In this document: positions 1 to 64,000 of the stretch, piece after piece
Layout: each line of letters opens with the position of its first letter
How positions within the stretch are numbered: the first letter of the stretch is position 1
Source: Kappaphycus alvarezii
Taxonomy: Eukaryota > Rhodophyta > Florideophyceae > Gigartinales > Solieriaceae
Reading direction: 5' to 3'
Assembly: GCA_002205965.3 (NCBI GenBank)
Contig: NADL03000749.1
Span: 372,001 to 436,000, forward strand
Length of the DNA stretch: 64,000 bases
Translations under genes and position numbers: made by a program
The notes under the pieces: model-generated
What the model was told of the DNA's origin: nothing
The model's database searches: none
The model's input: the letters and a program-made list of their open reading frames with translations, nothing else

Positions 1-67
1 TTTCTTTCTTTCGAGGTTGATGTTGTACACGTCAATGTTCATCTTCTAGTCAGATTAAAGTTTCTCG

Positions 68-1152
68 ATGGTTACGAAGTTTCAATTGAGTCGGAACATA
101 AAAAAAATTCCTAGTACCAGACAATGGGAAATTGAATTGACAAGGGAGAGTGAAAACTTGTTTATCGTCTGTAATTTAGACAGAGAGATTCTATTCACTG
201 ATGATGAGCTCCGTAAAGCGTTTCCGCACTTTTACCACCAAGATTCACAACTAATTTCTCCTTCTTGCGACGGGCTAGACCTGAGGAATGCTCACAATAC
301 ATCCTGAAAACTCTATAACTTATTGAGGACCTTTGTGACGACATTCAACGTCTTAGTAGGTAGCCTTTTTATTTCAATTTTAGCCTAAAAAAGGACGACG
401 TCTTGTTCAAACGTGCTGTAACATGTTACTTCTCCTCGCTCAAGGGTGACACTGCCCTCCATATCGTGTACAAGGACACGACGTTTAATTCGGCAACACT
501 TTAACATCACGAGAATATTGAGGAGATCTGGAGAGTCTACGTCAATGCCTGGGTCACTCGTTACACTGGACACCCAAATTAATATAATTCATACTCAGAG
601 CCACAGTATCCCTCACTCCGGCTCAAGAACCTATGTCGTTTAGCCTTGGTTAAGCTTATCCCAGCCGTAGTTGAAAGTCACAGTTCGCTGGGCGTCGGTG
701 AAAGATATCATTCTTTTCTTCGACAGATATACCGTAAGGTCAAGTCGGAACATCCGAACATGTCAAAACTAGAAGTACTAGATACATCAGTTAAGGCACT
801 GAACGACCTTTCCGGACCGAACTGACTGGTGTGAGCACTTCTGATTTTTGGAGCTATACCACGAATTCCACTATCCTCAGCCTACTTACCCATCCAAGTA
901 AAGCGCATGAAAGCTCTTGACGAAGCACGGAAGGAGATGTTACGGGTTACTGCGGCTAGAAGGGTTTCAAAAGCGCTTCGAAACCAACTACTAACTGCCA
1001 AGACAACTCATTTGAGTATTGATGACAATGTACTAGTGTACCGCGAGAATTCTGACTTCTGGGAAGGCCTCTACAAAGTCTTAAATATAACCACCAAGAC
1101 CCTTAAGCTCAAGTTCAAGGAATGTCTGTGTATTTATCTACATATATGGTAA
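68..1152 (+). pseudogene. Copia-type integrase remnant
   Basis: Decayed integrase part of a Copia-class LTR retrotransposon pol gene; integrase would join element cDNA to host DNA. Pieces read in order across several frames: a zinc-binding-like stretch with FPHFYHQDS (68-307), a core fragment GDTALHIVYKDTTFNSATL near 440-510, the family block ESHSSLGVGERYH near 675-710, and a C-terminal part 907-1110 with RMKALDEARKEMLRV and NVLVYRENSDFWEGLYKV. Order and wording match Copia-like pol proteins known from fungi and algae. Many stops and frame changes separate the pieces, so it cannot make protein. It continues directly into the reverse transcriptase remnant downstream. Gag and the 5' LTR lie outside the window. 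Family call fairly sure; exact borders are not. Confidence 0.6.
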
Positions 1153-2695
1153 ATGAGTACAAGAAGGACGATAAGCAGAGCCAAAAAGGGGCAGTTTATA
1201 GTCTATTTCAAGCTTTGGATGAAGTTATTTGTGAATTCCAAGATAGGAGTGGACCTAATACAGAACGAAACTCTATAGATATAATAGAAATAGCCACTCA
1301 CAAAGAATTTGTCACGTATTTGCTCGAACTAAACGACCCTAGAGCGAAAATCAAAGACTTTGAGAATGTAAAACAACATGAGGCACTCGGTCCACTTAGC
1401 TTAGGTACTTTCAAGGTTGTATATGAAAAAAAGTTCCCGAGATAACCAACGTTTTGGGGGAATATTTTTTCTGTCTCTGAAAAATAGTGGAACACCTCTT
1501 GGACGTTCAAAGGCTAGGTATATTATACAAGGGTACAAGTCAGGCATACTTGCAGAGCAGTGACTTTCTAAAGCCGGAGATATTTTCGCGGCCCCATCCA
1601 AAGGATCTATCGCATTTTTGCTGAGTTTAGATCAATTATTCCGGCTTCGCCGACCTCTGTACGGACTTTGCGACAGTAGAGATTATTTGATGGATAACAT
1701 ACAAAAGGAAAGTTTTGGCCCACTAGAAGGAGATAAAAGGAGCTTCGACCGTACTTGGGATGCATGTTGAAGACTCTTTAGGGGTCGGGGATGTTCACTT
1801 TGCGGCTATCCGAGAAGATTAGCAGCGGCGTTGATTCAATGCTCCGAGAACGGAATAACTTGTACTTTTTCGGACTTCGCGTACTCCGAAATAAATCTAG
1901 ACCTACAGAAATAGACAATCGTGTATACATGAGTCACCTGCCAATATTAGCCGAAGATGCAACTTTTAAGGCTTTTAGAAGTGCGAGGGCATCTGTTTCA
2001 TGGGCCAGTCCCTCTCGTCCAGACATAATTGGATTTTTAAAAAAGCCGCTCTCGTTACTGAAGGACAACACAGCATCGAATCGGTTCTTCTCCCAATCGA
2101 ATTGATTAAAAGTCTCAAAAGAAGGGACCATTTCCTAAATTATCCTCGATTACAAGAAAAATATTTACACCTACGTGTATCATCGATTGCGAAAACAATA
2201 CTGAAACCTACGCGTCTACACTGATGAATCGTTTGGAACGAAAGATGAATTGACGTCGCAAGTTGGCTATATTGTCATCCTTTGCGATAGCCAGAACAAA
2301 TGCTATATATTAGACTTCTTAAATCGCAAGTCTAAGCGTGTTGTTAGGTCAATCCTGGTTGGGTAAGTCTATGCATTTCCTCAGGGTTATGACGCTGAAT
2401 GTAAGCTGCGCTACGATCTGGAGAACTGTATGGAAAAAAGGTCCCTCTTCCAATGCTTACAGACTTGAAGCAACTTTTTGAAGTAATAACCAAATCATCT
2501 AATACAGCTGGAAAGAGGCTGATGATATACTTCGCCGCAGCTATCGAAGCGTACAATCGATTCGAAATCAGTGAAGTCGGTCTGCGGATGTGTTCACTAA
2601 ACTCTCGCCAAAAAGTCTTTCAAGACTTTGCTCCCCGATAGAATGGATGAGGCAACCGTCATACAATGGATATTTCGTAATGAGATCGCTCTTTG
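1122..2695 (+). pseudogene. Copia-type reverse transcriptase and RNase H remnant
   Basis: Continuation of the Copia pol remnant. The first part (1122-1445) holds a reverse transcriptase N-terminal-like stretch; the middle (1450-1790) is too decayed to read. From 1921 the RNase H part is clear: YMSHLPILAEDATFKAF, RPDIIGFLKKPLSLL, then YTDESFGTKDELTSQVGY (first catalytic Asp in YTDES), a DFLNRKSKRVVRSILVG segment where a stop replaces the residue at the expected catalytic Glu, and ITKSSNTAGKRLMIY near 2470-2530. Several TAA/TGA stops and at least three frame changes. No LTR could be paired. The reading ends just before a GGGGGAAA-type repeat at 2717, which may be a separate insertion or lie next to the element's purine tract. 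Confidence 0.6.
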
Positions 2696-2716
2696 TTAGA
2701 GTGATGGGAGTGTGAA

Positions 2717-3440
2717 GGGGGGGAATTTTTGGGTAATTTTAATGCATGGAAGATGTGGTCGGTTATATCCACGCCGCTAATGCGTTATTCGGGATGCGTC
2801 GTTGCTGATGGGTAACACTACATAACATGACCTTTCTTACAGGGCAGGCTCAATGCCAGCAAGCAGGCATGCCGCGTTGGACATGACGGCCGCAGCAGCG
2901 TGCCTTTTGGTAAGCACCGCTGTAACCATCCCATAGGTCTCCATAGCTTGAACAGCCACGTTCCGCGCGATATCTGTTAGCATCGCGTACGCGTGGAGTG
3001 TGAGTGCATTTATCGTGGATAACTTTATTGTGCCTCCGTGGCTTTTACTGCACACGTGGCACCTTCGTGATATGATTTTGTGTTTCTATTTTTTAGTTAT
3101 TGTAATGCCATGACATCAAGTACTAAACCTCCGTGAGTACTGCGCTGTTTCCATTGTAGTGGAAAGACGGAAAAATAGGGAGCTTACCAAGAAAGTAGCA
3201 GCCATCCTCGGTGAAGCCCTCCCAGGACGATCAAACTGGGATGGAAGTTTGTGCCGCTAGCCTTCGAATCACGTGGATCGCCGTCTGCGACGACGTCGAA
3301 GGTAATCGACGAATACGCTGCCGTTGTCGCAACCCGCAGCGGATGCTCGACGGGAGTAAAGAAGACTCGGCTTTATCAGCAGCTTAGTTATGCGATTAGG
3401 TCCACGTGTGCCGCGTCTGTAATAAGTCGCACCCCATAAC
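2717..3440 (+). mobile_element. GGGGGAAA-family retroposon copy with LINE C-terminal tail
   Basis: Dispersed repeat that starts with a G-run followed by AATTTTTGGGTAATTTTAATG and then about 250 bp shared with copies at 7440, 17660 (inverted), 41481 and 43169. The 3' part (about 3160-3440) reads as the C-terminal end of the same LINE protein seen intact near 22300-22500: VERRKNRELTKKVAAILG, then after a one-base shift KFVPLAFESRGSPSATTSK. The copy at 43169-43690 has the same two-part structure, so the join is a property of the family and not of one locus. No full coding capacity; best seen as a non-autonomous LINE derivative. Confidence 0.55.
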
Positions 3441-4431
3441 ATGCAGAGTTTAGCCACCCTATTCAACCTAATTGTTTTAGGTTTTTACAGTTGGGTATTC
3501 AATACTTTGCATGTTGCACCTGCATATGTCTGTGGTAAAGTAAACATTTCACAGGTTGGCGGGAATTTCACCCTTTGTTCCACTCGCAGTAAAACGTTCC
3601 CGCTCTGCCTCCCTTCCCCCACACCGCCCACAAATAGGTGTGCCCGCTTCTCCCCACGTCGTCATACTGGACAGCCGCTCTCCTGGATCGGCCCTGCCCC
3701 CTTTCCGTTCCACGCCATTCTCTACCTCTGACCACACTTGTCCGACCTTTACATTTTCTCACTTCTCCCACATTTTCAGCGATTTCTTTGGACATTCACA
3801 TCTCTTCCTGGACAAACTGTACTCAGCACCTCGGTGAGCCCGCGCTACTGCAAAAATTCAGCGATCGGTGACGCGCCCTGGTCTTCCTCGTAACCGATCC
3901 GCACTTCTCAAGGTCTGAACTCCGCCGGCAATTGCAAATTTTCAAACGGCCTTTTTTTCCCAGTCCTGCATTGCCGTTCATTCACCAGCGACACGTGGCC
4001 CACTGGTACCAGGAGGCCTTGGTGACAATTAGGGCCTTTGTACACCTGGACATGGACAACCCAACCGAGAACATCTGTGGCGGACGTTTTGCCCTTTGGA
4101 CATGCACACGCGTGATAGGGACATTTTGTGTGATAGTCGTGTGCAATTGAATGCGACAAGTACAACGAGTTTTACAAAAATCATATATCTGAGCTAGCGC
4201 GGGAAACCGAAACAGCAGCCGATCAATTGAGCGGGAAGAACTAGCAATAATTGCTAAGATTATGCGGCTAAAATAGGATTAAATCTCGTCTGCCTCTCAC
4301 AAGTTCTTCAACGCCCATCGCCCGCAATCATTCACAAGTCAAGAAGAGACTGTTTTCCTTCCCACAGCATCAACATCTCATCTTTTTTCATTGACTGGTA
4401 CGGAGACATAAAACTATAACACGGGTTTCCA
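3441..4431. other. No supported gene; pyrimidine-rich stretch
   Basis: About 1 kb without a convincing gene. From 3570 to 3850 the plus strand is rich in C and T, which opens overlapping reading frames of 60-95 codons on both strands with no recognisable motif; I treat them as composition effects. The stretch separates the retroposon copy from the Harbinger element. Terminal inverted repeats of that element were looked for around 4150-4430 and not found. Confidence 0.4.
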
Positions 4432-5401
4432 ATGACATTCCATCTTCTCAATATGCTCAACTCTCAGACGACTTCAGACAAAGAGCCCAACACCTCAAGT
4501 ACCCAATCCGTATCGGACACATCATCCGATTTCCAAGGACTTGTGTGGCCAACCATCGTTAAAACATGCACACCCAAGCCCATGTCAAGCGTATCCCAAG
4601 AAATCGTGCTTGGAACTCAAGAAATTAACGCTCAGAATAGCCCTAAAGTGCATGGTGCACGTCCAAATTTGGAGATACGAATGGCCATTTTCCGTGGAGA
4701 GTCAATGTTTGAATCTCCAACGAGGAGAGTTTCCGAAAACCAGCCTGAATTAGGGATACAAAGAAAGCCAGCCATGCCAACTCAGGTATCCGCTGGAGTG
4801 ACTCGCCAAAATAGAGGAACAGGTGGGCGGCAGCCCTTAAATATCCCCGAAACGCTCGCGGAGATCGCAGGAATTGGTCGAGAATCACCCGAGCAGCTTA
4901 CGATTTCAGCCCGAGTCGTGCGGACTATGCGAATTATGACCGCGATGCGGTTTTGGTGCTTCTTTCGAAGATGAAAAAGCTGGCTACGGGAATCGGAAGG
5001 AACAGAGAAAATCGCTTAAAGAAATATTCGAAGAAGCCGTCCAGCTTGCAATGAAAGAAAACGGTGTCAAGAGAACCGCGAAAGCCTGGCAGAAGAAGTT
5101 TACCAGGATAAAGCAAGAATGACCTGCTTACATAAAGAAGATTTCAGCATCCGGTCGCGACGGCTTTGATGAAGGACTTTACGAGAAACCTGAGTTTTTC
5201 CAGGAGTTGCATGAAATGGAACACAGTAAGTCCAGGCATAACCCTCCTGCCATAATTTCTTCTTCAAACACAACATATAGCCAGACCGGTGCATCCACAC
5301 CAAGCAGCTCTCGGAAGCGCAAAAGGAGGAACCAATTGGATATGATGGAGGAGCATTATCAGCAAGATGCTAAAAGGCATGAACCATTGTGTCGGAACTG
5401 A
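4432..5401 (+). pseudogene. MYB/SANT-like DNA-binding protein of a PIF/Harbinger element (broken)
   Basis: Accessory protein of a Harbinger-type DNA transposon; in this superfamily a MYB/trihelix-like protein helps bring the transposase to the element ends. After a long Ser/Thr/Pro-rich N-terminus the DNA-binding part reads DYANYDRDAVLVLLSKMKKL (frame 3 near 4923), then IFEEAVQLAMKENGVKRTAK and AWQKKFTRIKQE (frame 2 near 5024), then ISASGRDGFDEGLYEKPEFF and a basic tail. The W-x-K-K-F and SGRDG-x-FF pattern is the hallmark of this domain. Two frame changes and one TGA stop interrupt it. It converges on the minus-strand transposase 200 bp downstream, the normal two-gene layout of Harbinger elements. 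Confidence 0.65.
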
Positions 5402-5607
5402 AGAAGGGTAAGGAAGAAAAATCAAGTATCGGGAGGTCCTAAAACTCCTCTTGGGTATATTTTAACAATTTCTGACGACTTGCAAAGGACCTTGAATAAA
5501 TCCCTAAGCGGTGCAGACACGGCTCATACCTATTTCATAGAATCTCGCAGTAAGTCACCTTAACGTATTTCCAACACCTTCCATCAATCTCTCACCCCAA
5601 TTAAGAC

Positions 5608-6815
5608 CTAATAAATCAAAGCGTCTCTCTGCTTTTTCCAAGCTGAGGACTCCGCAGTATCCAGTTCATCATCAACTGCTTCATTTGGAGGAAGAGATTG
5701 GAAAGAATCATCATTGCAGTCAATGTATATGTTGTGCAATATTAAACATGCCAGGAACAAGAAGGATACATTGCCCTCATGTTGCAACCTTACACCACTC
5801 TGTAGAACGTTAAAGCGGTTCTTCAAAATGCCGAAAGAGCACTCAATTGGCTTTCTCGTCTAAGAAGCCAAATCATCCCATCTTTTTAGGACCGGATTCG
5901 CACTTATCTCTGACTTGGACGATGTTTTAATCATGTTAGGTGCAAGTTTGAATGCCCAATCTCCAATCAGATAAGGCGCACTACAAAATTCCCAATTTTC
6001 AAGTCCGGTACGCTTGATCCTAACCACTTCCCGCAATCAATATTCGCCTTCAACTTGCAATTGTCGAAAATGGAAGAATCACCAAAGACTCCGGGCCTTC
6101 CAATATCTGTGAATATGAACTTTCGCCTGGCTTCGGACACAGCAAACAGCACTATGCTAGTGAACCCTTTGTAGCACCGATACTCGTAGAACTGATCCTC
6201 CGGACAAGATATCCACGGTATATGCGTTCCTTCAATGGCACCCGCCCAATATGGGAGCCCCCTTATATTCTGGAATCCAGACATAACACTTGCTAAATCC
6301 TCCTCATCCTTCGGAAACTTTATCATTTCTATGAAATGCGAAGAAGTAGACCGACTAACTTGTTTAACATATAGGCACACAGAGCTTCGGCCTAGGCCAG
6401 GTTGTCATTCCACGGCGGAGCACGTTGCTCCTCCGACATACATGAGAAAGGAGGCCAGTTTGAGCTCCGGAGAGGTTGGTTCTCTCATAGAAGTTGGATT
6501 ACTACTTAAGTTCGGGTGTAAGATTGACAGCAACCGCGTAAAAAACATGCGGGGAACTCTGAAGAGCGATAACCAGGTCGTGCGATCGAAAGACGCATTT
6601 AATACGTAATCAGAGAACCAGCCCTTATTATTCCGAGAATGTTCTCATGACCTTCCAACTGAGCCACCATTCCTTCTGTTGCGCATGCCATTCTCCAATC
6701 GTCGGTAAGATGCCAACGTACCTGCAGCGCCTATGGCGACGTCGTCGTCATTACATGCCATGAGCAATTGCAGGACGGCTAGCAGGACCAATTTTTTCTC
6801 AGGATTCAAAGGCAT
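5608..6815 (-). pseudogene. PIF/Harbinger transposase (DDE nuclease), degraded
   Basis: Nuclease that would cut and paste the element. Chosen start is the Met at 6815 (MPLNPEKKLVLLAVLQ); an upstream Met at 7202 only adds low-complexity sequence. Order on the minus strand: GWFSDYVLNASF, MFFTRLLSILHPNL, GLGRSSVCLYVKQV (helix-turn-helix like), LPYWAGAIEGTHIPW, FTDIGRPGVFGDSSIFDN, YLIGDWAFKLAPNMIK, RKPIECSFGILKNRF and the conserved tail FLFLACLILHNIYID. The catalytic triad is visible as E (GAIEG, where D is usual), D (FGDSS) and E (PIECS). Two TGA stops, one TAG and a one-base frameshift near 5980 disrupt it. Terminal inverted repeats were not located. Confidence 0.75.
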
Positions 6816-7254
6816 GGTCTTTTGGCGCGATGCGTTTGGTCTGCTGCAGTGGATACAAAAGTTAGGAAGGTTGAAGTGATTTCCTGAAAGGGCTTTTTGA
6901 TGATGTCGATTAGTATCGAAAGGAAGGTTGATAACTCGCAATATTGTCGAGAAAGCCGATGCGTTGATTTTTGTGAAGTTCGGGAGTGGGTATGGGATCG
7001 CCGGAGAAGATCTTCTGTTGGGAGAGAGAGTGGGAATGGGGCGCGTTTTACGTGGACTGAATGCAACATGAGAAGTGTCGACGATTGTGGTGGTACTCTT
7101 TAAGACAGTCTGGCCTAGAATGTAGATATGAATAATAAAAGACGGTCGCAGCAGACAGTGGGAGATGTCTTTAGGTTGGGGTACCTCCCGAAGCCACCCC
7201 ATATCTCGGGTAAATTTTCCATCTTTCTACCCATTTATCATAACGCACGAGTGC

Positions 7255-7278
7255 ACGTCTTTTTTTTGAAAAAGACGT
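7255..7278. repeat. 10-bp perfect hairpin
   Basis: ACGTCTTTTT and its reverse complement AAAAAGACGT are separated by a 4-base loop. It lies about 440 bp outside the Harbinger transposase start and could be an element-end relic, but the partner end was not found. Confidence 0.4.
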
Positions 7279-7395
7279 CTACTATGGCTAGAAAGATAGG
7301 AAATTGTTTAGGTGTACAAAGTCCCTTACAGTACCGGAAAGGGCGGTTCGAAGTGCATAGCGACCGCACAGGAAAGGAAGTCCCGAGGATTGGCA

Positions 7396-7415
7396 TACAG
7401 TACTGTACAGTACTG
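7396..7415. repeat. TACAGTACTG palindromic motif
   Basis: TACAGTACTGTACAGTACTG, built from overlapping self-complementary TACTGTACAGTA units. The same motif recurs at 14562, 17703, 24459, 40985, 42489 and throughout the Gypsy-2 LTR (53583-53690), usually near repeat borders. Function unknown; it may be a preferred insertion target or a relic of LTR sequence. Confidence 0.5.
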
Positions 7416-7439
7416 AAGTAACTCCAATCGCTTAACAGG

Positions 7440-7692
7440 GGGGAAATTTTTGGGTTATTTTAATGCATGGAAGATGTGGTCGGTTATATCCACGCGGCTA
7501 ATGCGTTATGCGGGATAAGTCGTCGCTGATGGGTAACACTACAGTACATGACCTTCCTTACAGAACAGGCTGAATACCGGCGAACAGGCATGCCGCGTTG
7601 GACATGAAGGCCGCAGCAGCGTGCCTTTGGGTAAGCACCGCTCTAACCATCCCATAGGTTTCCATCGCTCGAGCGGCCACGTTCCGCGTGAC
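7440..7692 (+). mobile_element. SINE-like retroposon with 13-bp target-site duplication
   Basis: A 253-bp copy of the GGGGGAAA family. It is flanked on both sides by the same 13 bases, ATCGCTTAACAGG (7427-7439 and 7693-7705), which is the target duplication expected from target-primed reverse transcription. It lacks the LINE-derived tail seen at 3160-3440 and 43400-43690 and has no coding capacity. No A-tail is visible at the 3' border. The body is about four-fifths identical by eye to 2717-2970. Confidence 0.65.
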
Positions 7693-7981
7693 ATCGCTTA
7701 ACAGGCACTGCTTTTCGGACCTCAGGTTAGGGGAAAATTGTTACAGTATTATGTACTGAACTGTACAATAAAGAAGAATGACGCTTTATTTCTTGTAGAG
7801 AAGAGAGAATGACGCCTTATTATTTGTAGATAAGTCCGCACTAACCCCATGCCCGAAAAATGACGTTTTTTCGTCATCTTAGGAAAAGATGACCAGATGT
7901 TAGCACGAAATCGTACACGTTTGTTATGTTCGTACACGTGGAAGATATTTGTATCTTTGGGCCGATAAGGACCGCTACTTG

Positions 7982-8043
7982 TGGTTGAGTGGTGTATCCG
8001 CGGTGCTTAGAGTCTACTTGTTTGAGCACCAGGGTTCGAGTCC
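7982..8043 (+). other. tRNA-like sequence with A-box and B-box matches
   Basis: TGGTTGAGTGG (7982-7992) resembles a tRNA A box and GGTTCGAGTCC (8033-8043) is a perfect B box. Between them GGTGCTTA pairs with TGAGCACC. A normal cloverleaf cannot be folded: the T stem has a mismatch and the acceptor ends do not pair. Probably a tRNA-derived relic or SINE head in the leader or LTR of Gypsy-1, not a working tRNA gene. Confidence 0.25.
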
Positions 8044-8197
8044 GAATTTCTTTGCTACTATATTAGAAAATTAGCTACGTTACGACGAAAGGGAAGAGAA
8101 AGAGGGAGTTTTAAAAAAGTGCTTTTGGGTGTTTTTCGCTTTCAGTTTATCACATTTTGCGGACGAGCCGTTGAAGGCACCGATACGTGTCAATATT

Positions 8198-8215
8198 TGG
8201 TACTTCTGTCGAGGG
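8198..8215 (+). other. Gypsy-1 primer-binding site
   Basis: TGGTACTTCTGTCGAGGG directly precedes gag. TGG complements a tRNA CCA end, and the first six bases TGGTAC are shared with the primer site of Gypsy-2 at 46046. The tRNA used was not identified. Confidence 0.45.
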
Positions 8216-8229
8216 CACAATTGCCCAAA

Positions 8230-9512
8230 ATGGCCGAATCTGTAATGAATTTCGATGGTTTGGAGAGTGCTGATATTGATTATTTTCTGTTCTATTTCGA
8301 GAATGCTGTGAAGACCGAAGGGACGAGTGAGGAGAAAGCTCGTTCTTTGATATCTTACTTAAAAGGAAAGGCGCTCAATCTCTATTACCAGAAGTTTACT
8401 GTGGGCGGGAGGCTCACTGAAGATGGTAAGAATTTCGAAAAGGTTTAAGAGGCGTTACGGAAAGAGTTTGGGAATGGGTCTGAGCCAAGGACGGCTGTGA
8501 AAGTGGCTTTGTCCCTGAGAAGAACTCCGGAGGACGATCTTGCTGAGTTTGTTGAGAAAGCTGATTCGGCGTACGAGGCTGCCGGTTTATCTGACGATCA
8601 GAAGATGTTCTTTTTGTCAAGGGCAGCCGTCACGAACAGTCGAACACAATACTTTTTAATTTTACACCCACCGAAAACCTATGGGGAGTTAAATGATTGT
8701 TTGATTGAATTCCAGACCGCCAAGAATATGTTCTCGGTACAGTACGCAAATGAAGACCGAGGCGATATTCATCCGGGTACGATAAATCCAAAGAGAGCTT
8801 CTATGAAGAGCGAAAGTTCCCAGGAAAAGATTGAGCCTTTGGCATCGCAGCTGGAAGAGTTGCACTTGTTAGTGAAGAGAATAACTGGTCAACCCCACAA
8901 TGCCAAGAGTTCCGTCAGGTATATGGTTCAACGATTAAAGGAGATTTACCGCAGTGTGCTTACTGTGGAAAAGTGGGACATAGTCCAGACAACTCCTGGA
9001 AGAGGCAGAGAGACAAGAAAGGCCGTATAATCTGTGATTTTTGTGGCAAAGAAGGCCACAGAGAGAAGGATTGTTGGAGCAAGGAGAAGGTGGTCGTTTC
9101 GAATGAGAAGGCGCCGGCTTCGGGGAAAGGTGATGGACAGAATGTCAACGTGATAAAGGAGTTAGGTCAAGAAAAGGTCGCCGCTGTACGCAGGGGAAGG
9201 GATGGAGAACCTCTCCCAAAACAGCCAGCAGTGGACCGGCCGGACTTCGCCCGTATTCCAAACATTTTGGCCCCCGCGGAGAAACCGATGCAGAAGGAGA
9301 AGAAAATGAAAGGGAAAAGGAAGGAGATCGTTCGCAAGCAAGGATTCAAAGCTTTGCAGAAACGTGTTGAGCAATATGACGTTATCTCTAGCTTGGCTCA
9401 TGCCAATGCAGGCATCAGCTTTGGTCAGTTGCTGCGTGGTGACGTTAAAGATGTCGAGAAGAATGTGAAAAGGTTGTTCAAGAGTTCACCGAGACGTGTT
9501 GCTGCTGTGTAA
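8230..9512 (+). pseudogene. Gypsy-1 gag (capsid and nucleocapsid), broken
   Basis: Structural polyprotein that would form the virus-like particle and bind element RNA. Start chosen at the Met of MAESVMNFDGLESADID. The capsid-like helical part follows (LISYLKGKALNLYY, TPEDDLAEFVEKADSAYEAA). A TAA stop at 8446 interrupts the frame, which then continues unchanged. Near 8915 a frameshift leads into two zinc knuckles: CAYCGKVGHSPDNSW, where the last Cys is Ser, and an intact CDFCGKEGHREKDC. The basic tail ends with SFGQLLRGDVKDVEKNVKRL; Gypsy-2 has a clear counterpart (NLGQLLRGDAEEARKVLRIL at 48250), which confirms that the two elements are related. Confidence 0.75.
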
Positions 9513-9599
9513 GAACCCAAAGAGGAAGATACTGGGACCGAACAGTCCCGGTCTTGGAATAAAACAAAGAACAGGAATGAGAGTATAGGCGAAGAGCCT

Positions 9600-9893
9600 T
9601 TGCAGGGAGCTTCTGTCCCGTTACGGCATCGACGACTGAAGATGGTTGCAGCGCAAATGTATGGGAAGGATATTAGGGCGCTCTTGGATACAGGCGCCAT
9701 TCCGAATATCATGTCACAAAGGTCGAGTGAAGAGATTCATCTTCGACCTGCTTCGACTGCCAGCCGTGTTACAGTTGCCGATGGGGCAACGGCGAGAGTA
9801 TTGGGAGAAGTTGCTAGTGTTCCAGTTACGTTGGGAACACTTACCTTACCATTGAAGTTTTTGATCTTGACTCACCCTTCGATAAGATCATAG
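9600..9893 (+). pseudogene. Gypsy-1 aspartic protease
   Basis: Retropepsin-like protease that would cut the polyproteins. The active-site motif is intact in MYGKDIRALLDTGAIPNIMS (LDTGA), followed by VTVADGATARVLGEVASVPV and LPLKFLIL, the usual flap and second-strand region. It follows gag after a stop and frame change and ends at a TAG at 9891; the polyprotein resumes in another frame at 9905. Active site appears functional; the reading frame around it is not. Confidence 0.7.
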
Positions 9894-9904
9894 GGGAGCC
9901 GGCC

Positions 9905-11858
9905 ATGGAAGCACTTGGCACAAGCATAGACATACGGCAGCATATGGTTACATTCCGTATAGGGTATGGAGCAAACGTTATAGTATCCACACTGCCCCTG
10001 TTGTGTGAAGATGTCGAGGAGCTTGGAGAAGAAGAAGCAGAGTTCACAACGGACTCCGAGGAAGACGAGCAGCCAGAGCTTGAAGTAGAAGCTGACGAAG
10101 ATAATGAGAATGAAACCGAGAAGCCATTGGCTGAGGAGGATATTGAGACTGAAGAAGAGTATGTCATATGCGTTCAAGACTCGCCAGTCCTGGAACAAGA
10201 GAATGAAGCGGAATTAATTTCTGATGGAACCTCAGGACTGGCCAGTCCTCATCAGGAGATGGACAAATTACGTTATAGGTCTGGGTCGGAAAGTTGTGGT
10301 TCAAGTGAATTCGAATCGCCGGGACCGACCAGTTCTGAAGAGGTGAAGCGGAACCTGGAGTTTCTACCAGAGTTCCACGCATTGAATGAAGAGCAGGCTA
10401 GTGTGTTTGTTACTGCTGTGAAGCACATGCCGAAGGACATCCAGAGGCAAGTGACTGGCATGTTGCTTGAATCAGGGAAGGAGCCGGTGGTTGCTTGGAG
10501 CTTTGAAGACATCACGCCAAGCAAGGTTCCCTTTACGCACACATTCAAACTGGATGACTATTCACCGATTTGTGAACCAGTTAGAAGGGTACCACCGAAG
10601 CACAATTCATTGATTAAGGATTAGATTGAGAAAATGCTTAAGGCGGGAATAATAAAACTTTCGAACTCGCCTTGGGGCTTCGCGGTTGTAATCGCGACAA
10701 AGAAAGATGGGGGGCCAAGGTTTTGCGTAGATTACAGGCCCTTGAACAAACGGATGAAGGCCGACAAATGACCCAGTCCGAACATTGAAGATTTGGTTGA
10801 TGAGATGTCCGGGGGAAATTTTTTCACGAATTTAGACCTTTTCACTGGATATTGGAACATAAGACTCTTCGAGGAGGTTCAAGGGATGAGGACGTTCAGA
10901 TGTAAGCAAGGGGCTTTTTGTTTTGTCTTGTTACCTTTTTGGCGTGAAGAATGGACCGCCATGTTTCCAAAGGATGTCGACGATATTATTTGGAGACTTA
11001 TCTTTCGTGGTCGTCTACCTTGACGACATTTTGATTAAGTCCTTGTGTTGGGGGGAGCACATGAAGCAATTGAAATTGGTGCCCGGACGCTTGCGTAAGG
11101 TGGGGTTGAAGTTAAAAGTTAAGAAATGTGGGTTTGTTTTTTGGAAGAAGTTGAAATGTTACGGAATTTGGTCAGTAGAAAGGGAGTAAGGACAGACCCG
11201 GGGAAGATCGCGGCGATCGTGGATGCGCCGAGACCTACTTTGAGGAAAGAATTGCGTTCCTTTCTAGGGATGTCATCGTACTATAGGCGGTTTGTGAAAG
11301 GCTTTGCTAAGATAGCTGCTCCACTTCATGGACTGACCAGTCCTGATATTGTGTTCAAATGGAATGACCAGGCTAAGGATTCATTCAAGGAGTTGAAGAA
11401 GCGTCTCACTCAGCCTCCAGTCCTAGCCTTGCCTGATGTGTCGAAGGATTTTATCGTTTACACAGACGCTTCAAGGTTTGCCAGTGGGTGCTGTTTTGGT
11501 CCAGAAGGATGACGACGGAAGAGAGCATCCCACTCAGTGCGCGAGTCTTACATTGCAAGCAGCCGAGAAGAACTACTCCACGTTCGAAGTCGAAGCGCTT
11601 GCTATAGTATTTGCGTTGAAAAAATTTAGGCCTTACCTTTTGGGAAGCGCCTTTGTGTTGTATTCGGACCGTCAAGCTTTGCGGGCTGTGTTCTCGAAGA
11701 AAGATATACATGGCCGACTTGCAAGGTGGTTAGATATCATGGCCGAATACGAGTTTGAAGTACGCTACAAGCCAGGGTTGGAAAACCAGACAGCTGACTA
11801 CTTGTCACGTATGGTAATGCCGGAGAGCTGGGAACGGCTAGTCCCACTGCAAGACTAA
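9905..11858 (+). pseudogene. Gypsy-1 reverse transcriptase and RNase H
   Basis: Copies element RNA into DNA and removes the RNA strand. A long acidic spacer (9980-10300, Glu/Asp-rich) leads to the RT: FKLDDYSPICEPVRRVPPKH, PWGFAVVIATKKDGGPRFC, NFFTNLDLFTGYWNIRL, then the catalytic box YLDD at 11016-11027 in FVVVYLDDILI. The connection and RNase H follow: LRSFLGMSSYYRRFVKGFAK, VLALPDVSKDFIVYTDAS, EKNYSTFEVEALAIVFALKK, YSDRQALRAVFSKKDI and NQTADYLSRM. Breaks: TAG after LIKD (10622), TGA near 10769, frameshifts near 10930, 11150 and 11490. All catalytic residues that can be read are intact. Confidence 0.8.
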
Positions 11859-11873
11859 ATCGAGAAATACCTT

Positions 11874-13234
11874 GTGGGGGAGGAGGACCGGGCAGTCCCA
11901 AGCAGAGAAATGACAGCCCAACTTGAGGGGACGGAGGACCCGCCAGTCCTAGCCAAATTTGGGCGTATTGAGGACCTGCCAGTCCCAGAAGAAATTGTCG
12001 ATGATGAGATTTTGGCAATGATAGATTTGACAGAGAACGGTGGGACTTTTGCAGAAGGTCTGCGCCAGGTTAAAAAATACTTGCACCTTTGGGACAGTAG
12101 GGGTATGGCGAAAAAATACCGGCGCCAGGCCAAGGCGTTTTTTTGTCTCAAGATGTCATGTTTCGGCGGACAAAGGAAGGGTTAAGAATTACACCACCGA
12201 GAGAAGCGCGTGCAGGTGTATTGCGTGCAGCGCATGGCCTCGTTGGTCATTGGGATGCAAAAACCACGAAAAAGTTTGTTGATGAACGTTTTTGGTGGCC
12301 TGAGATGGCAAAGGATGTTCGCAATTTCGTCCAATCATGTGAACAGTGCCAGAAGTGGGCACGACAAGGGCGATACGAGTCGGCAATGAGTCAGCCAGTG
12401 ACGGGAGTCCTTGATACTTTTTCAATGGATTTCACAGGACCATTGCCGCCGACCAAGAACGTAAACCAATAATTGTTGCTGTCTGTGGAGCACTTAACGG
12501 GGTGGCCGATCGTTGAAGCCACAGAAAGAGAGACGTGTGACGTAGCAGTGCGTTTTGCACAGGAAAAAATATTCGACCAGTTCGGAATTCCCCGTGAGGT
12601 CGTCACGGACAATGGTCCTATGTTTACAGCCGATGCATTCAGTTACTTTTTGAGAGAACATGGCACGCATTGGGTATCGGTCAGCACCTACTCGCCACAA
12701 GCAAACAGGCGTGCAGAGAGAATGGTAGGAACGATGAAACGTGCAATTGCCAAGGTTGTACAAAGTACGAAAGGAGATTGGGATTTGGTTATCAAACCGA
12801 TTGTGCAAATGTATCGCGTGCGAAAAGCGAGAGACGGTATGTCACCTTTCAACCTGATGTATGGGTCCGAGAGCCGTGTGAAAATCCCGAATATGCCAAT
12901 GATTGAGACTTGCGGAACCGGCAAGTCCAGGCACACGAATGAGGGTGCCCCGGTAATCGAGTCGGCACATAGACTGGCAAAGCGGGTATTGCGGGAGAAT
13001 GATTCTATGTTGGATAATCCGAAGTTTGCTATTGGAGACCTTGTGCTTCTGCGCAAGGCAAGAAAGGTGGAAGCCTTGAAGCCCAAGTGGATGGGGCCGT
13101 ATGAAATTATCGGTGAGACCCATCCTACGTACTCATTGAAGAACGCAAAAGGGAAACGTACGAAACGTAAGGTCCACGTTCAAAGGCTTAGACCCTTTGT
13201 TGCTCGTATAGCTGGTGTTGGGCAACAACCCTAA
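11874..13234 (+). pseudogene. Gypsy-1 integrase
   Basis: Inserts the cDNA into the genome. An acidic linker (11874-12150) is followed after a frameshift by the HHCC zinc finger (HGLVGHWDAKTTKKF ... SCEQCQ), then the catalytic core with all three acidic residues: MDFTGPLPP, VTDNGPMFTADA and the Glu of NRRAERMVGTMKRA. The C-terminal part contains GDLVLLRKARKVE and KPKWMGPYEIIGE, ending in a basic KGKRTKRKVHV stretch; no chromodomain is seen. A TAA at 12470 separates the zinc finger and first Asp from the rest of the core; otherwise the 253-codon C-terminal frame is open and clean, one of the best preserved element segments here. Confidence 0.8.
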
Positions 13235-13465
13235 AATGACTTGGAAAATTTCGGCCTCTGGGTCGGAAGAACGGTTCGCCGTGACAAAAGAGAACAGTGC
13301 GGGTTGAGGGAACTTCGCAGTGAGAGGAAGATGGAGCGACGAAGAAGTGAGCAGCAAAAGATGATGATGTTGCCGACGGGGGAAGTGCCAGGGAGATAGA
13401 AGATATGTTTTGTGTTTTGTTTTCGCGTATGTTTTAATATTACAGTACGCCGTTGATGAAAACGG

Positions 13466-14087
13466 CTACATTTTCTGATGAGATGATCTTTTATTGAAAT
13501 GGATTACAAGTTGATTTGGATCTTGGAGAGGTTTAATTGCTGTAAGTTCTGGGCAAAAATTTGATGTCGATGTAAAGTTCGCAAAAGAAGCCGGGTATAA
13601 ACCCCGGCCAATCTCCCTTTCAGCGGTGCCTACAGACCAGACTGGCAACTTAATGCCCCGTGGAAGCCCCATCCTCCATCCTGGCGGCCCAGACGCCTTG
13701 GACCACCTCTACCCAGGTATTGTGATTGATTTCCTAACTAACAAGGTATTTATCCTTCACGAATGGAGCGCAATGGTGAAGCTTTGTGGTTATTTGCGAT
13801 GAAAAAAGGTTCAAATGTGATGGCCCCTGCGGATTGCGGTGCTATTGGCACGATAAGGGGTTACGTGTGGAGTGATTCTTCGCCCATTCCATTTGATCAG
13901 TTTGGAGCTGTTTTGACAGAGTTGGTTCTATTTTGACTTTGCTATAGCGAAAATTATCATTGCCACCGAGGTAGGCTCTCGTCCGGGAGACAGATTTCGG
14001 TACTTGTAGCTCATCTTGTAGCTCCCTAGCGCTTAGTGAAGATATGGAGACGGTCCGAGCTAGATTTATTTCATCATTGATGGACAT
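13466..14087 (-). pseudogene. Possible Tc1/mariner-type transposase remnant
   Basis: The clearest part (13842-14087) reads INDEINLARTVSISSLSARE, then a stretch ending FRYSKVKIEPTLSKQLQTDQ and MEWAKNHS. This fits the helix-turn-helix end and the 'K-P-x-L-x-x-x-x-x-x-R-x-x-W-A' segment of Tc1-type transposases. Downstream on the same strand a possible catalytic-domain stretch is only readable by changing frame (GGWGFHGALSCQSGL near 13640). Many stops. It lies directly behind Gypsy-1 and may have replaced its 3' LTR. Family call is tentative. Confidence 0.4.
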
Positions 14088-15541
14088 TTTTTGGCTATTC
14101 TCATGTTATCTTCCATTTGCATAGCTCCGTAGGTCCTAAAGGTAAGCTTTGATGACCTTGTGGAAACTCGTAAGATGCTGAACGGTAAGATGTAGCGAGT
14201 GGTCGGCAGTTTAAAGTTTGTAGGCCTGCAATCTTTCGCTGGGTGTCCATTGAGGCCTTTTTGGCATTTTCAGAACTCGATAGTGTCGGAAAGAGGGTAC
14301 AAGGGTGTCTAGGTACGCTTTATTCTCTCTTCAAATGCACTGAACTTGAGATAGCTCGAGGTCTAGACTAGGTGTCCTATGGCAACAATCGCCCCATTTT
14401 TAGGATTTCAGTGAGTCACTTCCCGGAAACATTAAAATTTATAAAAAGAAGCCCTATTCGCACCGCGGACCAGAAAAGGCGATTGGGCATATTTGTTTTT
14501 AATTTTGCTGTATGGTTGTCCGGAAATTTGCTCAGAGGGGGGGGCTATGGCATCAGTTGCCACTGTACTGTACTGTACAGTATCACTGAGATCATCCCCC
14601 AATCAAACAACCGCCTCAACCGTCTGTGGAGTTCACTCGTTTATCACTGGTGTATAGTCCAAATGTGCAACGTTGCAAAGTACATAAAATTAAGTTGGAA
14701 TTGGGTGACTAGAGCTCTGTGTGTTGCGGTGCGTGACAAATTGGGGATGCTGCACAGAGAGTACACTGTAAAGTACGTACTGTAGCACACCGACTACTAC
14801 AGTAGCTTTGCCACTGAACGGACTATAAACTGCCCCAACTCTCCCTCAACCGCGAGTTGCTGTCGCGTTGGATGCAGCGAGTTGGGCCCAAGTCTGACGA
14901 CATCCAGATCATTTTCTCAAAGCAATCAACCTCTTTGTTCTCTAGAGAAAGCACGTAGACACTCGGTTATATTACAGCCGAATTGGTTGCAATGCAGTGG
15001 AGGGTTACTTTTCAGGGGTCACTGCAACTGAATGGAGATGTAATATAATCGGTTGGTGCGTTGACGCTGACGCGCGATTTGATTAGATCTCGTCTTTTCT
15101 TGTCTTCCACAGTCGCAAAAGATCTACCACTCCATGCCCCTGCGTAATTCAAAACCCTGGTCTTTAGAGCTGAAAATCCCCTTTACAAATTTTAGTCATA
15201 TATCAACAGATCGTGAAGCAAAATTCGGTACATGACGGTGCGCCGAAGTAAGAGGGCCCACGCAATGGCGACAGTCACTGATTATTCGGTGTCTGTAACG
15301 GCAACAACACCCAATCACCCAATCTAAGAACACGACGGTCATGGCGGCACATTCAGTGGGCTTCTGAGGTACCACAAGTCAAAACAACATCAAACCCTTA
15401 GCGAAAACGCTTGCGGCGGAGCTGACAGCGTTGCACGCCTTCCAAGTATTTGTGACTCCTTGCCCAGCCAGCACACTGAATTTCTTCCAAGCGGCGCAAA
15501 ACTGCAGCTCGCTTCGTTTTCAATCCCACACGCGCGCTCTG
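14088..15541. other. No supported gene
   Basis: About 1.45 kb between the Tc1-like remnant and membrane gene 1. It holds a 22-bp TACTGTAC-type palindromic run at 14562-14583 and scattered open frames without motifs. No RNA gene or element end was recognised. The part next to 15541 is downstream of the minus-strand membrane gene and would hold its 3' untranslated region. Confidence 0.4.
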
Positions 15542-17101
15542 CTACGCGTATTCTTCTTGCACGTCGCAGCGACTATCTTCATCCGTTTCCGCACCGACCC
15601 TGTACGAGATCTCACTCGACGAGAAGCTTATGCGAAAGGAGTTGCTTTCACTATTTGATATTTCCATGGGGCTCCTTGAGGGATCTGCCCCGACTGCATG
15701 CTTGACGTAGACACTGGCAATATCAGGGGTGGACGCGGGCGTAACAAAGGTACGGATTGAAAAGAGGAGCAGAAGGAGAGCCACGGTTGCAAGGAAAAGA
15801 GACAACCAGTTCACAACCCTGACCCGCTCTTGCCATACTTCAGCTTGACTTGTTTCGATACCGCTCTCAAGAAAAAGATCTTCCTGATCTGGGTCGGTTA
15901 TGACCAAAGCCGCAGCCGCTCGAAAGTGATGCTGAGCTACTCGCAATATTGGCGACCCGTCTGGTATTACTCCAGACACCTCAGTTATATATCTTCTCGA
16001 GTTGACGGGAAATGAGGAGTTTGGAATCCGCAAGATATCGTATTGCAGGCCAGGCTGTGTGTCGTCATAGGAGAATATCAGGCTTCTCAGGCGGGTTAAG
16101 TTCATGTCTTTGTCTTCGGGTATGGATCTCGCGTACAGACTAAAACTGTATGCGACGAACAGCAGGTGCACGTATTCGACTTGCTTCGATTCATATTCAC
16201 TAGTACCCGTGCTTCTCATGAAGCGGGACCGCCCGTCTCCGAGTACGAATACGACTCGCGTAGAATAGTTGGCGGTCAGGTTACCAATACTCACATAGTG
16301 ATCCGCTCCGTAATCATGGAAGTCGGATACGATTTTCAGAGTCGTTTCCTCGGTATTTGCCTCGAAGAGTTCGACGTGGGTAGGATCTACAGTGCTTTCA
16401 GTGCAGCCATTAATCCCTGTGGATGCTTGCTCAACATTTAATAGGAGGGCTGGTTCGCACGGGCGGTTGATAGAGACTCGTGCGTGGAAGCGCAAGTTTG
16501 ACCACTCGGGAACGATTGGTTGCGAAATGCGAAAAGTGGCGACACGGTTGGAAACACTCACCAAGGTGGAATTCGTGAGAAAAAGAATTGCCACCTCTAC
16601 ACCGAGAGACGACATGAGAATGAGAGAGGAAATGAGCAGCAACGGAACATTGATTTTTCTGCCATGCCTATGCTTGCGGCGAGGTATGACGCTCCGAAAG
16701 CTGAAATCCTTGAGGAGTTCGATGACTTGTTTCACCGAAAAGCTGAAATTGCTAATGGCGCCATGTCTCGAGCGTAGCAGAAATGCGGCAATGATGCTGT
16801 CCATTAGTAGTAAAACAATGAGGGACAGAAAGGCGAGGAGTACGTCATCGCGGGTGGTAAGATCTGTCTGAAACCTTCCCGACACACGTCTCTCAACACG
16901 GACGAGGGGCAGAACGAGGGTAGCAATGTTATATCTGTTCGTTCCGCCCATATGATGAATGGCGGATATGTTGCGGGCGATGGTTTCGTTCAAGTTAAGC
17001 TGGAAATGCGGGACATTGAAGTTGTCGTTCGTTTCAACAAAAGGGTGGTTCATGTTGAGTTTGTGGCGGCGAGAATGTAGATACAGGCTACTCTCCCACA
17101 A
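15542..17101 (-). CDS. Membrane glycoprotein of unknown function, paralog 1
   Basis: Uninterrupted 519-codon frame, intronless, function unknown. The likely start is the second Met (MNHPFVETND, 17 residues in), where similarity to paralog 37330-39054 begins to be alignable. Seen: a hydrophobic segment about residues 88-112 (DDVLLAFLSLIVLLLMD), a second about 150-176 after a basic loop (RRKHRHGRKINVPLLL), a large domain about 180-415 with N-glycosylation-type sequons (NSTL, NLTA, NYST, NLTR, NSSF) and paired Cys, a third hydrophobic segment about 435-458, and a polar Ser/Glu-rich tail. This predicts a plasma or endomembrane protein with one exposed domain between the second and third segments. 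No family name recognised. One of only two clean host-like genes in the window. Confidence 0.75.
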   Translation of the reverse strand: MWESSLYLHSRRHKLNMNHPFVETNDNFNVPHFQLNLNETIARNISAIHHMGGTNRYNIATLVLPLVRVERRVSGRFQTDLTTRDDVLLAFLSLIVLLLMDSIIAAFLLRSRHGAISNFSFSVKQVIELLKDFSFRSVIPRRKHRHGRKINVPLLLISSLILMSSLGVEVAILFLTNSTLVSVSNRVATFRISQPIVPEWSNLRFHARVSINRPCEPALLLNVEQASTGINGCTESTVDPTHVELFEANTEETTLKIVSDFHDYGADHYVSIGNLTANYSTRVVFVLGDGRSRFMRSTGTSEYESKQVEYVHLLFVAYSFSLYARSIPEDKDMNLTRLRSLIFSYDDTQPGLQYDILRIPNSSFPVNSRRYITEVSGVIPDGSPILRVAQHHFRAAAALVITDPDQEDLFLESGIETSQAEVWQERVRVVNWLSLFLATVALLLLLFSIRTFVTPASTPDIASVYVKHAVGADPSRSPMEISNSESNSFRISFSSSEISYRVGAETDEDSRCDVQEEYA

Positions 17102-17372
17102 ACTTAAAGAGCTAACCTAGGCATAATCATGGACTTATTGCCGAGCTGCTACGAATATGAATACGAGGTGCGCTTGTTACAAATATGACTATCATGGTGC
17201 ACGGTTGATTTTTGAAGCGGATCCCTACAGTAAGGTAGGACAAGAGAGGTTGCATTAGTCAGATGAAACGGATGCTCCAAATTCCTACGCTAGAAAAAAA
17301 AGCATTGATGTCCATAATAATCTGTCCAATCATGACCGGGTCCTACGATAGAAGTGATACAGTGCACCACTC
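17102..17372. other. Upstream region of membrane gene 1
   Basis: Would contain the promoter of the minus-strand gene at 15542-17101. No convincing TATA box or repeat was seen; ordinary-looking AT-richer sequence. Confidence 0.3.
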
Positions 17373-17432
17373 CCCGACAACATAGCCCTAGATGGCTCTT
17401 CGTCGGGAGTAAATAAAATGTTCATCACACCA
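17373..17432 (+). repeat. Stem-loop repeat, CCCGAC/GTCGGG variant
   Basis: CCCGAC (17373-17378) pairs with GTCGGG (17402-17407); inside, AGCC pairs with GGCT. It is followed by AGTAAATAAAATGTTCATCA. The copies at 39483, 39545 and 41169 have CCTGAC/GTCAGG in the same place, a compensatory change, and the same downstream tail. Suggests a structured RNA or single-stranded DNA end of a mobile element. Confidence 0.55.
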
Positions 17433-17659
17433 CTGTACAAAGGCAAGGCAAAGAATCTAAATGTAATGCTCGGCAGCAGCCTTACAACGAGTGACAAATC
17501 GAGAGCAAGAGCGTCCATTCAACATTCCTGACGTTTTGAACCTCAGCCTCAGACACGGAATCCAATTATTCAGCACGTATCATTCATGAGTAAATGGTTG
17601 CCATTTGAATAGTTCCCGATCGGTATGATTACCATCTGAAACAGCCACTTTACCCAGAA

Positions 17660-17877
17660 TTTACAGTGGTCCCGTAATTCTAATGTTAATTCTATCTTGC
17701 GTGTACTGTACAGTACTGTACTGACTCAAGGGCCATTTTGACGAGATTTCCAGACAGGTGAGACGAGAGGAATGATTGCCGTGACGCACTCCCAGTGGCG
17801 TAGATACAACCGGCCACATCTCCCATACTAATGCCATACAGTAATACATTAGCATTAAAATAACCCAAAAATTCCCT
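17660..17877 (-). mobile_element. GGGGGAAA-family retroposon copy, inverted
   Basis: Read on the minus strand from 17877 it starts GGGAATTTTTGGGTTATTTT and continues with GGAGATGTGGCCGGTTGTAT, matching the 5' 150 bp of the copies at 2717 and 7440. It carries a GTACTGTACAGTACTGTAC palindrome at 17703-17721. Non-coding and 3' truncated. Confidence 0.55.
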
Positions 17878-17988
17878 TACCGCATGAATGCCATCACAGC
17901 ACATTATAGCTCCTTACATTTTAGTTGTGGGAAAAATAAGTAAAAATCACTTCATTGTTTTGGTCATCGTAATTTCTACTCAAATACG

Positions 17989-18048
17989 GGGGAAATTTGG
18001 GGTGTTTTTAATGCATGAAAAATATGGTCAGCTGTTCCCTAAGGGATG
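17989..18048 (+). repeat. GGGGGAAA-family 5' end fragment
   Basis: CGGGGGAAATTTGGGGTGTT followed by TTTAATGCATGAAAAATATG, the first 50-60 bases of the retroposon family. It faces the inverted copy at 17660-17877 about 110 bp away. Further minimal ends occur at 18212, 39354 and 40882. Confidence 0.45.
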
Positions 18049-18240
18049 TCGTGATGGTAAAGGCTTACAATATTTCCTACTGGTTAACTTTCGCGAAATA
18101 TCAAGACAACCTCTAGACGGGGCTCCTGCGTGATCTTCCCCTGTTGGATAAAGGTCTCTTTTTCTCTCCACTACTGTACTCTACACGTAGATGTAGCAAA
18201 GCTTTGACCAGAGGGGGAATTTTTTAATGTGTTCTTGCAC

Positions 18241-18281
18241 ATGATTGTAATGCTTTAATGGAGCCAAAGCATTACAATCAT
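18241..18281. repeat. 16-bp perfect inverted repeat (hairpin)
   Basis: ATGATTGTAATGCTTT (18241-18256) and its exact reverse complement (18266-18281) enclose a 9-base loop, AATGGAGCC. It follows a GGGGGAATTTTTTAATG family end at 18212. A 41-nt near-perfect hairpin is long enough to form in RNA; it could be a miniature element or a small-RNA precursor. Confidence 0.55.
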
Positions 18282-19522
18282 ACACTTCACAGGAAACTTC
18301 AATTAGATAAATCTGCGGGCTATCTTTTGAAACAGATCACGAGATCAGAAACTGCAGCCCAAAGAAACCATTTGTTGTGATCTCAAGGGGCCTGTGCGAC
18401 CGCACTACATTAAATGTAAAAATTTTTTAGCCCACCCTATGGAAATGATAAATCATAAAGTAAAGATGAGAAAATATATTGGAGAGCAATGTGGTCAACA
18501 CCCTACAATTATCCTGGTCAAAAGCCCATGTTGGCCCATTACAATAGTGGGCACTACAGGTAACGTCATGAGCCATCAAGAAAAGAAGCCCTATTTAATT
18601 CATCAACATTAGTTTAGGCGTGTACCATTCTGGGGGTATTGGATGCTGCGAATGCACAACAATAACATCACACCTCCACATAGCATGTGATGAGGATCTA
18701 AGCAAGTCTTTCCCGCAGGGTATACAATAGATGCCTCAAAATGACTGTTCACCACCTCCGTTGAGATTTGCCACTGAGGCATTTCCGAAACACAAATACT
18801 GCACGTTTATCATTAAGGCAGGTTTGGCTATAACACGTCCTATTTAGTGTCTATTCGCGATAGCACCTGTCCTCGACCTGTACAACGCCGGGGAGATGTT
18901 TGTCTCGGCGTTTGTTCTACAATACACTATAACGACATTTGTACTCATGTCTCTGAAGGGTACTCTATTGTCATGCTGAATTGCCAAAAACTGCGCACAT
19001 ATCCCACCATCTGACCTCGAGACGTGGGACAGAGGGTCCCCCCCTGAACTCCACGAATTAAATGCTGTCTTTTTCTCTCATCTTTTCTCTCATCTTACGA
19101 GGCAAACTCCGTCCTCATAACTGTTTACGTAACAGTTTACATCAAATACTCATTTGAGGACAATTCATTTCATCGTATTAATACTGTACCGTACTTACAT
19201 TCCGTAGCACGCCCATATTTCCACCTTCAGCCTCGCCATGCGGTCTCCTGGCGGTTCACCGGCGGCAATGAAGCGCCGGTGCTCTGCGGCTCATCCCACA
19301 ACCGCCGCTGCTGACCCCAACCACAAAGTCGACACACTCATGGTGCCACCCTTCTGACCCTCCCGGCCAATCCGAACCAGCAGGGCCCGAACCAACCGCC
19401 GGCTCCCTATGCTGCCTCGTCGTCTTCCCCTTCTGACGCTGCCGCGTTAGTTATGGAAGGCGTTACCACCAACCCCCGAGCACGTAATCACCCTCGCTAC
19501 CTTCCCCATCGATCCCCCTCCC
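18282..19522. other. No supported gene; LINE A leader at the right end
   Basis: The first 900 bp show nothing recognisable. From about 19200 the base composition turns GC- and C-rich, like the coding part of LINE A, and an ATG at 19239 opens a short frame (MRSPGGSPAAMKRR) that runs into stops; this is probably the 5' part of LINE A. Confidence 0.35.
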
Positions 19523-22500
19523 ATGCAATCCTCTCCCCTTGCCCTTGCACCAAGCCTTCCATCTCCACATGAGATTCTCACCTCCCCCTTCCGCCCATCC
19601 GATCTCTTCACATCCATTCCCCGCCCATGCCTTCACGCTACCGTGCTTCTGTTTATCCGCCTAATACGGGCTGCATCTTCCTCCCTTCCCCCCGAAGAGA
19701 CACATGCAGCCTTTATCAAGCTACACCTTTTCCCCGTTGCTGTCTTTCGGCGATCACTTCGAGGAGAACCTGGCTGCCGGTCCCACAAGGGTCAAGTGCG
19801 CGGTCTCCGAGAGCGCATACGGAGAGCCTCCGGAGGGGATTGGACTGCTCTGTGGACTGAGGCTATCTCTGCACACCGCCGAAACACTGAATGGAATCTC
19901 ATGCACCGACGCCCCCGGCGACAAAATGCTTCGCCTGACAGTTTCTGCACAATGCGAGCTCTCCACCTGGCGAAAGAAGGACAGTACTCGCGCGCCATGC
20001 GCACCCTGCTCCATGCCCCAGTGGCTGACGCTGGGAGCTCTGCTGTTATCAACAAGCTGCATGAACTCCATCCAGATCCTCCGGCACCCGTGCAACCAAT
20101 CCCTCCTCCTGACCTCCCGCCCGCCCCACACATCACCGAAGCTGAGGTCCTACGGGCGGCAAGATCTCTCAATCCAACTGCCTCGTCAGGCTCTGATCTT
20201 ATGTCCCCGCGGCTTGTACGCCTCATTGCCACGACCTCCATCTCCCCGCAGGCTGGAGTCACCGGCCTCTCCGCTCTCACGAACCTTGTCAGGCGCCTAG
20301 CCAGGGGTGACCTGCTCATGCAAACCCTTCCTCTCCTCACCGCAGCCACCCTCATCCCGATCCAGCCCCGGCCGGACAAGATCCGCCCTATCGCAATTGG
20401 ACAAACGCATCGACGCCTTGCAACTGAAGTCCTACTTGGTCCGGCCCTCGCTGATACCCGCACTCATTGCGCCCCATGTCAACTCGGCAACGGTATTTCC
20501 GCCGGCATGGACTCCATAGTTCATGACGCCAGAATGCACATCAACAAACATGGTCGCGATGCAGGCTACGTCATGGTCTCGGTTGATGCCCGGAATGCTT
20601 TCAACGCTTTTTCTCGCCAGCAGCTCCTCCGCATCCTCCCATCCAAAGCCCCCTCCCTGGCGCGCTTCATCAACATGATATACGGCCGTAGTCCTCCGCC
20701 CCTATTCGTGCGCACCCGGGCCCCCGAAGCCGCTCCTATCATGCTTTACAGAAAGGAGGGAACCCAGCAGGGAGATCCTGCAAGTATGTTCCTCTTTACT
20801 CTGTGCTTACAGCCTCTTGTGCAGAAAATAACCGAGGAATGTGCTCTCAACTTGAACCGCTGGTATGCCGATGATGGACTCCTCCTCGGCCCTGTTGATG
20901 AGATCTGCAAGGCTCTACGCATCCTGGTTCACGCCGGTCCGGCTTTCCAGTTCCACATCAACGCCTCCAAGACCCTGGCATATTGGCCGTCTCTATCCTC
21001 GGACAGCCTACGCCAGCTACGATGTATGCTCCCGCTGTCTATCCCAAATGAGAACGGAATTACCCTCCTGGGCACCCCCCTGGGCTCTGATGAGTACATG
21101 CGCTCCTTTCTCAAGTCTCGAATGGACCTCTGCGACAACATGCTCGCAACCCTGCTCAAACTGCCTCACCCTCGCACCGCCTTTCACCTCCACAGACTCT
21201 GCGCATTGGCTTGCAAAGTGCAACACGCCTTCCGGCTCACCCCCCCCCGTCCATTGCATACCCCCTCGCCAAGGAGTTTGACAAGTCCCAAATGGTAGAC
21301 TATTCGAGGCTCAACTCCGTGCCCCTTACCACTCAGAGCATCCGCCAAGTTCGCCTCCCCTTTCGCCTTGGCGGGCATGGCTTTACGTCCCTAGCCCTCA
21401 CCCTGCATGCCTCATATGCGGCCAGCCTCATCGAGTCCGCACCCCTGCGACACCCCGAACGCCCTGCCGAGTTCTGTATGCGATGCGCACGACCTGCAAT
21501 GCGCTTCGTGGCCACCGCGCTTGAATCCCCCTTCCAGCCCCTACGCCTACAAGAAGAACTTCGAAACCCCCAGTCCTACTCTCTCGGACACTTGGAGCCC
21601 GAAGCCCTAGCAAAGCGACCTGAAAGACCACACCACTTTCTATTTCAGGCCATTCACAATTCGGCGGCTTCCAAGCTATGGGAAGAGGACATATGGACAG
21701 CTCAACCACGACCTCCCCGACACACTCAGGTTTCCATTCGCCTTCGCGCGAGACGTAATTCCTTGCTCAATCCATGCGCCTACGCGTGGCTCATTGCGCA
21801 TCCCTCCAAGGCTAGTCATGTTCCCCCGAGGTCTGGTCCATCATGCTTCGCCGGCACCTCGACCTCCCTGTTTTCCACTCGTCAATTCCCCTTGTTTGCT
21901 CCCACTGTCTCGCTTACATGGACGCCCAAGGCGACCATGCTTCGAGTTGCACCTCAGGATACAACGCCGCTACCCGACACAACTTCCTCCGGAACCTCCT
22001 TACGACTGACATGTTCCGACCTGCCGGTCTTGCTCACAGACAAGAAGTTCCCAACCTTGTGCCGGGTACAGACCTCCGGCCAGCCGACATCCTCGTCCAA
22101 TGTGGACCGGAACCTACTGACACGCTGGATGCGCCGACGCAAATCGCATATGATGTCACCATTCGCAATCCTATGGCCCGATCTTACCTCAAACAAGCTG
22201 CATTGGAACCTTGCGGGGCAGCCGAATCGGCCTACGTTGACAAGGTGAAGACCTTCGACCGCTCAGTGAGAGCTGCGTTTAACCTGACCCCGGACGCTAC
22301 TTTTCCAAAGCTCGGTTTTCACTTTGTTCCGCTAGCTTTCGACTCTTTCGCCGCGCCCTGTAAGTCAACCTCTGGGGTGATTGAGACCCATGCGAAATTG
22401 ATATCGCGACGACTGTTCTGTACACCAGCGGCGGCCCTTGACCACCTGCGGCAACGAATCTCGTCGACCACATGGTCTACCTTTGCAACATCGATCCAAG

Positions 22501-22616
22501 CGCGTACTCCCAAGCTGGGCAGCGACGAACTTCAACTATGCGCATGGACGACGAAGTACACCCGGTTAGATCTTAACCGTATAGTTAGGACGTGCGCAGT
22601 CCCCAGTAGATACTGA
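19523..22616 (+). pseudogene. LINE A: non-LTR retrotransposon RT with restriction-like endonuclease
   Basis: Best LINE copy in the window; one long ORF in three pieces. Piece 1 (19523-21298) holds the RT: DKIRPIAIGQTHRRLATEVL, CQLGNGISAGMDSIVHDARM, VSVDARNAFNAFS, GTQQGDPASMFLF, the catalytic NRWYADDGLLLG, and a thumb with TLLGTPLGSDEYM. Piece 2 (21211-21850) continues in frame 1 (LPFRLGGHGFTSLAL). Piece 3 (21843-22616) carries CSHCLAYMDAQGDHASSC (CCHC), RHNFLRNLL, LRPADILV, YDVTIRNPM and FHFVPLAFDSF, the pattern of the restriction-like endonuclease that nicks the target. The first frameshift falls on a run of nine C at about 21238-21246. C-rich codon use differs from neighbours. RT-plus-C-terminal nuclease is the R2-like group layout; exact clade not assigned. 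Confidence 0.8.
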
Positions 22617-22745
22617 ACGCATTAAACTTCTCTCACTATCCTAGCTACTATCTTAGCTTACACTGTCAGCTAGGCTTGTACCCTTGTTATAATACATGAA
22701 GTAAAGATGATTATATATATTACATATATATTATAAATCTCCGCC
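22617..22745 (+). other. LINE A 3' untranslated end
   Basis: AGTAGATACTGAACGCATTA just past the stop is shared with the inverted fragment at 39821-39885, and ATGAAGTAAAG (about 22697) is shared with the end of LINE E at 45858. It ends in an AT-rich TATATATTACATATATAT stretch. These shared bases are probably the 3' end recognised by the RT. Confidence 0.5.
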
Positions 22746-22814
22746 CTCAAGGTATGTCAGTAGCTACCCAAATTAGGCCTCTATTGCATAAATCAGGAAA
22801 TTTAAGTAACGGGA

Positions 22815-23030
22815 CCACCCCATTTACCCTAACATTTAAGTAAACCACTCCATTTACCCTACCAATTAAGCAAACCACCCCATTTATGCCACTACCTGTA
22901 TGGTTCAAGTTTTTAAACACATTAAAAGACCCACACCCGATTTAACCCTACCATTTAAGAAGTCGGTACCACCCGATTTACCCGAACATTTAGGTAAACC
23001 ACCCCATTTACTCTAACATTTAGCGGGGAT
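22815..23030. repeat. 30-bp minisatellite, about five units
   Basis: Unit approximately CCACCCCATTTACCCTAACA followed by TTTAAGTAAA. Two perfect-length units at 22815-22844 and 22845-22874, a third that runs into unrelated sequence, then two more near 22965-23025. Each unit contains TTTACCCTAA, similar to a telomere-type CCCTAA word, though the array is not telomeric. Confidence 0.55.
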
Positions 23031-23040
23031 CAATAAACGG

Positions 23041-23673
23041 CGAGCCTGAGGGCTCGCAGAGTTGGTTTCTATTCTTCGGGAGAAACAACCGCAGCGCTCT
23101 ACGACTACGGAGTCTACCAACCCGCTTCCCCTGACTCATCGCCTCCTTGCCCCCACTTCACTCCAGAACTTGTTCTCCACATGCGTTTGGAGCTTTCCAA
23201 GGGGTAGCCCCGCAGGGGGATCCGAACTGCGCCTAAACTACCTCGCTGAGCTCTTACAGGTCCCACCAGTTGTCAATGATGGACGAAGCTTACTAGCTGC
23301 TCTGACTAGTGTCGTCAACTTGCTAGCCAACGGGAAGGGCCTTGCGGCTATATCTGCATGGATCGCATGTGCGCCGCTTACGGCTCTTCTGAAACCGGAC
23401 GGAGGAATCAGACCTATCGCTGTGGGCGAGACCTTACGTCACTTGGTGGGCAGGTGATTGCTGACTCGCATTTCCGACAAGGCTTGCGAACACTTTCAGC
23501 CACTACAGTTGGGAGTATCAACGTCAGGAGGATCTGAGGCAGTTGTCCACGCTATACGGCGACTATATGAGGAGCATGACGAATCCGCCGAGTATGGACA
23601 ACAGTGCTCCGCGCAACCATCGTGTCGGATCTATTCGTGGAGCGCGAGTATAACCGGCCACTTACCGCTGTAA
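23041..23673 (+). pseudogene. LINE fragment C (RT N-terminal part)
   Basis: Reads LLQVPPVVNDGRSLLAALTS, then LKPDGGIRPIAVGETLRHLV, a TGA, and LQLGVSTSGGSEAVVHAIRR. These match the early RT blocks of LINE A (IRPIAIGQTHRRLATEV, CQLGNGISAGMDSIVHDARM). The fragment stops before the catalytic YADD box, so it is truncated at both ends. It lies 420 bp downstream of LINE A in the same orientation but is a divergent, independent copy. Confidence 0.65.
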
Positions 23674-24705
23674 ATTTTGAAAGGGGTTTTTCTTTTAGCA
23701 GTGGGTACCCGTCCTGTTGTGGCATCTTCATCGTCGACATTGGTAGATTGCGTCACATCAATAAAATAGCCGCAGTCTTCTCCGCTATTTAAAGGGTCCC
23801 TGTGGGCGGCTCCTTGGAAAGTTTAATGGGGTGGAGTAGATCGGATTACTGGGTTTCCTTCGATTCACATAAAATGTTGCTAAGGTCCATATTGGTGAGC
23901 GTTTGTAACAGAATCGCGGCCGTTCGGGAAGGATGAAAGATGTTGCTTCGGGCAGTGGCGAGCTCATATTCTCCAGGGTTTGGTCCTCAAAAAGTTGTTG
24001 CTGGTCTGAACGGTTGATTTTCTCAACACTGGAGCGGCTTTAGAAAACATGGATCATTCTCATAGAAGAAATCTAAAATTTAAATTACTTCTGACTTACT
24101 AACGATATTTAGGTACCGTTTTTGGCTCTAAAAAGTGGAGAATCACAGTTTTGCAGAGGGGTAAGAAAGTCTCCCGCCCCCATATTTGCCATAACAAGTA
24201 TTTGAAGTGGACGCCTAAACATTTGGGTTATGGATACAACTGCTCCGACGGGGGAGTCTCAACCACCTCGGAGTATTTGTTACTGGTTTTTCGTATCAAT
24301 GATAGATTTACCCTGTAAAAATGACTCTGTGTTTTCAGGATCGGCCCACTGAAAATATAAAATGTGGTAAATTGAAATTAAAATGGAACGTCATCGGATG
24401 GGAAAAAGGTAACGAAAAGTTTTCTTGATATAGCTTATCTACTGCTTAGATTAAATTACTGTACAGTATATGTTAGCACTTAAAATAGAGGGATGATGCG
24501 GTACGTTTTTCAAGTTGTTTTCATAGGTATGTACGGCACGCGAACAAAAACTTACGGAAGTCACCTGGAGTAACGTTGAAAATTGAGTACAAAGGGCAGA
24601 AGATACGTTTGCCACACCGTATCATATTACCGCCAAAACCATGATTATTTATCATATATAGACCTCAACTCACTAGTCCCAGCCCCTGTCCCCGCGTACC
24701 TCCTC
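23674..24705. other. No supported gene
   Basis: About 1 kb of AT-rich sequence with no recognisable element or gene. A single TACTGTACAGTA motif lies at 24459-24470. Confidence 0.4.
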
Positions 24706-24835
24706 TGCACTCGCATCCGCACTCACAACTTCCACCCCCACCCCACAAGCATCCGCACCCACAACCCCCTACCCCACAAGCACCCGCACCCAGACACATG
24801 CAAGCACACGAACTACCCACACCCGCGCTACCAAC
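24706..24835. repeat. C/A-rich degenerate tandem repeat
   Basis: Repeats of CCCCACAAGC followed by A(T/C)CCGCACCCACAACC. On the plus strand it opens a His/Pro-rich frame (about 24583-24984) that I do not believe is a gene, since the composition alone explains it. Confidence 0.45.
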
Positions 24836-25200
24836 CCATCCCAGCAGTTACCTCTAACGACACTCTCATTCCAATTCCCACTTTAATACCAGAGACATTT
24901 GAACTCCCAAAAGATGCCGTCAGTCGTCACAACGAGTGCCAATACCGCTACCCGCGATGCGCCGGCTTCGATTGCGCAAGCTAATGCAGCTGCTTTACCA
25001 CTCCTCTCGTTGCTTATCCTCTCCAACCTGCCATCCGTTCCAATCGGGAAGAAATCTAATGCGATCATTGTTGAGCCCGTAAAATCTTCTATGGCAATAG
25101 CAATGCCTTTGATACATCCTTCACGCAGCTATGGCTCCTTGAACGTTCTGCATGGAGTACAAGTAGTTAATGTCGACGATAATGATATCGTCGTGTATGG

Positions 25201-25690
25201 ATGGGGCTGCTAAGGAGAGCAAAACCAAACTCAAGAGATTTGACTAAAGATATTTTGATGTCTATCTGGCGAAGGCCTTTTGCGCAGTCGATAAGATTGA
25301 GGCTATTCGGTGAGAAAAAGGTTAAGGCTTACGACAAGGTGAAGGAGATGTTTCTAGCAGAGCTGCCTTCTATAGTATTTAAGTACCTAGCGAAGCCAAG
25401 CTCTAAGTATCTACATGACCGCTTCAACTTTCTCGTCTAGATTCGCTACAAGGACACGAAACGCACTGCTTCTTTATCTGGTATAGCATAGACGTTAACT
25501 GAGAAGGAATATCTGATGTATGATCTAATTCTGGATTTGGATGGATTTGAGGAAGCGGCGAGGAGGGAGAGGGAAGAGGAAGGGGAGGCGAAGAGGAAGA
25601 GGAGGCGAAGAGGAAGTTATTTGAGGTAATTAATGCGACTAGAGATATTGCAGTTGAGCGTAAGCGCAAGAATCGCATTATAGAAAAAAA
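25201..25690 (+). pseudogene. SANT/MYB-like transposon accessory protein, broken
   Basis: Reads FKYLAKPSSKYLHDRFNFLV, a stop, RYKDTKRTASLSGIA, a stop, TLTEKEYLMYDLILDLDGFE, then a Glu/Arg/Lys-rich run, and after a frameshift KLFEVINATRDIAVERKRK. The order L-x-x-RF-x-x-L, SGI, LTEKEYLL and a charged helix is typical of SANT/MYB-like proteins carried by DNA transposons in algae and oomycetes (from memory). It points toward the minus-strand transposase remnant at 26224, repeating the convergent layout seen at 4432-6815. Confidence 0.45.
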
Positions 25691-26223
25691 TTGTGGTAGT
25701 TAATGGAGGATAATGGGAGAGAAGAGCGAAGGAAGGGGAAGAGGGGCTACTATAATGTGATTTAAATCGTGAACGATGCCTTTACCGAGAACTTTAAGCT
25801 TGTTCGGGAGGTTGAGTAAAGGAACTTGGAGGTTTTGCAAGCGCGCCTTGACTCCTGGCGCGAGCGTGCAGCACAAGAGGGGGGACAAATTGAGGGAAGG
25901 TTGGCCGTAGGCGAAACTAAAGTATAAATGGATGAAGAGCAGCGAAGGAATGCTTGGAAAGAATGACTAAAATCATAGAAAAAAAACGATAGAATGATTA
26001 CTAAGTTGGCCTAGCGCCCTCAAAATGGAATCCAGAAGATAACAGAAAAAGAATGGGCGCTGCAAACTGCTTCATAGATCTTGAAATGGTTGAAACCCAT
26101 TCTGTGACTAGAACAGAGTAAAAAACTCCAAAATTTCTCATTTACTGTGACTTGAGGTACAGTTGTAGGCAGTGAGATGTGCAACAGAAGTGAGAAGACA
26201 ACTGGCTGGCCTTCTAAGCAAAT

Positions 26224-26510
26224 TTAGTGAAGTTTAAAGTTTAGCAAAAGGGCAGGAGTACAATATAAAGGCTCGACAGGGACAGTTCGCACTTTCAAAT
26301 CGCGATCAAAATCGTTCCTAGACCACTGTTTCTTCAAACATTTAGAGCCCCATTTAACGCTGATACGAAGCTGACTCATCGCAGCACTGAAATCATTTTG
26401 ATCAGCGGAGGCGTTCATTTGGTGGAAAGACCTAATCATTTACGGCCTCATAAAGTGAAGGGAATATTTATATATGCATTACCGCGCAATATCAATTAAT
26501 AGGGATGCTC
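26224..26510 (-). pseudogene. DDE transposase C-terminal fragment
   Basis: Minus-strand reading: FHQMNASADQNDFSAAMSQL, RISVKWGSKCLKKQW, FDRDLKVRTVPVEPLYCTP and ALLLNF. This fits the end of DDE-type transposases in which 'F-N-x-x-M-S-x-x-R-I-x-V-E-W' carries the last catalytic Glu; here that residue is Lys (VKW). Upstream sequence to about 26900 has only weak traces. Probably the partner of the SANT-like gene at 25201-25690. Confidence 0.45.
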
Positions 26511-28793
26511 AGAGCTTCTCCTCCATTCCGATCTTTCGCAAAAGCTTGAGATGATGTCTTCGGTTGTCTGGTATACGTGGAAGTTTATAAGCTTATATCC
26601 TGAATGGCAGCTTTGCTGCTTACTTTCATGTCCTCCTGTCCTCTTCACTTGGGTATTGGTATAGTCAATCAATATGACACAGCGATCAAGTGGGCATCAA
26701 TTCTTCTCCATTGCTTTTGCGTAGATCGATGTTCCGGATTGCAGCAATGCGAACGAAACTCGAGAAGATGCCCCTTGGAATCCATTAATACCTTTTTGGT
26801 CTCCCAAAATAGATCAATCTTGAAAAGAGTCCATCTCAAATTACTCCTCTATATCTACTAGAAGAATGAGGGACGAAATTATTCGCAAAACAATGCTGCA
26901 AACAGTAACGGGTCATAAAATTAGAGGTTATGCTTCGTGAAGTTTCCTTCCAGGTGAATGAAGTCCGCCAGCATCCCGATGTTTTCTCTTGAGAACTGGT
27001 ACCTCGCCATGCTCTCCCCTTACGTAAAAGCGTTTAGGTTGAACGTATTGGTAGATATGCGAGCGTGGGCCGGAGAAACCACTCGATATCAATGTGAACC
27101 CCGACTGAATGATTCGGACACGAAAGAGCGAGCTTGTCCTCACTGGCCATCATAGCGCATCGAGCTGTCAACCCCCATTTTTACCTAAGAGCTGGGGTTT
27201 TAACCAGGTTTTAGCCTGCATGAGGCATTACTAAATATCGTGGGAGTACTTTCGGAAGTTTAATACCCGTAACTACGTGGCATTTGAGTAGGAGGATATA
27301 TTCTCTTCGGTAATCCTCCGAAGACATGCACAAAAAACGTGCGGCGTAATTTGGAAAACATCTACAGTAATCGTATTTTTGTGTTTTTTATTTCTGAAAA
27401 GAAGGTACGAATTTCGTATTGCGTAGTCTCTCTAATAATAGAAAGAAATATATTTACTTAAAAATATAGCCCAGATATCAGAGCAATGGTCCGAGAGACA
27501 TTTATAATCGAATACTTACGGCCCAGCTCGGCATTACGGTACTTCTTATCAGGTTGCTAATTTTTTTGGCAATTTGCACTTACAGGTCTGAGCTTACATC
27601 TAGGAGCTGAGAGTTCAATGTAAAATTAGTGCATTCGGATAGGGTAAAGATAGCGTCAAAGGAAAAGTGAGCCGCAAACTACCCGGAATGAGAATTGTAG
27701 CTAGCGAAATAGTGCTACAGTTAACGTTAAAGGAAAAAGCGATGCGGTGTAATGCAAGAATATTGATTGATCTAGTAATGAAATATAAGAGGTCGGGTTC
27801 TACCACTTTGCTTGAAGGCTAGAGAGCTGCTCGAAGTTTTTGGGTTCGAATTTGCTTTCCTCCTCTTCAATAAGCAATTTATCTAGCTAATATATATTTT
27901 TCTCATAACTTTAGTCTCGTTGAAACAATACAAAGCACCAGAAAACGCAGGAAAAGACTTCACATGGACGCATCTATTTTAACAATAGATAATCAACAGA
28001 AACTGAAAAAATCTAATATCACAATCTTTGCCCTCTACATCAGAATCTATAACCCCCCTCAAGACATCAGAAGTACCTATTTAGTACCGACACAAGCCCT
28101 TGATTGGCTCACGACTGCGTACCCATTCCTGAAACGAGTCAAACTTACCTGGCTCCCATCCAACCGAGTCCATGGTCGCAACCATGTGATATAACCAATT
28201 AACTCCTTCCTCACCCGTGTGACATGGTTCAACATTCCCCTCTTCATGCCCGGCCTCCTAATCCTCCCATTCTTCCTCTCTGGATTCGTCCTAGCCCTAT
28301 TACTCTTCTATTCCGTAGATCACTTCCGGAGCCAACCACTCCTCGAAGCAATCCACTGCCTTTCCGTCTTCCTCTTTCAAGTCGCCCCACCATGTCCTAA
28401 GCTTTGGCCTCTACTAAACGAAGAGCTAAAAGCTCCGTAAGGAGCTTCCTGCTTTGTCGAGGTACGTATTCTTCTACGTAAGTGGGGCCCGAAGGGAATA
28501 GAGGAGAGTCGGAGATAATGCGAGGATGGTTTGATTTGGACATGAGAAAAGGGTGGGTATTCCGTCCATATTACCAGTAAAAAATGTTAAATTTGTCCAG
28601 TGGTTGTTGTTAGAGGGCTGTGGATAAATTTTAGCCCGAATCTGATGGGTTTAATAATTGTCAAAAGGCTCAGATTGTCAGGACTGCTGCATTAAAAAAT
28701 AGGCGTTAATTAGTTTTGGAGGAGAAATTGGTATAAATCGCATTTAAAGATAACTTATCGAAAATTGCATGTAAGAATTTTAATCATGGAAAG
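26511..28793. other. No supported gene
   Basis: About 2.3 kb. Several open frames of 60-85 codons on both strands lack motifs or start context. A GGGTTCGAATTTG near 27838 resembles a tRNA B box but no cloverleaf forms. Likely old, unrecognisable transposon sequence. Confidence 0.35.
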
Positions 28794-29331
28794 ATGTTTA
28801 GAGTTGAAAACAATCAAGTAAATCTAGAAGAAGAAAAAATCACTGTCGAAGAGAGAGATTGTCGTAGATTAGAGGCGGAAGAGGCAGGGGAAAAGGCAGA
28901 GGAAGAAGAGGAAGAGGAGGAAGAGGAATTAGAGGAAGAGGAAGATGAAGAGGAGGACTGGATAGACCTGTGGGAGCCACTAGTTTACAACAGTGAGGGA
29001 GCTGTGGTGGAGAACGAAGGGGAGACTGAGGGAGTAATCGTTACCTCTGACTCTTCTGAAAAGGATGAAGAGGAGGATGAAGAGGAAGACGAGGAGGATG
29101 AGGTGAAGGGAGACATGGAAAATGCTGGAATGGTGTGGTGCCGTGGGGAGGGGGCCGGAAAGTATGGACCAGGTGGTCCCGACTCTTGAACCGGATGAGG
29201 GAATCTTCAGTGGTCTAGATATTTCCCAGGAGGCAATGGAGAATTCTAAGCCGTTCACGGATATTTTTGGGGACTGCTTGGGTGAAATGGATATTTTGGG
29301 GGAATTTTTTGGCTCTGATCTAGAGGACTAA
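28794..29331 (+). pseudogene. Hypothetical highly acidic protein, one frameshift
   Basis: From MFRVENNQVNLEEEKITVEE a 131-codon frame with long Glu/Asp runs (residues 40-60 and 90-110 almost wholly acidic), followed by an overlapping second frame ending FSGLDISQEAMENSKPFTDI, FGDCLGEMDILGEFFGSDLE D. The second frame looks like protein and would join after a one-base shift or an unseen intron near 29140. No family recognised. It lies just upstream of an LTR-like sequence at 29395 and could be the 3' end of an older element. Low certainty that it is expressed. Confidence 0.35.
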
Positions 29332-29394
29332 TATATTAAGAAATAAATCTAGATATTTATCCTGATAGTATCTGCTGTTAGTCTTTCTCATTTA

Positions 29395-29603
29395 CACGAT
29401 TCCATTTGATGCATTTTATTGTTCTTAGTATGTTTCTTTGAGACTTTATGGTTAGCCAAAAAGTCTATATAAGCTGAGTAAACTGCTTCTTCCTGTGGAG
29501 GTCAAGCAAGTTGGCAGAAAACTTCAAGTTAAGTCCTTAGTAGTAGGAAGTTGAGTGTCAACTTTAGGCCCAAGATCCATTTTTCTTGCGCTGGTAACAG
29601 AGC
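29395..29603 (+). repeat. LTR-like fragment with primer-binding site
   Basis: About 190 bp homologous to 32795-33002 (shared GCATTTTAT, AGTATGTTTCTTTGAGACTT, AAGTCTATATAAGCTGAGTA). It contains a TATATAAG box at 29466-29473 and is followed by TGGTAACAGAGC (29592-29603), a common initiator-tRNA-Met primer site of LTR elements. The internal region after it has no readable coding sequence. Confidence 0.55.
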
Positions 29604-30103
29604 ATTAGTGGTAGATTCTGCCCCTTTCATACTTATTTGTAGCCCTCTTAACTGTCTTCCTTATGCACTCCTTTTTGTTTCCTCAACTATTCCACGGTAG
29701 GACTTTTGTCGCTTGCAACACCTCCTTGTGGTATTTCGTTCTGAGTATCTCTTCTCCCGACCATTTTCCCCTATCAGAATACACGTAAAATAAGTAATAA
29801 AGAATTAACTAGAGTTTAGATTAGATTCCCCCCGCTAGAAGTGCCAGACGACGAAGTAAACTATCCCATCATTCTCCCCATAGGTTGAAATCCGGATGGG
29901 TCCGATAGCTGCTGTTTCCCCTCTTTATTGAAGCACGAAAAGGACAAATTATTCCCTCACTAAGAAGATTTGTTTGTCAAGTTGGCTGTAGAGTATAAAT
30001 AGGTCAATTTCGTATCCTGAACATAGGACTGAGTTAAAGTAACCAAACCACGTTTTTCATTATTCTTCCCGTTCTCCGACGGCTTAGTGCGCGGCAGTGG
30101 CCT
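29604..30103. other. No supported gene
   Basis: Presumably decayed internal region of the retroelement whose LTR and primer site precede it. Nothing readable. Confidence 0.35.
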
Positions 30104-30145
30104 AGTGGTCTAGAAAGACACGTATACGTGTCTTTGTTGACCACT
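30104..30145. repeat. 42-nt double-stem hairpin
   Basis: AGTGGTC (30104-30110) pairs with GACCACT (30139-30145); a 3/3 internal loop is followed by an 11-bp inner arm AAAGACACGTA that is itself a perfect palindrome with its partner (30114-30135). The sequence just before, GGCAGTGGCCTAGTGG, resembles a tRNA A box, but no B box follows. It could form a cruciform or a structured RNA. Confidence 0.5.
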
Positions 30146-30793
30146 CTTCAGTACTTACTCCAAATCTCCATCCACAGCCGTTGCGTTTTCTTCTAATTAT
30201 ACAATTCTGCTAGAATGTTGTGCAATGCGCCGTGCTGAGGCATTCTCTTCGATCGATAGGTATTCTCTTCTATCGGCGCAAATATGGGCGAAATCGCAAT
30301 CAATCAGCTACGAGAAGGACTTAGTGCTCAGCGGCGGGACGAACGAAACTCTCGTCCGCGTTACCATAACAAAACGATCACGATGCTTTTCGAGTCTACT
30401 ATATCGGTGATTGGTATGTCACGCTTTCGAAGTCCTCACGTTGGACGTTCCTAAAGAAAAATAATCACAACAACTTAGGCCACCAGGCTACGCAGGCAGT
30501 TATTTCACCAGACTGCTTCCAAGCATTCGGGGACCACCACCATCAACAAAGACCGGAACAAGCCATTCCTGAGCCCCTTCCAACGCTGAAGGATATTTCA
30601 ATCCGCTGTAACACCAGTCAACGAATCATTCGCGGTTAATCTTGATTTCGAGTCACTATTGGAGCTGAACATGCAGATGCGGCATCGATGATACTAGCGG
30701 CGGCGACACGATCTACGAATGGTGAGGCTAGATTGAGACCAAGACCACTGCGTCACAAGGAAAATGTTTACGGCGACTACGCTTTTCTGTGCG
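30146..30793. other. No supported gene
   Basis: Short motif-free open frames only. The right end borders LINE fragment D. Confidence 0.35.
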
Positions 30794-31951
30794 CTAAAAA
30801 CCACGGAGCTCGGACAGGGACTTTATTAGCAGCGTACCGAAGCCCCCGGCGACCATACGGACATCACAGAGTTTCAAGGAGTTGTCCACCAGACAGGCTG
30901 ACGCGCAAAGGCGGTGTATACGAAAATGCGCGCGAGAGTCATTTACCATGGGCGGGAGCTGAAGGGTTGGGCGACAGGTCACAAGCTTCTCTCGGAGGAA
31001 AGCGTCGATAAAACTCAGGTTGCCGAGCGGGACTCCCATAATTTCGAGTCTTTCCGGGAGCGTTCGGCGAGGAAAACCTCCTGCAGAAAAAACTGACACT
31101 CTGAGAACGTGATATTAGCCAAAAGATGCGGGGTTTCCCGCGTTGAGATGAAGTACATAGGTATATCTCTCGTCCCGGAGGATTCGATGGGCCTGTCGGA
31201 GGTCTGAGAGGGCTCCCATCAATGTACCGTCGTCAGCGGAGCACTGATTCAGGACTATGCCTGAATTTTCATTAATCCGGCGGATGAGGAGCTATATTTT
31301 TAAAGGGAACGGGAGCATGCTGGCAAGGTCGCCCTATTGGGTGCTTTGGGCTCTCGATATGGTCATGTCGTAACGGTTCGGTACGATCAGCTGCGATGCG
31401 TGCGTGCACAATAATGTTCATGAACTGGGCGAGAATTGGGTCGACTGACGGCAGATGATCCAGAATTGACTTGCGAACAACGCGGCTGAAGGCTTTATTC
31501 GCGTCACCGAGAACTTCAGCGTTTTAAATTCGGTCTGGTAAGCGAAGGAGTAATATGCGCGTGTCATGAATGATCGCGTCCATCCTGGCCCTGATTCCGA
31601 TATCCATTTGGAATGTGGCGAGAAAGTAACGAGAATTGTCAATTAGGGCAAGAAGCAATGTTTTGGTTACCAAGCGGCGGGGGATCGTGACCACGGCAAT
31701 AGGTAGTCTCTTTTATGCATTAAGCCACAGAAGGAGGAGGTTTTCTGCAGCCAAGAACGGCAGGACCGAAATTGGTTGGTCACCTCTCGCGATCCGAGCG
31801 ACGAGTTACGTGAGCTCCTCCTCTCCCGAAATACCTGCTTCTTGGTTGACTGGCGTCTTGAAAAGAAGATATATCCAGCGCGCAGGAGTGTGGTCTGAGT
31901 CAGCTGCCGTATCCCAGTAAAGGCGGCGAATGGCGCTCTCGACGGAATCAA
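30794..31951 (-). pseudogene. LINE fragment D (RT domain), degraded
   Basis: Minus-strand RT of the LINE A family. Readable blocks in order: IAVVTIPRRLVTKTLLLALI, QMDIGIRAGMDAIIHDTR, SVVRKSILDHLPSVDPILAQ-like sequence, the catalytic region CSADDGTLMGALSDLRQAHR, LHLNAGNPASFG, and the thumb IMGVPLGNLSFIDAF with HRLCASACLVDNSLKL. The YADD box has Ser in place of Tyr, and several stops and shifts are present. Both the N-terminal and the nuclease parts are missing. Confidence 0.6.
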
Positions 31952-32794
31952 TTGTGAAAACAGGCTGCGGTGGGAGGGGTATGATTGGGCGTGGGGGTAT
32001 AGATCTATGGTTTGAAGTGCTTAGATGATTTCAGCATCTTTTAAGTCAGCCGGGGGGTCATTTTGAACCGCTTTTAATGCCTTGCCCGGGCTGTGGGCGG
32101 AGCTGTTACATCCAATCAATGCGGGCATGATGTGCGCAAAGGGCTTTTGTGTGAACTAAATTTCACGCACAGAAAAAATATTAGGATAGAGGACCAAATA
32201 TGATTGCAGTATCTGAATTTGTAAGACATTTTTTAATTTAGTTGAGTGTGAAATTTTCATGGTTTTTATTAATGTATGACACACTTGCAGTAATTGACGT
32301 AAGAGAACACCAAAATTCTGGTAGATACCAGGTGTGATTCTGAAAGCCCTATAATGGCTACTTCATTTCCACTCTTGACTGATAGCTCGAGGGGGTAGGT
32401 ATATCACTCAGATTGTCCCGTGATCACCTCTGTGGAATCGCGAGGCTCGAAATGCGCGATGGATTCGTCGGATACCTTCGTGTCTTAGATCTTAAAAAGT
32501 GCTGGAAAGCGAGCACGGAGCTGAACGAACGGCGGTGAGTTCCAGCTATGTTACTCGTATATGTAGAACAATAAACCCCCTGTGCCTTCGAAGCCGGGAT
32601 GCGCTATAAGAGACAATGGGCGGCGCAATATTTATACTGCCCGTTCTAACGACCAGGGCAACCTAACGACAGCGAAGGTTTGGGCGAGTAAATAATGAAA
32701 GTCGGTAGTGTAGCTAATTTACTGTAATGAAATACATAATTACCTCAAAGACATATCTTCCTCATCATCATTTTCTTCCATATAATTCCCTTAG
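31952..32794. other. No supported gene
   Basis: No motif-bearing frame and no clear repeat. Possibly the outer part of LINE D near 32000. Confidence 0.35.
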
Positions 32795-33002
32795 CTGCAT
32801 TTTATGTTATCAAGTATGTTTGTTTGAGACTTTTTGGGTGGGCCGAAGAGTCTGTACAAACTGGGTAAACAGATCCCTCTGGGAGATGTAAACAAAGTTT
32901 GTGGACAACTTAAAATGAAACTTAATTAGTTGAGAAGTTGAAAGTTAGCTTCTGACACCAAATACCGGATTTAGACTGGGTGACAATATTAAGATGGTGG
33001 CA
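32795..33002 (+). repeat. LTR-like fragment, second copy
   Basis: Homologous to 29395-29603 in the same orientation: GCATTTTATG, AAGTATGTTTGTTTGAGACT, GGGTAAACAG. The TATA box is mutated (GTCTGTACAAAC) and the primer-site equivalent is degenerate (TGGGTGACAATATT near 32978). The distance of 3.4 kb would allow the two to be LTRs of one element, but both end in a primer-like site, so two separate 5' ends are more likely. Confidence 0.45.
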
Positions 33003-33315
33003 GAATTAAAATGGACCATTCCAATTATTGAACACCACCAGAAAAATCATGTCTTCCATGAATCGCCTTAATTGTAATTTTTGACCTTTACAGTACCGCC
33101 AGCTGATGAAACTGCCGTACCCGACACTCCAGAGAAAACCGTCATGTAAAGACCACAAGCATAAATCAACCCTCTCGATTTTTTAACGAGATAACCATGT
33201 ACATCACTCGCACATGCCCATCCCTTGTACATTCCCATCTGCACATCAGAACACACGACTACTATCCCCCCAAACAATCCGACAAATACTACCGCAAAGC
33301 GCTCTACCCAACAGA

Positions 33316-34642
33316 ATGGACAGTGATGGCCCTATTGAGCGAGCTATTGAAGCTGCACTGAGACAGCGCGCGTCCTACGCTGCAAACCACGCCTCCACAG
33401 ACTAACGACAATCACCTATAAATCTGGTTTGTGCAAAGAATAGCGCAACCTCAGTCAATTCGGAACTGAGAACCAATCGGCAGAAGGTCCCAGTCTGCTC
33501 GATCAGTGTTCGGTTTAATGTTTCACAGTGGATGGTAAAATCTGCGGAAAAAGATGGAGAGAAAGACATTATTTCTAGAACTGTCCGGCAATTCCTGCAG
33601 TTCTTTCCTGGAAAACAGAAAGCAAAACCCAAAAAAGCGACATATGGTGGCGAATCGTGTTCAAACACTACAGCTCAAATCTGATAGACCGAGAGGAAAT
33701 GGAATATCAAACGAGACGAACGGCGGGGGGTTAATGGAGCGCGATTCAAAGCACTGCCAGGAGAGGAAGGAAGAGGAGTGAGTGGGCGGCGACTCTTTAT
33801 GCAGAGTGATTAAGTGAATTTCAAAGACTTCGAATGGTTGGGTCAAGTTTTCGGCATCAGCATTGCAGCTTCACACGAGGAAATTAATTGATAAAGCTGA
33901 AGTGGGTTGTGCTTTTCACTCCTCGATTGTTGACAAACGCTTTTTCGATTTCTCGTCGTATTACAATTCGATGGGTTCAAAACTATATGAACTCTAGGAG
34001 AATAGTGCTCCGGGCGCAGATTGGAAAACTGTTGACAAGCTTGTTAAAAACGCTATACATTGGAGGTTCTATAGCATTTTATTTGGGTGAATTGAATAGA
34101 TGTTTTGAAGCAAAATTTTTTGATGAGAATCGAATTGAAAACGCTGATGAAACTCACTTTGTATTTAACATGGATTACGGGAAGACTTTGGATTTTAAAG
34201 TCGATTCAGATGTGAGGTATGCTGATGTCGCGTCCGGAGAAGATTCCATTACATTGATGGTCCGATTGTCCGGGGGTTGAATGCTCGCATCGAGACGCCA
34301 ATGTCAATCTTCAAAACTTAAAACAGATTATATCATAAAAGTTGTCTTCAAGACAATTTGCTAGGTGTCTGCTATCTTTCTAATCCAAAAGGATGGATGG
34401 ATAAAAAAGTTTTTATGGCGTGGCCTCCTGAGCCTCGGGCTATCAAGCCTCTTCCGAACGCGGAGCAGCGTATTTTATATGTCGACAATTGCTCTGGTTA
34501 TTCCATGAAGAAAGAGGTTGAGTCGCTGCTGTTGAAGAATAGAACTATTTTGAAATTCTTGTCGCCAAACGCAACCCAACCAGTACAACCTGCTGAATCA
34601 TTTATTATTCAGAAAATCAAGGATTCCTGGCGAAAAAGGTGA
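33316..34642 (+). pseudogene. Pogo-type DDE transposase, degraded
   Basis: Transposase of the pogo branch of Tc1/mariner. Possible start MDSDGPIERAIEAALRQRAS at 33316; a helix-turn-helix-like SVRFNVSQWMVKSAEKD follows near 33500. The nuclease domain is clear: FFDENRIENADETHFVFNMD (first Asp, about 34118-34173), YADVASGEDSITLMV, WMDKKVFMAWPPE, RILYVDNCSGYSMKKEVE (second Asp, near 34480), and FLSPNATQPVQPAESFIIQK with Glu where pogo enzymes usually have the last Asp. Many stops in the N-terminal half and a shift between 34280 and 34358. TA-flanked terminal repeats were not found. Confidence 0.65.
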
Positions 34643-35087
34643 GAGGATTACAAACATGAATGTATCAGATTGAAACAGTGGACTAAAGGGAGTGGCAGGC
34701 TGCCGAATCCTGGGAATCGGTTTCTTTAGATTTGCTGCAGCTGCTGTCCAAGATGTCAATAATCAGCGAGATAGTGATGGCGTACGGTACGCAAGGATGG
34801 CGAACGGTACGCAAGGAAAGCCATGATCCGTACATGGTTGTCCTTAAACTATGATGGTAGACGGGAGGAAGGGCAATTGAGTGGCGATCTGCAGCGTCAT
34901 ATTGCTAGGAATCGAGAGTATTTTGAAAGAAAGGAGTTAGGCGAGAAGCAGGTACTGTACCTAATGACGAATACACTTTTGCGGTTGCATTATTGAACTG
35001 GGCCAGTCCCTTTTTGGGTAGATTTAATTGTATTGGGTGCATATTTCTATAGGCCCATTTGTTATCTGCGCGCAGTTGCGAATCAGC
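34643..35087. other. No supported gene
   Basis: Tail of the pogo element and unrecognised sequence. A small direct repeat, GGCGAACGGTACGCAAGG type, occurs near 34775-34820. Confidence 0.3.
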
Positions 35088-35156
35088 AGGTGCGAATTTA
35101 GAACGGCCCCAGGTGCGAATTTAGAACAGCCCCAGGAGCGAATTTAGAACGGCCCC
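35088..35156. repeat. Three tandem 23-bp units
   Basis: Three back-to-back copies of AGGTGCGAATTTAGAACGGC plus CCC (35088-35110, 35111-35133, 35134-35156), differing at one base each. Non-coding; recent slippage duplication. Confidence 0.75.
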
Positions 35157-35599
35157 AATCTAAATCCGGTAATTGGTGTGACCCAGGAGGCTTTTCTCTT
35201 AGGATTGCCACTACCCATACATGGTACAATAGACACTGCCCATCTGCCCATTCTATACTCCCTTATAGCTCCTTTACCCTTCTTCCTTGCCCACCTCTTT
35301 GTGCTCCCGCATCTGCACTTCGGTAGCACTTTTTCACACCCTGCGGCGACGGTTTCGTCCAACGCAGCATGTCTTACGGCTGGCCTCACACCAACCCTGT
35401 GAGGTAGTACCTCATGACTCGGCCTCATTTCCAGACTCTCCATTACACAGACCTGTCCCCCTTAGCCTTCGGAAAAAAGCCGTCCTGCATCCCTGATCAA
35501 TAAAGCACCGAAAATGTTCCCCTTTTTCGCTTGTAGCATCTCCGTTCCATGATAATTGTTTCCCATAGTCTCATACGCCCCGAATTATCCAATCAGGCA

Positions 35600-37290
35600 T
35601 CAGGCAAGGGGCTGTTCACTCACTTCCGTTATGGGCCCGTCGGATGCGAGAGCTGAGAGCTGCTCGTTGGCCCTTGGGGCGCTGTCATCCCTCTTCCCCC
35701 AGAAGGATGCGGTTCATGACCGCAGCGGGCAGCATGTAGAGGTGGAAAAAGGCACGATAGGTGGCTTTGTCGCACCGAGCGTTCGCCACCGCACGGATCA
35801 GCTTGATAAAAGGGAGGATGAAGGGCTTGAGTCACGGGAAAGGAATATTCTGGACGATGTCAGCTTCAGAGAATGATGTGGGAACAACTTCGAGGGGAAA
35901 GGTGAGCGAGAGGTGTTGTTGTCGGAGATGGGGGGGAGGGGATAGGGTAGAGGAACCATTGCGATGGGATGAGTTTGGAGGATAACGAAGAGTGGCCCCT
36001 GCAGGTGTGCTGGGGCTTGTGAGAGGGTGGGGTCAGACAGGCGCCACGTCGTCCAAGGCGCAGACCTCACCCGGGATCGGGGCTTCTGTCTTCTTGGGGC
36101 ACCCGGCGGGACTTCCGTCATGGCGGAGTCCGCGTCGGTTGCGGGAGGGGTACGGTGCCGGTCGGCGGGGCAACCGATGATCGTTTGGGGCCCCGCTGAT
36201 GCAGTGCAGCCGGGAGGGTAGGGAGGGGCGGCACCATGCGGATGTAAACCCCGTATTCATGGTCCGGAGCGGCGGTAGGCGGCACCATCGAGCAGCGATG
36301 TTTGGTAGCCGCCGCGGAGCCGCCGGGAGACTTGCGGGTGGCATCCTCCGACGGGGTTCCGGGTGGTCTTGTGGTGGGCGGCGAGTTAGGAGGTTTGGCG
36401 GAAGGGCGTTTGCTGCCCTGAGGCACGCAGGGGGGATGGGGGAGAAGCGGCCGAGGTAGGGACCGCGGGGGTGGCTTGGGGTGCGTTGGTAGGGCAAGGT
36501 GCAGCTTGGTTTTGGGGAGCAGTGGGACGGGAGGTCAGGTTTGTAGGGGTGGGAGTCTTTGGACCTGGGTCGGAGGCCGTGGCGATAGCCCGGGTGGCGT
36601 TGCGCTTCGCATTGAGGGCGGTCTCGAGGGCCTAGCAGGATGTAACTAGTGCGTCGCGGAGTGCTTGGCGAGTCTCTAGGGCGACCGTGGTGGGGACGGA
36701 GTGGCTTATGATGGCCCGTCTTTATCCGGCAAGGAAAGCAGCGTTGCCGCGCGCAGCATGGGCGAGGAGGCAGTCCAGGGAGACGGGAGGGGTGCATGTG
36801 TTCACCTGGAGGTCTTCAACAGAAAAGCGCACGTGGGAGGGCGTTGCGAGGCCAGCGAAAGTCACAATGGCGAGGAGGGCCTTCTGCACGTGATCGTACG
36901 AGCGTAAGGTACGACGAGGGTTGGTGGAAGAGGCGATGCCTATGGCGATCACCTTCTTCGGAGGAATGGGGAGGAGGCCGATACGTGGCCAAAGGGACTG
37001 TACGGGCCCAACGGAGGACACGAGGCGTTCGTCTTCTTGACTGTGGGCGTCTGCGCGGAGGTCGCGGGCGGCGAGGACCTTGGCGGCCGCGAGGGCCAGG
37101 GCCGGTTTGGTGGGCCAAGGACAAGGGTGGACAAATCGCGGAAGTCCGAGGCGGAGACCTGGACCAGGATGGCGGTACGGGCCGGAGGCGGCGCGGAGTC
37201 AGCCACCACAGTCGCCCGAAAGCTTGTTTACAGTTTCCATAACCTGCCCCTAATATCCCGACACGTATCTATATCCACGGAAGTGCGATC
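35600..37290 (-). pseudogene. LINE fragment B (N-terminal half), degraded
   Basis: GC-rich minus-strand block. The segment near 35700-35880 reads LKPFILPFIKLIRAVANARC, RAFFHLYMLPAAVMNRILLG, which matches VLLFIRLIRAASSS and IKLHLFPVAVFRRSLRGEPG of LINE A. Upstream (36000-37290) are Pro/Arg/Ser-rich frames expected for the N-terminal region of the same ORF, including RSYDHVQKALLAIVTFAGLA. Frameshifts are numerous. Unusually for LINEs, the 5' half is kept and the RT and 3' end are missing, so a deletion or later insertion removed them. It ends 40 bp from membrane gene 2. Confidence 0.5.
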
Positions 37291-37329
37291 TTAGCAACTT
37301 GGTGGGGCATTCCAAGCGAAGTCTAATCG

Positions 37330-39054
37330 TCAATGAGAAGTGTAACTTTCTCCGCTACCTGTTGCCCATTTCATGCTCCCGAGACGACTCGGTCCCTCAT
37401 CGCTATAGTTGCTTAGAGTGTCGGAAACCTTCTCTGTCACCTCTTTCGATTCCAAGACCAAACTAAATGTCGTTTTCTCGTCCCTATCCATTAGCACAAC
37501 CGGTCTCCCAAATTCTGCACCCACCTGTTGGCTCACATATGCCCCAGCGATTTCTGCCGTGCCGATGGGCTTCAGCAAAAACCTCAAGAATATCAAGACG
37601 GCTATTGCAGACGCCAGTAGAATCGTCATTGTCAACCAGTTTAACCTCCGGCTCTCCTCCAGCCACATCCGTCGCTCGGATGCCCACGTATTAGACGAGC
37701 CAACGTCCATGTCGTTTAGGTCAGGTCCCTGTACTGCAATCCCAGATGAGCCCTTTAAGAAAGCCACAGCAAATCTTAACGCGGCATCCCCTCTTGGCAG
37801 TACACCTCGGACCGTGGTGGTAAGGAGGGTCGAAGTTACCGTCCTGAATCTTTGTTGTCGATTGATTTGCGCCACGACGACTTCACCACCGTCCTGAAAA
37901 GTACTGTTGAACGATGATTCCAACGATGCCAGTCGCTGTAGGTCCATTGTTTTATCGTTGGTACGTCGCACATATTCATTAAAGAGGAAGGCGACAAATT
38001 GGCGATGAAGATAAAACGTTCCAGCATCATGATTTAAAAAGTAGGACCTCTTGTACATGATTTTGCGTCTCTGGTCATTCAACGTGTAATAGACAATCAT
38101 CTTGTAGCTTGCCGACGAATTTCCAATAGTGATTTGGTGCTCCGCGCCAAACAAATGGCTTCTCGTCTCTATCTTTAGGTCGACCTCATCCGAGACGGTT
38201 TGAAAGCCAACTGATGCCGAGAGGTCACCTGTTGCAGCAAGGCAAGGTGTGACCCTAGTGTTGCCCTGTTCGATGGTACCACTGCTGTTACTGACAATGG
38301 TGACGGAGAGACACGGCCGATTGGCGGCACTACCGGCATTGTCACGGATGACATTCCAATCGGGTTGCAGATTCTCGATGTAGGTGAAGGCAGCTAGACG
38401 ATTGGTCACTTCCGTGAATTCCGGAGTTGACAGCCAGAGCACACCCACCTCTAATCCAAAGGTGAAGATCAGGGTGGCGGAGGCTACAAGCAAAAGGCGG
38501 ATGTTGATTTTGCGAGGTGGGCGGCCGTCCGGAACAGGTCTTCCCCGGATGAGACGGCGGAATTTGAAATCGCGGGCGAGTTCGATAAATTGCTTGATGG
38601 AGAAGCCGAAATTGGAGACATGGCCCTTGTAGGTGCGAAGAAGTATTGTAGTGAGAATGGCCTCGATCACAAGAAGCAAGAGGAGGGAAAGGACGGTGAG
38701 AATAAGATCATCGCGGGAAGTGAGGTCGACCGAGAAGCGGGTAGAGCTGCGTTGGGACACTGCGATTCTTTCAGAAAGGAAGCTGGCAACGTCGGTGCTT
38801 GAAACGTTTGGGTCGTAAGGGATAGAAAATGCATGGGGAATATCCGAGGCATTGTACCAAAGGTAAGGATTCCCTTGGTTGTCAGTTAAGACGTATGGAG
38901 AAAGTACAAGTTTTCTGGGTATCGATGTCATGTTGGCATGGAAACGAGGGGCATGTTTGGACGAACGGAATGAGGAGAGTGAGATGCCGGCAGTCCGACC
39001 AATGTGTAAACGGCTAGTACCGAAGCAGTGAAAGGGACAGCCGCCCACCGACAT
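37330..39054 (-). CDS. Membrane glycoprotein of unknown function, paralog 2
   Basis: 574-codon intronless frame, paralog of 15542-17101: compare SVDLTSRDDLILTVLSLLLL with TDLTTRDDVLLAFLSLIVLL, and GHVSNFGFSIKQFIELARDF with GAISNFSFSVKQVIELLKDF. Same plan: two hydrophobic segments (about 113-137 and 180-203) around a basic loop, an exposed domain with sequons (NSSG, NSSA, NSTF) and Cys, a third segment near 495-518, polar tail. The true start is unsure: Met 42 (MTSIPRKLVLSP) fits the paralog better, while an overlapping frame from 39116 (MSASISNESKLPTRLLRKLV, then a hydrophobic VPFTASVLAVYTLVGLPA) looks like a signal sequence joined by a frameshift or small intron. Function unknown. Confidence 0.75.
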   Translation of the reverse strand: MSVGGCPFHCFGTSRLHIGRTAGISLSSFRSSKHAPRFHANMTSIPRKLVLSPYVLTDNQGNPYLWYNASDIPHAFSIPYDPNVSSTDVASFLSERIAVSQRSSTRFSVDLTSRDDLILTVLSLLLLLVIEAILTTILLRTYKGHVSNFGFSIKQFIELARDFKFRRLIRGRPVPDGRPPRKINIRLLLVASATLIFTFGLEVGVLWLSTPEFTEVTNRLAAFTYIENLQPDWNVIRDNAGSAANRPCLSVTIVSNSSGTIEQGNTRVTPCLAATGDLSASVGFQTVSDEVDLKIETRSHLFGAEHQITIGNSSASYKMIVYYTLNDQRRKIMYKRSYFLNHDAGTFYLHRQFVAFLFNEYVRRTNDKTMDLQRLASLESSFNSTFQDGGEVVVAQINRQQRFRTVTSTLLTTTVRGVLPRGDAALRFAVAFLKGSSGIAVQGPDLNDMDVGSSNTWASERRMWLEESRRLNWLTMTILLASAIAVLIFLRFLLKPIGTAEIAGAYVSQQVGAEFGRPVVLMDRDEKTTFSLVLESKEVTEKVSDTLSNYSDEGPSRLGSMKWATGSGESYTSH

Positions 39055-39482
39055 TTAAGGACAAGCTTGCGGAGCAAGCGTGTTGGTAACTTGCTCTCAT
39101 TTGAAATTGATGCCGACATCAACGGATCCAGTTGCGCAGTGAAACAACGACAAACGAATACAGCACTGTACCGCAGTTTCTTCCCTTGCATCAACCAGGG
39201 GCTCCAGTTTAGGTACAAACTAGATGACTGTAGCGTTTTTCGCCTGCTGCTCGCAACCGAATGTCATATAACGCAAGAACATCCGTCTGTGCATCGTTGG
39301 CATTAGAACAACATACAGTACTTTCGCAGCACTACAAAACAGCGCCAGGATACTGTGGGGGTAAATGTGGAGTGATTTAAATATTAAATATTAAATCATT
39401 CCACATTGACCAGTGTACTTACCTCTTACATATGTACGCATTGTACCGAACGCCATTATTTAATGCCCAGGAAAATAGCCAT
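39055..39482. other. Upstream region of membrane gene 2
   Basis: Holds the possible alternative N-terminal exon (39030-39120) and, at 39354-39410, a GGGGGTAAATGTGGAGTGAT end whose 3' half folds back on itself (GTGGAGTGATTTAA with TTAAATCATTCCAC), making a miniature palindrome of the retroposon family. Confidence 0.4.
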
Positions 39483-39612
39483 CCTGACAATATAGCCCTT
39501 TTGGCGGCTTTTCGTCAGGAGTCAAATAAATGTTTCATGATTACCCTGACATCATAGCCCTCTAGGCGGCTTTTAGTCAAGCCAAAAAATAAATGTTCAC
39601 CACACCACACCC
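39483..39612 (+). repeat. Two tandem stem-loop repeats
   Basis: First unit 39483-39544: CCTGAC pairs with GTCAGG (39514-39519) and inner AGCC with GGCT. Second unit 39545-39612: CCTGAC with a weakened GTCAAG (39576-39581). Each is followed by AAATAAATGTTTCA or AAATAAATGTTCACCACACC. Same family as 17373 and 41169. Confidence 0.6.
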
Positions 39613-39754
39613 GAGTAGTACTGTAATTGGTGCTCCATTGTGTATGATAATCAAGGTTATTGTCACCAAGATGTACCGCACCCTACACGGTGCAGCACAG
39701 TCAAGAGCTTGCTACAGTACGTACAGTATGAATGAACAAAGTTGAGGTGTGATG

Positions 39755-39797
39755 AACATTTTATGTACTCCCGACGAGTTTTCTTTGTCTTGGTTGT
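39755..39797 (-). repeat. Partial stem-loop repeat, inverted
   Basis: On the minus strand TCGTCGGGAGTACATAAAAT then GTTCATCACACC, the right half of the stem-loop family. The left arm is lost. Confidence 0.45.
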
Positions 39798-39820
39798 CGC
39801 CGTCTGTAAGTTGTCATGCT

Positions 39821-39885
39821 TACACTAGAAAGAAAGAAGTTTAATGCGTTCAGTATCTACTGGGGACTGTGCAGTCTTTGAAGCA
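39821..39885 (-). repeat. LINE A-family 3' end fragment
   Basis: Reverse complement reads GACTGCACAGTCCCCAGTAG then ATACTGAACGCATTAAACTT, almost the same as bases 22590-22640 at the end of LINE A. A strongly 5'-truncated LINE insertion. Confidence 0.6.
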
Positions 39886-40247
39886 TTCTGGATCCCGTAT
39901 TTAGATGGTGGAATTTTCTTCTACTACCCCCTTTGTCCAGGTTGAAAAGGGTGATGGTTCTAGTGTAACCACTACCTGTTACGGTTCAGGTTTTTGAACA
40001 CATTGAAAGCCTCCCCCCCCCGACGAAGAGCCATGTAGGCTACAGTATGTTGTCGAGGAAAACTAAGATGGCAACCCATAGCGTTTTCGGTGCGGGGTCG
40101 AGTTGGTCCATGCGCCGGCCCAAAAAAAAGCCAGTAGAAAAAAAAACAGGCCTTGAACTCGCTGTAGATCCGCCTCGTCTACTGCTTTTCCTCGCGGAAT
40201 TCTTAGAGTATGAGGTAGTCCTTGTCCGAGAGTCAGTGCCTGAGCTT

Positions 40248-40321
40248 GTGTTTGATCTCGCCCGTTCTTGCTTTGCTTGAGTTAGTGTTTGATCTTGTCC
40301 GTTCTTGCTTTGCTTGAGTTA
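40248..40321. repeat. Two tandem 37-bp units
   Basis: GTGTTTGATCTCGCCCGTTC followed by TTGCTTTGCTTGAGTTA, repeated once with two differences. Recent tandem duplication without coding meaning. Confidence 0.75.
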
Positions 40322-40430
40322 GTGCTTCTGCGTTCGTGGATGAGTTTTACGCCTTCCCAGGTGGAACTTTATAGATCTGATTCTACAGTATGTACCCAAC
40401 TGCACCTCACACCCATTCAAGTAAACTTCT

Positions 40431-40659
40431 TGAAATGCTTGTTTTTCGTTTACTGTATTCTTCTTTCTGCGGACAAGCGGAACACACCCTCCCCTTCTTC
40501 AGGATTCCGGCAGCCCTCGTCGTACAGGGGCTGCCGGTCCGGGGTTTCTGCGCGTGTATCGTGCCCGTACAGCGTGCACTACCACTGTACACTGTACGGG
40601 CGAACCGGTCCAATCACTCAGCGACGCTGCGAGTCGTGTGACACCAAACCCGCGCCACA
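40431..40659 (-). mobile_element. Solo LTR of the Gypsy-2 family with 5-bp target duplication
   Basis: 229 bp, minus orientation, starting TGTGGCGCGGG and ending AAGCATTTCA, matching the Gypsy-2 LTR (TGTCGCGCGAG ... AAGCATTTCA), with the same internal blocks CACACGACT, AGCGTCGC, GTACAGTGTACAGT and GAAACCCCGGACCGGC. Directly flanked by CTTCT on both sides (40426-40430 and 40660-40664). Product of LTR-LTR recombination that removed a full element. Confidence 0.8.
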
Positions 40660-41168
40660 CTTCTCTCTGCTGTTTGTGTGAGAAGGCGTTTACAAATGAA
40701 TCAAGGATACCGGGAGAGAGCGAGGGGTTGAGCGTTGGGCGGCAGCGGCTAAATACGGTGTGTGCTAATGTTGTTGGCTATAGTTGCGGGGGAAATCAGG
40801 CTTCCCGCGGATGGCGCGGCCTGACCGTCGGCCAATGGTCGGCCAGTATGATCCCACAGTTTGCAACTAGATTTACTGTAAGGGGGGGAAATTGGGGCGT
40901 TTTAATGATTGAAAAATAGGTTAGCCTATGTTCCAAAGCGCATCAAATAATTGGTACAAGTGGTCGGCATGGGGGAACCAAGAAACAGTACTGTACTGTA
41001 AGTGCCAATGACTACGTACTACAGTATATTCTCATCGTTAGCGGCCATTACATTGCACCTCCCTACGTACTACGGATCTCTAACCCCAAAGGGCCGTTAT
41101 GATACACACCTAAGTCCAACCGAACAAGAATTTCCGCATGCATTACAGTATTTCACCTGCAATATTAC
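40660..41168. other. No supported gene; small repeat ends
   Basis: Contains a GGGGGGGAAATTGGGGCGTT family end at about 40880 and TACAGTACTGTACTGTA at 40985. No gene. Confidence 0.4.
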
Positions 41169-41236
41169 CCTGACAACATAGCCCACTGGACGGCTTTTAT
41201 TAGTCAGGAGTTTAAATAAATGGTCACCACACCTTA
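41169..41236 (+). repeat. Stem-loop repeat copy
   Basis: CCTGAC (41169-41174) pairs with GTCAGG (41203-41208), inner AGCC with GGCT, followed by AGTTTAAATAAATGGTCACC and ACACC. Same family as 17373 and 39483. Confidence 0.6.
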
Positions 41237-41478
41237 CAAGAGGGAGCTCAAAGGACTTCGACCTCGGGAAGACATCTTTAATTAGCAGTAGGGATATTGT
41301 TACCATGAAGCTTAAATTTCATTGGAGTTTTCTAGAATTTGCACAAAAATTCACGTCATTTTGTATGACCCTACTATACTTTGACGACGGCAAATCAAAG
41401 TTTATTAATTCCCTCATTTCAGTTTCAGGCAAATTTCTGCAAATCTTCTGCTGTACTGCACTGTATACCGTAATTCTA

Positions 41479-41660
41479 ATGGGGGAAAATGTGGGGTGAT
41501 TTAATTTGAAAGATATGGTCGGTTGTGGCCCGGAATATCCTACAGGGCGAGCAGTAATACCTCTGAAATTACCCTAAAAAGCCGGCTCAAAGGCCCCCCA
41601 GCAGACAGGCTGCTTTGGACATTACGGCTGCGGCAGCGTAATTGCATAGCGCAGTGTGGA
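41479..41660 (+). mobile_element. GGGGGAAA-family retroposon copy
   Basis: Starts GGGGGAAAATGTGGGGTGAT, then GATATGGTCGGTTGTGGCCC, and further on GGACATTACGGCTGCGGCAG, in the same order as 2717-2900 but more diverged. 3' truncated; non-coding. Confidence 0.5.
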
Positions 41661-41846
41661 GAAAGGGGCAGTGGAGAAATGACGAGGCTTTGTCACTACT
41701 ATTCACCCAACTAACTTTGGTACAACGGTTGTACACTTCTGTGCTACGAGGTTTACTTAAATGTGTAAATTGGGTCTATGCTTAAAACGCCTAAAACAAA
41801 GATTCTGCAATAACCTTGGTAAATCCAATCCTACTCGATCCTACGC

Positions 41847-42283
41847 TTACTCGTCACCGTTCTCCTTCTCACATCCCTCCTCTCCCTCTGCGTCAGCAAT
41901 GTCATCATCGATGTCATTACCTTCTTCAGAGTTCACATCGTTCCAATCCATCCAACTTACCGGCACCCACAACCGCTCGGTTCCGCACGGACCCCAAAGT
42001 TCCAATCCCGTTCCCTTCTCGGTGCTCGTACTGGCCCCACTCTCTCGCCAAGTTGACGCCGACCCATAGACGCCTTAGGGTTTGTTTGAAATAACAGCGG
42101 CTTCCGAAGATTCGGAAGATTGGAGCTGCTCGCCACCAGAAGGTGGGGAGCTTGGGCTTTCGGTTGTTGCACCGGGATAGTAGAGGGCCTGTTCTTTTGG
42201 GGAACAGATGGCGCCAGTTCATTGAACCGGTCGTCGTCCTGATCGGCGTCGAAGTCGCCGCAATCCTCTCCGAAGTCGGACAT
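41847..42283 (-). CDS. Candidate small gene with acidic ends, possible intron or frameshift
   Basis: Starts MSDFGEDCGDFDADQDDDRF, continues with a Pro/Gln-rich linker (VPQKNRPSTIPVQQPKAQ) and PLLFQTNPKASMGRRQLGE, and this frame ends at 41957. A second frame ends VSWMDWNDVNSEEGNDIDDD, IADAEGEEGCEKENGDE and a TAA at 41847-41849, which looks like a genuine acidic C-terminus. A consensus splice donor GTAAGT (minus strand, 41955-41960) lies exactly at the end of the first frame, so a short intron is possible; a frameshift is the alternative. No family recognised. Not similar to any element in the window, so it may be a third host gene or a gene fragment. Confidence 0.4.
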
Positions 42284-43168
42284 GCGGACGATAGAGAGGC
42301 TGATGCACAGAGATGCGGGGTAAAGGGGGGTGTTAAAGGGGTTTGATTTACTGTGGTATGTGGGGGGGAGGGAATTGTGACCTTTATTTAAAGATTTAAT
42401 TGGGTACTACGTTACAACCCTCACAAAACCGTAGCCAAAATAAAATCAGTAACCCTTGTGCTATCGACATCCAACAAATAGGCCATATACTGTACAACAG
42501 TATACTGTATACTGTAGTCTGGCCCGAGAAATTGAAGTGTCCCCTGCGGGAGCTCACGAGCGCTGTTGCGGAAGTCATTTTCCGCATGGCCTTTTGCCAA
42601 TCACTGAGAACAGTAATTTCTTTTCCCGAGCCTCAGATCTGAACAGGGAACGATACCAACCTTAGAGATCCAACGAAGGCGCCTTATGGTATTCTACGTA
42701 CTTCCATGGCAGTGACATAATGGCAGGGCCGCATGAGAAGTTGTCGGAAAGAAAAATTTAATCAGTCGTTCTGAGCTGCGTGGTCGGATCCCGCAGTGGA
42801 CAACACAAAATCTAATTACCGCAATCTGTTCTTGATCTGGCAACAACCTTCAGCTGCATCTTTTTCCGAGTGGACTTTAGAAAAGATTGCTTCAACACAG
42901 AAGCCTGTCCAGTAAATGCAGCAATCAATGTCGTTGAAAGCCCTATTGAAATGTCAACAGAAACATTTAAAATTTTAGGTTTGAGTAAGGCGGGTGAGCT
43001 ATGCATTCTGCGGGGCGCGACGTACTAAAACCGCTGAGCACGTGTACGAAATGACCTGTCTCAGCCGTTGGTGGGGCCAAGTCCTCACTTCTCCCTTCGA
43101 GCACCCATTGCAAGTCGCAACAGTGACCGTGCATTGGTAAATTGCCTTGAACGTCGTCGCGGACCAGG
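42284..43168. other. No supported gene
   Basis: Upstream of the small minus-strand gene; a TACTGTAC-type run (ACAGTATACTGTATACTGTA, near 42488) lies inside. Other open frames have no motif. Confidence 0.35.
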
Positions 43169-43690
43169 AAGGGGAAATGTTTGGGTTATTTTAATGTATG
43201 GAAGGTGTGATCGGTTGTATCCACGCTGCTCAAAGTGCATTGCGCGGGACAAGTCGTCTCAGGGTAGCACTAAATAACTTTCCCGAAAGGACAGGCTCAA
43301 TGCCAGCGACCAGGGATGCCGCACTGAAAATAATAGCTGCGGCAGCATGCCTGTTAGTTGGCACCGCTCGAAACTTCCCCAAAGTCTCCCGGGTGCTAAG
43401 GACATCACAGTCTACTCACCTTTGCAGCCGTATTTCATTTCGAAGGGAGCCCGGGAAGCGCGCGCTGCCGCCAATGCGGCAGAACGACGGAAACTGAGGT
43501 ACTCTGCGACCAAAATCGCCGCTTTTCCTAGCCATGCTTTACCTGGACGCCCACAACTCGGCTGGCAGTTTGTGCCGCTAGCCTGCGATATCTGCCGGTG
43601 ACCACAGCAAAGGTGGTCGACGAGTATGCGGCTGCCATTGTTATACAGAAAAGGCTCGCGATACAGCCAGCGCAGCATCTGTGACATCTC
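43169..43690 (+). mobile_element. GGGGGAAA-family retroposon copy with LINE C-terminal tail
   Basis: Starts GGGGAAATGTTTGGGTTATT, then GAAGGTGTGATCGGTTGTAT. The middle reads GSMPATRDAALKIIAAAACL, matching GSMPASRHAALDMTAAAACL at 2850. The 3' part reads AERRKLRYSATKIAAF and GRPQLGWQFVPLACDI, homologous to the LINE C-terminus (FHFVPLAFDSF). Same two-part build as 2717-3440, hence a defined non-autonomous family. Confidence 0.6.
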
Positions 43691-43831
43691 AGCAGGAATG
43701 CGTAGATATTTTATGATATTAATCTAGTACAAAATGCTACTGTAGCCACTAGATTTAATTTTTGTGGTGGACTGGTTCTGCACTGCGCTGTACTGTTCTT
43801 TCAAATACAATGCAGATGGGATACAAAAAAG

Positions 43832-43871
43832 TCTATATAAGGGCTTGAGTACCGAGTAGCGGAGCAAGCCC
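43832..43871 (+). promoter_or_regulatory. LTR-like TATA box and stem
   Basis: GTCTATATAAGGGC with TATATAA at 43834-43840, followed by a 7-bp stem GGGCTTG (43841-43847) / CAAGCCC (43865-43871). The AAAAAGTCTATATAAG context resembles the LTR-like fragment at 29460, so this is probably another solo LTR core (about 43740-43970). Borders not found. Confidence 0.35.
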
Positions 43872-44236
43872 AAGAAAAAGAATCATCAGCCATCACACAG
43901 AAGAAGTAAACACTTGTTCTTGCCGCAATAAGGGGAAGCCAACCCGTCGAGCACAACGGTCAGTAGTTGTGTCAGACATTGTAAGCTCGGCTTGTAGGGC
44001 TTGCAGTAGACTTCCACCAGCAACCTTGCTGCGTGCTACACGTTTCATACCTCTTGGGCTGTGATACTACAGTCATCGCGGCTCATATTGGAAACTCGAA
44101 GGCGAAGGTGACATTTCGGCTTCTACAAACAGAGCCATACCATTTGGTTCACGAGTGCAGCTTCAGTGATTGGTCGTAGCCTGTAACATGCAGATGCATT
44201 GCCTCCCCCTCCAAAGCTAGCCAATCTTAATGACCT

Positions 44237-46045
44237 TGTCGCGCGATTTCTGTGTCGTACGACTGCCAGCGTTGTTTGATTGGACAGGTGTGCTCGTACA
44301 GTAAACCGGACAACATCCGTCCCATCGCTGTGGGATCTGTCCTCCGCCGCATCGTCACCAAAACGCTGCTGCCGAGCGCCATCGATGACTCTCGAATAGG
44401 TGCCGCCGAACCCTCCGACTGCTAACTCACGTTCGTGACCCCTGCGCCCGTTTCCACATGCACAGACTGTGCGCGTCGGCATGCCTCGTCACCCACGCGT
44501 TCCGGATCGCCGACCCACAAAACTCGCCCCCTGCTGCGCAAGCCTTTAACGTTCTGCAGAGGTCACCTTACTCGGAGCTACACGGGATCGCCCTGACAGA
44601 CACTGCATGGGACCAAGTCACGCTACCGATTCGCCGGGGAGGTCAGAGATTTACCCTCATCTCCCCGTTCCTACACGGCTCGGTCGCAGCTAGTATCATC
44701 GCCGCGGTTCCGGCACGTGAGATATCGGCATCGTACACCACGCAACGTTCTGCCGCCCTCTCCGGTCACTGATACCGGGGTGACACGGCGTTCCTGGTCC
44801 GACAAGCGTTGCCGCGAATCCGTGACTTCCTGCAATGTATCCCAGGGCGTCCATACTCCGTCGACATTGGCACATTTGACCCATTCCTGCTTGCTGCCAA
44901 ACCATCCAACCTCCAAACCTTTCTAAATGGTGTGCAGCAGGAGGCACAGGGAAGGGTCCACTGGCGCGACGACTCATGGGTGACACACCCCAACCCGGCT
45001 CCGCACAGCACTCAAGAAGTTCGATATCGGATTCGTGGCCCGGAGTTCCGGAGCAACCCCGCTGCCGCTTTTCTCATCGCTCATCCCACAACCGCTATGG
45101 TGGTGTCCTCGGCCCACTGGCAGACCATGATCAGCCGGCACCTCGGCCTCCCCATATATGACGACTCTCGCCCGCTCACCTGTGCCCAGTGTAACCAAAC
45201 TATGGACGCACTCGGGGACCACGCGGCGGACCTCTGACCTGCCGGCCTCGGCCGCCCGCACCGCCACAAATCTCTACTCAACGTTTTCGCCTACCACGTT
45301 GCCTGCGCTGCGGGCCTGGACTGCCAATACGAAGTCCCGCTCCTTGTCTCGGGAACGAATATCCGCCCTGCGGACATTCTCATACAACCCCACAGGCCAA
45401 CTAGTCCGCCCCATAGCCTGCGACCTAACCGTTGTCTCGCCTTTCAACAAGGCGTGCGCACAAGGCCCATACAAATGACCGGCGGCGGCGCCGACATTCC
45501 ACACCGAGACAAAGTCAAAGACCTAGAGCGCAAACTGGTACGCCGGATCCCGCCCCCTTCGCACAACAACCTCCAGGAACCGAACTTCAAGTTTCAGCCC
45601 CTAGCTTTCGACTCCTTGGGTGCCCCATCCCCCGCCTCTATTCATTTCCTCGAAGACTTCATCCGCGCATCGCAGAGAAGTTCAACACAATCACAGGAGT
45701 GGTCCGCAGACTTATTTATCAGCGCATAAGTTGCACACTGTGGTCTTCTGTTGCAATGGCGATTCTATCGCGAGACCCACTGCACGTGACTGACGTGGAA
45801 CATCCGGTTAGTTCCTAGCCGTGTAGTCAGTCCTGCTGTGTACACGATAGATACTCAATGAAGTAAAGTTTCTTCTTAGTATACAGTACTACTGCACACC
45901 GTACTTACACTGTACAAGAGTAGAAACCCGGGACCGGCCGCCCCTATAAGAGGATGAGAGGGGTGCCGGATTCTGGGGGAAGGGAAGGTAGGTTCCGTTT
46001 GACCGCAAAAAAAGAAACTTGAGTTAACAGAAAGCAAGCATTTCA
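44237..46045 (+). repeat. Gypsy-2 5' LTR, split by a LINE insertion
   Basis: Left part 44237-44303 (TGTCGCGCGATTTCTGTGTC ... CTCGTACAGTA) and right part 45879-46045 (GTATACAGTA ... AAGCATTTCA) together match the 3' LTR at 53519-53805. The interruption lies in a TACAGTATACAGTA stretch of U3; GTACAGTA before and GTATACAGTA after the LINE look like its target duplication. A TATAAG box lies at 45945-45950 within CCTATAAGAGGA, also present in the 3' LTR. Confidence 0.75.
44304..45878 (+). pseudogene. LINE fragment E nested in the Gypsy-2 LTR
   Basis: LINE A-family copy. It starts inside the RT (KPDNIRPIAVGSVLRRIVTK), then jumps near 44430 to the thumb (MHRLCASACLVTHAFRIADP), so the whole catalytic RT region is deleted. 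The C-terminal half is well kept: LPIRRGGQRFTLISPFLHGS, FLIAHPTTAMVVSSAH, CAQCNQTMDALGDHAADL with the last Cys of the CCHC lost, VSGTNIRPADILIQ, FKFQPLAFDSLGAPSPAS. It ends ATGAAGTAAAG (about 45859), the same 3' end as LINE A. Several frameshifts. It was inserted after Gypsy-2 had integrated. Confidence 0.75.
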
Positions 46046-46063
46046 TGGTACCGCATCCAAGGT
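46046..46063 (+). other. Gypsy-2 primer-binding site
   Basis: TGGTACCGCATCCAAGGT starts directly after the last A of the 5' LTR. TGGTAC is shared with Gypsy-1 at 8198. The tRNA was not identified. Confidence 0.5.
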
Positions 46064-46074
46064 CGACTACGAAT

Positions 46075-47090
46075 ATGAACAATTCAACGAGACCCCACGT
46101 TTCCCCCGATGCTTTCCCTTCTTCCGACGTCGCGCGCTTCCTTTTCGCGCACGAAAATGTAGTTATGCTCGGGAAAAGCGACGAAGAGAAGGCGCTCCAG
46201 ATCCTTCTCCACCTCGAGGGCACAGCGTCTGAGGTTACGACGAGGATTTAGAGAGAGACGGGGCATTGGTGGAGGAGGCGAAGGACTATTCGACCGTTAA
46301 GGCCAAGCCCATCGAGGATTTTGGGGAGACCCCGAAGCGGGAAGAAGAACTACAGAAGGCTATCAACGCTAGGTTAGACCCGAAATACTTATCGGGATCC
46401 CTGGTGCAGTCGGACGCTCTATAAAAGAGAGTTGGATTCAATGATACCGCTTCGTTCGGCCTGCTTCGGAAAGCAGTGGCAGAAGATCAAGACATGGTGC
46501 AATTCGTGATTTTTAGAGCCCCAACGGAGTGCAAAGGGCTCAAGAAGGCAATCACGGACTTCATAAGTGGAGAGAAGACGTTGTACAGAGAAGAAAGTCA
46601 AACTTCATCTAATGGAACGCTGAAGAAGATCCTCCAAAGGCCGGATGCTCGTAGTTCTCGGAATCTGGAAAATAAGGTGGATAAGTTGGCCGACCAATTC
46701 GCTGAACTATCTTTGCTCGTGAAGAAGCAATTAGACGGAATGAAGCCGCCGGTGAAGACGAATGCAGATTATTTTTGCAGCCATGGCAACCAGAGGGGGC
46801 ATGAGGCGAGCCGTTGCCCGAATAATCCTCGTAGAGATACGCATTGTACAATTTTTGGGAGAAAAGGCCATTCGGAAGCAAAATGCTGGTCCAAGAACCC
46901 TCGTAGTGATGATCAGCGAGGCGGAGTTGCTAAGGCCCGGTCTGTGTGTGGAGAAGAATCGAAAATGAAGAAGCCGAAGGACGATGACAAGGTCGCCGTT
47001 GTTCAGGAATCTCGCAAAAAGGACGTTGTTGCCGCCGCGAAGAGAAGTGCGGACGGGCAGGCACTCCCGAAACAGCGGAGGGAAACTTGA
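46075..47090 (+). pseudogene. Gypsy-2 gag, broken
   Basis: Capsid/nucleocapsid protein of Gypsy-2. Start chosen at MNNSTRPHVSPDAFPSSDVA; the capsid-like part continues with SDEEKALQILLHLEGTASEV, then stops at 46249 and frame changes up to 46476. The frame 46476-47090 is open and contains a coiled region (NLENKVDKLADQFAELSLLV) and two knuckle-like motifs, CSHGNQRGHEASRC and CTIFGRKGHSEAKC; in both, the second Cys of the CCHC is replaced (by Asn or Phe), so zinc binding is doubtful. It ends near an insertion that separates it from its C-terminal part at 48141. Confidence 0.7.
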
Positions 47091-47220
47091 TGGATCTTGG
47101 TGGATCTTGAACAGGGCCCCTGTTAATTGTCCGCCGATGATGGCTCCCGTCTCAAGGAAGAAGATTGTGGTGCAAGGCGGTACGCAGGTGTGCGTCGCCG
47201 CCGACCTCGCGCAGTGAAGG

Positions 47221-48140
47221 AAATGATGGAAGCTATTCGGGAATGATATGGTTTACTTTTTCTGGATGTTACTGTTCCCTAATCGACGTGGGCCAAGGCC
47301 AGACTACTACCGCATGTCGCAGCACAGTAAGTAGGATATCTACTGTATGTACACATGGCTTACACCTAACAAGTTTTGCACTTAAAGAGTACAATTTGCA
47401 CTACACGGACAGGATGTGCAGGTGGCAGTGTGGCATGAGTGGTCACACTAGATATTCTTGCATAGAGCGTGGCCCTCCGTGGCACGCATTAATGAATGTA
47501 GAGCGCAGAACGCCCTGACACTGGATACTTTGTGGATATTTGTATGAGGTGGCTTCCCAACCACAAGCCTATCGAATCGCTGATTTTCGTAGCGACAAGC
47601 TATTTCGCTGAACCAGCGCAAGTTGTACTAATAGAACTAGGAGCCAATCAGTTGCTTCAATTGTAAATGGTACCGTCGGAGGCTCCGAACTCCTCTCGTT
47701 TTGGAAGTGAGAAGCACGATCGAGTGACCCCCTGTTTCCCGGCGAAACCGACGCGCGTGCGTTTGCGAACCGACTCAGGCTAAGTGTCCTCTTTGACTCC
47801 GGCGCATCCCGCGTCCCCCTCACTCTACCACCACCCTCTACCGAAATCCAGGCCCCTTCAGCTGCGCAAACTTACTGCGTACAGGAGACCCACGATTCCA
47901 GGAACTTTTACAAGGCTTACCCCTTGGGCGCCACTTCGGTCGCGTTTGAATTGTAGCATACGACCTTCACCCCTCTCCCCTTTCTTCGCCCTCCGCGTTG
48001 TTGTTGGTTGTGTTGTTGTTGGTTCCCCTTTTTTGTTGGTCGTTTCCAATCTACTTTCTGGTCTTCCGGGGCCAGAGTCTGATCGCCTTACATCCTCTGG
48101 TCTACCGGCCGGACCCGAACTCGGATTGCACTACAAAGAT
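47221..48140. other. About 0.9-kb insertion between gag and protease of Gypsy-2
   Basis: In Gypsy-1 the corresponding gag regions are contiguous (ALPKQ ... KALQKRVEQYDVISSLA). In Gypsy-2, ALPKQRRE ends at 47090 and the homologous KSGGLQDHVGKYKVIAELA resumes only at about 48170. The extra sequence has a C/T-rich tract with GTTGTTGTTGG repeats near 47995-48030 and no recognisable gene. Possibly a solo LTR or other retroposon; ends not identified. Confidence 0.5.
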
Positions 48141-49049
48141 TAAGAGAGGAAACCAAAAGTCGAAGAAGAAATCCGGTGGACTTCAGGATCACGTAGGGAA
48201 GTATAAGGTGATCGCTGAACTGGCTTCAGCTGCCACGGGAATGAATTTAGGGCAACTATTGCGCGGGGATGCCGAGGAGGCCAGAAAGGTTTTAAGGATA
48301 TTGTTATCCGTGAGGTTAACTGCCGCATAGGCGTAGATGGTTAATTCTTCAGGAGGTCCACGCCGACTCAAGGTAGTAGCCGTGAAGTTGAATGGAACGG
48401 AAACTCATGCCCTTTTGGACACGTGTGCAGTCCCAAACCTGATCTCTTGGGACCTCTGCGAAAGGCTTGCCCCAACCCGACGGAAACTGATCGTTAGGTG
48501 ACAGTAGCAGACCGAACTGTCGCCGAGGTTCTTGGTTGTCTCAAAGGAGTGCCGGTGTCTTACGGGTCAATGGTTGTGCATCTAGAGTTCCTGGTGGTCA
48601 ACAATGCCCCGTTCGACGTTATTGTTGGAAGCCCTACTCTGGGAGCTCTCCAGACGCGCATTGATTATGAACTCCAACACGTCACTTTTGTTATTGGAGA
48701 AAAAGAGCTTGTGTTGCCATTCGTCAACGACCCATCCAGAATCAATGGGGCTCAGACCGACAGTGAGGAATTCACGTCCCCCAAAGGTTCGGACGATGAG
48801 GAATCTCTCCACTCTTTCTCGTCGTCTAGCGAAAGCGATGGTGGATCGGATACCGAACAAGATCTGGTGTTAGGCATAATTGACAAAGAAAAGTATGAGC
48901 CTGATCTACCTTGCTCGGCGAAAGCTGAAGGTAAGAAAGAGGTAGAAGTGGAGGTGGACCGCTCGGCTCTATTGGCCTCGAAGCTGGACCACCTCGAAGA
49001 AGGGAATCAGAAGGAGCTTGCGAAAGTCTCAAGGAAACGGATGTACTAG
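48141..49049 (+). pseudogene. Gypsy-2 gag C-terminus, protease and spacer
   Basis: NLGQLLRGDAEEARKVLRIL (to 48330) matches the end of Gypsy-1 gag. The protease follows near 48361-48500: VVAVKLNGTETHALLDTCAV, where the catalytic D-T-G is D-T-C, then VTVADRTVAEVLGCLKGVPV in a new frame and FDVIVGSPTLGALQTRIDYE. The rest (48740-49049) is a Ser/Asp/Glu-rich spacer like that of Gypsy-1. The Gly-to-Cys change in the active site and the frame changes mean no active protease. Confidence 0.7.
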
Positions 49050-49066
49050 CTTGGTACATTCACGAG

Positions 49067-50360
49067 TTGAAGCCTACCAATATGCCGGTGGTACGTTCTT
49101 TCGAGTTGAAAGACGAGACAACGATACATTCGAAAGCCCGCCGGATGCCGCCGAGGCATAACGAAGTAGTAAGGAAAGAAGTGAAGGAATTATTGGAAGC
49201 TGGAATTATTACGCCGTCGAGGTACGCCTGGTCCTTTCCGGTAGTGATAGCCGCGAAGAAAGGCGGAAGGCCCCGGTTTTGCGTCGAATACCGTCAGTTG
49301 AACAGGGTGATGAAGCCAGACCGCTGGCAGTTACCGAAAATAGAATAAATCTTCGACGAAATCTCTGGGGCAGAGTTCTTCCCAACATTGGACCTTTACA
49401 AATGATACTGTCAGGTTAGGATATCCGAAACTTGCTAGGAAAAGACGACCTTTGTCTCTCGATATGGAACTTAAAAGTTCGAAGTAATGCCGTTTGGACC
49501 CATGAAAGCTCCAGCGACGTTTCAGAGGATGATGGATGAGGTCCTTCACGGGTTACCGTTTGCTATGGTTTTTATGAACGATGTTGTTATTTTCTCTAAG
49601 ATGTTGGAGGAACACATAGTTAATTGCAAAGAAGTATTCAGGAAGATCAAAGAATCTAAGCTGAAGTTGAGGGGTACCAAGTGCAGCTTTGCTCAATCAG
49701 AAGTGAAGCTGCTTGGTCAAATCGTTAATTCAAGTGGTGTTAAGGTGGATCCCGACAAGATCAAAGATATTGTGGAAGCTCCGTTGCTGAGAAATGTGAC
49801 CGAACTCAGGAGTTTTCTAGGGCTCGCGGGATAATATCAACGGTTCATAAGGGAGTTGACGACAGCTCAGCAGTGTTGCACGCGGTGACGTCTTTCAAGA
49901 AGGCTTTTGAATGGACTCCGGAGATGCAAGAGGCTTTCGAATGCTTGAAGGGGAAACTGATTAGCCCTCCAGTATTTGCGTTTCCGGATTTCAATTTTCG
50001 ATTCTTAGTGGAAACAGACCCCTCTTGCAGCACCTTGGGGTGGTTGTCTCGCAGAAGAAGGAAGACGGGAAAGTTCATCCCATTAAGTTCGCTTCATGAA
50101 CGATTGCGGACCAGGATCGCCGCTAATCCACAAGCGAACGAGAGTCGCTCGCCGTGGTTTTCGCTCTTAAGAAGTTTCGAGTGTATTTCTGTCTGACAAG
50201 CCTTTTGTCTTCTATACGGATCATCAAGCCCTTCAAACCGCGTCCAAGAAGAAAGATATTCGCGGGCGGTTGGCAAGGTAGATGAATTTGATGGCGGAGT
50301 AAGACTTCGAGATAGAGTATTTTCCGGGACTGGCGAATGGGGCGGCCAATTATCCCTCAC
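49067..50360 (+). pseudogene. Gypsy-2 reverse transcriptase and RNase H, inactive
   Basis: RT reads HSKARRMPPRHNEVVRKEVK, YAWSFPVVIAAKKGGRPRFC, then stops between 49346 and 49485, then VMPFGPMKAPATFQRMMDEV and the catalytic box FAMVFMNDVVIFSKM. The usual Y-x-D-D is F-M-N-D, so the first catalytic Asp is Asn. VDPDKIKDIVEAPLLRNVTE and LRSFLGLAG follow, then a TAA. The RNase H part (49873-50360) is poorly kept: FKKAFEWTPEMQEAFECLKG, PDFNFRFLVETDPS, and KKDIRGRLAR-like traces in changing frames. Confidence 0.75.
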
Positions 50361-50413
50361 GAAGATCTAGCAAGAAGGAGGAAAGAAGAAACGATGAAAA
50401 AGTAACAGAAGGG

Positions 50414-51664
50414 TTGGTGGCGACAGTGGATTGGGCAGACCCAAAATTTTACGGGTTGGAACCGCACTTGCTAGATGTGGCACGATTCCTAGCCGGAGAA
50501 AGGGTTCAAAAATCCGACCTGAAGAAGAAGATCGGAGTCAGACTGAGTGCGAAGAGTCTCATTCTCTGGAACGACACTTTCTTTCGTCGCGAGAAGGAAG
50601 GAACCCGTGTAGTGCCTCCGAGCGGTCAATGCTCGGAGATGCTGCCCACTTTTCACGATTATATTGGCCACTTGGACCTCAGTTCGACAAAAAAGTTCGT
50701 CAGAGACCGATTCTGGTGGCCTGGGGTGTACCGTGATGTCACAGAGTATGTACAGGGTTGTCGTGGGTGTCAGCATGCGAGAAGTTTGCCGATGCATCAC
50801 TCCAGTTTGAGAGCTTCCGTTACTGGACTCTTTGAGACCTTCTCGATGGACTTCGCTGGACCCTTCAAGCCTTAGAAGACTGAAAAAAGATTTATTCTGA
50901 TCGCTGTGGAATATATGACTGGGTGGTCCATAACGTGGGCCACGACTGATTCTACTTCCGATACGGTGACGAAGTTCATCGAGGAAGAGATAATATCACC
51001 ATTCGGACTTCCAAAGAGAATTGCCTCGGATATTGCGACTGCTTTTAGTGCGGGATTGGTACAAGGGGACATGAAAGAGAAGGGAGTCGAGTGGAAGGCG
51101 GTGCTTGCTTACGCACCGATGGCAAACGGTCGCGCAGAGCGGATGGTGGGCACTATCACGCACGAGTTCAAAAGGTCGATCGTCCGCGGTGGGACAGACT
51201 GGGCAGAGGCCCTCCCCAAAGTCCTATCTGGTTACTGCAGACAGAACAGAAGCGACGCCCCTTCCCCTTACCGACTGATGCGTGGAACTAATCCGAGGAT
51301 GCTGGCCAGTGATTCGGCGGAATTTCTCAGTGACGCACGCCACCATCATCGGCTTTTCGAGACCTTAGCCGGTTTTGAAACGCGGGCTGGCGTGGTGGGG
51401 AAATCTAGCGAACCCCGCAAGGCCAAGGGAAAAGTCAGGGATTTCGAAGTTGGAGATGAAGTCTTGGTATCGCACGGCGCGGCCTTCAATAAGGGGCGCA
51501 TGTGGCCGGTCTTCGACTCGTATTTCTTTGGACCGTGCAGGGTGACTAAAGCGAAACACCCTCGCTACGAGTTAGTGTCCCGCACCGGTCCCGTCACAAG
51601 GAAGGCAATTCATGCGCACCGGATTTTCCCATATCAGAAGAGATCGACCCATTTATTCAACTAA
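50414..51664 (+). pseudogene. Gypsy-2 integrase, mostly open
   Basis: First frame 50414-50875: zinc finger FHDYIGHLDLSSTKKFVRDR ... GCRGCQ and first catalytic Asp in TFSMDFAGPFKP. After a TAG, 50906-51664 continues: SDIATAFSAG with the second Asp but D-I-A in place of the usual D-N-G, NGRAERMVGTITHEF with the catalytic Glu, then FEVGDEVLVSHGAAF and FFGPCRVTKAKHPRYELV. No chromodomain. The 252-codon second frame is intact, the best preserved part of Gypsy-2. Confidence 0.75.
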
Positions 51665-51852
51665 CGAAAAGCAAAAAAATCCAAGAAACAAGAGAAGAAG
51701 AACCAGGAATCAAGTTGATTGAAGGGCGATGACAGAGAACAACGCATGACAGAAGGCTAAGTACTGAAGAAACAAACAGAGAAATCGTAAACATTGCGGG
51801 TAAAGTCTTGAATCTTGGGTAACTAGGAAGCAGTGCTGCTGCCTCCCTGGTT

Positions 51853-53112
51853 TTACCTCATCCTCCGCTCGCGCTTCCAGACGGACAAAGAGTTACGACC
51901 AGGACGCCGCTTCCTGCGCTTCCCTGCAGCCGAGAGCACCTCCTTCCGGACCTCTAAGACGGAAATGAACGTAGAATAATCACAGAAGCATTCACGGAGA
52001 GCTTGAAAGGTCAGTTACAGGGCAAAGAGCACACACGGATCCCACATCTGGCCAATCTCAGTGTTCATGGTGACGCAGTGACTAACACCACGGGAACCCT
52101 GTATCTTCACGACGTAAACCCAACTAAGAAAGGCCAATATCTCCTTTGGGCCCGGATTGAGCCTGAGGATTTGATGAAGGATGAACTAACGTGGAGAAGC
52201 ATGCTTCTGGGCGTCCATCAAACTCCTGATGCAACCCTTACGAGTGAAGTTGGCTTTTAAATCTCGATCGTTACTCTCATAGTACTTTAACCACTCTCGA
52301 GCGACAGAAGGAGCACCCAGCTGCAAGAGGGTGTTGGGGATTAAAAACCGATGCATAGGTCGGTGTTATCACGGAATACCACATCAGTGCGAAGAGAGGC
52401 CAAGAAAGAGTCGGCGGAAGCACGTGGCTCCCTGGAACAAGCTGATGAAAACTGGAGATGACGACCAGGATGAAGTTGGCACCACCTGTGGGCTCTCGAC
52501 ACAGCACTGAGTCGACCTTCGCACCCCAAGGAAAACCGGGTCGGACGAGAGATGGAGTGACAGTCTGGCTTCTGGGGGCCGGAAAACGCGAGAGTGTAGA
52601 GCAAGATTGATTGCTCCTCTCCCGTTTCCGAGTCAACTGCTCGATAAGTCTGGATGTCGTCGCCCAAACGGACCGTACTGATAATCCAATCCCCTTCTCG
52701 TATCCCATCGTACACGCGCCGATCATGCTGGGATTCCGTGAGACCGAGTTGAAAAGCGTACCAACGCGTGACTTCGTCACAGACACAGTGGGTTACGTAA
52801 TCCGTGATGCGGGTTCCGAAGAAATTGAGGAATTCCTGACGAGAAATGCGATACGAATGGATTCCGCAGGAGTCTGTGTGGACTACGAAGGGGTTCCGCT
52901 CCTTGCCACCCATTTTGGTTCCGCAACTGCCCACCGATGATTAGCACATTTTTGAAGTCAGGACGTTCCGAAAATGAACGCATCAGATTCGTCCTTGCTA
53001 GCGGAGGAGGCCCATTTGCGCCGCGAGCAACTCGCGCCGCCTTCGTGGCAATGTTCTTTCGAGGTGCGCGGCCACCGGTGCTCAAACGAGCGAGCTGCTT
53101 CGTTCGAGCCAT
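51853..53112 (-). pseudogene. Antisense gene of Gypsy-2 with a histone H3-like N-terminal tail
   Basis: Minus-strand gene between integrase and 3' LTR. It starts MARTKQLARLSTGGRAPRKN (53112-53053), continuing IATKAARVA, which aligns with histone H3 residues 1-28 at 22 of 28 positions. In H3 numbering: R2, T3, K4, R8, S10, R17, K18, K23 and R26 kept; T6L, K9L, K14R, Q19N, L20I, K27V and S28A changed. After residue 29 similarity to H3 ends. Later parts need frame changes near 52925, 52560 and 52350: HTDSCGIHSYRISRQEFLNF, DGIREGDWIISTVRLGDDIQ, FRDNTDLCIGF, GAPSVAREWLKYYESNDRDL, a Cys-rich HCVTMNTEIGQMWDPCVLFA, and a basic tail AAGKRRKRRPGRN ending at a TAA (51853-51855). Two in-frame stops lie near 52195 and 52020. 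About 420 codons in all. No family recognised for the body. Confidence 0.6.
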
Positions 53113-53518
53113 TGAGGAAGGGTAGGGAAAAAAGGGATTGCGAACAGGTTTGAGCGGTCAAGGAGGTGGAGGGCGGAGAAGAGATTGACGGACAATGGAA
53201 GATGCGGAGGAGGAAAAAGGGTTTGTGAGTCAGTGTCGAGGTGGTGAAGATTTTCAGAAGAGTAAAAGGGAGCTTCAAATAGGTTTTAGGCCGTCGAGAG
53301 GTTGAGACAGGAGAAATGGTTGACGGAAAGTGGAGAATGTGGGACCTCCGGGCATATACCGGCTGTTTTTCAGCACCTTGGTCGTTCGCCCGACGGAGGT
53401 CGAAAGGTTGAGTGTTTTGAGAAGTTGAGAATGGACTGGGTTCGATGGTCAAGGATGTGGTATGGGAGTGGGCTGGACGGGGAGAGCGGTGATGAGAGGG
53501 CCCCCTTTGTGGGGCGCG

Positions 53519-53805
53519 TGTCGCGCGAGTTCTTTGTCACACGACTGCCAGCGTCGCTTTTTGATTCGACATGTGTGCTTGTACAGTATACAGTAATACT
53601 GTACACTGTACGAGCGGGAATTGGGCTCGTACAGTGTACAGTAGTAGTGTACACTGTTCTTGCACTGTACAGTACACGATTAGAAACCCCGGACCGGCCG
53701 TCCTATAAGAGGACGAGATGGCTGCCGGAGTCTGGGGAGAGGGGGTTAGGTTCCACTTGGCCTCAAACAAAAAGAAAGTTGAGTAAACAGAAAACAAGCT
53801 TTTCA
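53519..53805 (+). repeat. Gypsy-2 3' LTR
   Basis: 287 bp from TGTCGCGCGAGTTCTTTGTC to AAGCTTTTCA. It contains an array of TACAGTATACAGTA-type palindromes (53583-53690), absent in part from the solo LTR at 40431, and a TATAAGA box at 53704-53710. Followed by TACCT, the right target-duplication copy. Confidence 0.8.
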
Positions 53806-54908
53806 TACCTACACTACCGGCGGGAATTATATTAGGCCCCTCTTTTTTTTAGTCACGTAAAGACTTAAGCCCTATATATAATCCTCTTGATCTGCAGGGC
53901 CAAACCTGGAAATTTTATTGAATAAATATGGTAAATTGATCTGCAGGGCCAGTGTTTCTGGCCTGGAATCGACATGTATGTTTTTTGGATAAATTTTCGC
54001 TGACCGTGCAGGTCAGGTGTAGATTTTCTGATATTTTTTCGTGTCCGTGCAGATCACCTGTGTGTTCTAATTAGAAGTAAAGTACGAAGTGAGTGCAAAT
54101 CCTCTACACAACTGTTTCGATAACTGGTCACCATAAATTGGTAGTGGACCGGTAGTTAAGTGTACAACAAAAATAGAGAAGACGGGTTGTTTGCCCTTAT
54201 TTTCCATGTTGGCAGGCTGGCGAGCTAACTGATCTTACTGTTCTTATCGACAGCAGGGTGTACGTAGACACGAACTGAAGTGAATTAACTAGCCTGTTTT
54301 GTTTAAACTTGATAGCAGAGATTGTCAGCTCTACGGCATACTATAGCTTAATAAGCGCCGAAATCATTGCGTAGATATCCCCTGCGTTTGTGATATGGAA
54401 AAAGATGTGTTCCTAATTAAAGATGATTGTGATACTCATAGAAGGAGTCCACTAGTCGAGGAACGAAGGCGTTCCTCAGAGCCTCAAAACTAAATGGCAT
54501 GGCTGGTACTACAGCAAAAGCATCCTTCGGCCGCGAAACGATACCTGTACTGGACTCCAAAAAAAAACGTTAGGCACAAGGAACCCGATAGTAGTTGAAA
54601 AGAAAATTTCTTGCCGATTAGTAACATAAATTTGCATGGCCGTGTGGGAATTCTTGGAATTCATGGTGTATACTATTCGGAGTAGAACGAACCGCACCAT
54701 TGTAAATTCTTTTTTGTATTCGAATCTTGCTTAGAACCCACTTGACAGAAGATGGTAGTGCCTGTTCTGTGTAATGAGTCATGCTTGGAAATATGTGTAA
54801 ACGAACAGCAGGAGATTCTATCGTGAATAAAAAAATCTTGAACAGAAAAGCGAGTGAAGGTAACATTATTCATGCTTGAAATCTCCTAACTGAATGCTTA
54901 CAAAACTC
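53806..54908. other. No supported gene; left flank of the palindrome block
   Basis: AT-rich. GATCTGCAGGGCCA occurs twice (53890 and 53939), each inside a short AT-rich unit, with related GTGCAGGTCA and GTGCAGATCA words further right; a small degenerate repeat. No gene. The palindrome-bearing region begins at 54909. Confidence 0.4.
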
Positions 54909-54942
54909 GGTGGATTTTGTTCCGACCGGAACAATCTGCACC
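54909..54942. repeat. 34-bp palindrome, copy 1
   Basis: Consensus arms GGTGCAnnTTGTTCCGG and CCGGAACAAnnTGCACC. Here the right arm is perfect and the left arm has four mismatches. Leftmost copy of the family. Confidence 0.8.
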
Positions 54943-55722
54943 ACGGGGCACTGAAAATAGAAACATGTGTTCGCAATATTTTCGAATTGACAAAACTCGG
55001 ATGACAATGAAAATCGAAAGTGGGAATGAAAGTCAAAACTGAGAACGAACAAAGCGAATTTGTGAAATAAGTAGGTTCGAAGTGGAAATATAGTATATAT
55101 ACCTATAAATCGACAATTAGATCTTTGATCGGAACTTGATCGAATTCCACGATCTTTCGGTTGACCGAAACCAAACTTTGAATCATACAGGTATCTGCAA
55201 AAACAAGATTGGAATGACCAAATTTGGCGGGAAAACCGATACAGATGCAAATCCAAGATAGATTAAATGTTCAGTTTCTTGCCCGTCTGTCGATGCCTTT
55301 CAAAGAAGAAAATCATTAACGTACCTCAGATATTCGTTGCAGCCGCCTATCGACCTCAACACTAAGCCACGAGTGGAATTGTTTTCCTCGAAAGATCCGA
55401 ACATTCGAGTCCAGTGTTCTCGCCGTTCCTTCGCAAACGGCATCTAATCGGAGAGTACGTGAGGTGGAGGACCCTATACCTCTCCCCTTGAACGCATAGG
55501 AGTTCTGCGCGTTCGAAGTGCTTGGTTGTCGAGGAAGCCCCCTGAATTTTCAGCACCATCTCTGCTTCTCCGCGGATTCCTCATTGGATGGGAGGAGTAC
55601 TTCGAAGAACAAGATCACAAATCCAATTTAAGCAAATCTCAACTTCGTATCAGTAATCAATTGTCTCCAGATCAGGAATCCTTTCCAAGGCAGATCAATT
55701 CTGCACGGCTTTCAAAGACTTT

Positions 55723-55756
55723 GCTGCACTTTGTTCCGGATGGAACGATCTGCACC
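55723..55756. repeat. 34-bp palindrome, copy 2
   Basis: GCTGCACTTTGTTCCGG / ATGGAACGATCTGCACC. Upstream of the zinc-finger ORF. Confidence 0.8.
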
Positions 55757-55794
55757 GTAACTTCAGCACCAGCGGAGTACCAGATTCCTAATTT

Positions 55795-55828
55795 GGTGCA
55801 CTTTGTTCCGGCTGGAACGATCTGCACC
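55795..55828. repeat. 34-bp palindrome, copy 3
   Basis: GGTGCACTTTGTTCCGG / CTGGAACGATCTGCACC. 38 bp after copy 2 and 70 bp before the ATG of the zinc-finger ORF. Confidence 0.85.
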
Positions 55829-55898
55829 GAATTGGGGAAAGAGATTTAGTTTCCTAACTCTCTGAACCGTCAGTCTTGTTGAGAAAGGGTTTCTTCAA

Positions 55899-56849
55899 AT
55901 GAATATCTTCAAGGCTGAAGAGCGACTTCGACTTTCACAAGTATTTGTTGTCCCTCACGCCAATATCATTGTCTGTGGGATATGCGAAGGTGGGATTGAA
56001 TCAGACGAACAGAACTTCATTCGTCATATGCGTCGCGAACATCATCGGAACACGGCAGATGCCCGAGAAATGTTTCAATGTGCTATGGAGAAGATCACCG
56101 CTGTTGAAACGAACCGTGAACTTGAAGAACTGTACAAGGAGAAGGACTCGACAAAGAGGAACTTTCGATTACTTCCAAAGCTTCCTGGACTTCCAGTGAC
56201 GAAGGTTGTGAAGTGCATGCACTGCAATCACGTATGCAAAGGACACCGCACCCTGGCCCGTCATATTAGGGAGAGTCGAGACCATGATGAGATCGATGGC
56301 GAAGTGGACATTTCTGAGGTTCCCCTTATAAATGGACAGTCGCTTTGGCGTGGAACGAAAGCCAAGTTCTACTTTGCAATAGAAGATAAGCACCTCGAGC
56401 ATGGAAACGAAGGTAATGGTAGCGGCTCTTCTCGTAGCAATCTTACTGCAGCGTTGGAACATGTCCGCGATTCTGCCAGTCGATTGAAGACTCACCAACC
56501 AAAAATGAAAGGTGTTGTTGTCAGATACCTGCACACGTTTGCAGCATTGACGCGACTTGATGTGTACCAAAATAATTTCGGAATTACATGGGAACATGCA
56601 GTTCTGCTCACTGCTGGACCCGGACGGGGTAATGGGGAAGTCGGTGATAGAGGGGAAATAACGAAAGTTGCGGAGGAAATTAAGCATTGTTTCCAAAATA
56701 TTTGTCGTCTGTCCCGAATGCATGCATCTCAGCCGAACATGCGAAGAAATGATATCTTGCAAGCTGTTTCGGCTCCAGGAACGACTTCGAAGAAAGTTTT
56801 TCGTATTGTCCAGAAAGCACAGAAGAACGTTATGCGCGACACGGAGTAA
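55899..56849 (+). CDS. N-terminal C2H2 zinc-finger part of the helicase gene
   Basis: 316 open codons. First finger C26-x2-C29 ... H43-x4-H48 (IVCGICEGGIESDEQ, FIRHMRREHH); second C106-x2-C109 ... H122-x6-H129 (VVKCMHCNHVCKGHRTLARH). The LPKLPGLPVTKVVKC lead-in and the INGQSLWRGTKAKFYFAIE segment after it match the paired-finger (OrsD/DUF3505-type) start of fungal helicases of this class. These fingers probably recognise DNA. The rest is helical and ends KAQKNVMRDTE at a TAA. Function beyond DNA binding is inference. Confidence 0.65.
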   Translation: MNIFKAEERLRLSQVFVVPHANIIVCGICEGGIESDEQNFIRHMRREHHRNTADAREMFQCAMEKITAVETNRELEELYKEKDSTKRNFRLLPKLPGLPVTKVVKCMHCNHVCKGHRTLARHIRESRDHDEIDGEVDISEVPLINGQSLWRGTKAKFYFAIEDKHLEHGNEGNGSGSSRSNLTAALEHVRDSASRLKTHQPKMKGVVVRYLHTFAALTRLDVYQNNFGITWEHAVLLTAGPGRGNGEVGDRGEITKVAEEIKHCFQNICRLSRMHASQPNMRRNDILQAVSAPGTTSKKVFRIVQKAQKNVMRDTE

Positions 56850-57022
56850 GGCTAGTGTTGATGACTTTTCGATTGTATCGATTACTAGATTTCGAAAGGT
56901 TCCCGGGCTTCAACTTTGAATTATCCAGATCGGTGTTGATGATGGCGAAGGAATTTTTTGATACTCTGAAATCGACACGACCACGGGAGTCAAGTGCAGA
57001 ATCTCAAATGGAAAATGTTGAT

Positions 57023-57056
57023 GGTGCAGTTTGTTCCGGCCGGAACGATCTGCACC
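57023..57056. repeat. 34-bp palindrome, copy 4 (in frame)
   Basis: GGTGCAGTTTGTTCCGG / CCGGAACGATCTGCACC. Lies in the 56855-57115 frame and encodes GAVCSGRNDLH, the same reading phase as copies 5-7. Confidence 0.85.
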
Positions 57057-57369
57057 CAGATTCTGCGCACAAACTATTGCACACGGTAGTCTTGAGCAGT
57101 CCGATGGCAGATTGAGGGCACTTTTCAATCTCATCACAGCCATATTGTACGAAAGAAACACACTCGAAAGCCAGATTGCCCCGAATGTGGCAAATGTATT
57201 CGTCGCCTGTCTCGGTGTTTTTCGAAAAAAGAGCGAACAACCACGGCTTGCTGAAGGGAGAGTGATATCTCCAGTTCTAGCTGGTCTTGCGTATATCGCT
57301 GGATGTTGTGAATTTTGTCAATTGATCTCTGGCACGGAAAGGGAGGAAAACAGAAGGCCTTCGAGCTAG
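57031..57369 (+). pseudogene. Helical linker segment of the helicase gene
   Basis: VANVFVACLGVFRKKSEQPR and ISPVLAGLAYIAGCCEFCQL resemble the segment between fingers and recombinase-like domain in the family ('F-x-F-L-A-x-L ... I-T-x-x-L-A-x-L-x-Y-I'). It ends at a TAG at 57367, and a second stop (TAA near 57443) follows in the same frame before 57499. Placement is by order, not by catalytic motif. Confidence 0.45.
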
Positions 57370-57498
57370 TTATGCAACGGCACTCCCCAATACCGGGCTT
57401 GGAATAAACGTGTTCCAAGAAATGCTGGCTAAACGAAAATAACAAGATCCGCTGAGAACGCCAGGGAGCTCTGGGTTCCTTGCTCTGAGCCGACACAT

Positions 57499-58500
57499 AT
57501 GAACTGTGGCTGGGCATCCGGTATTCATATATCAGATGAGGAAGTAGGGATCACTATACGTAAGATGCAGGAAGATATTTGCGGATTAATATTCGGAAGT
57601 GACGGTATATTTGGAGGTGAAAAGTTTCCTGCGACCCTTGAAGCGGAGCTACTCTCCTTGCGCGATGATTTGACCGAGAGAAAGGTCGGATATTGTTTTT
57701 TGTGTCATCCTGGGAACGAATCATTCGTGGTTGGATGTCGGGGGTTTGTGAACAAAGCAAGTATTTCAATTTCAAAGCTTTCGTCCACTCAAAGAAACCT
57801 CAAATTCCGGAAGATACTACGTGACATCGAGAATGTTGCTAGACTGTTAACAACTGTACTGTATCTTTCAAGTGGAAATCCACCGCGCGGTAGTGAGACT
57901 GGCTTACATCTCGTTCGTAACTCGCAGCTTGCTCCTCGCAACTTCATGCTGTTCAACGAAAGAGTGACTTGCATACCTGGATATGAGAAAACAAGAGTAA
58001 TGCGGGGTGGTAGGAGGAGAGTGGTTAGCCGTCATTCCGATATCACGACCAGTAATTTGTTCAAAATATTCTTTGCATTGTTGATGGAATTCCGAGCTGC
58101 AATACGACTGCAACATGAGCCTGATAAATCCGCTGGTTGTGACACGCAAAATGCTGTGGAGATGAACTTCATACTTGATTCCGATTTTGATCGTAGAAAT
58201 ACGAGTGAAATAATCGGAAACGTTCTCCAAAAATACGGGCTCAGCGTTAGGGTGCGGGATTACCGTCAATGGATTGGCGGATACTGCAAGATAAAGCGTT
58301 GAAGAACACTGCCATGAAATATGCAGTCGAAGATGAAGGCGGAGCTGATGCGATTGATCAGGATGAGGATGGAGATGTTGTTCAAAATATTGGTCAAGTT
58401 ATGCAGATACAGGCCGGTCATAGTCGGTCAACCGCTGAGGGTCAGTATGGAAAAGCGATGACCGGTATAAGTATTGCGAGACCTGGCACGCTTCCGGCTC
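57499..58500 (+). CDS. Tyrosine-recombinase-like domain of the helicase gene
   Basis: Two frames meeting at 58269-58302. Residues that match the tyrosine recombinase catalytic set: R130 in LYLSSGNPPRGSETGLHLVR (box I), K164 in IPGYEKTRVMRGG (beta-hairpin Lys), R253-x-x-R256 in SVRVRDYRQW (box II, with Arg where His is usual), then in the second frame H51 and Y60 in IQAGHSRSTAEGQYG. The H-to-Y distance of 9 equals that of XerD-type enzymes, and G-H-S ... T ... Y is the standard motif. The enzyme class cuts and rejoins DNA through the Tyr. A frameshift near 58290 now separates box II from the H and Y. Confidence 0.6.
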
Positions 58501-58712
58501 ACATTGATCAACGTTCGATTTCTCTGTACCTTGCATCTGCAGATGTGTGGATTGCGGACTGCAAGATAGTCGAGAAGAAGTCATTTTCCGAATTACTCCG
58601 AAAGAGGGAATGGAGCAGATATGCCACAGACAGGACTAAAAACGGGGGGCTCCTTCCAGAGAAAAGGAACCACGGTATTCACGACAGTAGGGCTCTGAGC
58701 GACGGACGATAT

Positions 58713-58746
58713 GGTGCAGATTGTTCCCACCGGAACAATCTGCACC
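58713..58746. repeat. 34-bp palindrome, copy 5 (in frame)
   Basis: GGTGCAGATTGTTCCCA / CCGGAACAATCTGCACC. Encodes GADCSHRNNLH (residues 149-159 of the 58269 frame), between recombinase-like and helicase domains. Confidence 0.85.
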
Positions 58747-58877
58747 ATGAGCAGTCGAAAAGGCGAAGAGAGGGTCAGAAAGGTAACAGCAAGGCGACTC
58801 AAGTTGAACAGAAACAGATTTCGGAGTACGGCGAACGAGCACCAGAACGGAGGAGAGTTATGCATGATCGAAGACTG

Positions 58878-58911
58878 GGTGCAGACTGTTCCCGCATAGA
58901 CAACCTTCAGC
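58878..58911. repeat. 34-bp palindrome, copy 6 (degenerate, in frame)
   Basis: GGTGCAGACTGTTCCCG kept, right arm eroded (CATAGACAACCTTCAGC). Encodes GADCSRIDNLQ, still recognisable as the same peptide in the same phase. Confidence 0.6.
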
Positions 58912-59021
58912 ATAACCAGATCGGGAGACGAGGATACTGCTTTCAGAAACGCAGTGCGGAATATGTGGTTTTGGAGAGCATTACCCCGGAGAAACGCTCA
59001 CAGCCTGTAGACTTGGAAGAT

Positions 59022-59055
59022 GGTGCAGATTGTTCCGGCCGGAACGATCTGCACA
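59022..59055. repeat. 34-bp palindrome, copy 7 (in frame)
   Basis: GGTGCAGATTGTTCCGG / CCGGAACGATCTGCACA. Encodes GADCSGRNDLH (residues 252-262). Confidence 0.85.
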
Positions 59056-59259
59056 TTGAACAAAAACAAAGGCCAAATGAAATGGATAAAAATAGTATGA
59101 AAGTATATCCGGTTGCTGAAATTGGGGATCTGGATGAACATTCTGAAAATAATGTCATTCTCAGCACAAGTACAGAAGCATTTCCAGAACATGGACAATC
59201 CTCGTCACTTACCCTTACAGACGAGAGCCAAAAGCTGAAAAGGGCCCTCTGCCTGGGGA

Positions 59260-60313
59260 CTGGAATTGAGAATGCGGAGTTCAAGTCATCTTACCAAAAG
59301 GAAGGCATGAAGGCCGTAATGGATGCGAAACAGGATATCCTGTTTGTGGATAGAACCGGAGGAGGTAAATCAGCAATCATCTTTGGGCCAAGTCTTGTCG
59401 AAAACGGGGTTACTATATACCTGAGCCCCATGAAATCTCTGAAGGAAGATCTGAAACAGAGGTGCAAGAAAATAGACCTCCTAGCCACTAACCTGGATGA
59501 AATTGCAACGAGATGTGATATTCCACGGAACGGTATCGTTTTGGTATCACCAGAGGAAGTTGGAACTGACGAGTACAGAGACATAGTTGGTCGGTTGTAC
59601 TCTTTGAAAGTCCTGAAACGGTTTGTCGTGGATGAGGTACATATAGTTGTTATGAGTGAACACTACAGGGATTGTATGGCAAAAATGAGAATGTTTCGTT
59701 CAGAGGCAATGAAAGTACCGATGGTGATGATGACAGCCACGGCTCCACTAGAAATGACGAAGGACATTCTTATATCCGTCGGCTGCGTAGACGGGCATGT
59801 CAAGATTATTAGAGGAAACTTACGTCGAGGGAATATATCACTTGACGTGCAATACCTGAGCGATGGGTCTGAAGAATGCCTGCTATTGGCCGTTGTAAGG
59901 AGCGTCATCACCGAAATTAGGGGCTTAGGGGGGAGATGGCAGGAAAACATCTCATTTCCGTTTTGACAAGGGCCGATGCGGAGAACATTGCCTTTCTAAT
60001 TTCAAGAGTGGTTCGAAGCCCTGACAATGCAGTTGACCATTTTGTCAACGTTCGCACGTATCACAGTGGGATGAGAGAAGGTGATAAAGAAGAATCTGCA
60101 AAGGAGTGGCGCCAAGCTCCCGTTGATGGAAGCGAATCATTTGTAATGGTCGCGACAGACGGATTTGCAACAGGAATTGACAGTCCAAATGTTAAGTCAG
60201 TTCACATAGCCGGGTGTGCCCGTTCACTAATTGACTTGTGTCAAATAATTGGAAGAGTTGGAAGAGATGGGTCGCAGGGAAACCGAGAGTGTTGTTTCGC
60301 CCAGCGCATATGA
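59260..60313 (+). CDS. RecQ-like helicase core of the helicase gene
   Basis: ATP-driven DNA unwinding domain. Motifs in order: Q-type FKSSYQKEGMKAV, Walker A LFVDRTGGGKSAIIF (K367), Ia TIYLSPMKSLKEDL, IVLVSPEEVG, motif II FVVDEVHIVV (DEVH, residues 455-458), motif III MVMMTATAP, then after a frameshift near 59945 motif IV HLISVLTRADAENIAFLI, RTYHSGM, motif V MVATDGFATGIDSPNVKSVH and motif VI CQIIGRVGRDG. All catalytic motifs are intact, in contrast to the frame. DEVH, TATAP and Q-x-x-GR-x-GRDG place it with RecQ-type superfamily 2 helicases. Confidence 0.8.
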
Positions 60314-60399
60314 AATGGGCCAGTATATGTGGAGAGTCTGCCGTGCAGCGGGTAATGGGATTTGCAGGTTGGGCTTGTAACACAGAAATGTGCAGGATG

Positions 60400-61256
60400 G
60401 TTGCAATTGAAGGGTATCTTGGAACTGCGAGTGGACGAGAGTGGTGTTGGGAAAGGAAGAGCAGTAGTGGAACGGCAGTGGAACTGTGTGACGTATGTAT
60501 GAAAGTCGTGTTTCCATGCGAGGAGGAGAAAATTATGACACCGCCAATTGATTTCAACGGGAACGAGGGAATGGTAATGGAATCAAAACGAGCACTCACC
60601 CGGAAACCAGCAGCGGCATGGCTTCGACAATGGCCTGTTAGAAACAAATTTAGAAGTGAAAGCGATGGCAGGTAGAACAGGTCAGTCACAGCTGCAGAAA
60701 TCTTGAAAGAAATTGACGAAATACGTGAGAAAGCGAGGGATCTTGGAAAGCATTGTGCTCTGTGTCTGATTAAAACGGGGAGAGGTGACAAATCCACTAA
60801 ACATTGGGGGGTGTTATGCAAAGAAGTGAAGCAAACGTACTGGGATCGATGTCTTCGGTGCCTTGGAAATGGACACGAGGCAAAAAATTGTCACGTTCTA
60901 GTTAGACCGACAAGAGGCAATGGACGGCTAGGATGCACAGAATTTTTCTGAATACTGTTCGGGGAGAAAGAATCCATTATGGAAATGGCTCCCCAAAATA
61001 TGGTCGAAATGAGTTTAGCAGCAGGGAATTGTGCCCATTCCAAGAAGTTACTCGTCTGGCTGTAGGTTGCTGGCAGGACCGGAAAATCAGGCGGGCAATG
61101 GTTAACAGTGGAAGATTCTCAGATTTAGAAGAGTCCACGGGATTGGAGGCATTCACACGATGGCTGACGAAGGATAAGGCAACGACCGAGCCCGGATTGT
61201 TAGATTCATCAAGTATGCATATCAAGAATTCCAAGTTTAAGGAATGTTCCAAATAA
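60400..61256 (+). CDS. Cys-rich C-terminal part of the helicase gene
   Basis: Reads IEGYLGTASGREWCWERKSS and VELCDVCMKVVF (zinc-binding region after the RecQ core), then after a TAG at 60673 AEILKEIDEIREKARDLGKH with CALCLIKTG, KHWGVLCKEV and CLRCLGNGHEAKNC, and in another frame ELCPFQEVTRLAVGCWQDRK and FTRWLTKDKA. The C-x2-C ... H ... C ... C-x2-C series and the 'W-L' end match the tails of telomere-associated helicases as I remember them. Probably a second DNA- or protein-binding zinc module. Confidence 0.55.
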
Positions 61257-61440
61257 AGGAAGTTGCTCTTACCATGAAAACTATGCCTGGTCAACGTATT
61301 GTAATGAGCACATAGCATGGTGCAGTTGTACATATATGTTTACAGCCGACTGAACCGTACGCGCAGACAGAACAGGCAAATAATTAAACAGTTAAAAAAA
61401 GGAAGCATCGAAACGGAAGAGAAGGTTGCAACCCTAACCA

Positions 61441-61735
61441 CGATATGGCTTGATATCGGAGTGGTGCAAATTGTTCCAGCCGGAACAAACTGCACCAAGA
61501 GGTGCAACCTGTTCCGACCGGAACAGACTGCTTGATTGATATCTGAGTGGTGCATAATGTTCCGGCCGGAACAAACTGCACCATGTACGCCACGGACGGT
61601 TGCTAGCAAGGATATGGCTTGATATCGGAGTGGTGCATATTGTTCCGGCCGGAACAAACTGCACCATGTACGCCACGGACGCTCGGAGTGGTGCATATTG
61701 TTCCGGCCGGAACAAACTGCACCTGTTGGCAAGAT
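61441..61735. repeat. Array of five 34-bp palindromes downstream of the helicase gene
   Basis: Copies 8-12: 61463-61496, 61501-61534 (eroded right end), 61549-61582, 61632-61665, 61690-61723. The last three have the perfect core TTCCGGCCGGAA. Spacers are also repeated: GATATGGCTTGATATCGGAG before copies 8 and 11, and CATGTACGCCACGGACG after copies 10 and 11, so the array grew by tandem duplication. Start-to-start distances are 38, 48, 83 and 58 bp. Confidence 0.85.
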
Positions 61736-62451
61736 GGGATCTACTCCGGTTAGAATTTGTAGCGCAAGGAAGGTACCCACATTATATAAGCCCACAGTAG
61801 CAAAAAAAAGTTAGTAGTAAATACTGTACAAGGTCGTCTGTATGAAACTTACCACAATATTTTCTGTAATGTGCGAAGAAGTCAGGTAATTCCCCCGGCT
61901 GTAGAGTGGCGGTAGTGGAGTTTAATACCGTTCGATGAAATATAAGAAGAAAGACAAGGCGATCGGAAAGGAGAACGTGAGAGATACGGAAGGGAAATTG
62001 ATACCGGTAGATGTAGACATGGATGAGCAGGAGAACATGGCGAGCGGATGTTAAATGATGGACGACATATGTGATCGCGAAAGCATCTCAGAATTTCGGC
62101 GGCGGAGACGGCCAAAATCAATTAGGGTTACACGTAGACGTGATGCCTACATATAAAAGAACCATGCTTACTTACTGCGCTCCCTCGACTTTCAATGCAC
62201 GCATTCGTCCCTTAGCAATCATTTCTTCTGCCTTTCCCCTCCTTATGTCGCACTAGTTCCATGCAATAACTCAACGCAGTCGTTCTGTTATCTCTTTTCG
62301 TTCCACTCAGGAGGCGGCCAAACTCGTCCCCAGCGCTTTCGCTAAATTCTTCCGCAGCAACTTTGACGGGGACTTCGTGAGCCATTTTCACCGACATTAG
62401 ATCAAGATTGGATCACCTTGATCCAAAAAGACAATTGGATCCAGCGAGTCC
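61736..62451. other. No supported gene
   Basis: Between the palindrome array and copies 13-14. A 61-codon minus frame (62212-62397, MSVKMAHEVPVKVAAEEFSE) has protein-like composition but no motif or partner; not called. Confidence 0.3.
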
Positions 62452-62529
62452 GGTGCACATTGTTCCGGTTGGAACAAACTGCACCAGGTGCACCAGGTGC
62501 ACATTGTTCCAGTTGGAACAAACTGCACC
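62452..62529. repeat. 34-bp palindromes, copies 13 and 14
   Basis: 62452-62485 and 62496-62529, each GGTGCACATTGTTCC with a TT or AG centre and GGAACAAACTGCACC, separated by AGGTGCACC. They lie immediately before the ATG at 62538. Confidence 0.85.
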
Positions 62530-62537
62530 AGCCCATC

Positions 62538-62876
62538 ATGTATAAGGCTTGGAAGCATTTGAAAGAATCTGTGGAGATGGTACAAGGTAGTCCGGAAGGG
62601 CTAAAAGCTATTCATGAAATATGGAAGGCTCAATTTGAAGCCATCAAACAGGTTCTCCTCAAAAACGGGTATACGGACGGTGATCTTCAGAAATCTCTGA
62701 TGATTGCGTCGATGTGGCTCTTGTTCCATGGAATAAAACCGAAACCCCTGGTGATGGATATCGAAGAAGCCGTGGAAAATGAAATCCATGTGGCGTGCAT
62801 CGACAACAGGGAAGTGGTTGACGTCGCTGAGAGGAACCCAGGAGTAATCAAGAGCTGTTATGAAGCTTTTCGTTAG
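62538..62876 (+). CDS. Hypothetical 112-residue protein beside the palindromes
   Basis: Open frame starting MYKAWKHLKESVEMVQGSPE; the frame is open further upstream through both palindromes, but this Met is the first after them. Predicted mostly helical with amphipathic stretches (GLKAIHEIWKAQFEAIKQVL, LQKSLMIASMWLLFHGI) and an acidic middle (MDIEEAVENEIHVACI). No family recognised. The composition is protein-like, unlike most small frames here, and no competing frame is present. Its position right after copies 13-14 suggests that it belongs to the same element as the helicase gene, possibly as a partner protein. Confidence 0.4.
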   Translation: MYKAWKHLKESVEMVQGSPEGLKAIHEIWKAQFEAIKQVLLKNGYTDGDLQKSLMIASMWLLFHGIKPKPLVMDIEEAVENEIHVACIDNREVVDVAERNPGVIKSCYEAFR

Positions 62877-63126
62877 ACAAGTAAGGCAAATGTGATAGAT
62901 ATAAGTGCCTCCCGTAAGCTTGTGGGGCATGACATGAAAAGGGATGAATCTACAGACAGTCAGGAAAATATGATAGAATTTTGCATGACATGCATGTTGA
63001 GTACGAAAGGTTTAAAATATCATAGTTTTCATGACACGTTCTACGACGAAAAAATACCGTAGAAATCATTTCCGACACTTCCCAGAGAAGCCTCCTACTG
63101 TAAACCACGTCCATTCTAACTCAACT

Positions 63127-63300
63127 TAGAAAAAATCCCCTTATCTCCAAATGCCCTTATCCCCTACTCAACTGGGCCCCTAAACCCCCCAAACCCCCTA
63201 ATCCCCTATGTCCTCGTAGTCCTCTCAGTCCCCCAAGGCCCCTCAATCACGTGAAACCTTCCATAAATCCCGTAATCCCCTGAAGCCCCAAAGACTCTTG
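63127..63300. repeat. C-rich degenerate telomere-like tract
   Basis: Many words of the type CCCCTAA, CCCTAAACC and CCCCTTATC (ACCCCCTAATCCCCTATG near 63200). Irregular, so not an active telomere, but of interest beside a helicase of a family that in fungi sits at chromosome ends. Confidence 0.4.
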
Positions 63301-63480
63301 CAAAACCCGTTACAATATCGTATCATAACGGTAAGGTTCCCCCCAGCGACTAAGGCTCTACGAAAAACTGTAAATTGAAAAATAAACACCCAGCATCCCG
63401 ATAAGTGAGATACTGTGGAGGTCGATAACGAGAGCAGGAAATGAGTGCTAATAAGAAAATTCACAGTAATACTCTGAATT

Positions 63481-63514
63481 GGTGCATTTTGTTCCAACCG
63501 GAACGATGTGTACC
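63481..63514. repeat. 34-bp palindrome, copy 15
   Basis: GGTGCATTTTGTTCCAA / CCGGAACGATGTGTACC. Rightmost copy found; isolated, about 950 bp after copy 14. Confidence 0.75.
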
Positions 63515-64000
63515 ACGAAGGCACATCGGATACTGAGAGACTTTTGTAGAACGTAGAAAAAGAATAGAACACAACATGTACATTTCTACAAGTACCCGGC
63601 ATTAAAATTAAACGGTTATGAAACGTATGCAGCACCGTTATATTGTTATACGACTTATATCCTTTGAACGGACCGGCGGAACGTAGTAATTCAACTGTCA
63701 TCAGTAATTATGTTATTACGTTTGTAAAACGTATCTCGGCCTGTTACGTATCCGTTCTGAAAGCGAACAAAGAAAAGAGACAAGTGTGGGGTGTTGAGCG
63801 CACAAAAGGTAATCGATGGTTGAACTGTTGGTTGATGCTTCCGGTAAACAGGCCGGAACATCAGACCAGGGTTTATATAGAAAAAGTACTCAACACCAGC
63901 AGAGATAAATTGTAACTAAACGGTACTGAATTCAAAGGTATTCTAGAAAAAGCGACCCAGAGGTATCAAACTACAAGGTTCTGAAGGTCCATCAGTATAA

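Follow-up and report, generated by a model that had tools for sequence, protein, structure and literature searches.

A candidate one-ended mobile element with a recombinase-like RecQ helicase gene at chromosome ends of Kappaphycus alvarezii

A 64,000-nucleotide stretch of contig NADL03000749.1 of the red alga Kappaphycus alvarezii (here called the window) contains a gene with a RecQ-like helicase, set among fifteen copies of a 34-bp inverted repeat. The question raised by this locus is how the palindromes relate to the gene, and whether the whole is a mobile element. The first-pass annotation proposed that the palindromes are crossover or binding sites of a recombinase encoded by the gene, within a helicase-assisted mobile or subtelomeric amplification system.

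The gene and its dyads

The 34-bp dyad (up to 9 mismatches) was found at 15 places in the window, at 54909-63514, which confirms the earlier count. The dyad arm GGTGCAnnTTGTTCCGG (up to 3 mismatches) matches 29 times in the window against 1.56 matches expected from 100 shuffles; 28 matches are located within 54909-63514 and the single stray at 42853. Thirteen dyads possess 0-4 mismatches, and in the other two, at 58878 (8 mismatches) and 61501 (6 mismatches), the right arm is decayed. The window copy belongs to family A; related genes form family B, family C (protein identity about 43-60%) and the distant family D (about 21% identity). The features of the gene region are as follows, dyads being given without strand:

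54665..54698: very degenerate dyad, of which family B holds a related copy
54909..54942: dyad 1, located upstream of the gene
55723..55756: dyad 2, upstream of the gene
55795..55828: dyad 3, also upstream; the start codon of the first open piece follows after 70 bp
55899..56849, plus strand: first open piece, with OrsD domain and BED zinc finger
57023..57056: dyad 4, in the coding region; in other copies its peptide is GAVCSGRNDLH
57499..58302, plus strand: open piece with the tyrosine-recombinase-like motifs PPRGSE, YEKTR and DYRQ (motifs only)
58269..59966, plus strand: open piece with the GHSRSTAEGQYG motif, a dyad-coded linker and the first half of the RecQ helicase
58713..58746: dyad 5, in the coding region, peptide GADCSHRNNLH
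58878..58911: dyad 6, in the coding region, right arm decayed
59022..59055: dyad 7, in the coding region, peptide GADCSGRNDLH
59967..61260, plus strand: second half of the helicase (QIIGRVGRD) and C-terminal cysteine-rich tail; frames interrupted in the window, open in the copy on contig C651
61463..61723: cluster of five dyads (starts 61463, 61501, 61549, 61632, 61690), mostly in an 83-bp tandem repeat
62452..62529: pair of dyads (starts 62452, 62496)
63481..63514: last dyad in the window; the full copy on contig C595 has seven more beyond it

By its predicted domains, the gene is of the telomere-linked helicase (TLH) type, with an OrsD/BED finger, tyrosine-recombinase-like motifs and a RecQ helicase. 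The gene content claimed earlier stands in part: the zinc finger (OrsD, E 2.6e-10; BED, E 1.1e-5) and the RecQ-like helicase (DEAD helicase PF00270, E 1.5e-12; best PDB match BLM, 4.7e-15) were recovered by profile, and the recombinase-like catalytic set as motifs only. In the copy on C89, NCBIfam recQ_fam is matched at 1.2e-15 with 57 bits, under the curated cut-off of 219.8, the scanned piece ending inside the helicase. The window gene is broken by single-base indels, and a long open copy lies on another contig. Substitutions at the three codon positions are distributed 115:104:272 between families A and B and 260:208:447 between A and C.

The recombinase-like region of family A presents the motif order R..E, KTR, YRQ, GH...Y, which gives R..E, K, R and H in succession and a Y nine residues after the H. 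The same residue order occurs in the family D copy on C811, but with S for the first arginine, and KTR, YRQ and GHSxxTAxxxYG are common to families at about 21% identity. Searches of this region in PDB, Pfam, PHROGs and NCBIfam gave no recombinase match, and hhalign against XerD, Int and Cre (lambda Int, P1 Cre) gave a probability of 0.1 with shallow alignments. A loose catalytic signature is found in XerD, Int and Cre, though in 1360 of 20000 shuffles as well; a strict signature, designed after inspection of the sequence, fits 38 of 20000 and misses XerD, Int, Cre and family D. In box II of tyrosine recombinases H or K is expected three residues before the arginine; this residue is R in family A and S in family D. 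The tyrosine-recombinase domain is, on these motifs, a candidate only and a weak point of the interpretation given below.

Genome-wide, the dyad (up to 3 mismatches) occurs at 158 forward and 159 reverse places, with none for the backwards control. Among the matches listed (0-1 mismatch), all dyads are located on contigs that also carry the left end of the element or the gene, in agreement with the co-occurrence of dyads and gene anticipated at the outset. The matching divergence of sites and genes was also borne out, as family B has related dyads and the dyads of family C have a centre different from that of family A. Dyad positions correspond among the three families A, B and C; that of dyad 4, for example, is occupied in both B and C. 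For 13 of 37 C-type dyads no B or C gene match lies within 10 kb; three of these are inside a family C left end (one on C733, two on C168), and ten remain. Related genes without dyads had been named as evidence against the proposal, and the result is divided: no dyads were found in 14 kb of family D sequence (7 kb of C811 and 7 kb of C860), whereas a C-type dyad adjoins a D match on C502 and another lies about 12 kb from a D match on C811.

Left end, joint and chromosome-end position

The element itself is delimited by three further features:

53871..63785, plus strand: element, family A copy, starting at the exact left end on the centromere side and running to the interruption by other sequence
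53871..53873, plus strand: joint trinucleotide CCT, common to target and element, on the basis of unoccupied paralogues of other junctions
53888..54056, without strand: four subterminal copies of TGCAGATCA/TGATCTGCA (C595 offsets 18-, 67-, 137+ and 178+)

The element is repeated at contig ends of the 336-Mb eukaryotic genome, a ribosomal L3 fragment likewise being eukaryotic, and its full copy on C595 measures 16.1 kb with 22 dyads. Homology to C595 stops at window position 63785, and the sequence interrupting the window copy is common to C536. The left terminus reads CCT followed by ATATATAATCC, and bears subterminal TGATCTGCAG repeats; the subterminal TGCAGATCA/TGATCTGCA copies and the dyad arm have TGCAGAT in common. 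The first base is identical in all eight assembled copies, whose left flanks are unrelated, and in the further left ends read, except on C750 (A for C). Eighteen distinct flanks were obtained, with no pair similar at E 1e-3. Unoccupied paralogues were found for 12 of the 17 flanks examined, the joint being CCT (10), ACT (1) or CCG (1). Where it is ACT the filled joint is also ACT (C750), and where it is CCG the joint is CCT when filled (C651). At least two bases of CCT are present at the joint in the paralogues of all 12 flanks, save single deviating paralogues; for the window copy's own junction no unoccupied paralogue was found. The exact left end amid unrelated flanks and the CCT-like joint are new here. 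About 1 kb separates the insertion joints from the first well-matched dyad, and the dyads do not mark the borders of the element; the palindromes are not supported as crossover sites of insertion.

No defined right end was found. The right-most sequence (up to 2 mismatches) is present in C595 and C651 only, telomere repeats then following in both, and the subterminal motif has no copy at the right end; a right border in the sense of a defined end was rejected on these grounds. A second, distal gene, seen in three family A copies and one 50% relative, has no family match and was treated as a passenger. The tail common to C745 and C536 was considered as transposition of a whole unit and set aside, since the middle part of C536 is nearer to C651 and C595 and homologous exchange can explain the tail.

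All 21 left ends of families A and B (control 0) face the contig end, at 2.1-26.9 kb, as do all seven of family C (control 0), at 4.5-48.8 kb, contig ends serving as a proxy for chromosome ends and some being possible assembly breaks. Telomere repeats lie beyond the element at seven of nine ends read: at the contig end in C595, C652, C9, C492 and C488, and followed by further contig sequence in C745 and C651; C536 and C487 stop before any telomere repeats. As in TLH genes, the RecQ-type helicase is thus adjacent to telomere repeats at several chromosome ends. Gene copies of family C on C782, C33, C55 and C483 lie 70-415 kb from the contig end faced. With the exact left end, the unrelated flanks, the outward-facing left ends and the telomere repeats beyond them, the earlier idea of a mobile, subtelomeric amplification system with a helicase is supported.

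Insertion and the role of the dyads

Because the left end is exact, the flanks are unrelated, the joints are CCT-like and a defined right end is lacking, the locus is probably a one-ended, site-specific mobile element of chromosome ends, carrying a recombinase-like RecQ gene, with whatever carries the telomere as its distal end and the dyads as putative binding sites. In a single exchange, the recombinase-like part would break the left terminus and join it to a CCT of another chromosome arm; what lies beyond the joint on that arm would be lost or swapped, the element with its telomere would cap the chromosome, and the helicase would perhaps drive copying as far as the chromosome end.

A plain subtelomeric repeat of the kind of yeast Y' or fungal TLH regions, spread by homologous recombination and break-induced replication only, would have a mere homology edge as its left border. 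Homology does act on the element: in 5 of 14 pairs compared, divergence is 1.3-2.0% over the first kb and falls to 0-0.3% several kb outward, so inner parts have been exchanged in this way, and C94 holds four tandem 6.9-kb units with one common flank. Many fungi are also known to have telomere-linked helicase genes, as far as the available text of the reports goes. Homologous exchange, however, requires homologous flanks, and the 18 flanks that share one end point are unrelated; moreover, the CCT-like joint is seen in unoccupied paralogues of all 12 flanks having one; we consider this explanation improbable. Less remote, while still unlikely, is microhomology capture, in which a broken chromosome end with 3' CCT pairs with the left terminus of a copy that is linear or nicked and copies the element as far as the telomere, the element providing a site-specific nuclease and no recombinase. 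Such capture is one-ended, a helicase is encoded, and the joint is only 3 bp, partly target-derived (ACT, C750) and perhaps partly element-derived (C651); yet the donor end would have to be cut at the identical base every time, and the motif order R..E, KTR, YRQ, GH...Y is as expected of a tyrosine recombinase. Helitron, retrotransposon and DDE readings were rejected, as no matching enzyme occurs in the element proteins scanned, and the joint is CCT with no duplication seen, judged against the enzymes and duplications that these classes are generally known to need.

The dyads are best read as putative sites at which the element-encoded protein binds as a dimer, through its zinc finger or recombinase part, and may be used for assembly, cis-preference or regulation rather than as insertion points. 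They could instead be recognised by a host factor (silencer, insulator or replication fork barrier), be a small selfish palindrome multiplied inside the element, or be fragile spots. The dyads occupy coding and non-coding parts, translation reading through in three frames, and several lie within the 83-bp tandem repeat; family D is without them in the 14 kb searched. Within family A, variation at the dyads is no lower than elsewhere (9 of 223 columns versus 178 of 7333); between families A and B, conservation at the dyads is 79% against a comparison value of 61%, in favour of binding sites of the element's protein. Of about eight breakpoints of truncations, deletions or insertions that were compared, two fall within a dyad: one side of the C9 deletion, and the point in C24 where the family B copy meets the telomere. 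The probability of at least two by chance is about 0.05, and the finding is a weak hint of recombination at dyads. We nevertheless regard this group of explanations as doubtful. A selfish palindromic insert with target duplication was rejected, no consistent flank repeat being visible at the dyads by eye; the sites correspond among families A, B and C; and the dyad centre changes with the gene family, which a host factor is not expected to cause. RNA hairpins acting in the transcript are very improbable: inverted repeats of 15-17 bp could form them, but the two arms vary independently. Pairing at the most variable positions (7, 8, 10, 16, 17) does not exceed the independent-arm expectation, the greatest excess seen at a single position is 18 against 16.3, and Rfam has no match in the window.

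Comparison with known systems

Reports of subtelomeric RecQ genes in fungi go back decades, with no agreement on their role. The available text on fungal TLHs (Ustilago UTASa/UTASb, Magnaporthe TLH1 and the subtelomeric RecQ of Agaricus bisporus var. burnettii) describes, as here, a RecQ-type helicase beside telomere repeats on many ends, with truncated copies, and makes no mention of an exact left terminus, a target trinucleotide or dyads. An OrsD domain is reported for UTASb (PMC10532341), and in the text available no domain beyond the helicase core for the TLHs of A. bisporus and other fungi (PMC7473861). The present element differs in its fused recombinase-like motifs and probable site-specific insertion.

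Cryptons, which have two ends, resemble the element in tyrosine recombinase chemistry, for the element a prediction only, and in short repeats at the ends. The element differs in its single end, distal telomere and fused RecQ; in place of two ends with a short common joint, it has a joint at the left end and no defined right end was found. In the available text, CryptonS carry 5-6 bp direct repeats at their ends, and the word "helicase" is absent from the main text (PMC3212892). Starships are alike in a recombinase gene leading at the 5' end and in direct repeats, as described in the available text (PMC12134995). Unlike them, the element is one-ended and bound to chromosome ends, and the Starship captain DUF3435 (PF11917) had no match in the pieces scanned (E up to 10, HMMER filters on). 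Terminons and MoTeR/FoTeR resemble the element, by the text available, in their chromosome-end location and many truncated copies, those of Terminons being truncated by telomere repeats (PMC6431247). They encode a reverse transcriptase, for which the element proteins scanned (part of the ORFs) gave no match, and the element's gene reads away from its constant end. The likeness to yeast Y' is that of a subtelomeric repeat with a helicase (PMC4522978, in its available text). The open-licence library searched yielded no paper joining "telomere-linked helicase" with "tyrosine recombinase". We know of no site-specific insertion by Y'.

The element may tentatively represent a new transposition class, in which a recombinase-RecQ fusion would make a single exchange at CCT, with the element and telomere then copied or carried out to the end of the chromosome, the telomere thereby being the second transposon end; TLHs, which have long been regarded as mere subtelomeric helicases, would then be captains of one-ended elements, and the dyad arrays family-specific binding sites. 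Both halves of this idea can be tested directly, through the CCT joint and the family-specific dyads. If it is true, a telomere can act as a transposon end, and if TLHs drive one-ended site-specific elements, their spread, high copy number and chromosome-end effects would receive a simple cause.

The left end and its joint

Through in silico analysis of the Kappaphycus alvarezii genome (336 Mb, 884 contigs), the left, centromere-side end of the mobile element (window 53871; the window covers positions 372001-436000 of contig C745) was located at 21 places with up to three mismatches (control: 0). All 21 left ends point to a contig end, 2.1-26.9 kb away. Four of them lie on C94 (G000:C94:301164-328082) in tandem units of about 6.9 kb at the contig end, each with the same left flank and element start, and thus 18 distinct junctions are counted rather than 21. 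These 18 flanks show no mutual similarity at E 1e-3. Eight element ends were assembled from neighbouring sequence stretches; their left flanks are unrelated and their first base is identical in all eight, the element opening with CCTATA(T/C)ATAATCC.

The element gene exists in related versions: family A (that of the window), B, C and the most distant, D. The family C left end is found at 7 places (control: 0), each directed at a contig end over a distance of 4.5-48.8 kb. Part of the contig ends may be assembly breaks; however, breaks at internal copies would also give inward-facing left ends, and there are none among the 21 family A/B and 7 family C places. Of 13 B/C gene matches, nine are no more than 45 kb from the contig end they face; for those on C782, C33, C55 and C483 the distance is 70-415 kb. 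Family D copies are oriented either way, and 8 of 12 have a contig end within 40 kb. These distant fused recombinase-like/RecQ genes are carried by C811 (in repeated copies), C860, C540, C168, C655, C587 and others, often near contig ends.

Relatives of the flanks without the element (unoccupied paralogues) were sought for 17 of the 18 flanks, omitting the family B junction on C492, and found for 12; none was found for C745, C652, C487, C783 and C165. At the joint, a trinucleotide common to target and element, the paralogues read CCT for ten of the 12 flanks, ACT for one and CCG for one. Within the CCT group, single paralogues deviate for C89 (TCT, 1/3), C733 (CCA, 1/3) and C595 (CTT, 1/3), and for C493 one paralogue's alignment is off by one base. 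On C750, all four paralogues and the filled joint carry ACT; on C651, all three paralogues carry CCG and the filled joint is CCT. Thus the target can supply the first base of the joint and the element perhaps the last, which would be an exchange within a 3-bp overlap. No target duplication is seen in the flanks compared with unoccupied paralogues, and target sequence past the joint is not kept beside the element.

The right-most sequence of the element (up to two mismatches) occurs in just two copies, each of which then enters telomere repeats, and it lacks any copy of the subterminal motif TGCAGATCA/TGATCTGCA, present four times in the first 190 bp from the left end. It is concluded that the element has a single defined end.

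Telomere repeats and divergence between copies

The longest copy, on C595 (16,114 bp, 22 of the 34-bp inverted repeats termed dyads), adjoins telomere repeats running to the contig end. The ends of C652, C9 and C492 also consist of telomere repeats; on C652 these are separated from the element by 5.9 kb of other sequence, and on C9 and C492 they cut shorter copies. The family C copy on C488 passes into telomere repeats extending to the contig end, and the family B copy on C24 into a short stretch. On C745 and C651 (about 44 bp) the repeats are followed by other sequence; C536 and C487 stop ahead of any. The repeat is heterogeneous, mainly ATTTAGGGG, TTTTAGGGG and ATTAGGGG, with other forms (contig stretch L009:5461-5921; ends of C595, C492, C652, C9 and C488). 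A subtelomeric satellite of about 860 bp follows telomere repeats (L009:6611-9780; L024; L040) and has itself been targeted by the element (C9, C89, C651).

Five of 14 copy pairs show a falling divergence, 1.3-2.0% over the first kb against 0-0.3% a few kb outward:
C536/C595, C536/C651, C595/C651, C487/C595, C487/C536
For C595/C651 it climbs again past 11 kb; the other nine pairs, including all with C745, C492 or C652, show no comparably clear fall. The outward fall shows that ordinary homologous recombination has at least partly swapped inner parts; the same process can account for the tail common to C745 and C536.

Architecture of the encoded protein

The window gene copy is broken by single-base indels; the C89 copy stays in frame over 1,645 residues, and the C651 frame extends further, into a cysteine-rich tail. 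The C89 protein carries OrsD and a BED finger (the latter slightly below cut-off), followed by the tyrosine-recombinase-like motifs R..E (665), KTR (699), YRQ (790) and GHSRSTAEGHYG (842), and lastly by the RecQ helicase motifs GGGKS, DEVH and QIIGRVGRD. Substitutions by codon position are 115:104:272 (of about 861 each) between A and B and 260:208:447 (of about 764) between A and C; this third-position excess shows that selection has acted on the protein. Family D, at about 21% identity, retains a near-identical motif order and the fused RecQ helicase.

The recombinase-like catalytic set proposed in the first-pass annotation is present at the level of motifs; profile searches of the region gave no support for a tyrosine recombinase, and the usual box-II histidine/lysine is not present. 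A loose signature fits XerD, Int and Cre, and also 1360 of 20000 shuffles; a strict one, built after seeing the sequence, fits 38 of 20000 shuffles and none of XerD, Int, Cre or family D. The C811 copy (family D) has lost the first arginine. The putative assignment to tyrosine recombinases rests on the motifs and the type of joint; the profile searches, the shuffle counts, the box-II residue and the C811 loss weigh against it.

A second, distal gene (L011:6021-9633 in C651; L024/L025 in C9) shows a PHD-like cysteine/histidine cluster by eye and dyads in its coding sequence too, with no family match. The window also contains:
15542-17101 (-) and 37330-39054 (-), a pair of similar ORFs that resemble membrane proteins and, by eye, are paralogues
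19523-21298 (+); 12473-13234 and 50414-51664 (+), one reverse-transcriptase-like and one integrase-like ORF (both by eye), and gypsy-type integrase pieces (Pfam)

Dyads and overall reading

The dyad cluster reported earlier at 54909-63514 was borne out. The arm has 29 matches in the window vs 1.56 expected by chance, 28 of them in this interval, and 15 dyads are recognized at up to nine mismatches, 13 good and two without most of the right arm. They are confirmed as real, far above chance expectation, and dyads with similar spacing occur on other contigs. Among 20 C595 sites (up to six mismatches) the half-site is GGTGCAnnT(T/C)GTTCCnn; arm pairing exceeds the independent-arm expectation by at most 1.7 sites (position 9, 18 vs 16.3) and falls under it at position 8 (6 vs 9.9). 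Since the arms vary independently, the dyad would represent two putative protein-bound half-sites rather than a stem.

The first-pass annotation took the dyads for crossover or binding sites of the element protein. In family B they are kept at positions corresponding to family A; for the three dyads of the upstream non-coding region, A/B identity is 79% vs 61% outside, and 87.5% of 72 conserved core positions are retained (permutation p=0.005). Family C dyads share the outer arms of A with a different centre, TCGT/ACGA. Searching for this pattern returned 33 matches in forward and 33 in reverse orientation (control: 0) at 55 distinct places, 37 after exclusion of 18 family A sites. Of these, 24 have a B/C gene match no more than 10 kb away, three further ones sit up to 2 kb inside a family C left end (one on C733, two on C168), and ten are unexplained or fragments, one adjoining a family D match on C502. 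The dyad at 57023 is part of the coding region, with equivalent placement in families A, B and C. Two observations count against the dyads as cognate sites: there are none in 14 kb of family D, and within family A they vary no less than the remaining sequence (variable columns 9/223 vs 178/7333). Of about eight breakpoints compared, two lie within a dyad (the C24 telomere junction and one side of the C9 deletion; probability by chance about 0.05), which hints weakly that breaks can occur at dyads.

Telomere-linked helicases are described with a helicase core alone in the relevant part of PMC7473861, and an OrsD domain in the sister repeat of a telomere-linked helicase in that of PMC10532341. 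Of the open-licence papers searched, none mentions 'telomere-linked helicase' together with 'tyrosine recombinase', and none of the matches listed joins the two. The findings are best explained by an element of chromosome ends that is one-ended and site-specific and encodes a protein with recombinase-like and helicase parts. Its left end would be exchanged into the target at the 3-bp joint, the helicase part may have a role in the move, and the dyads would be bound by the element's own protein.
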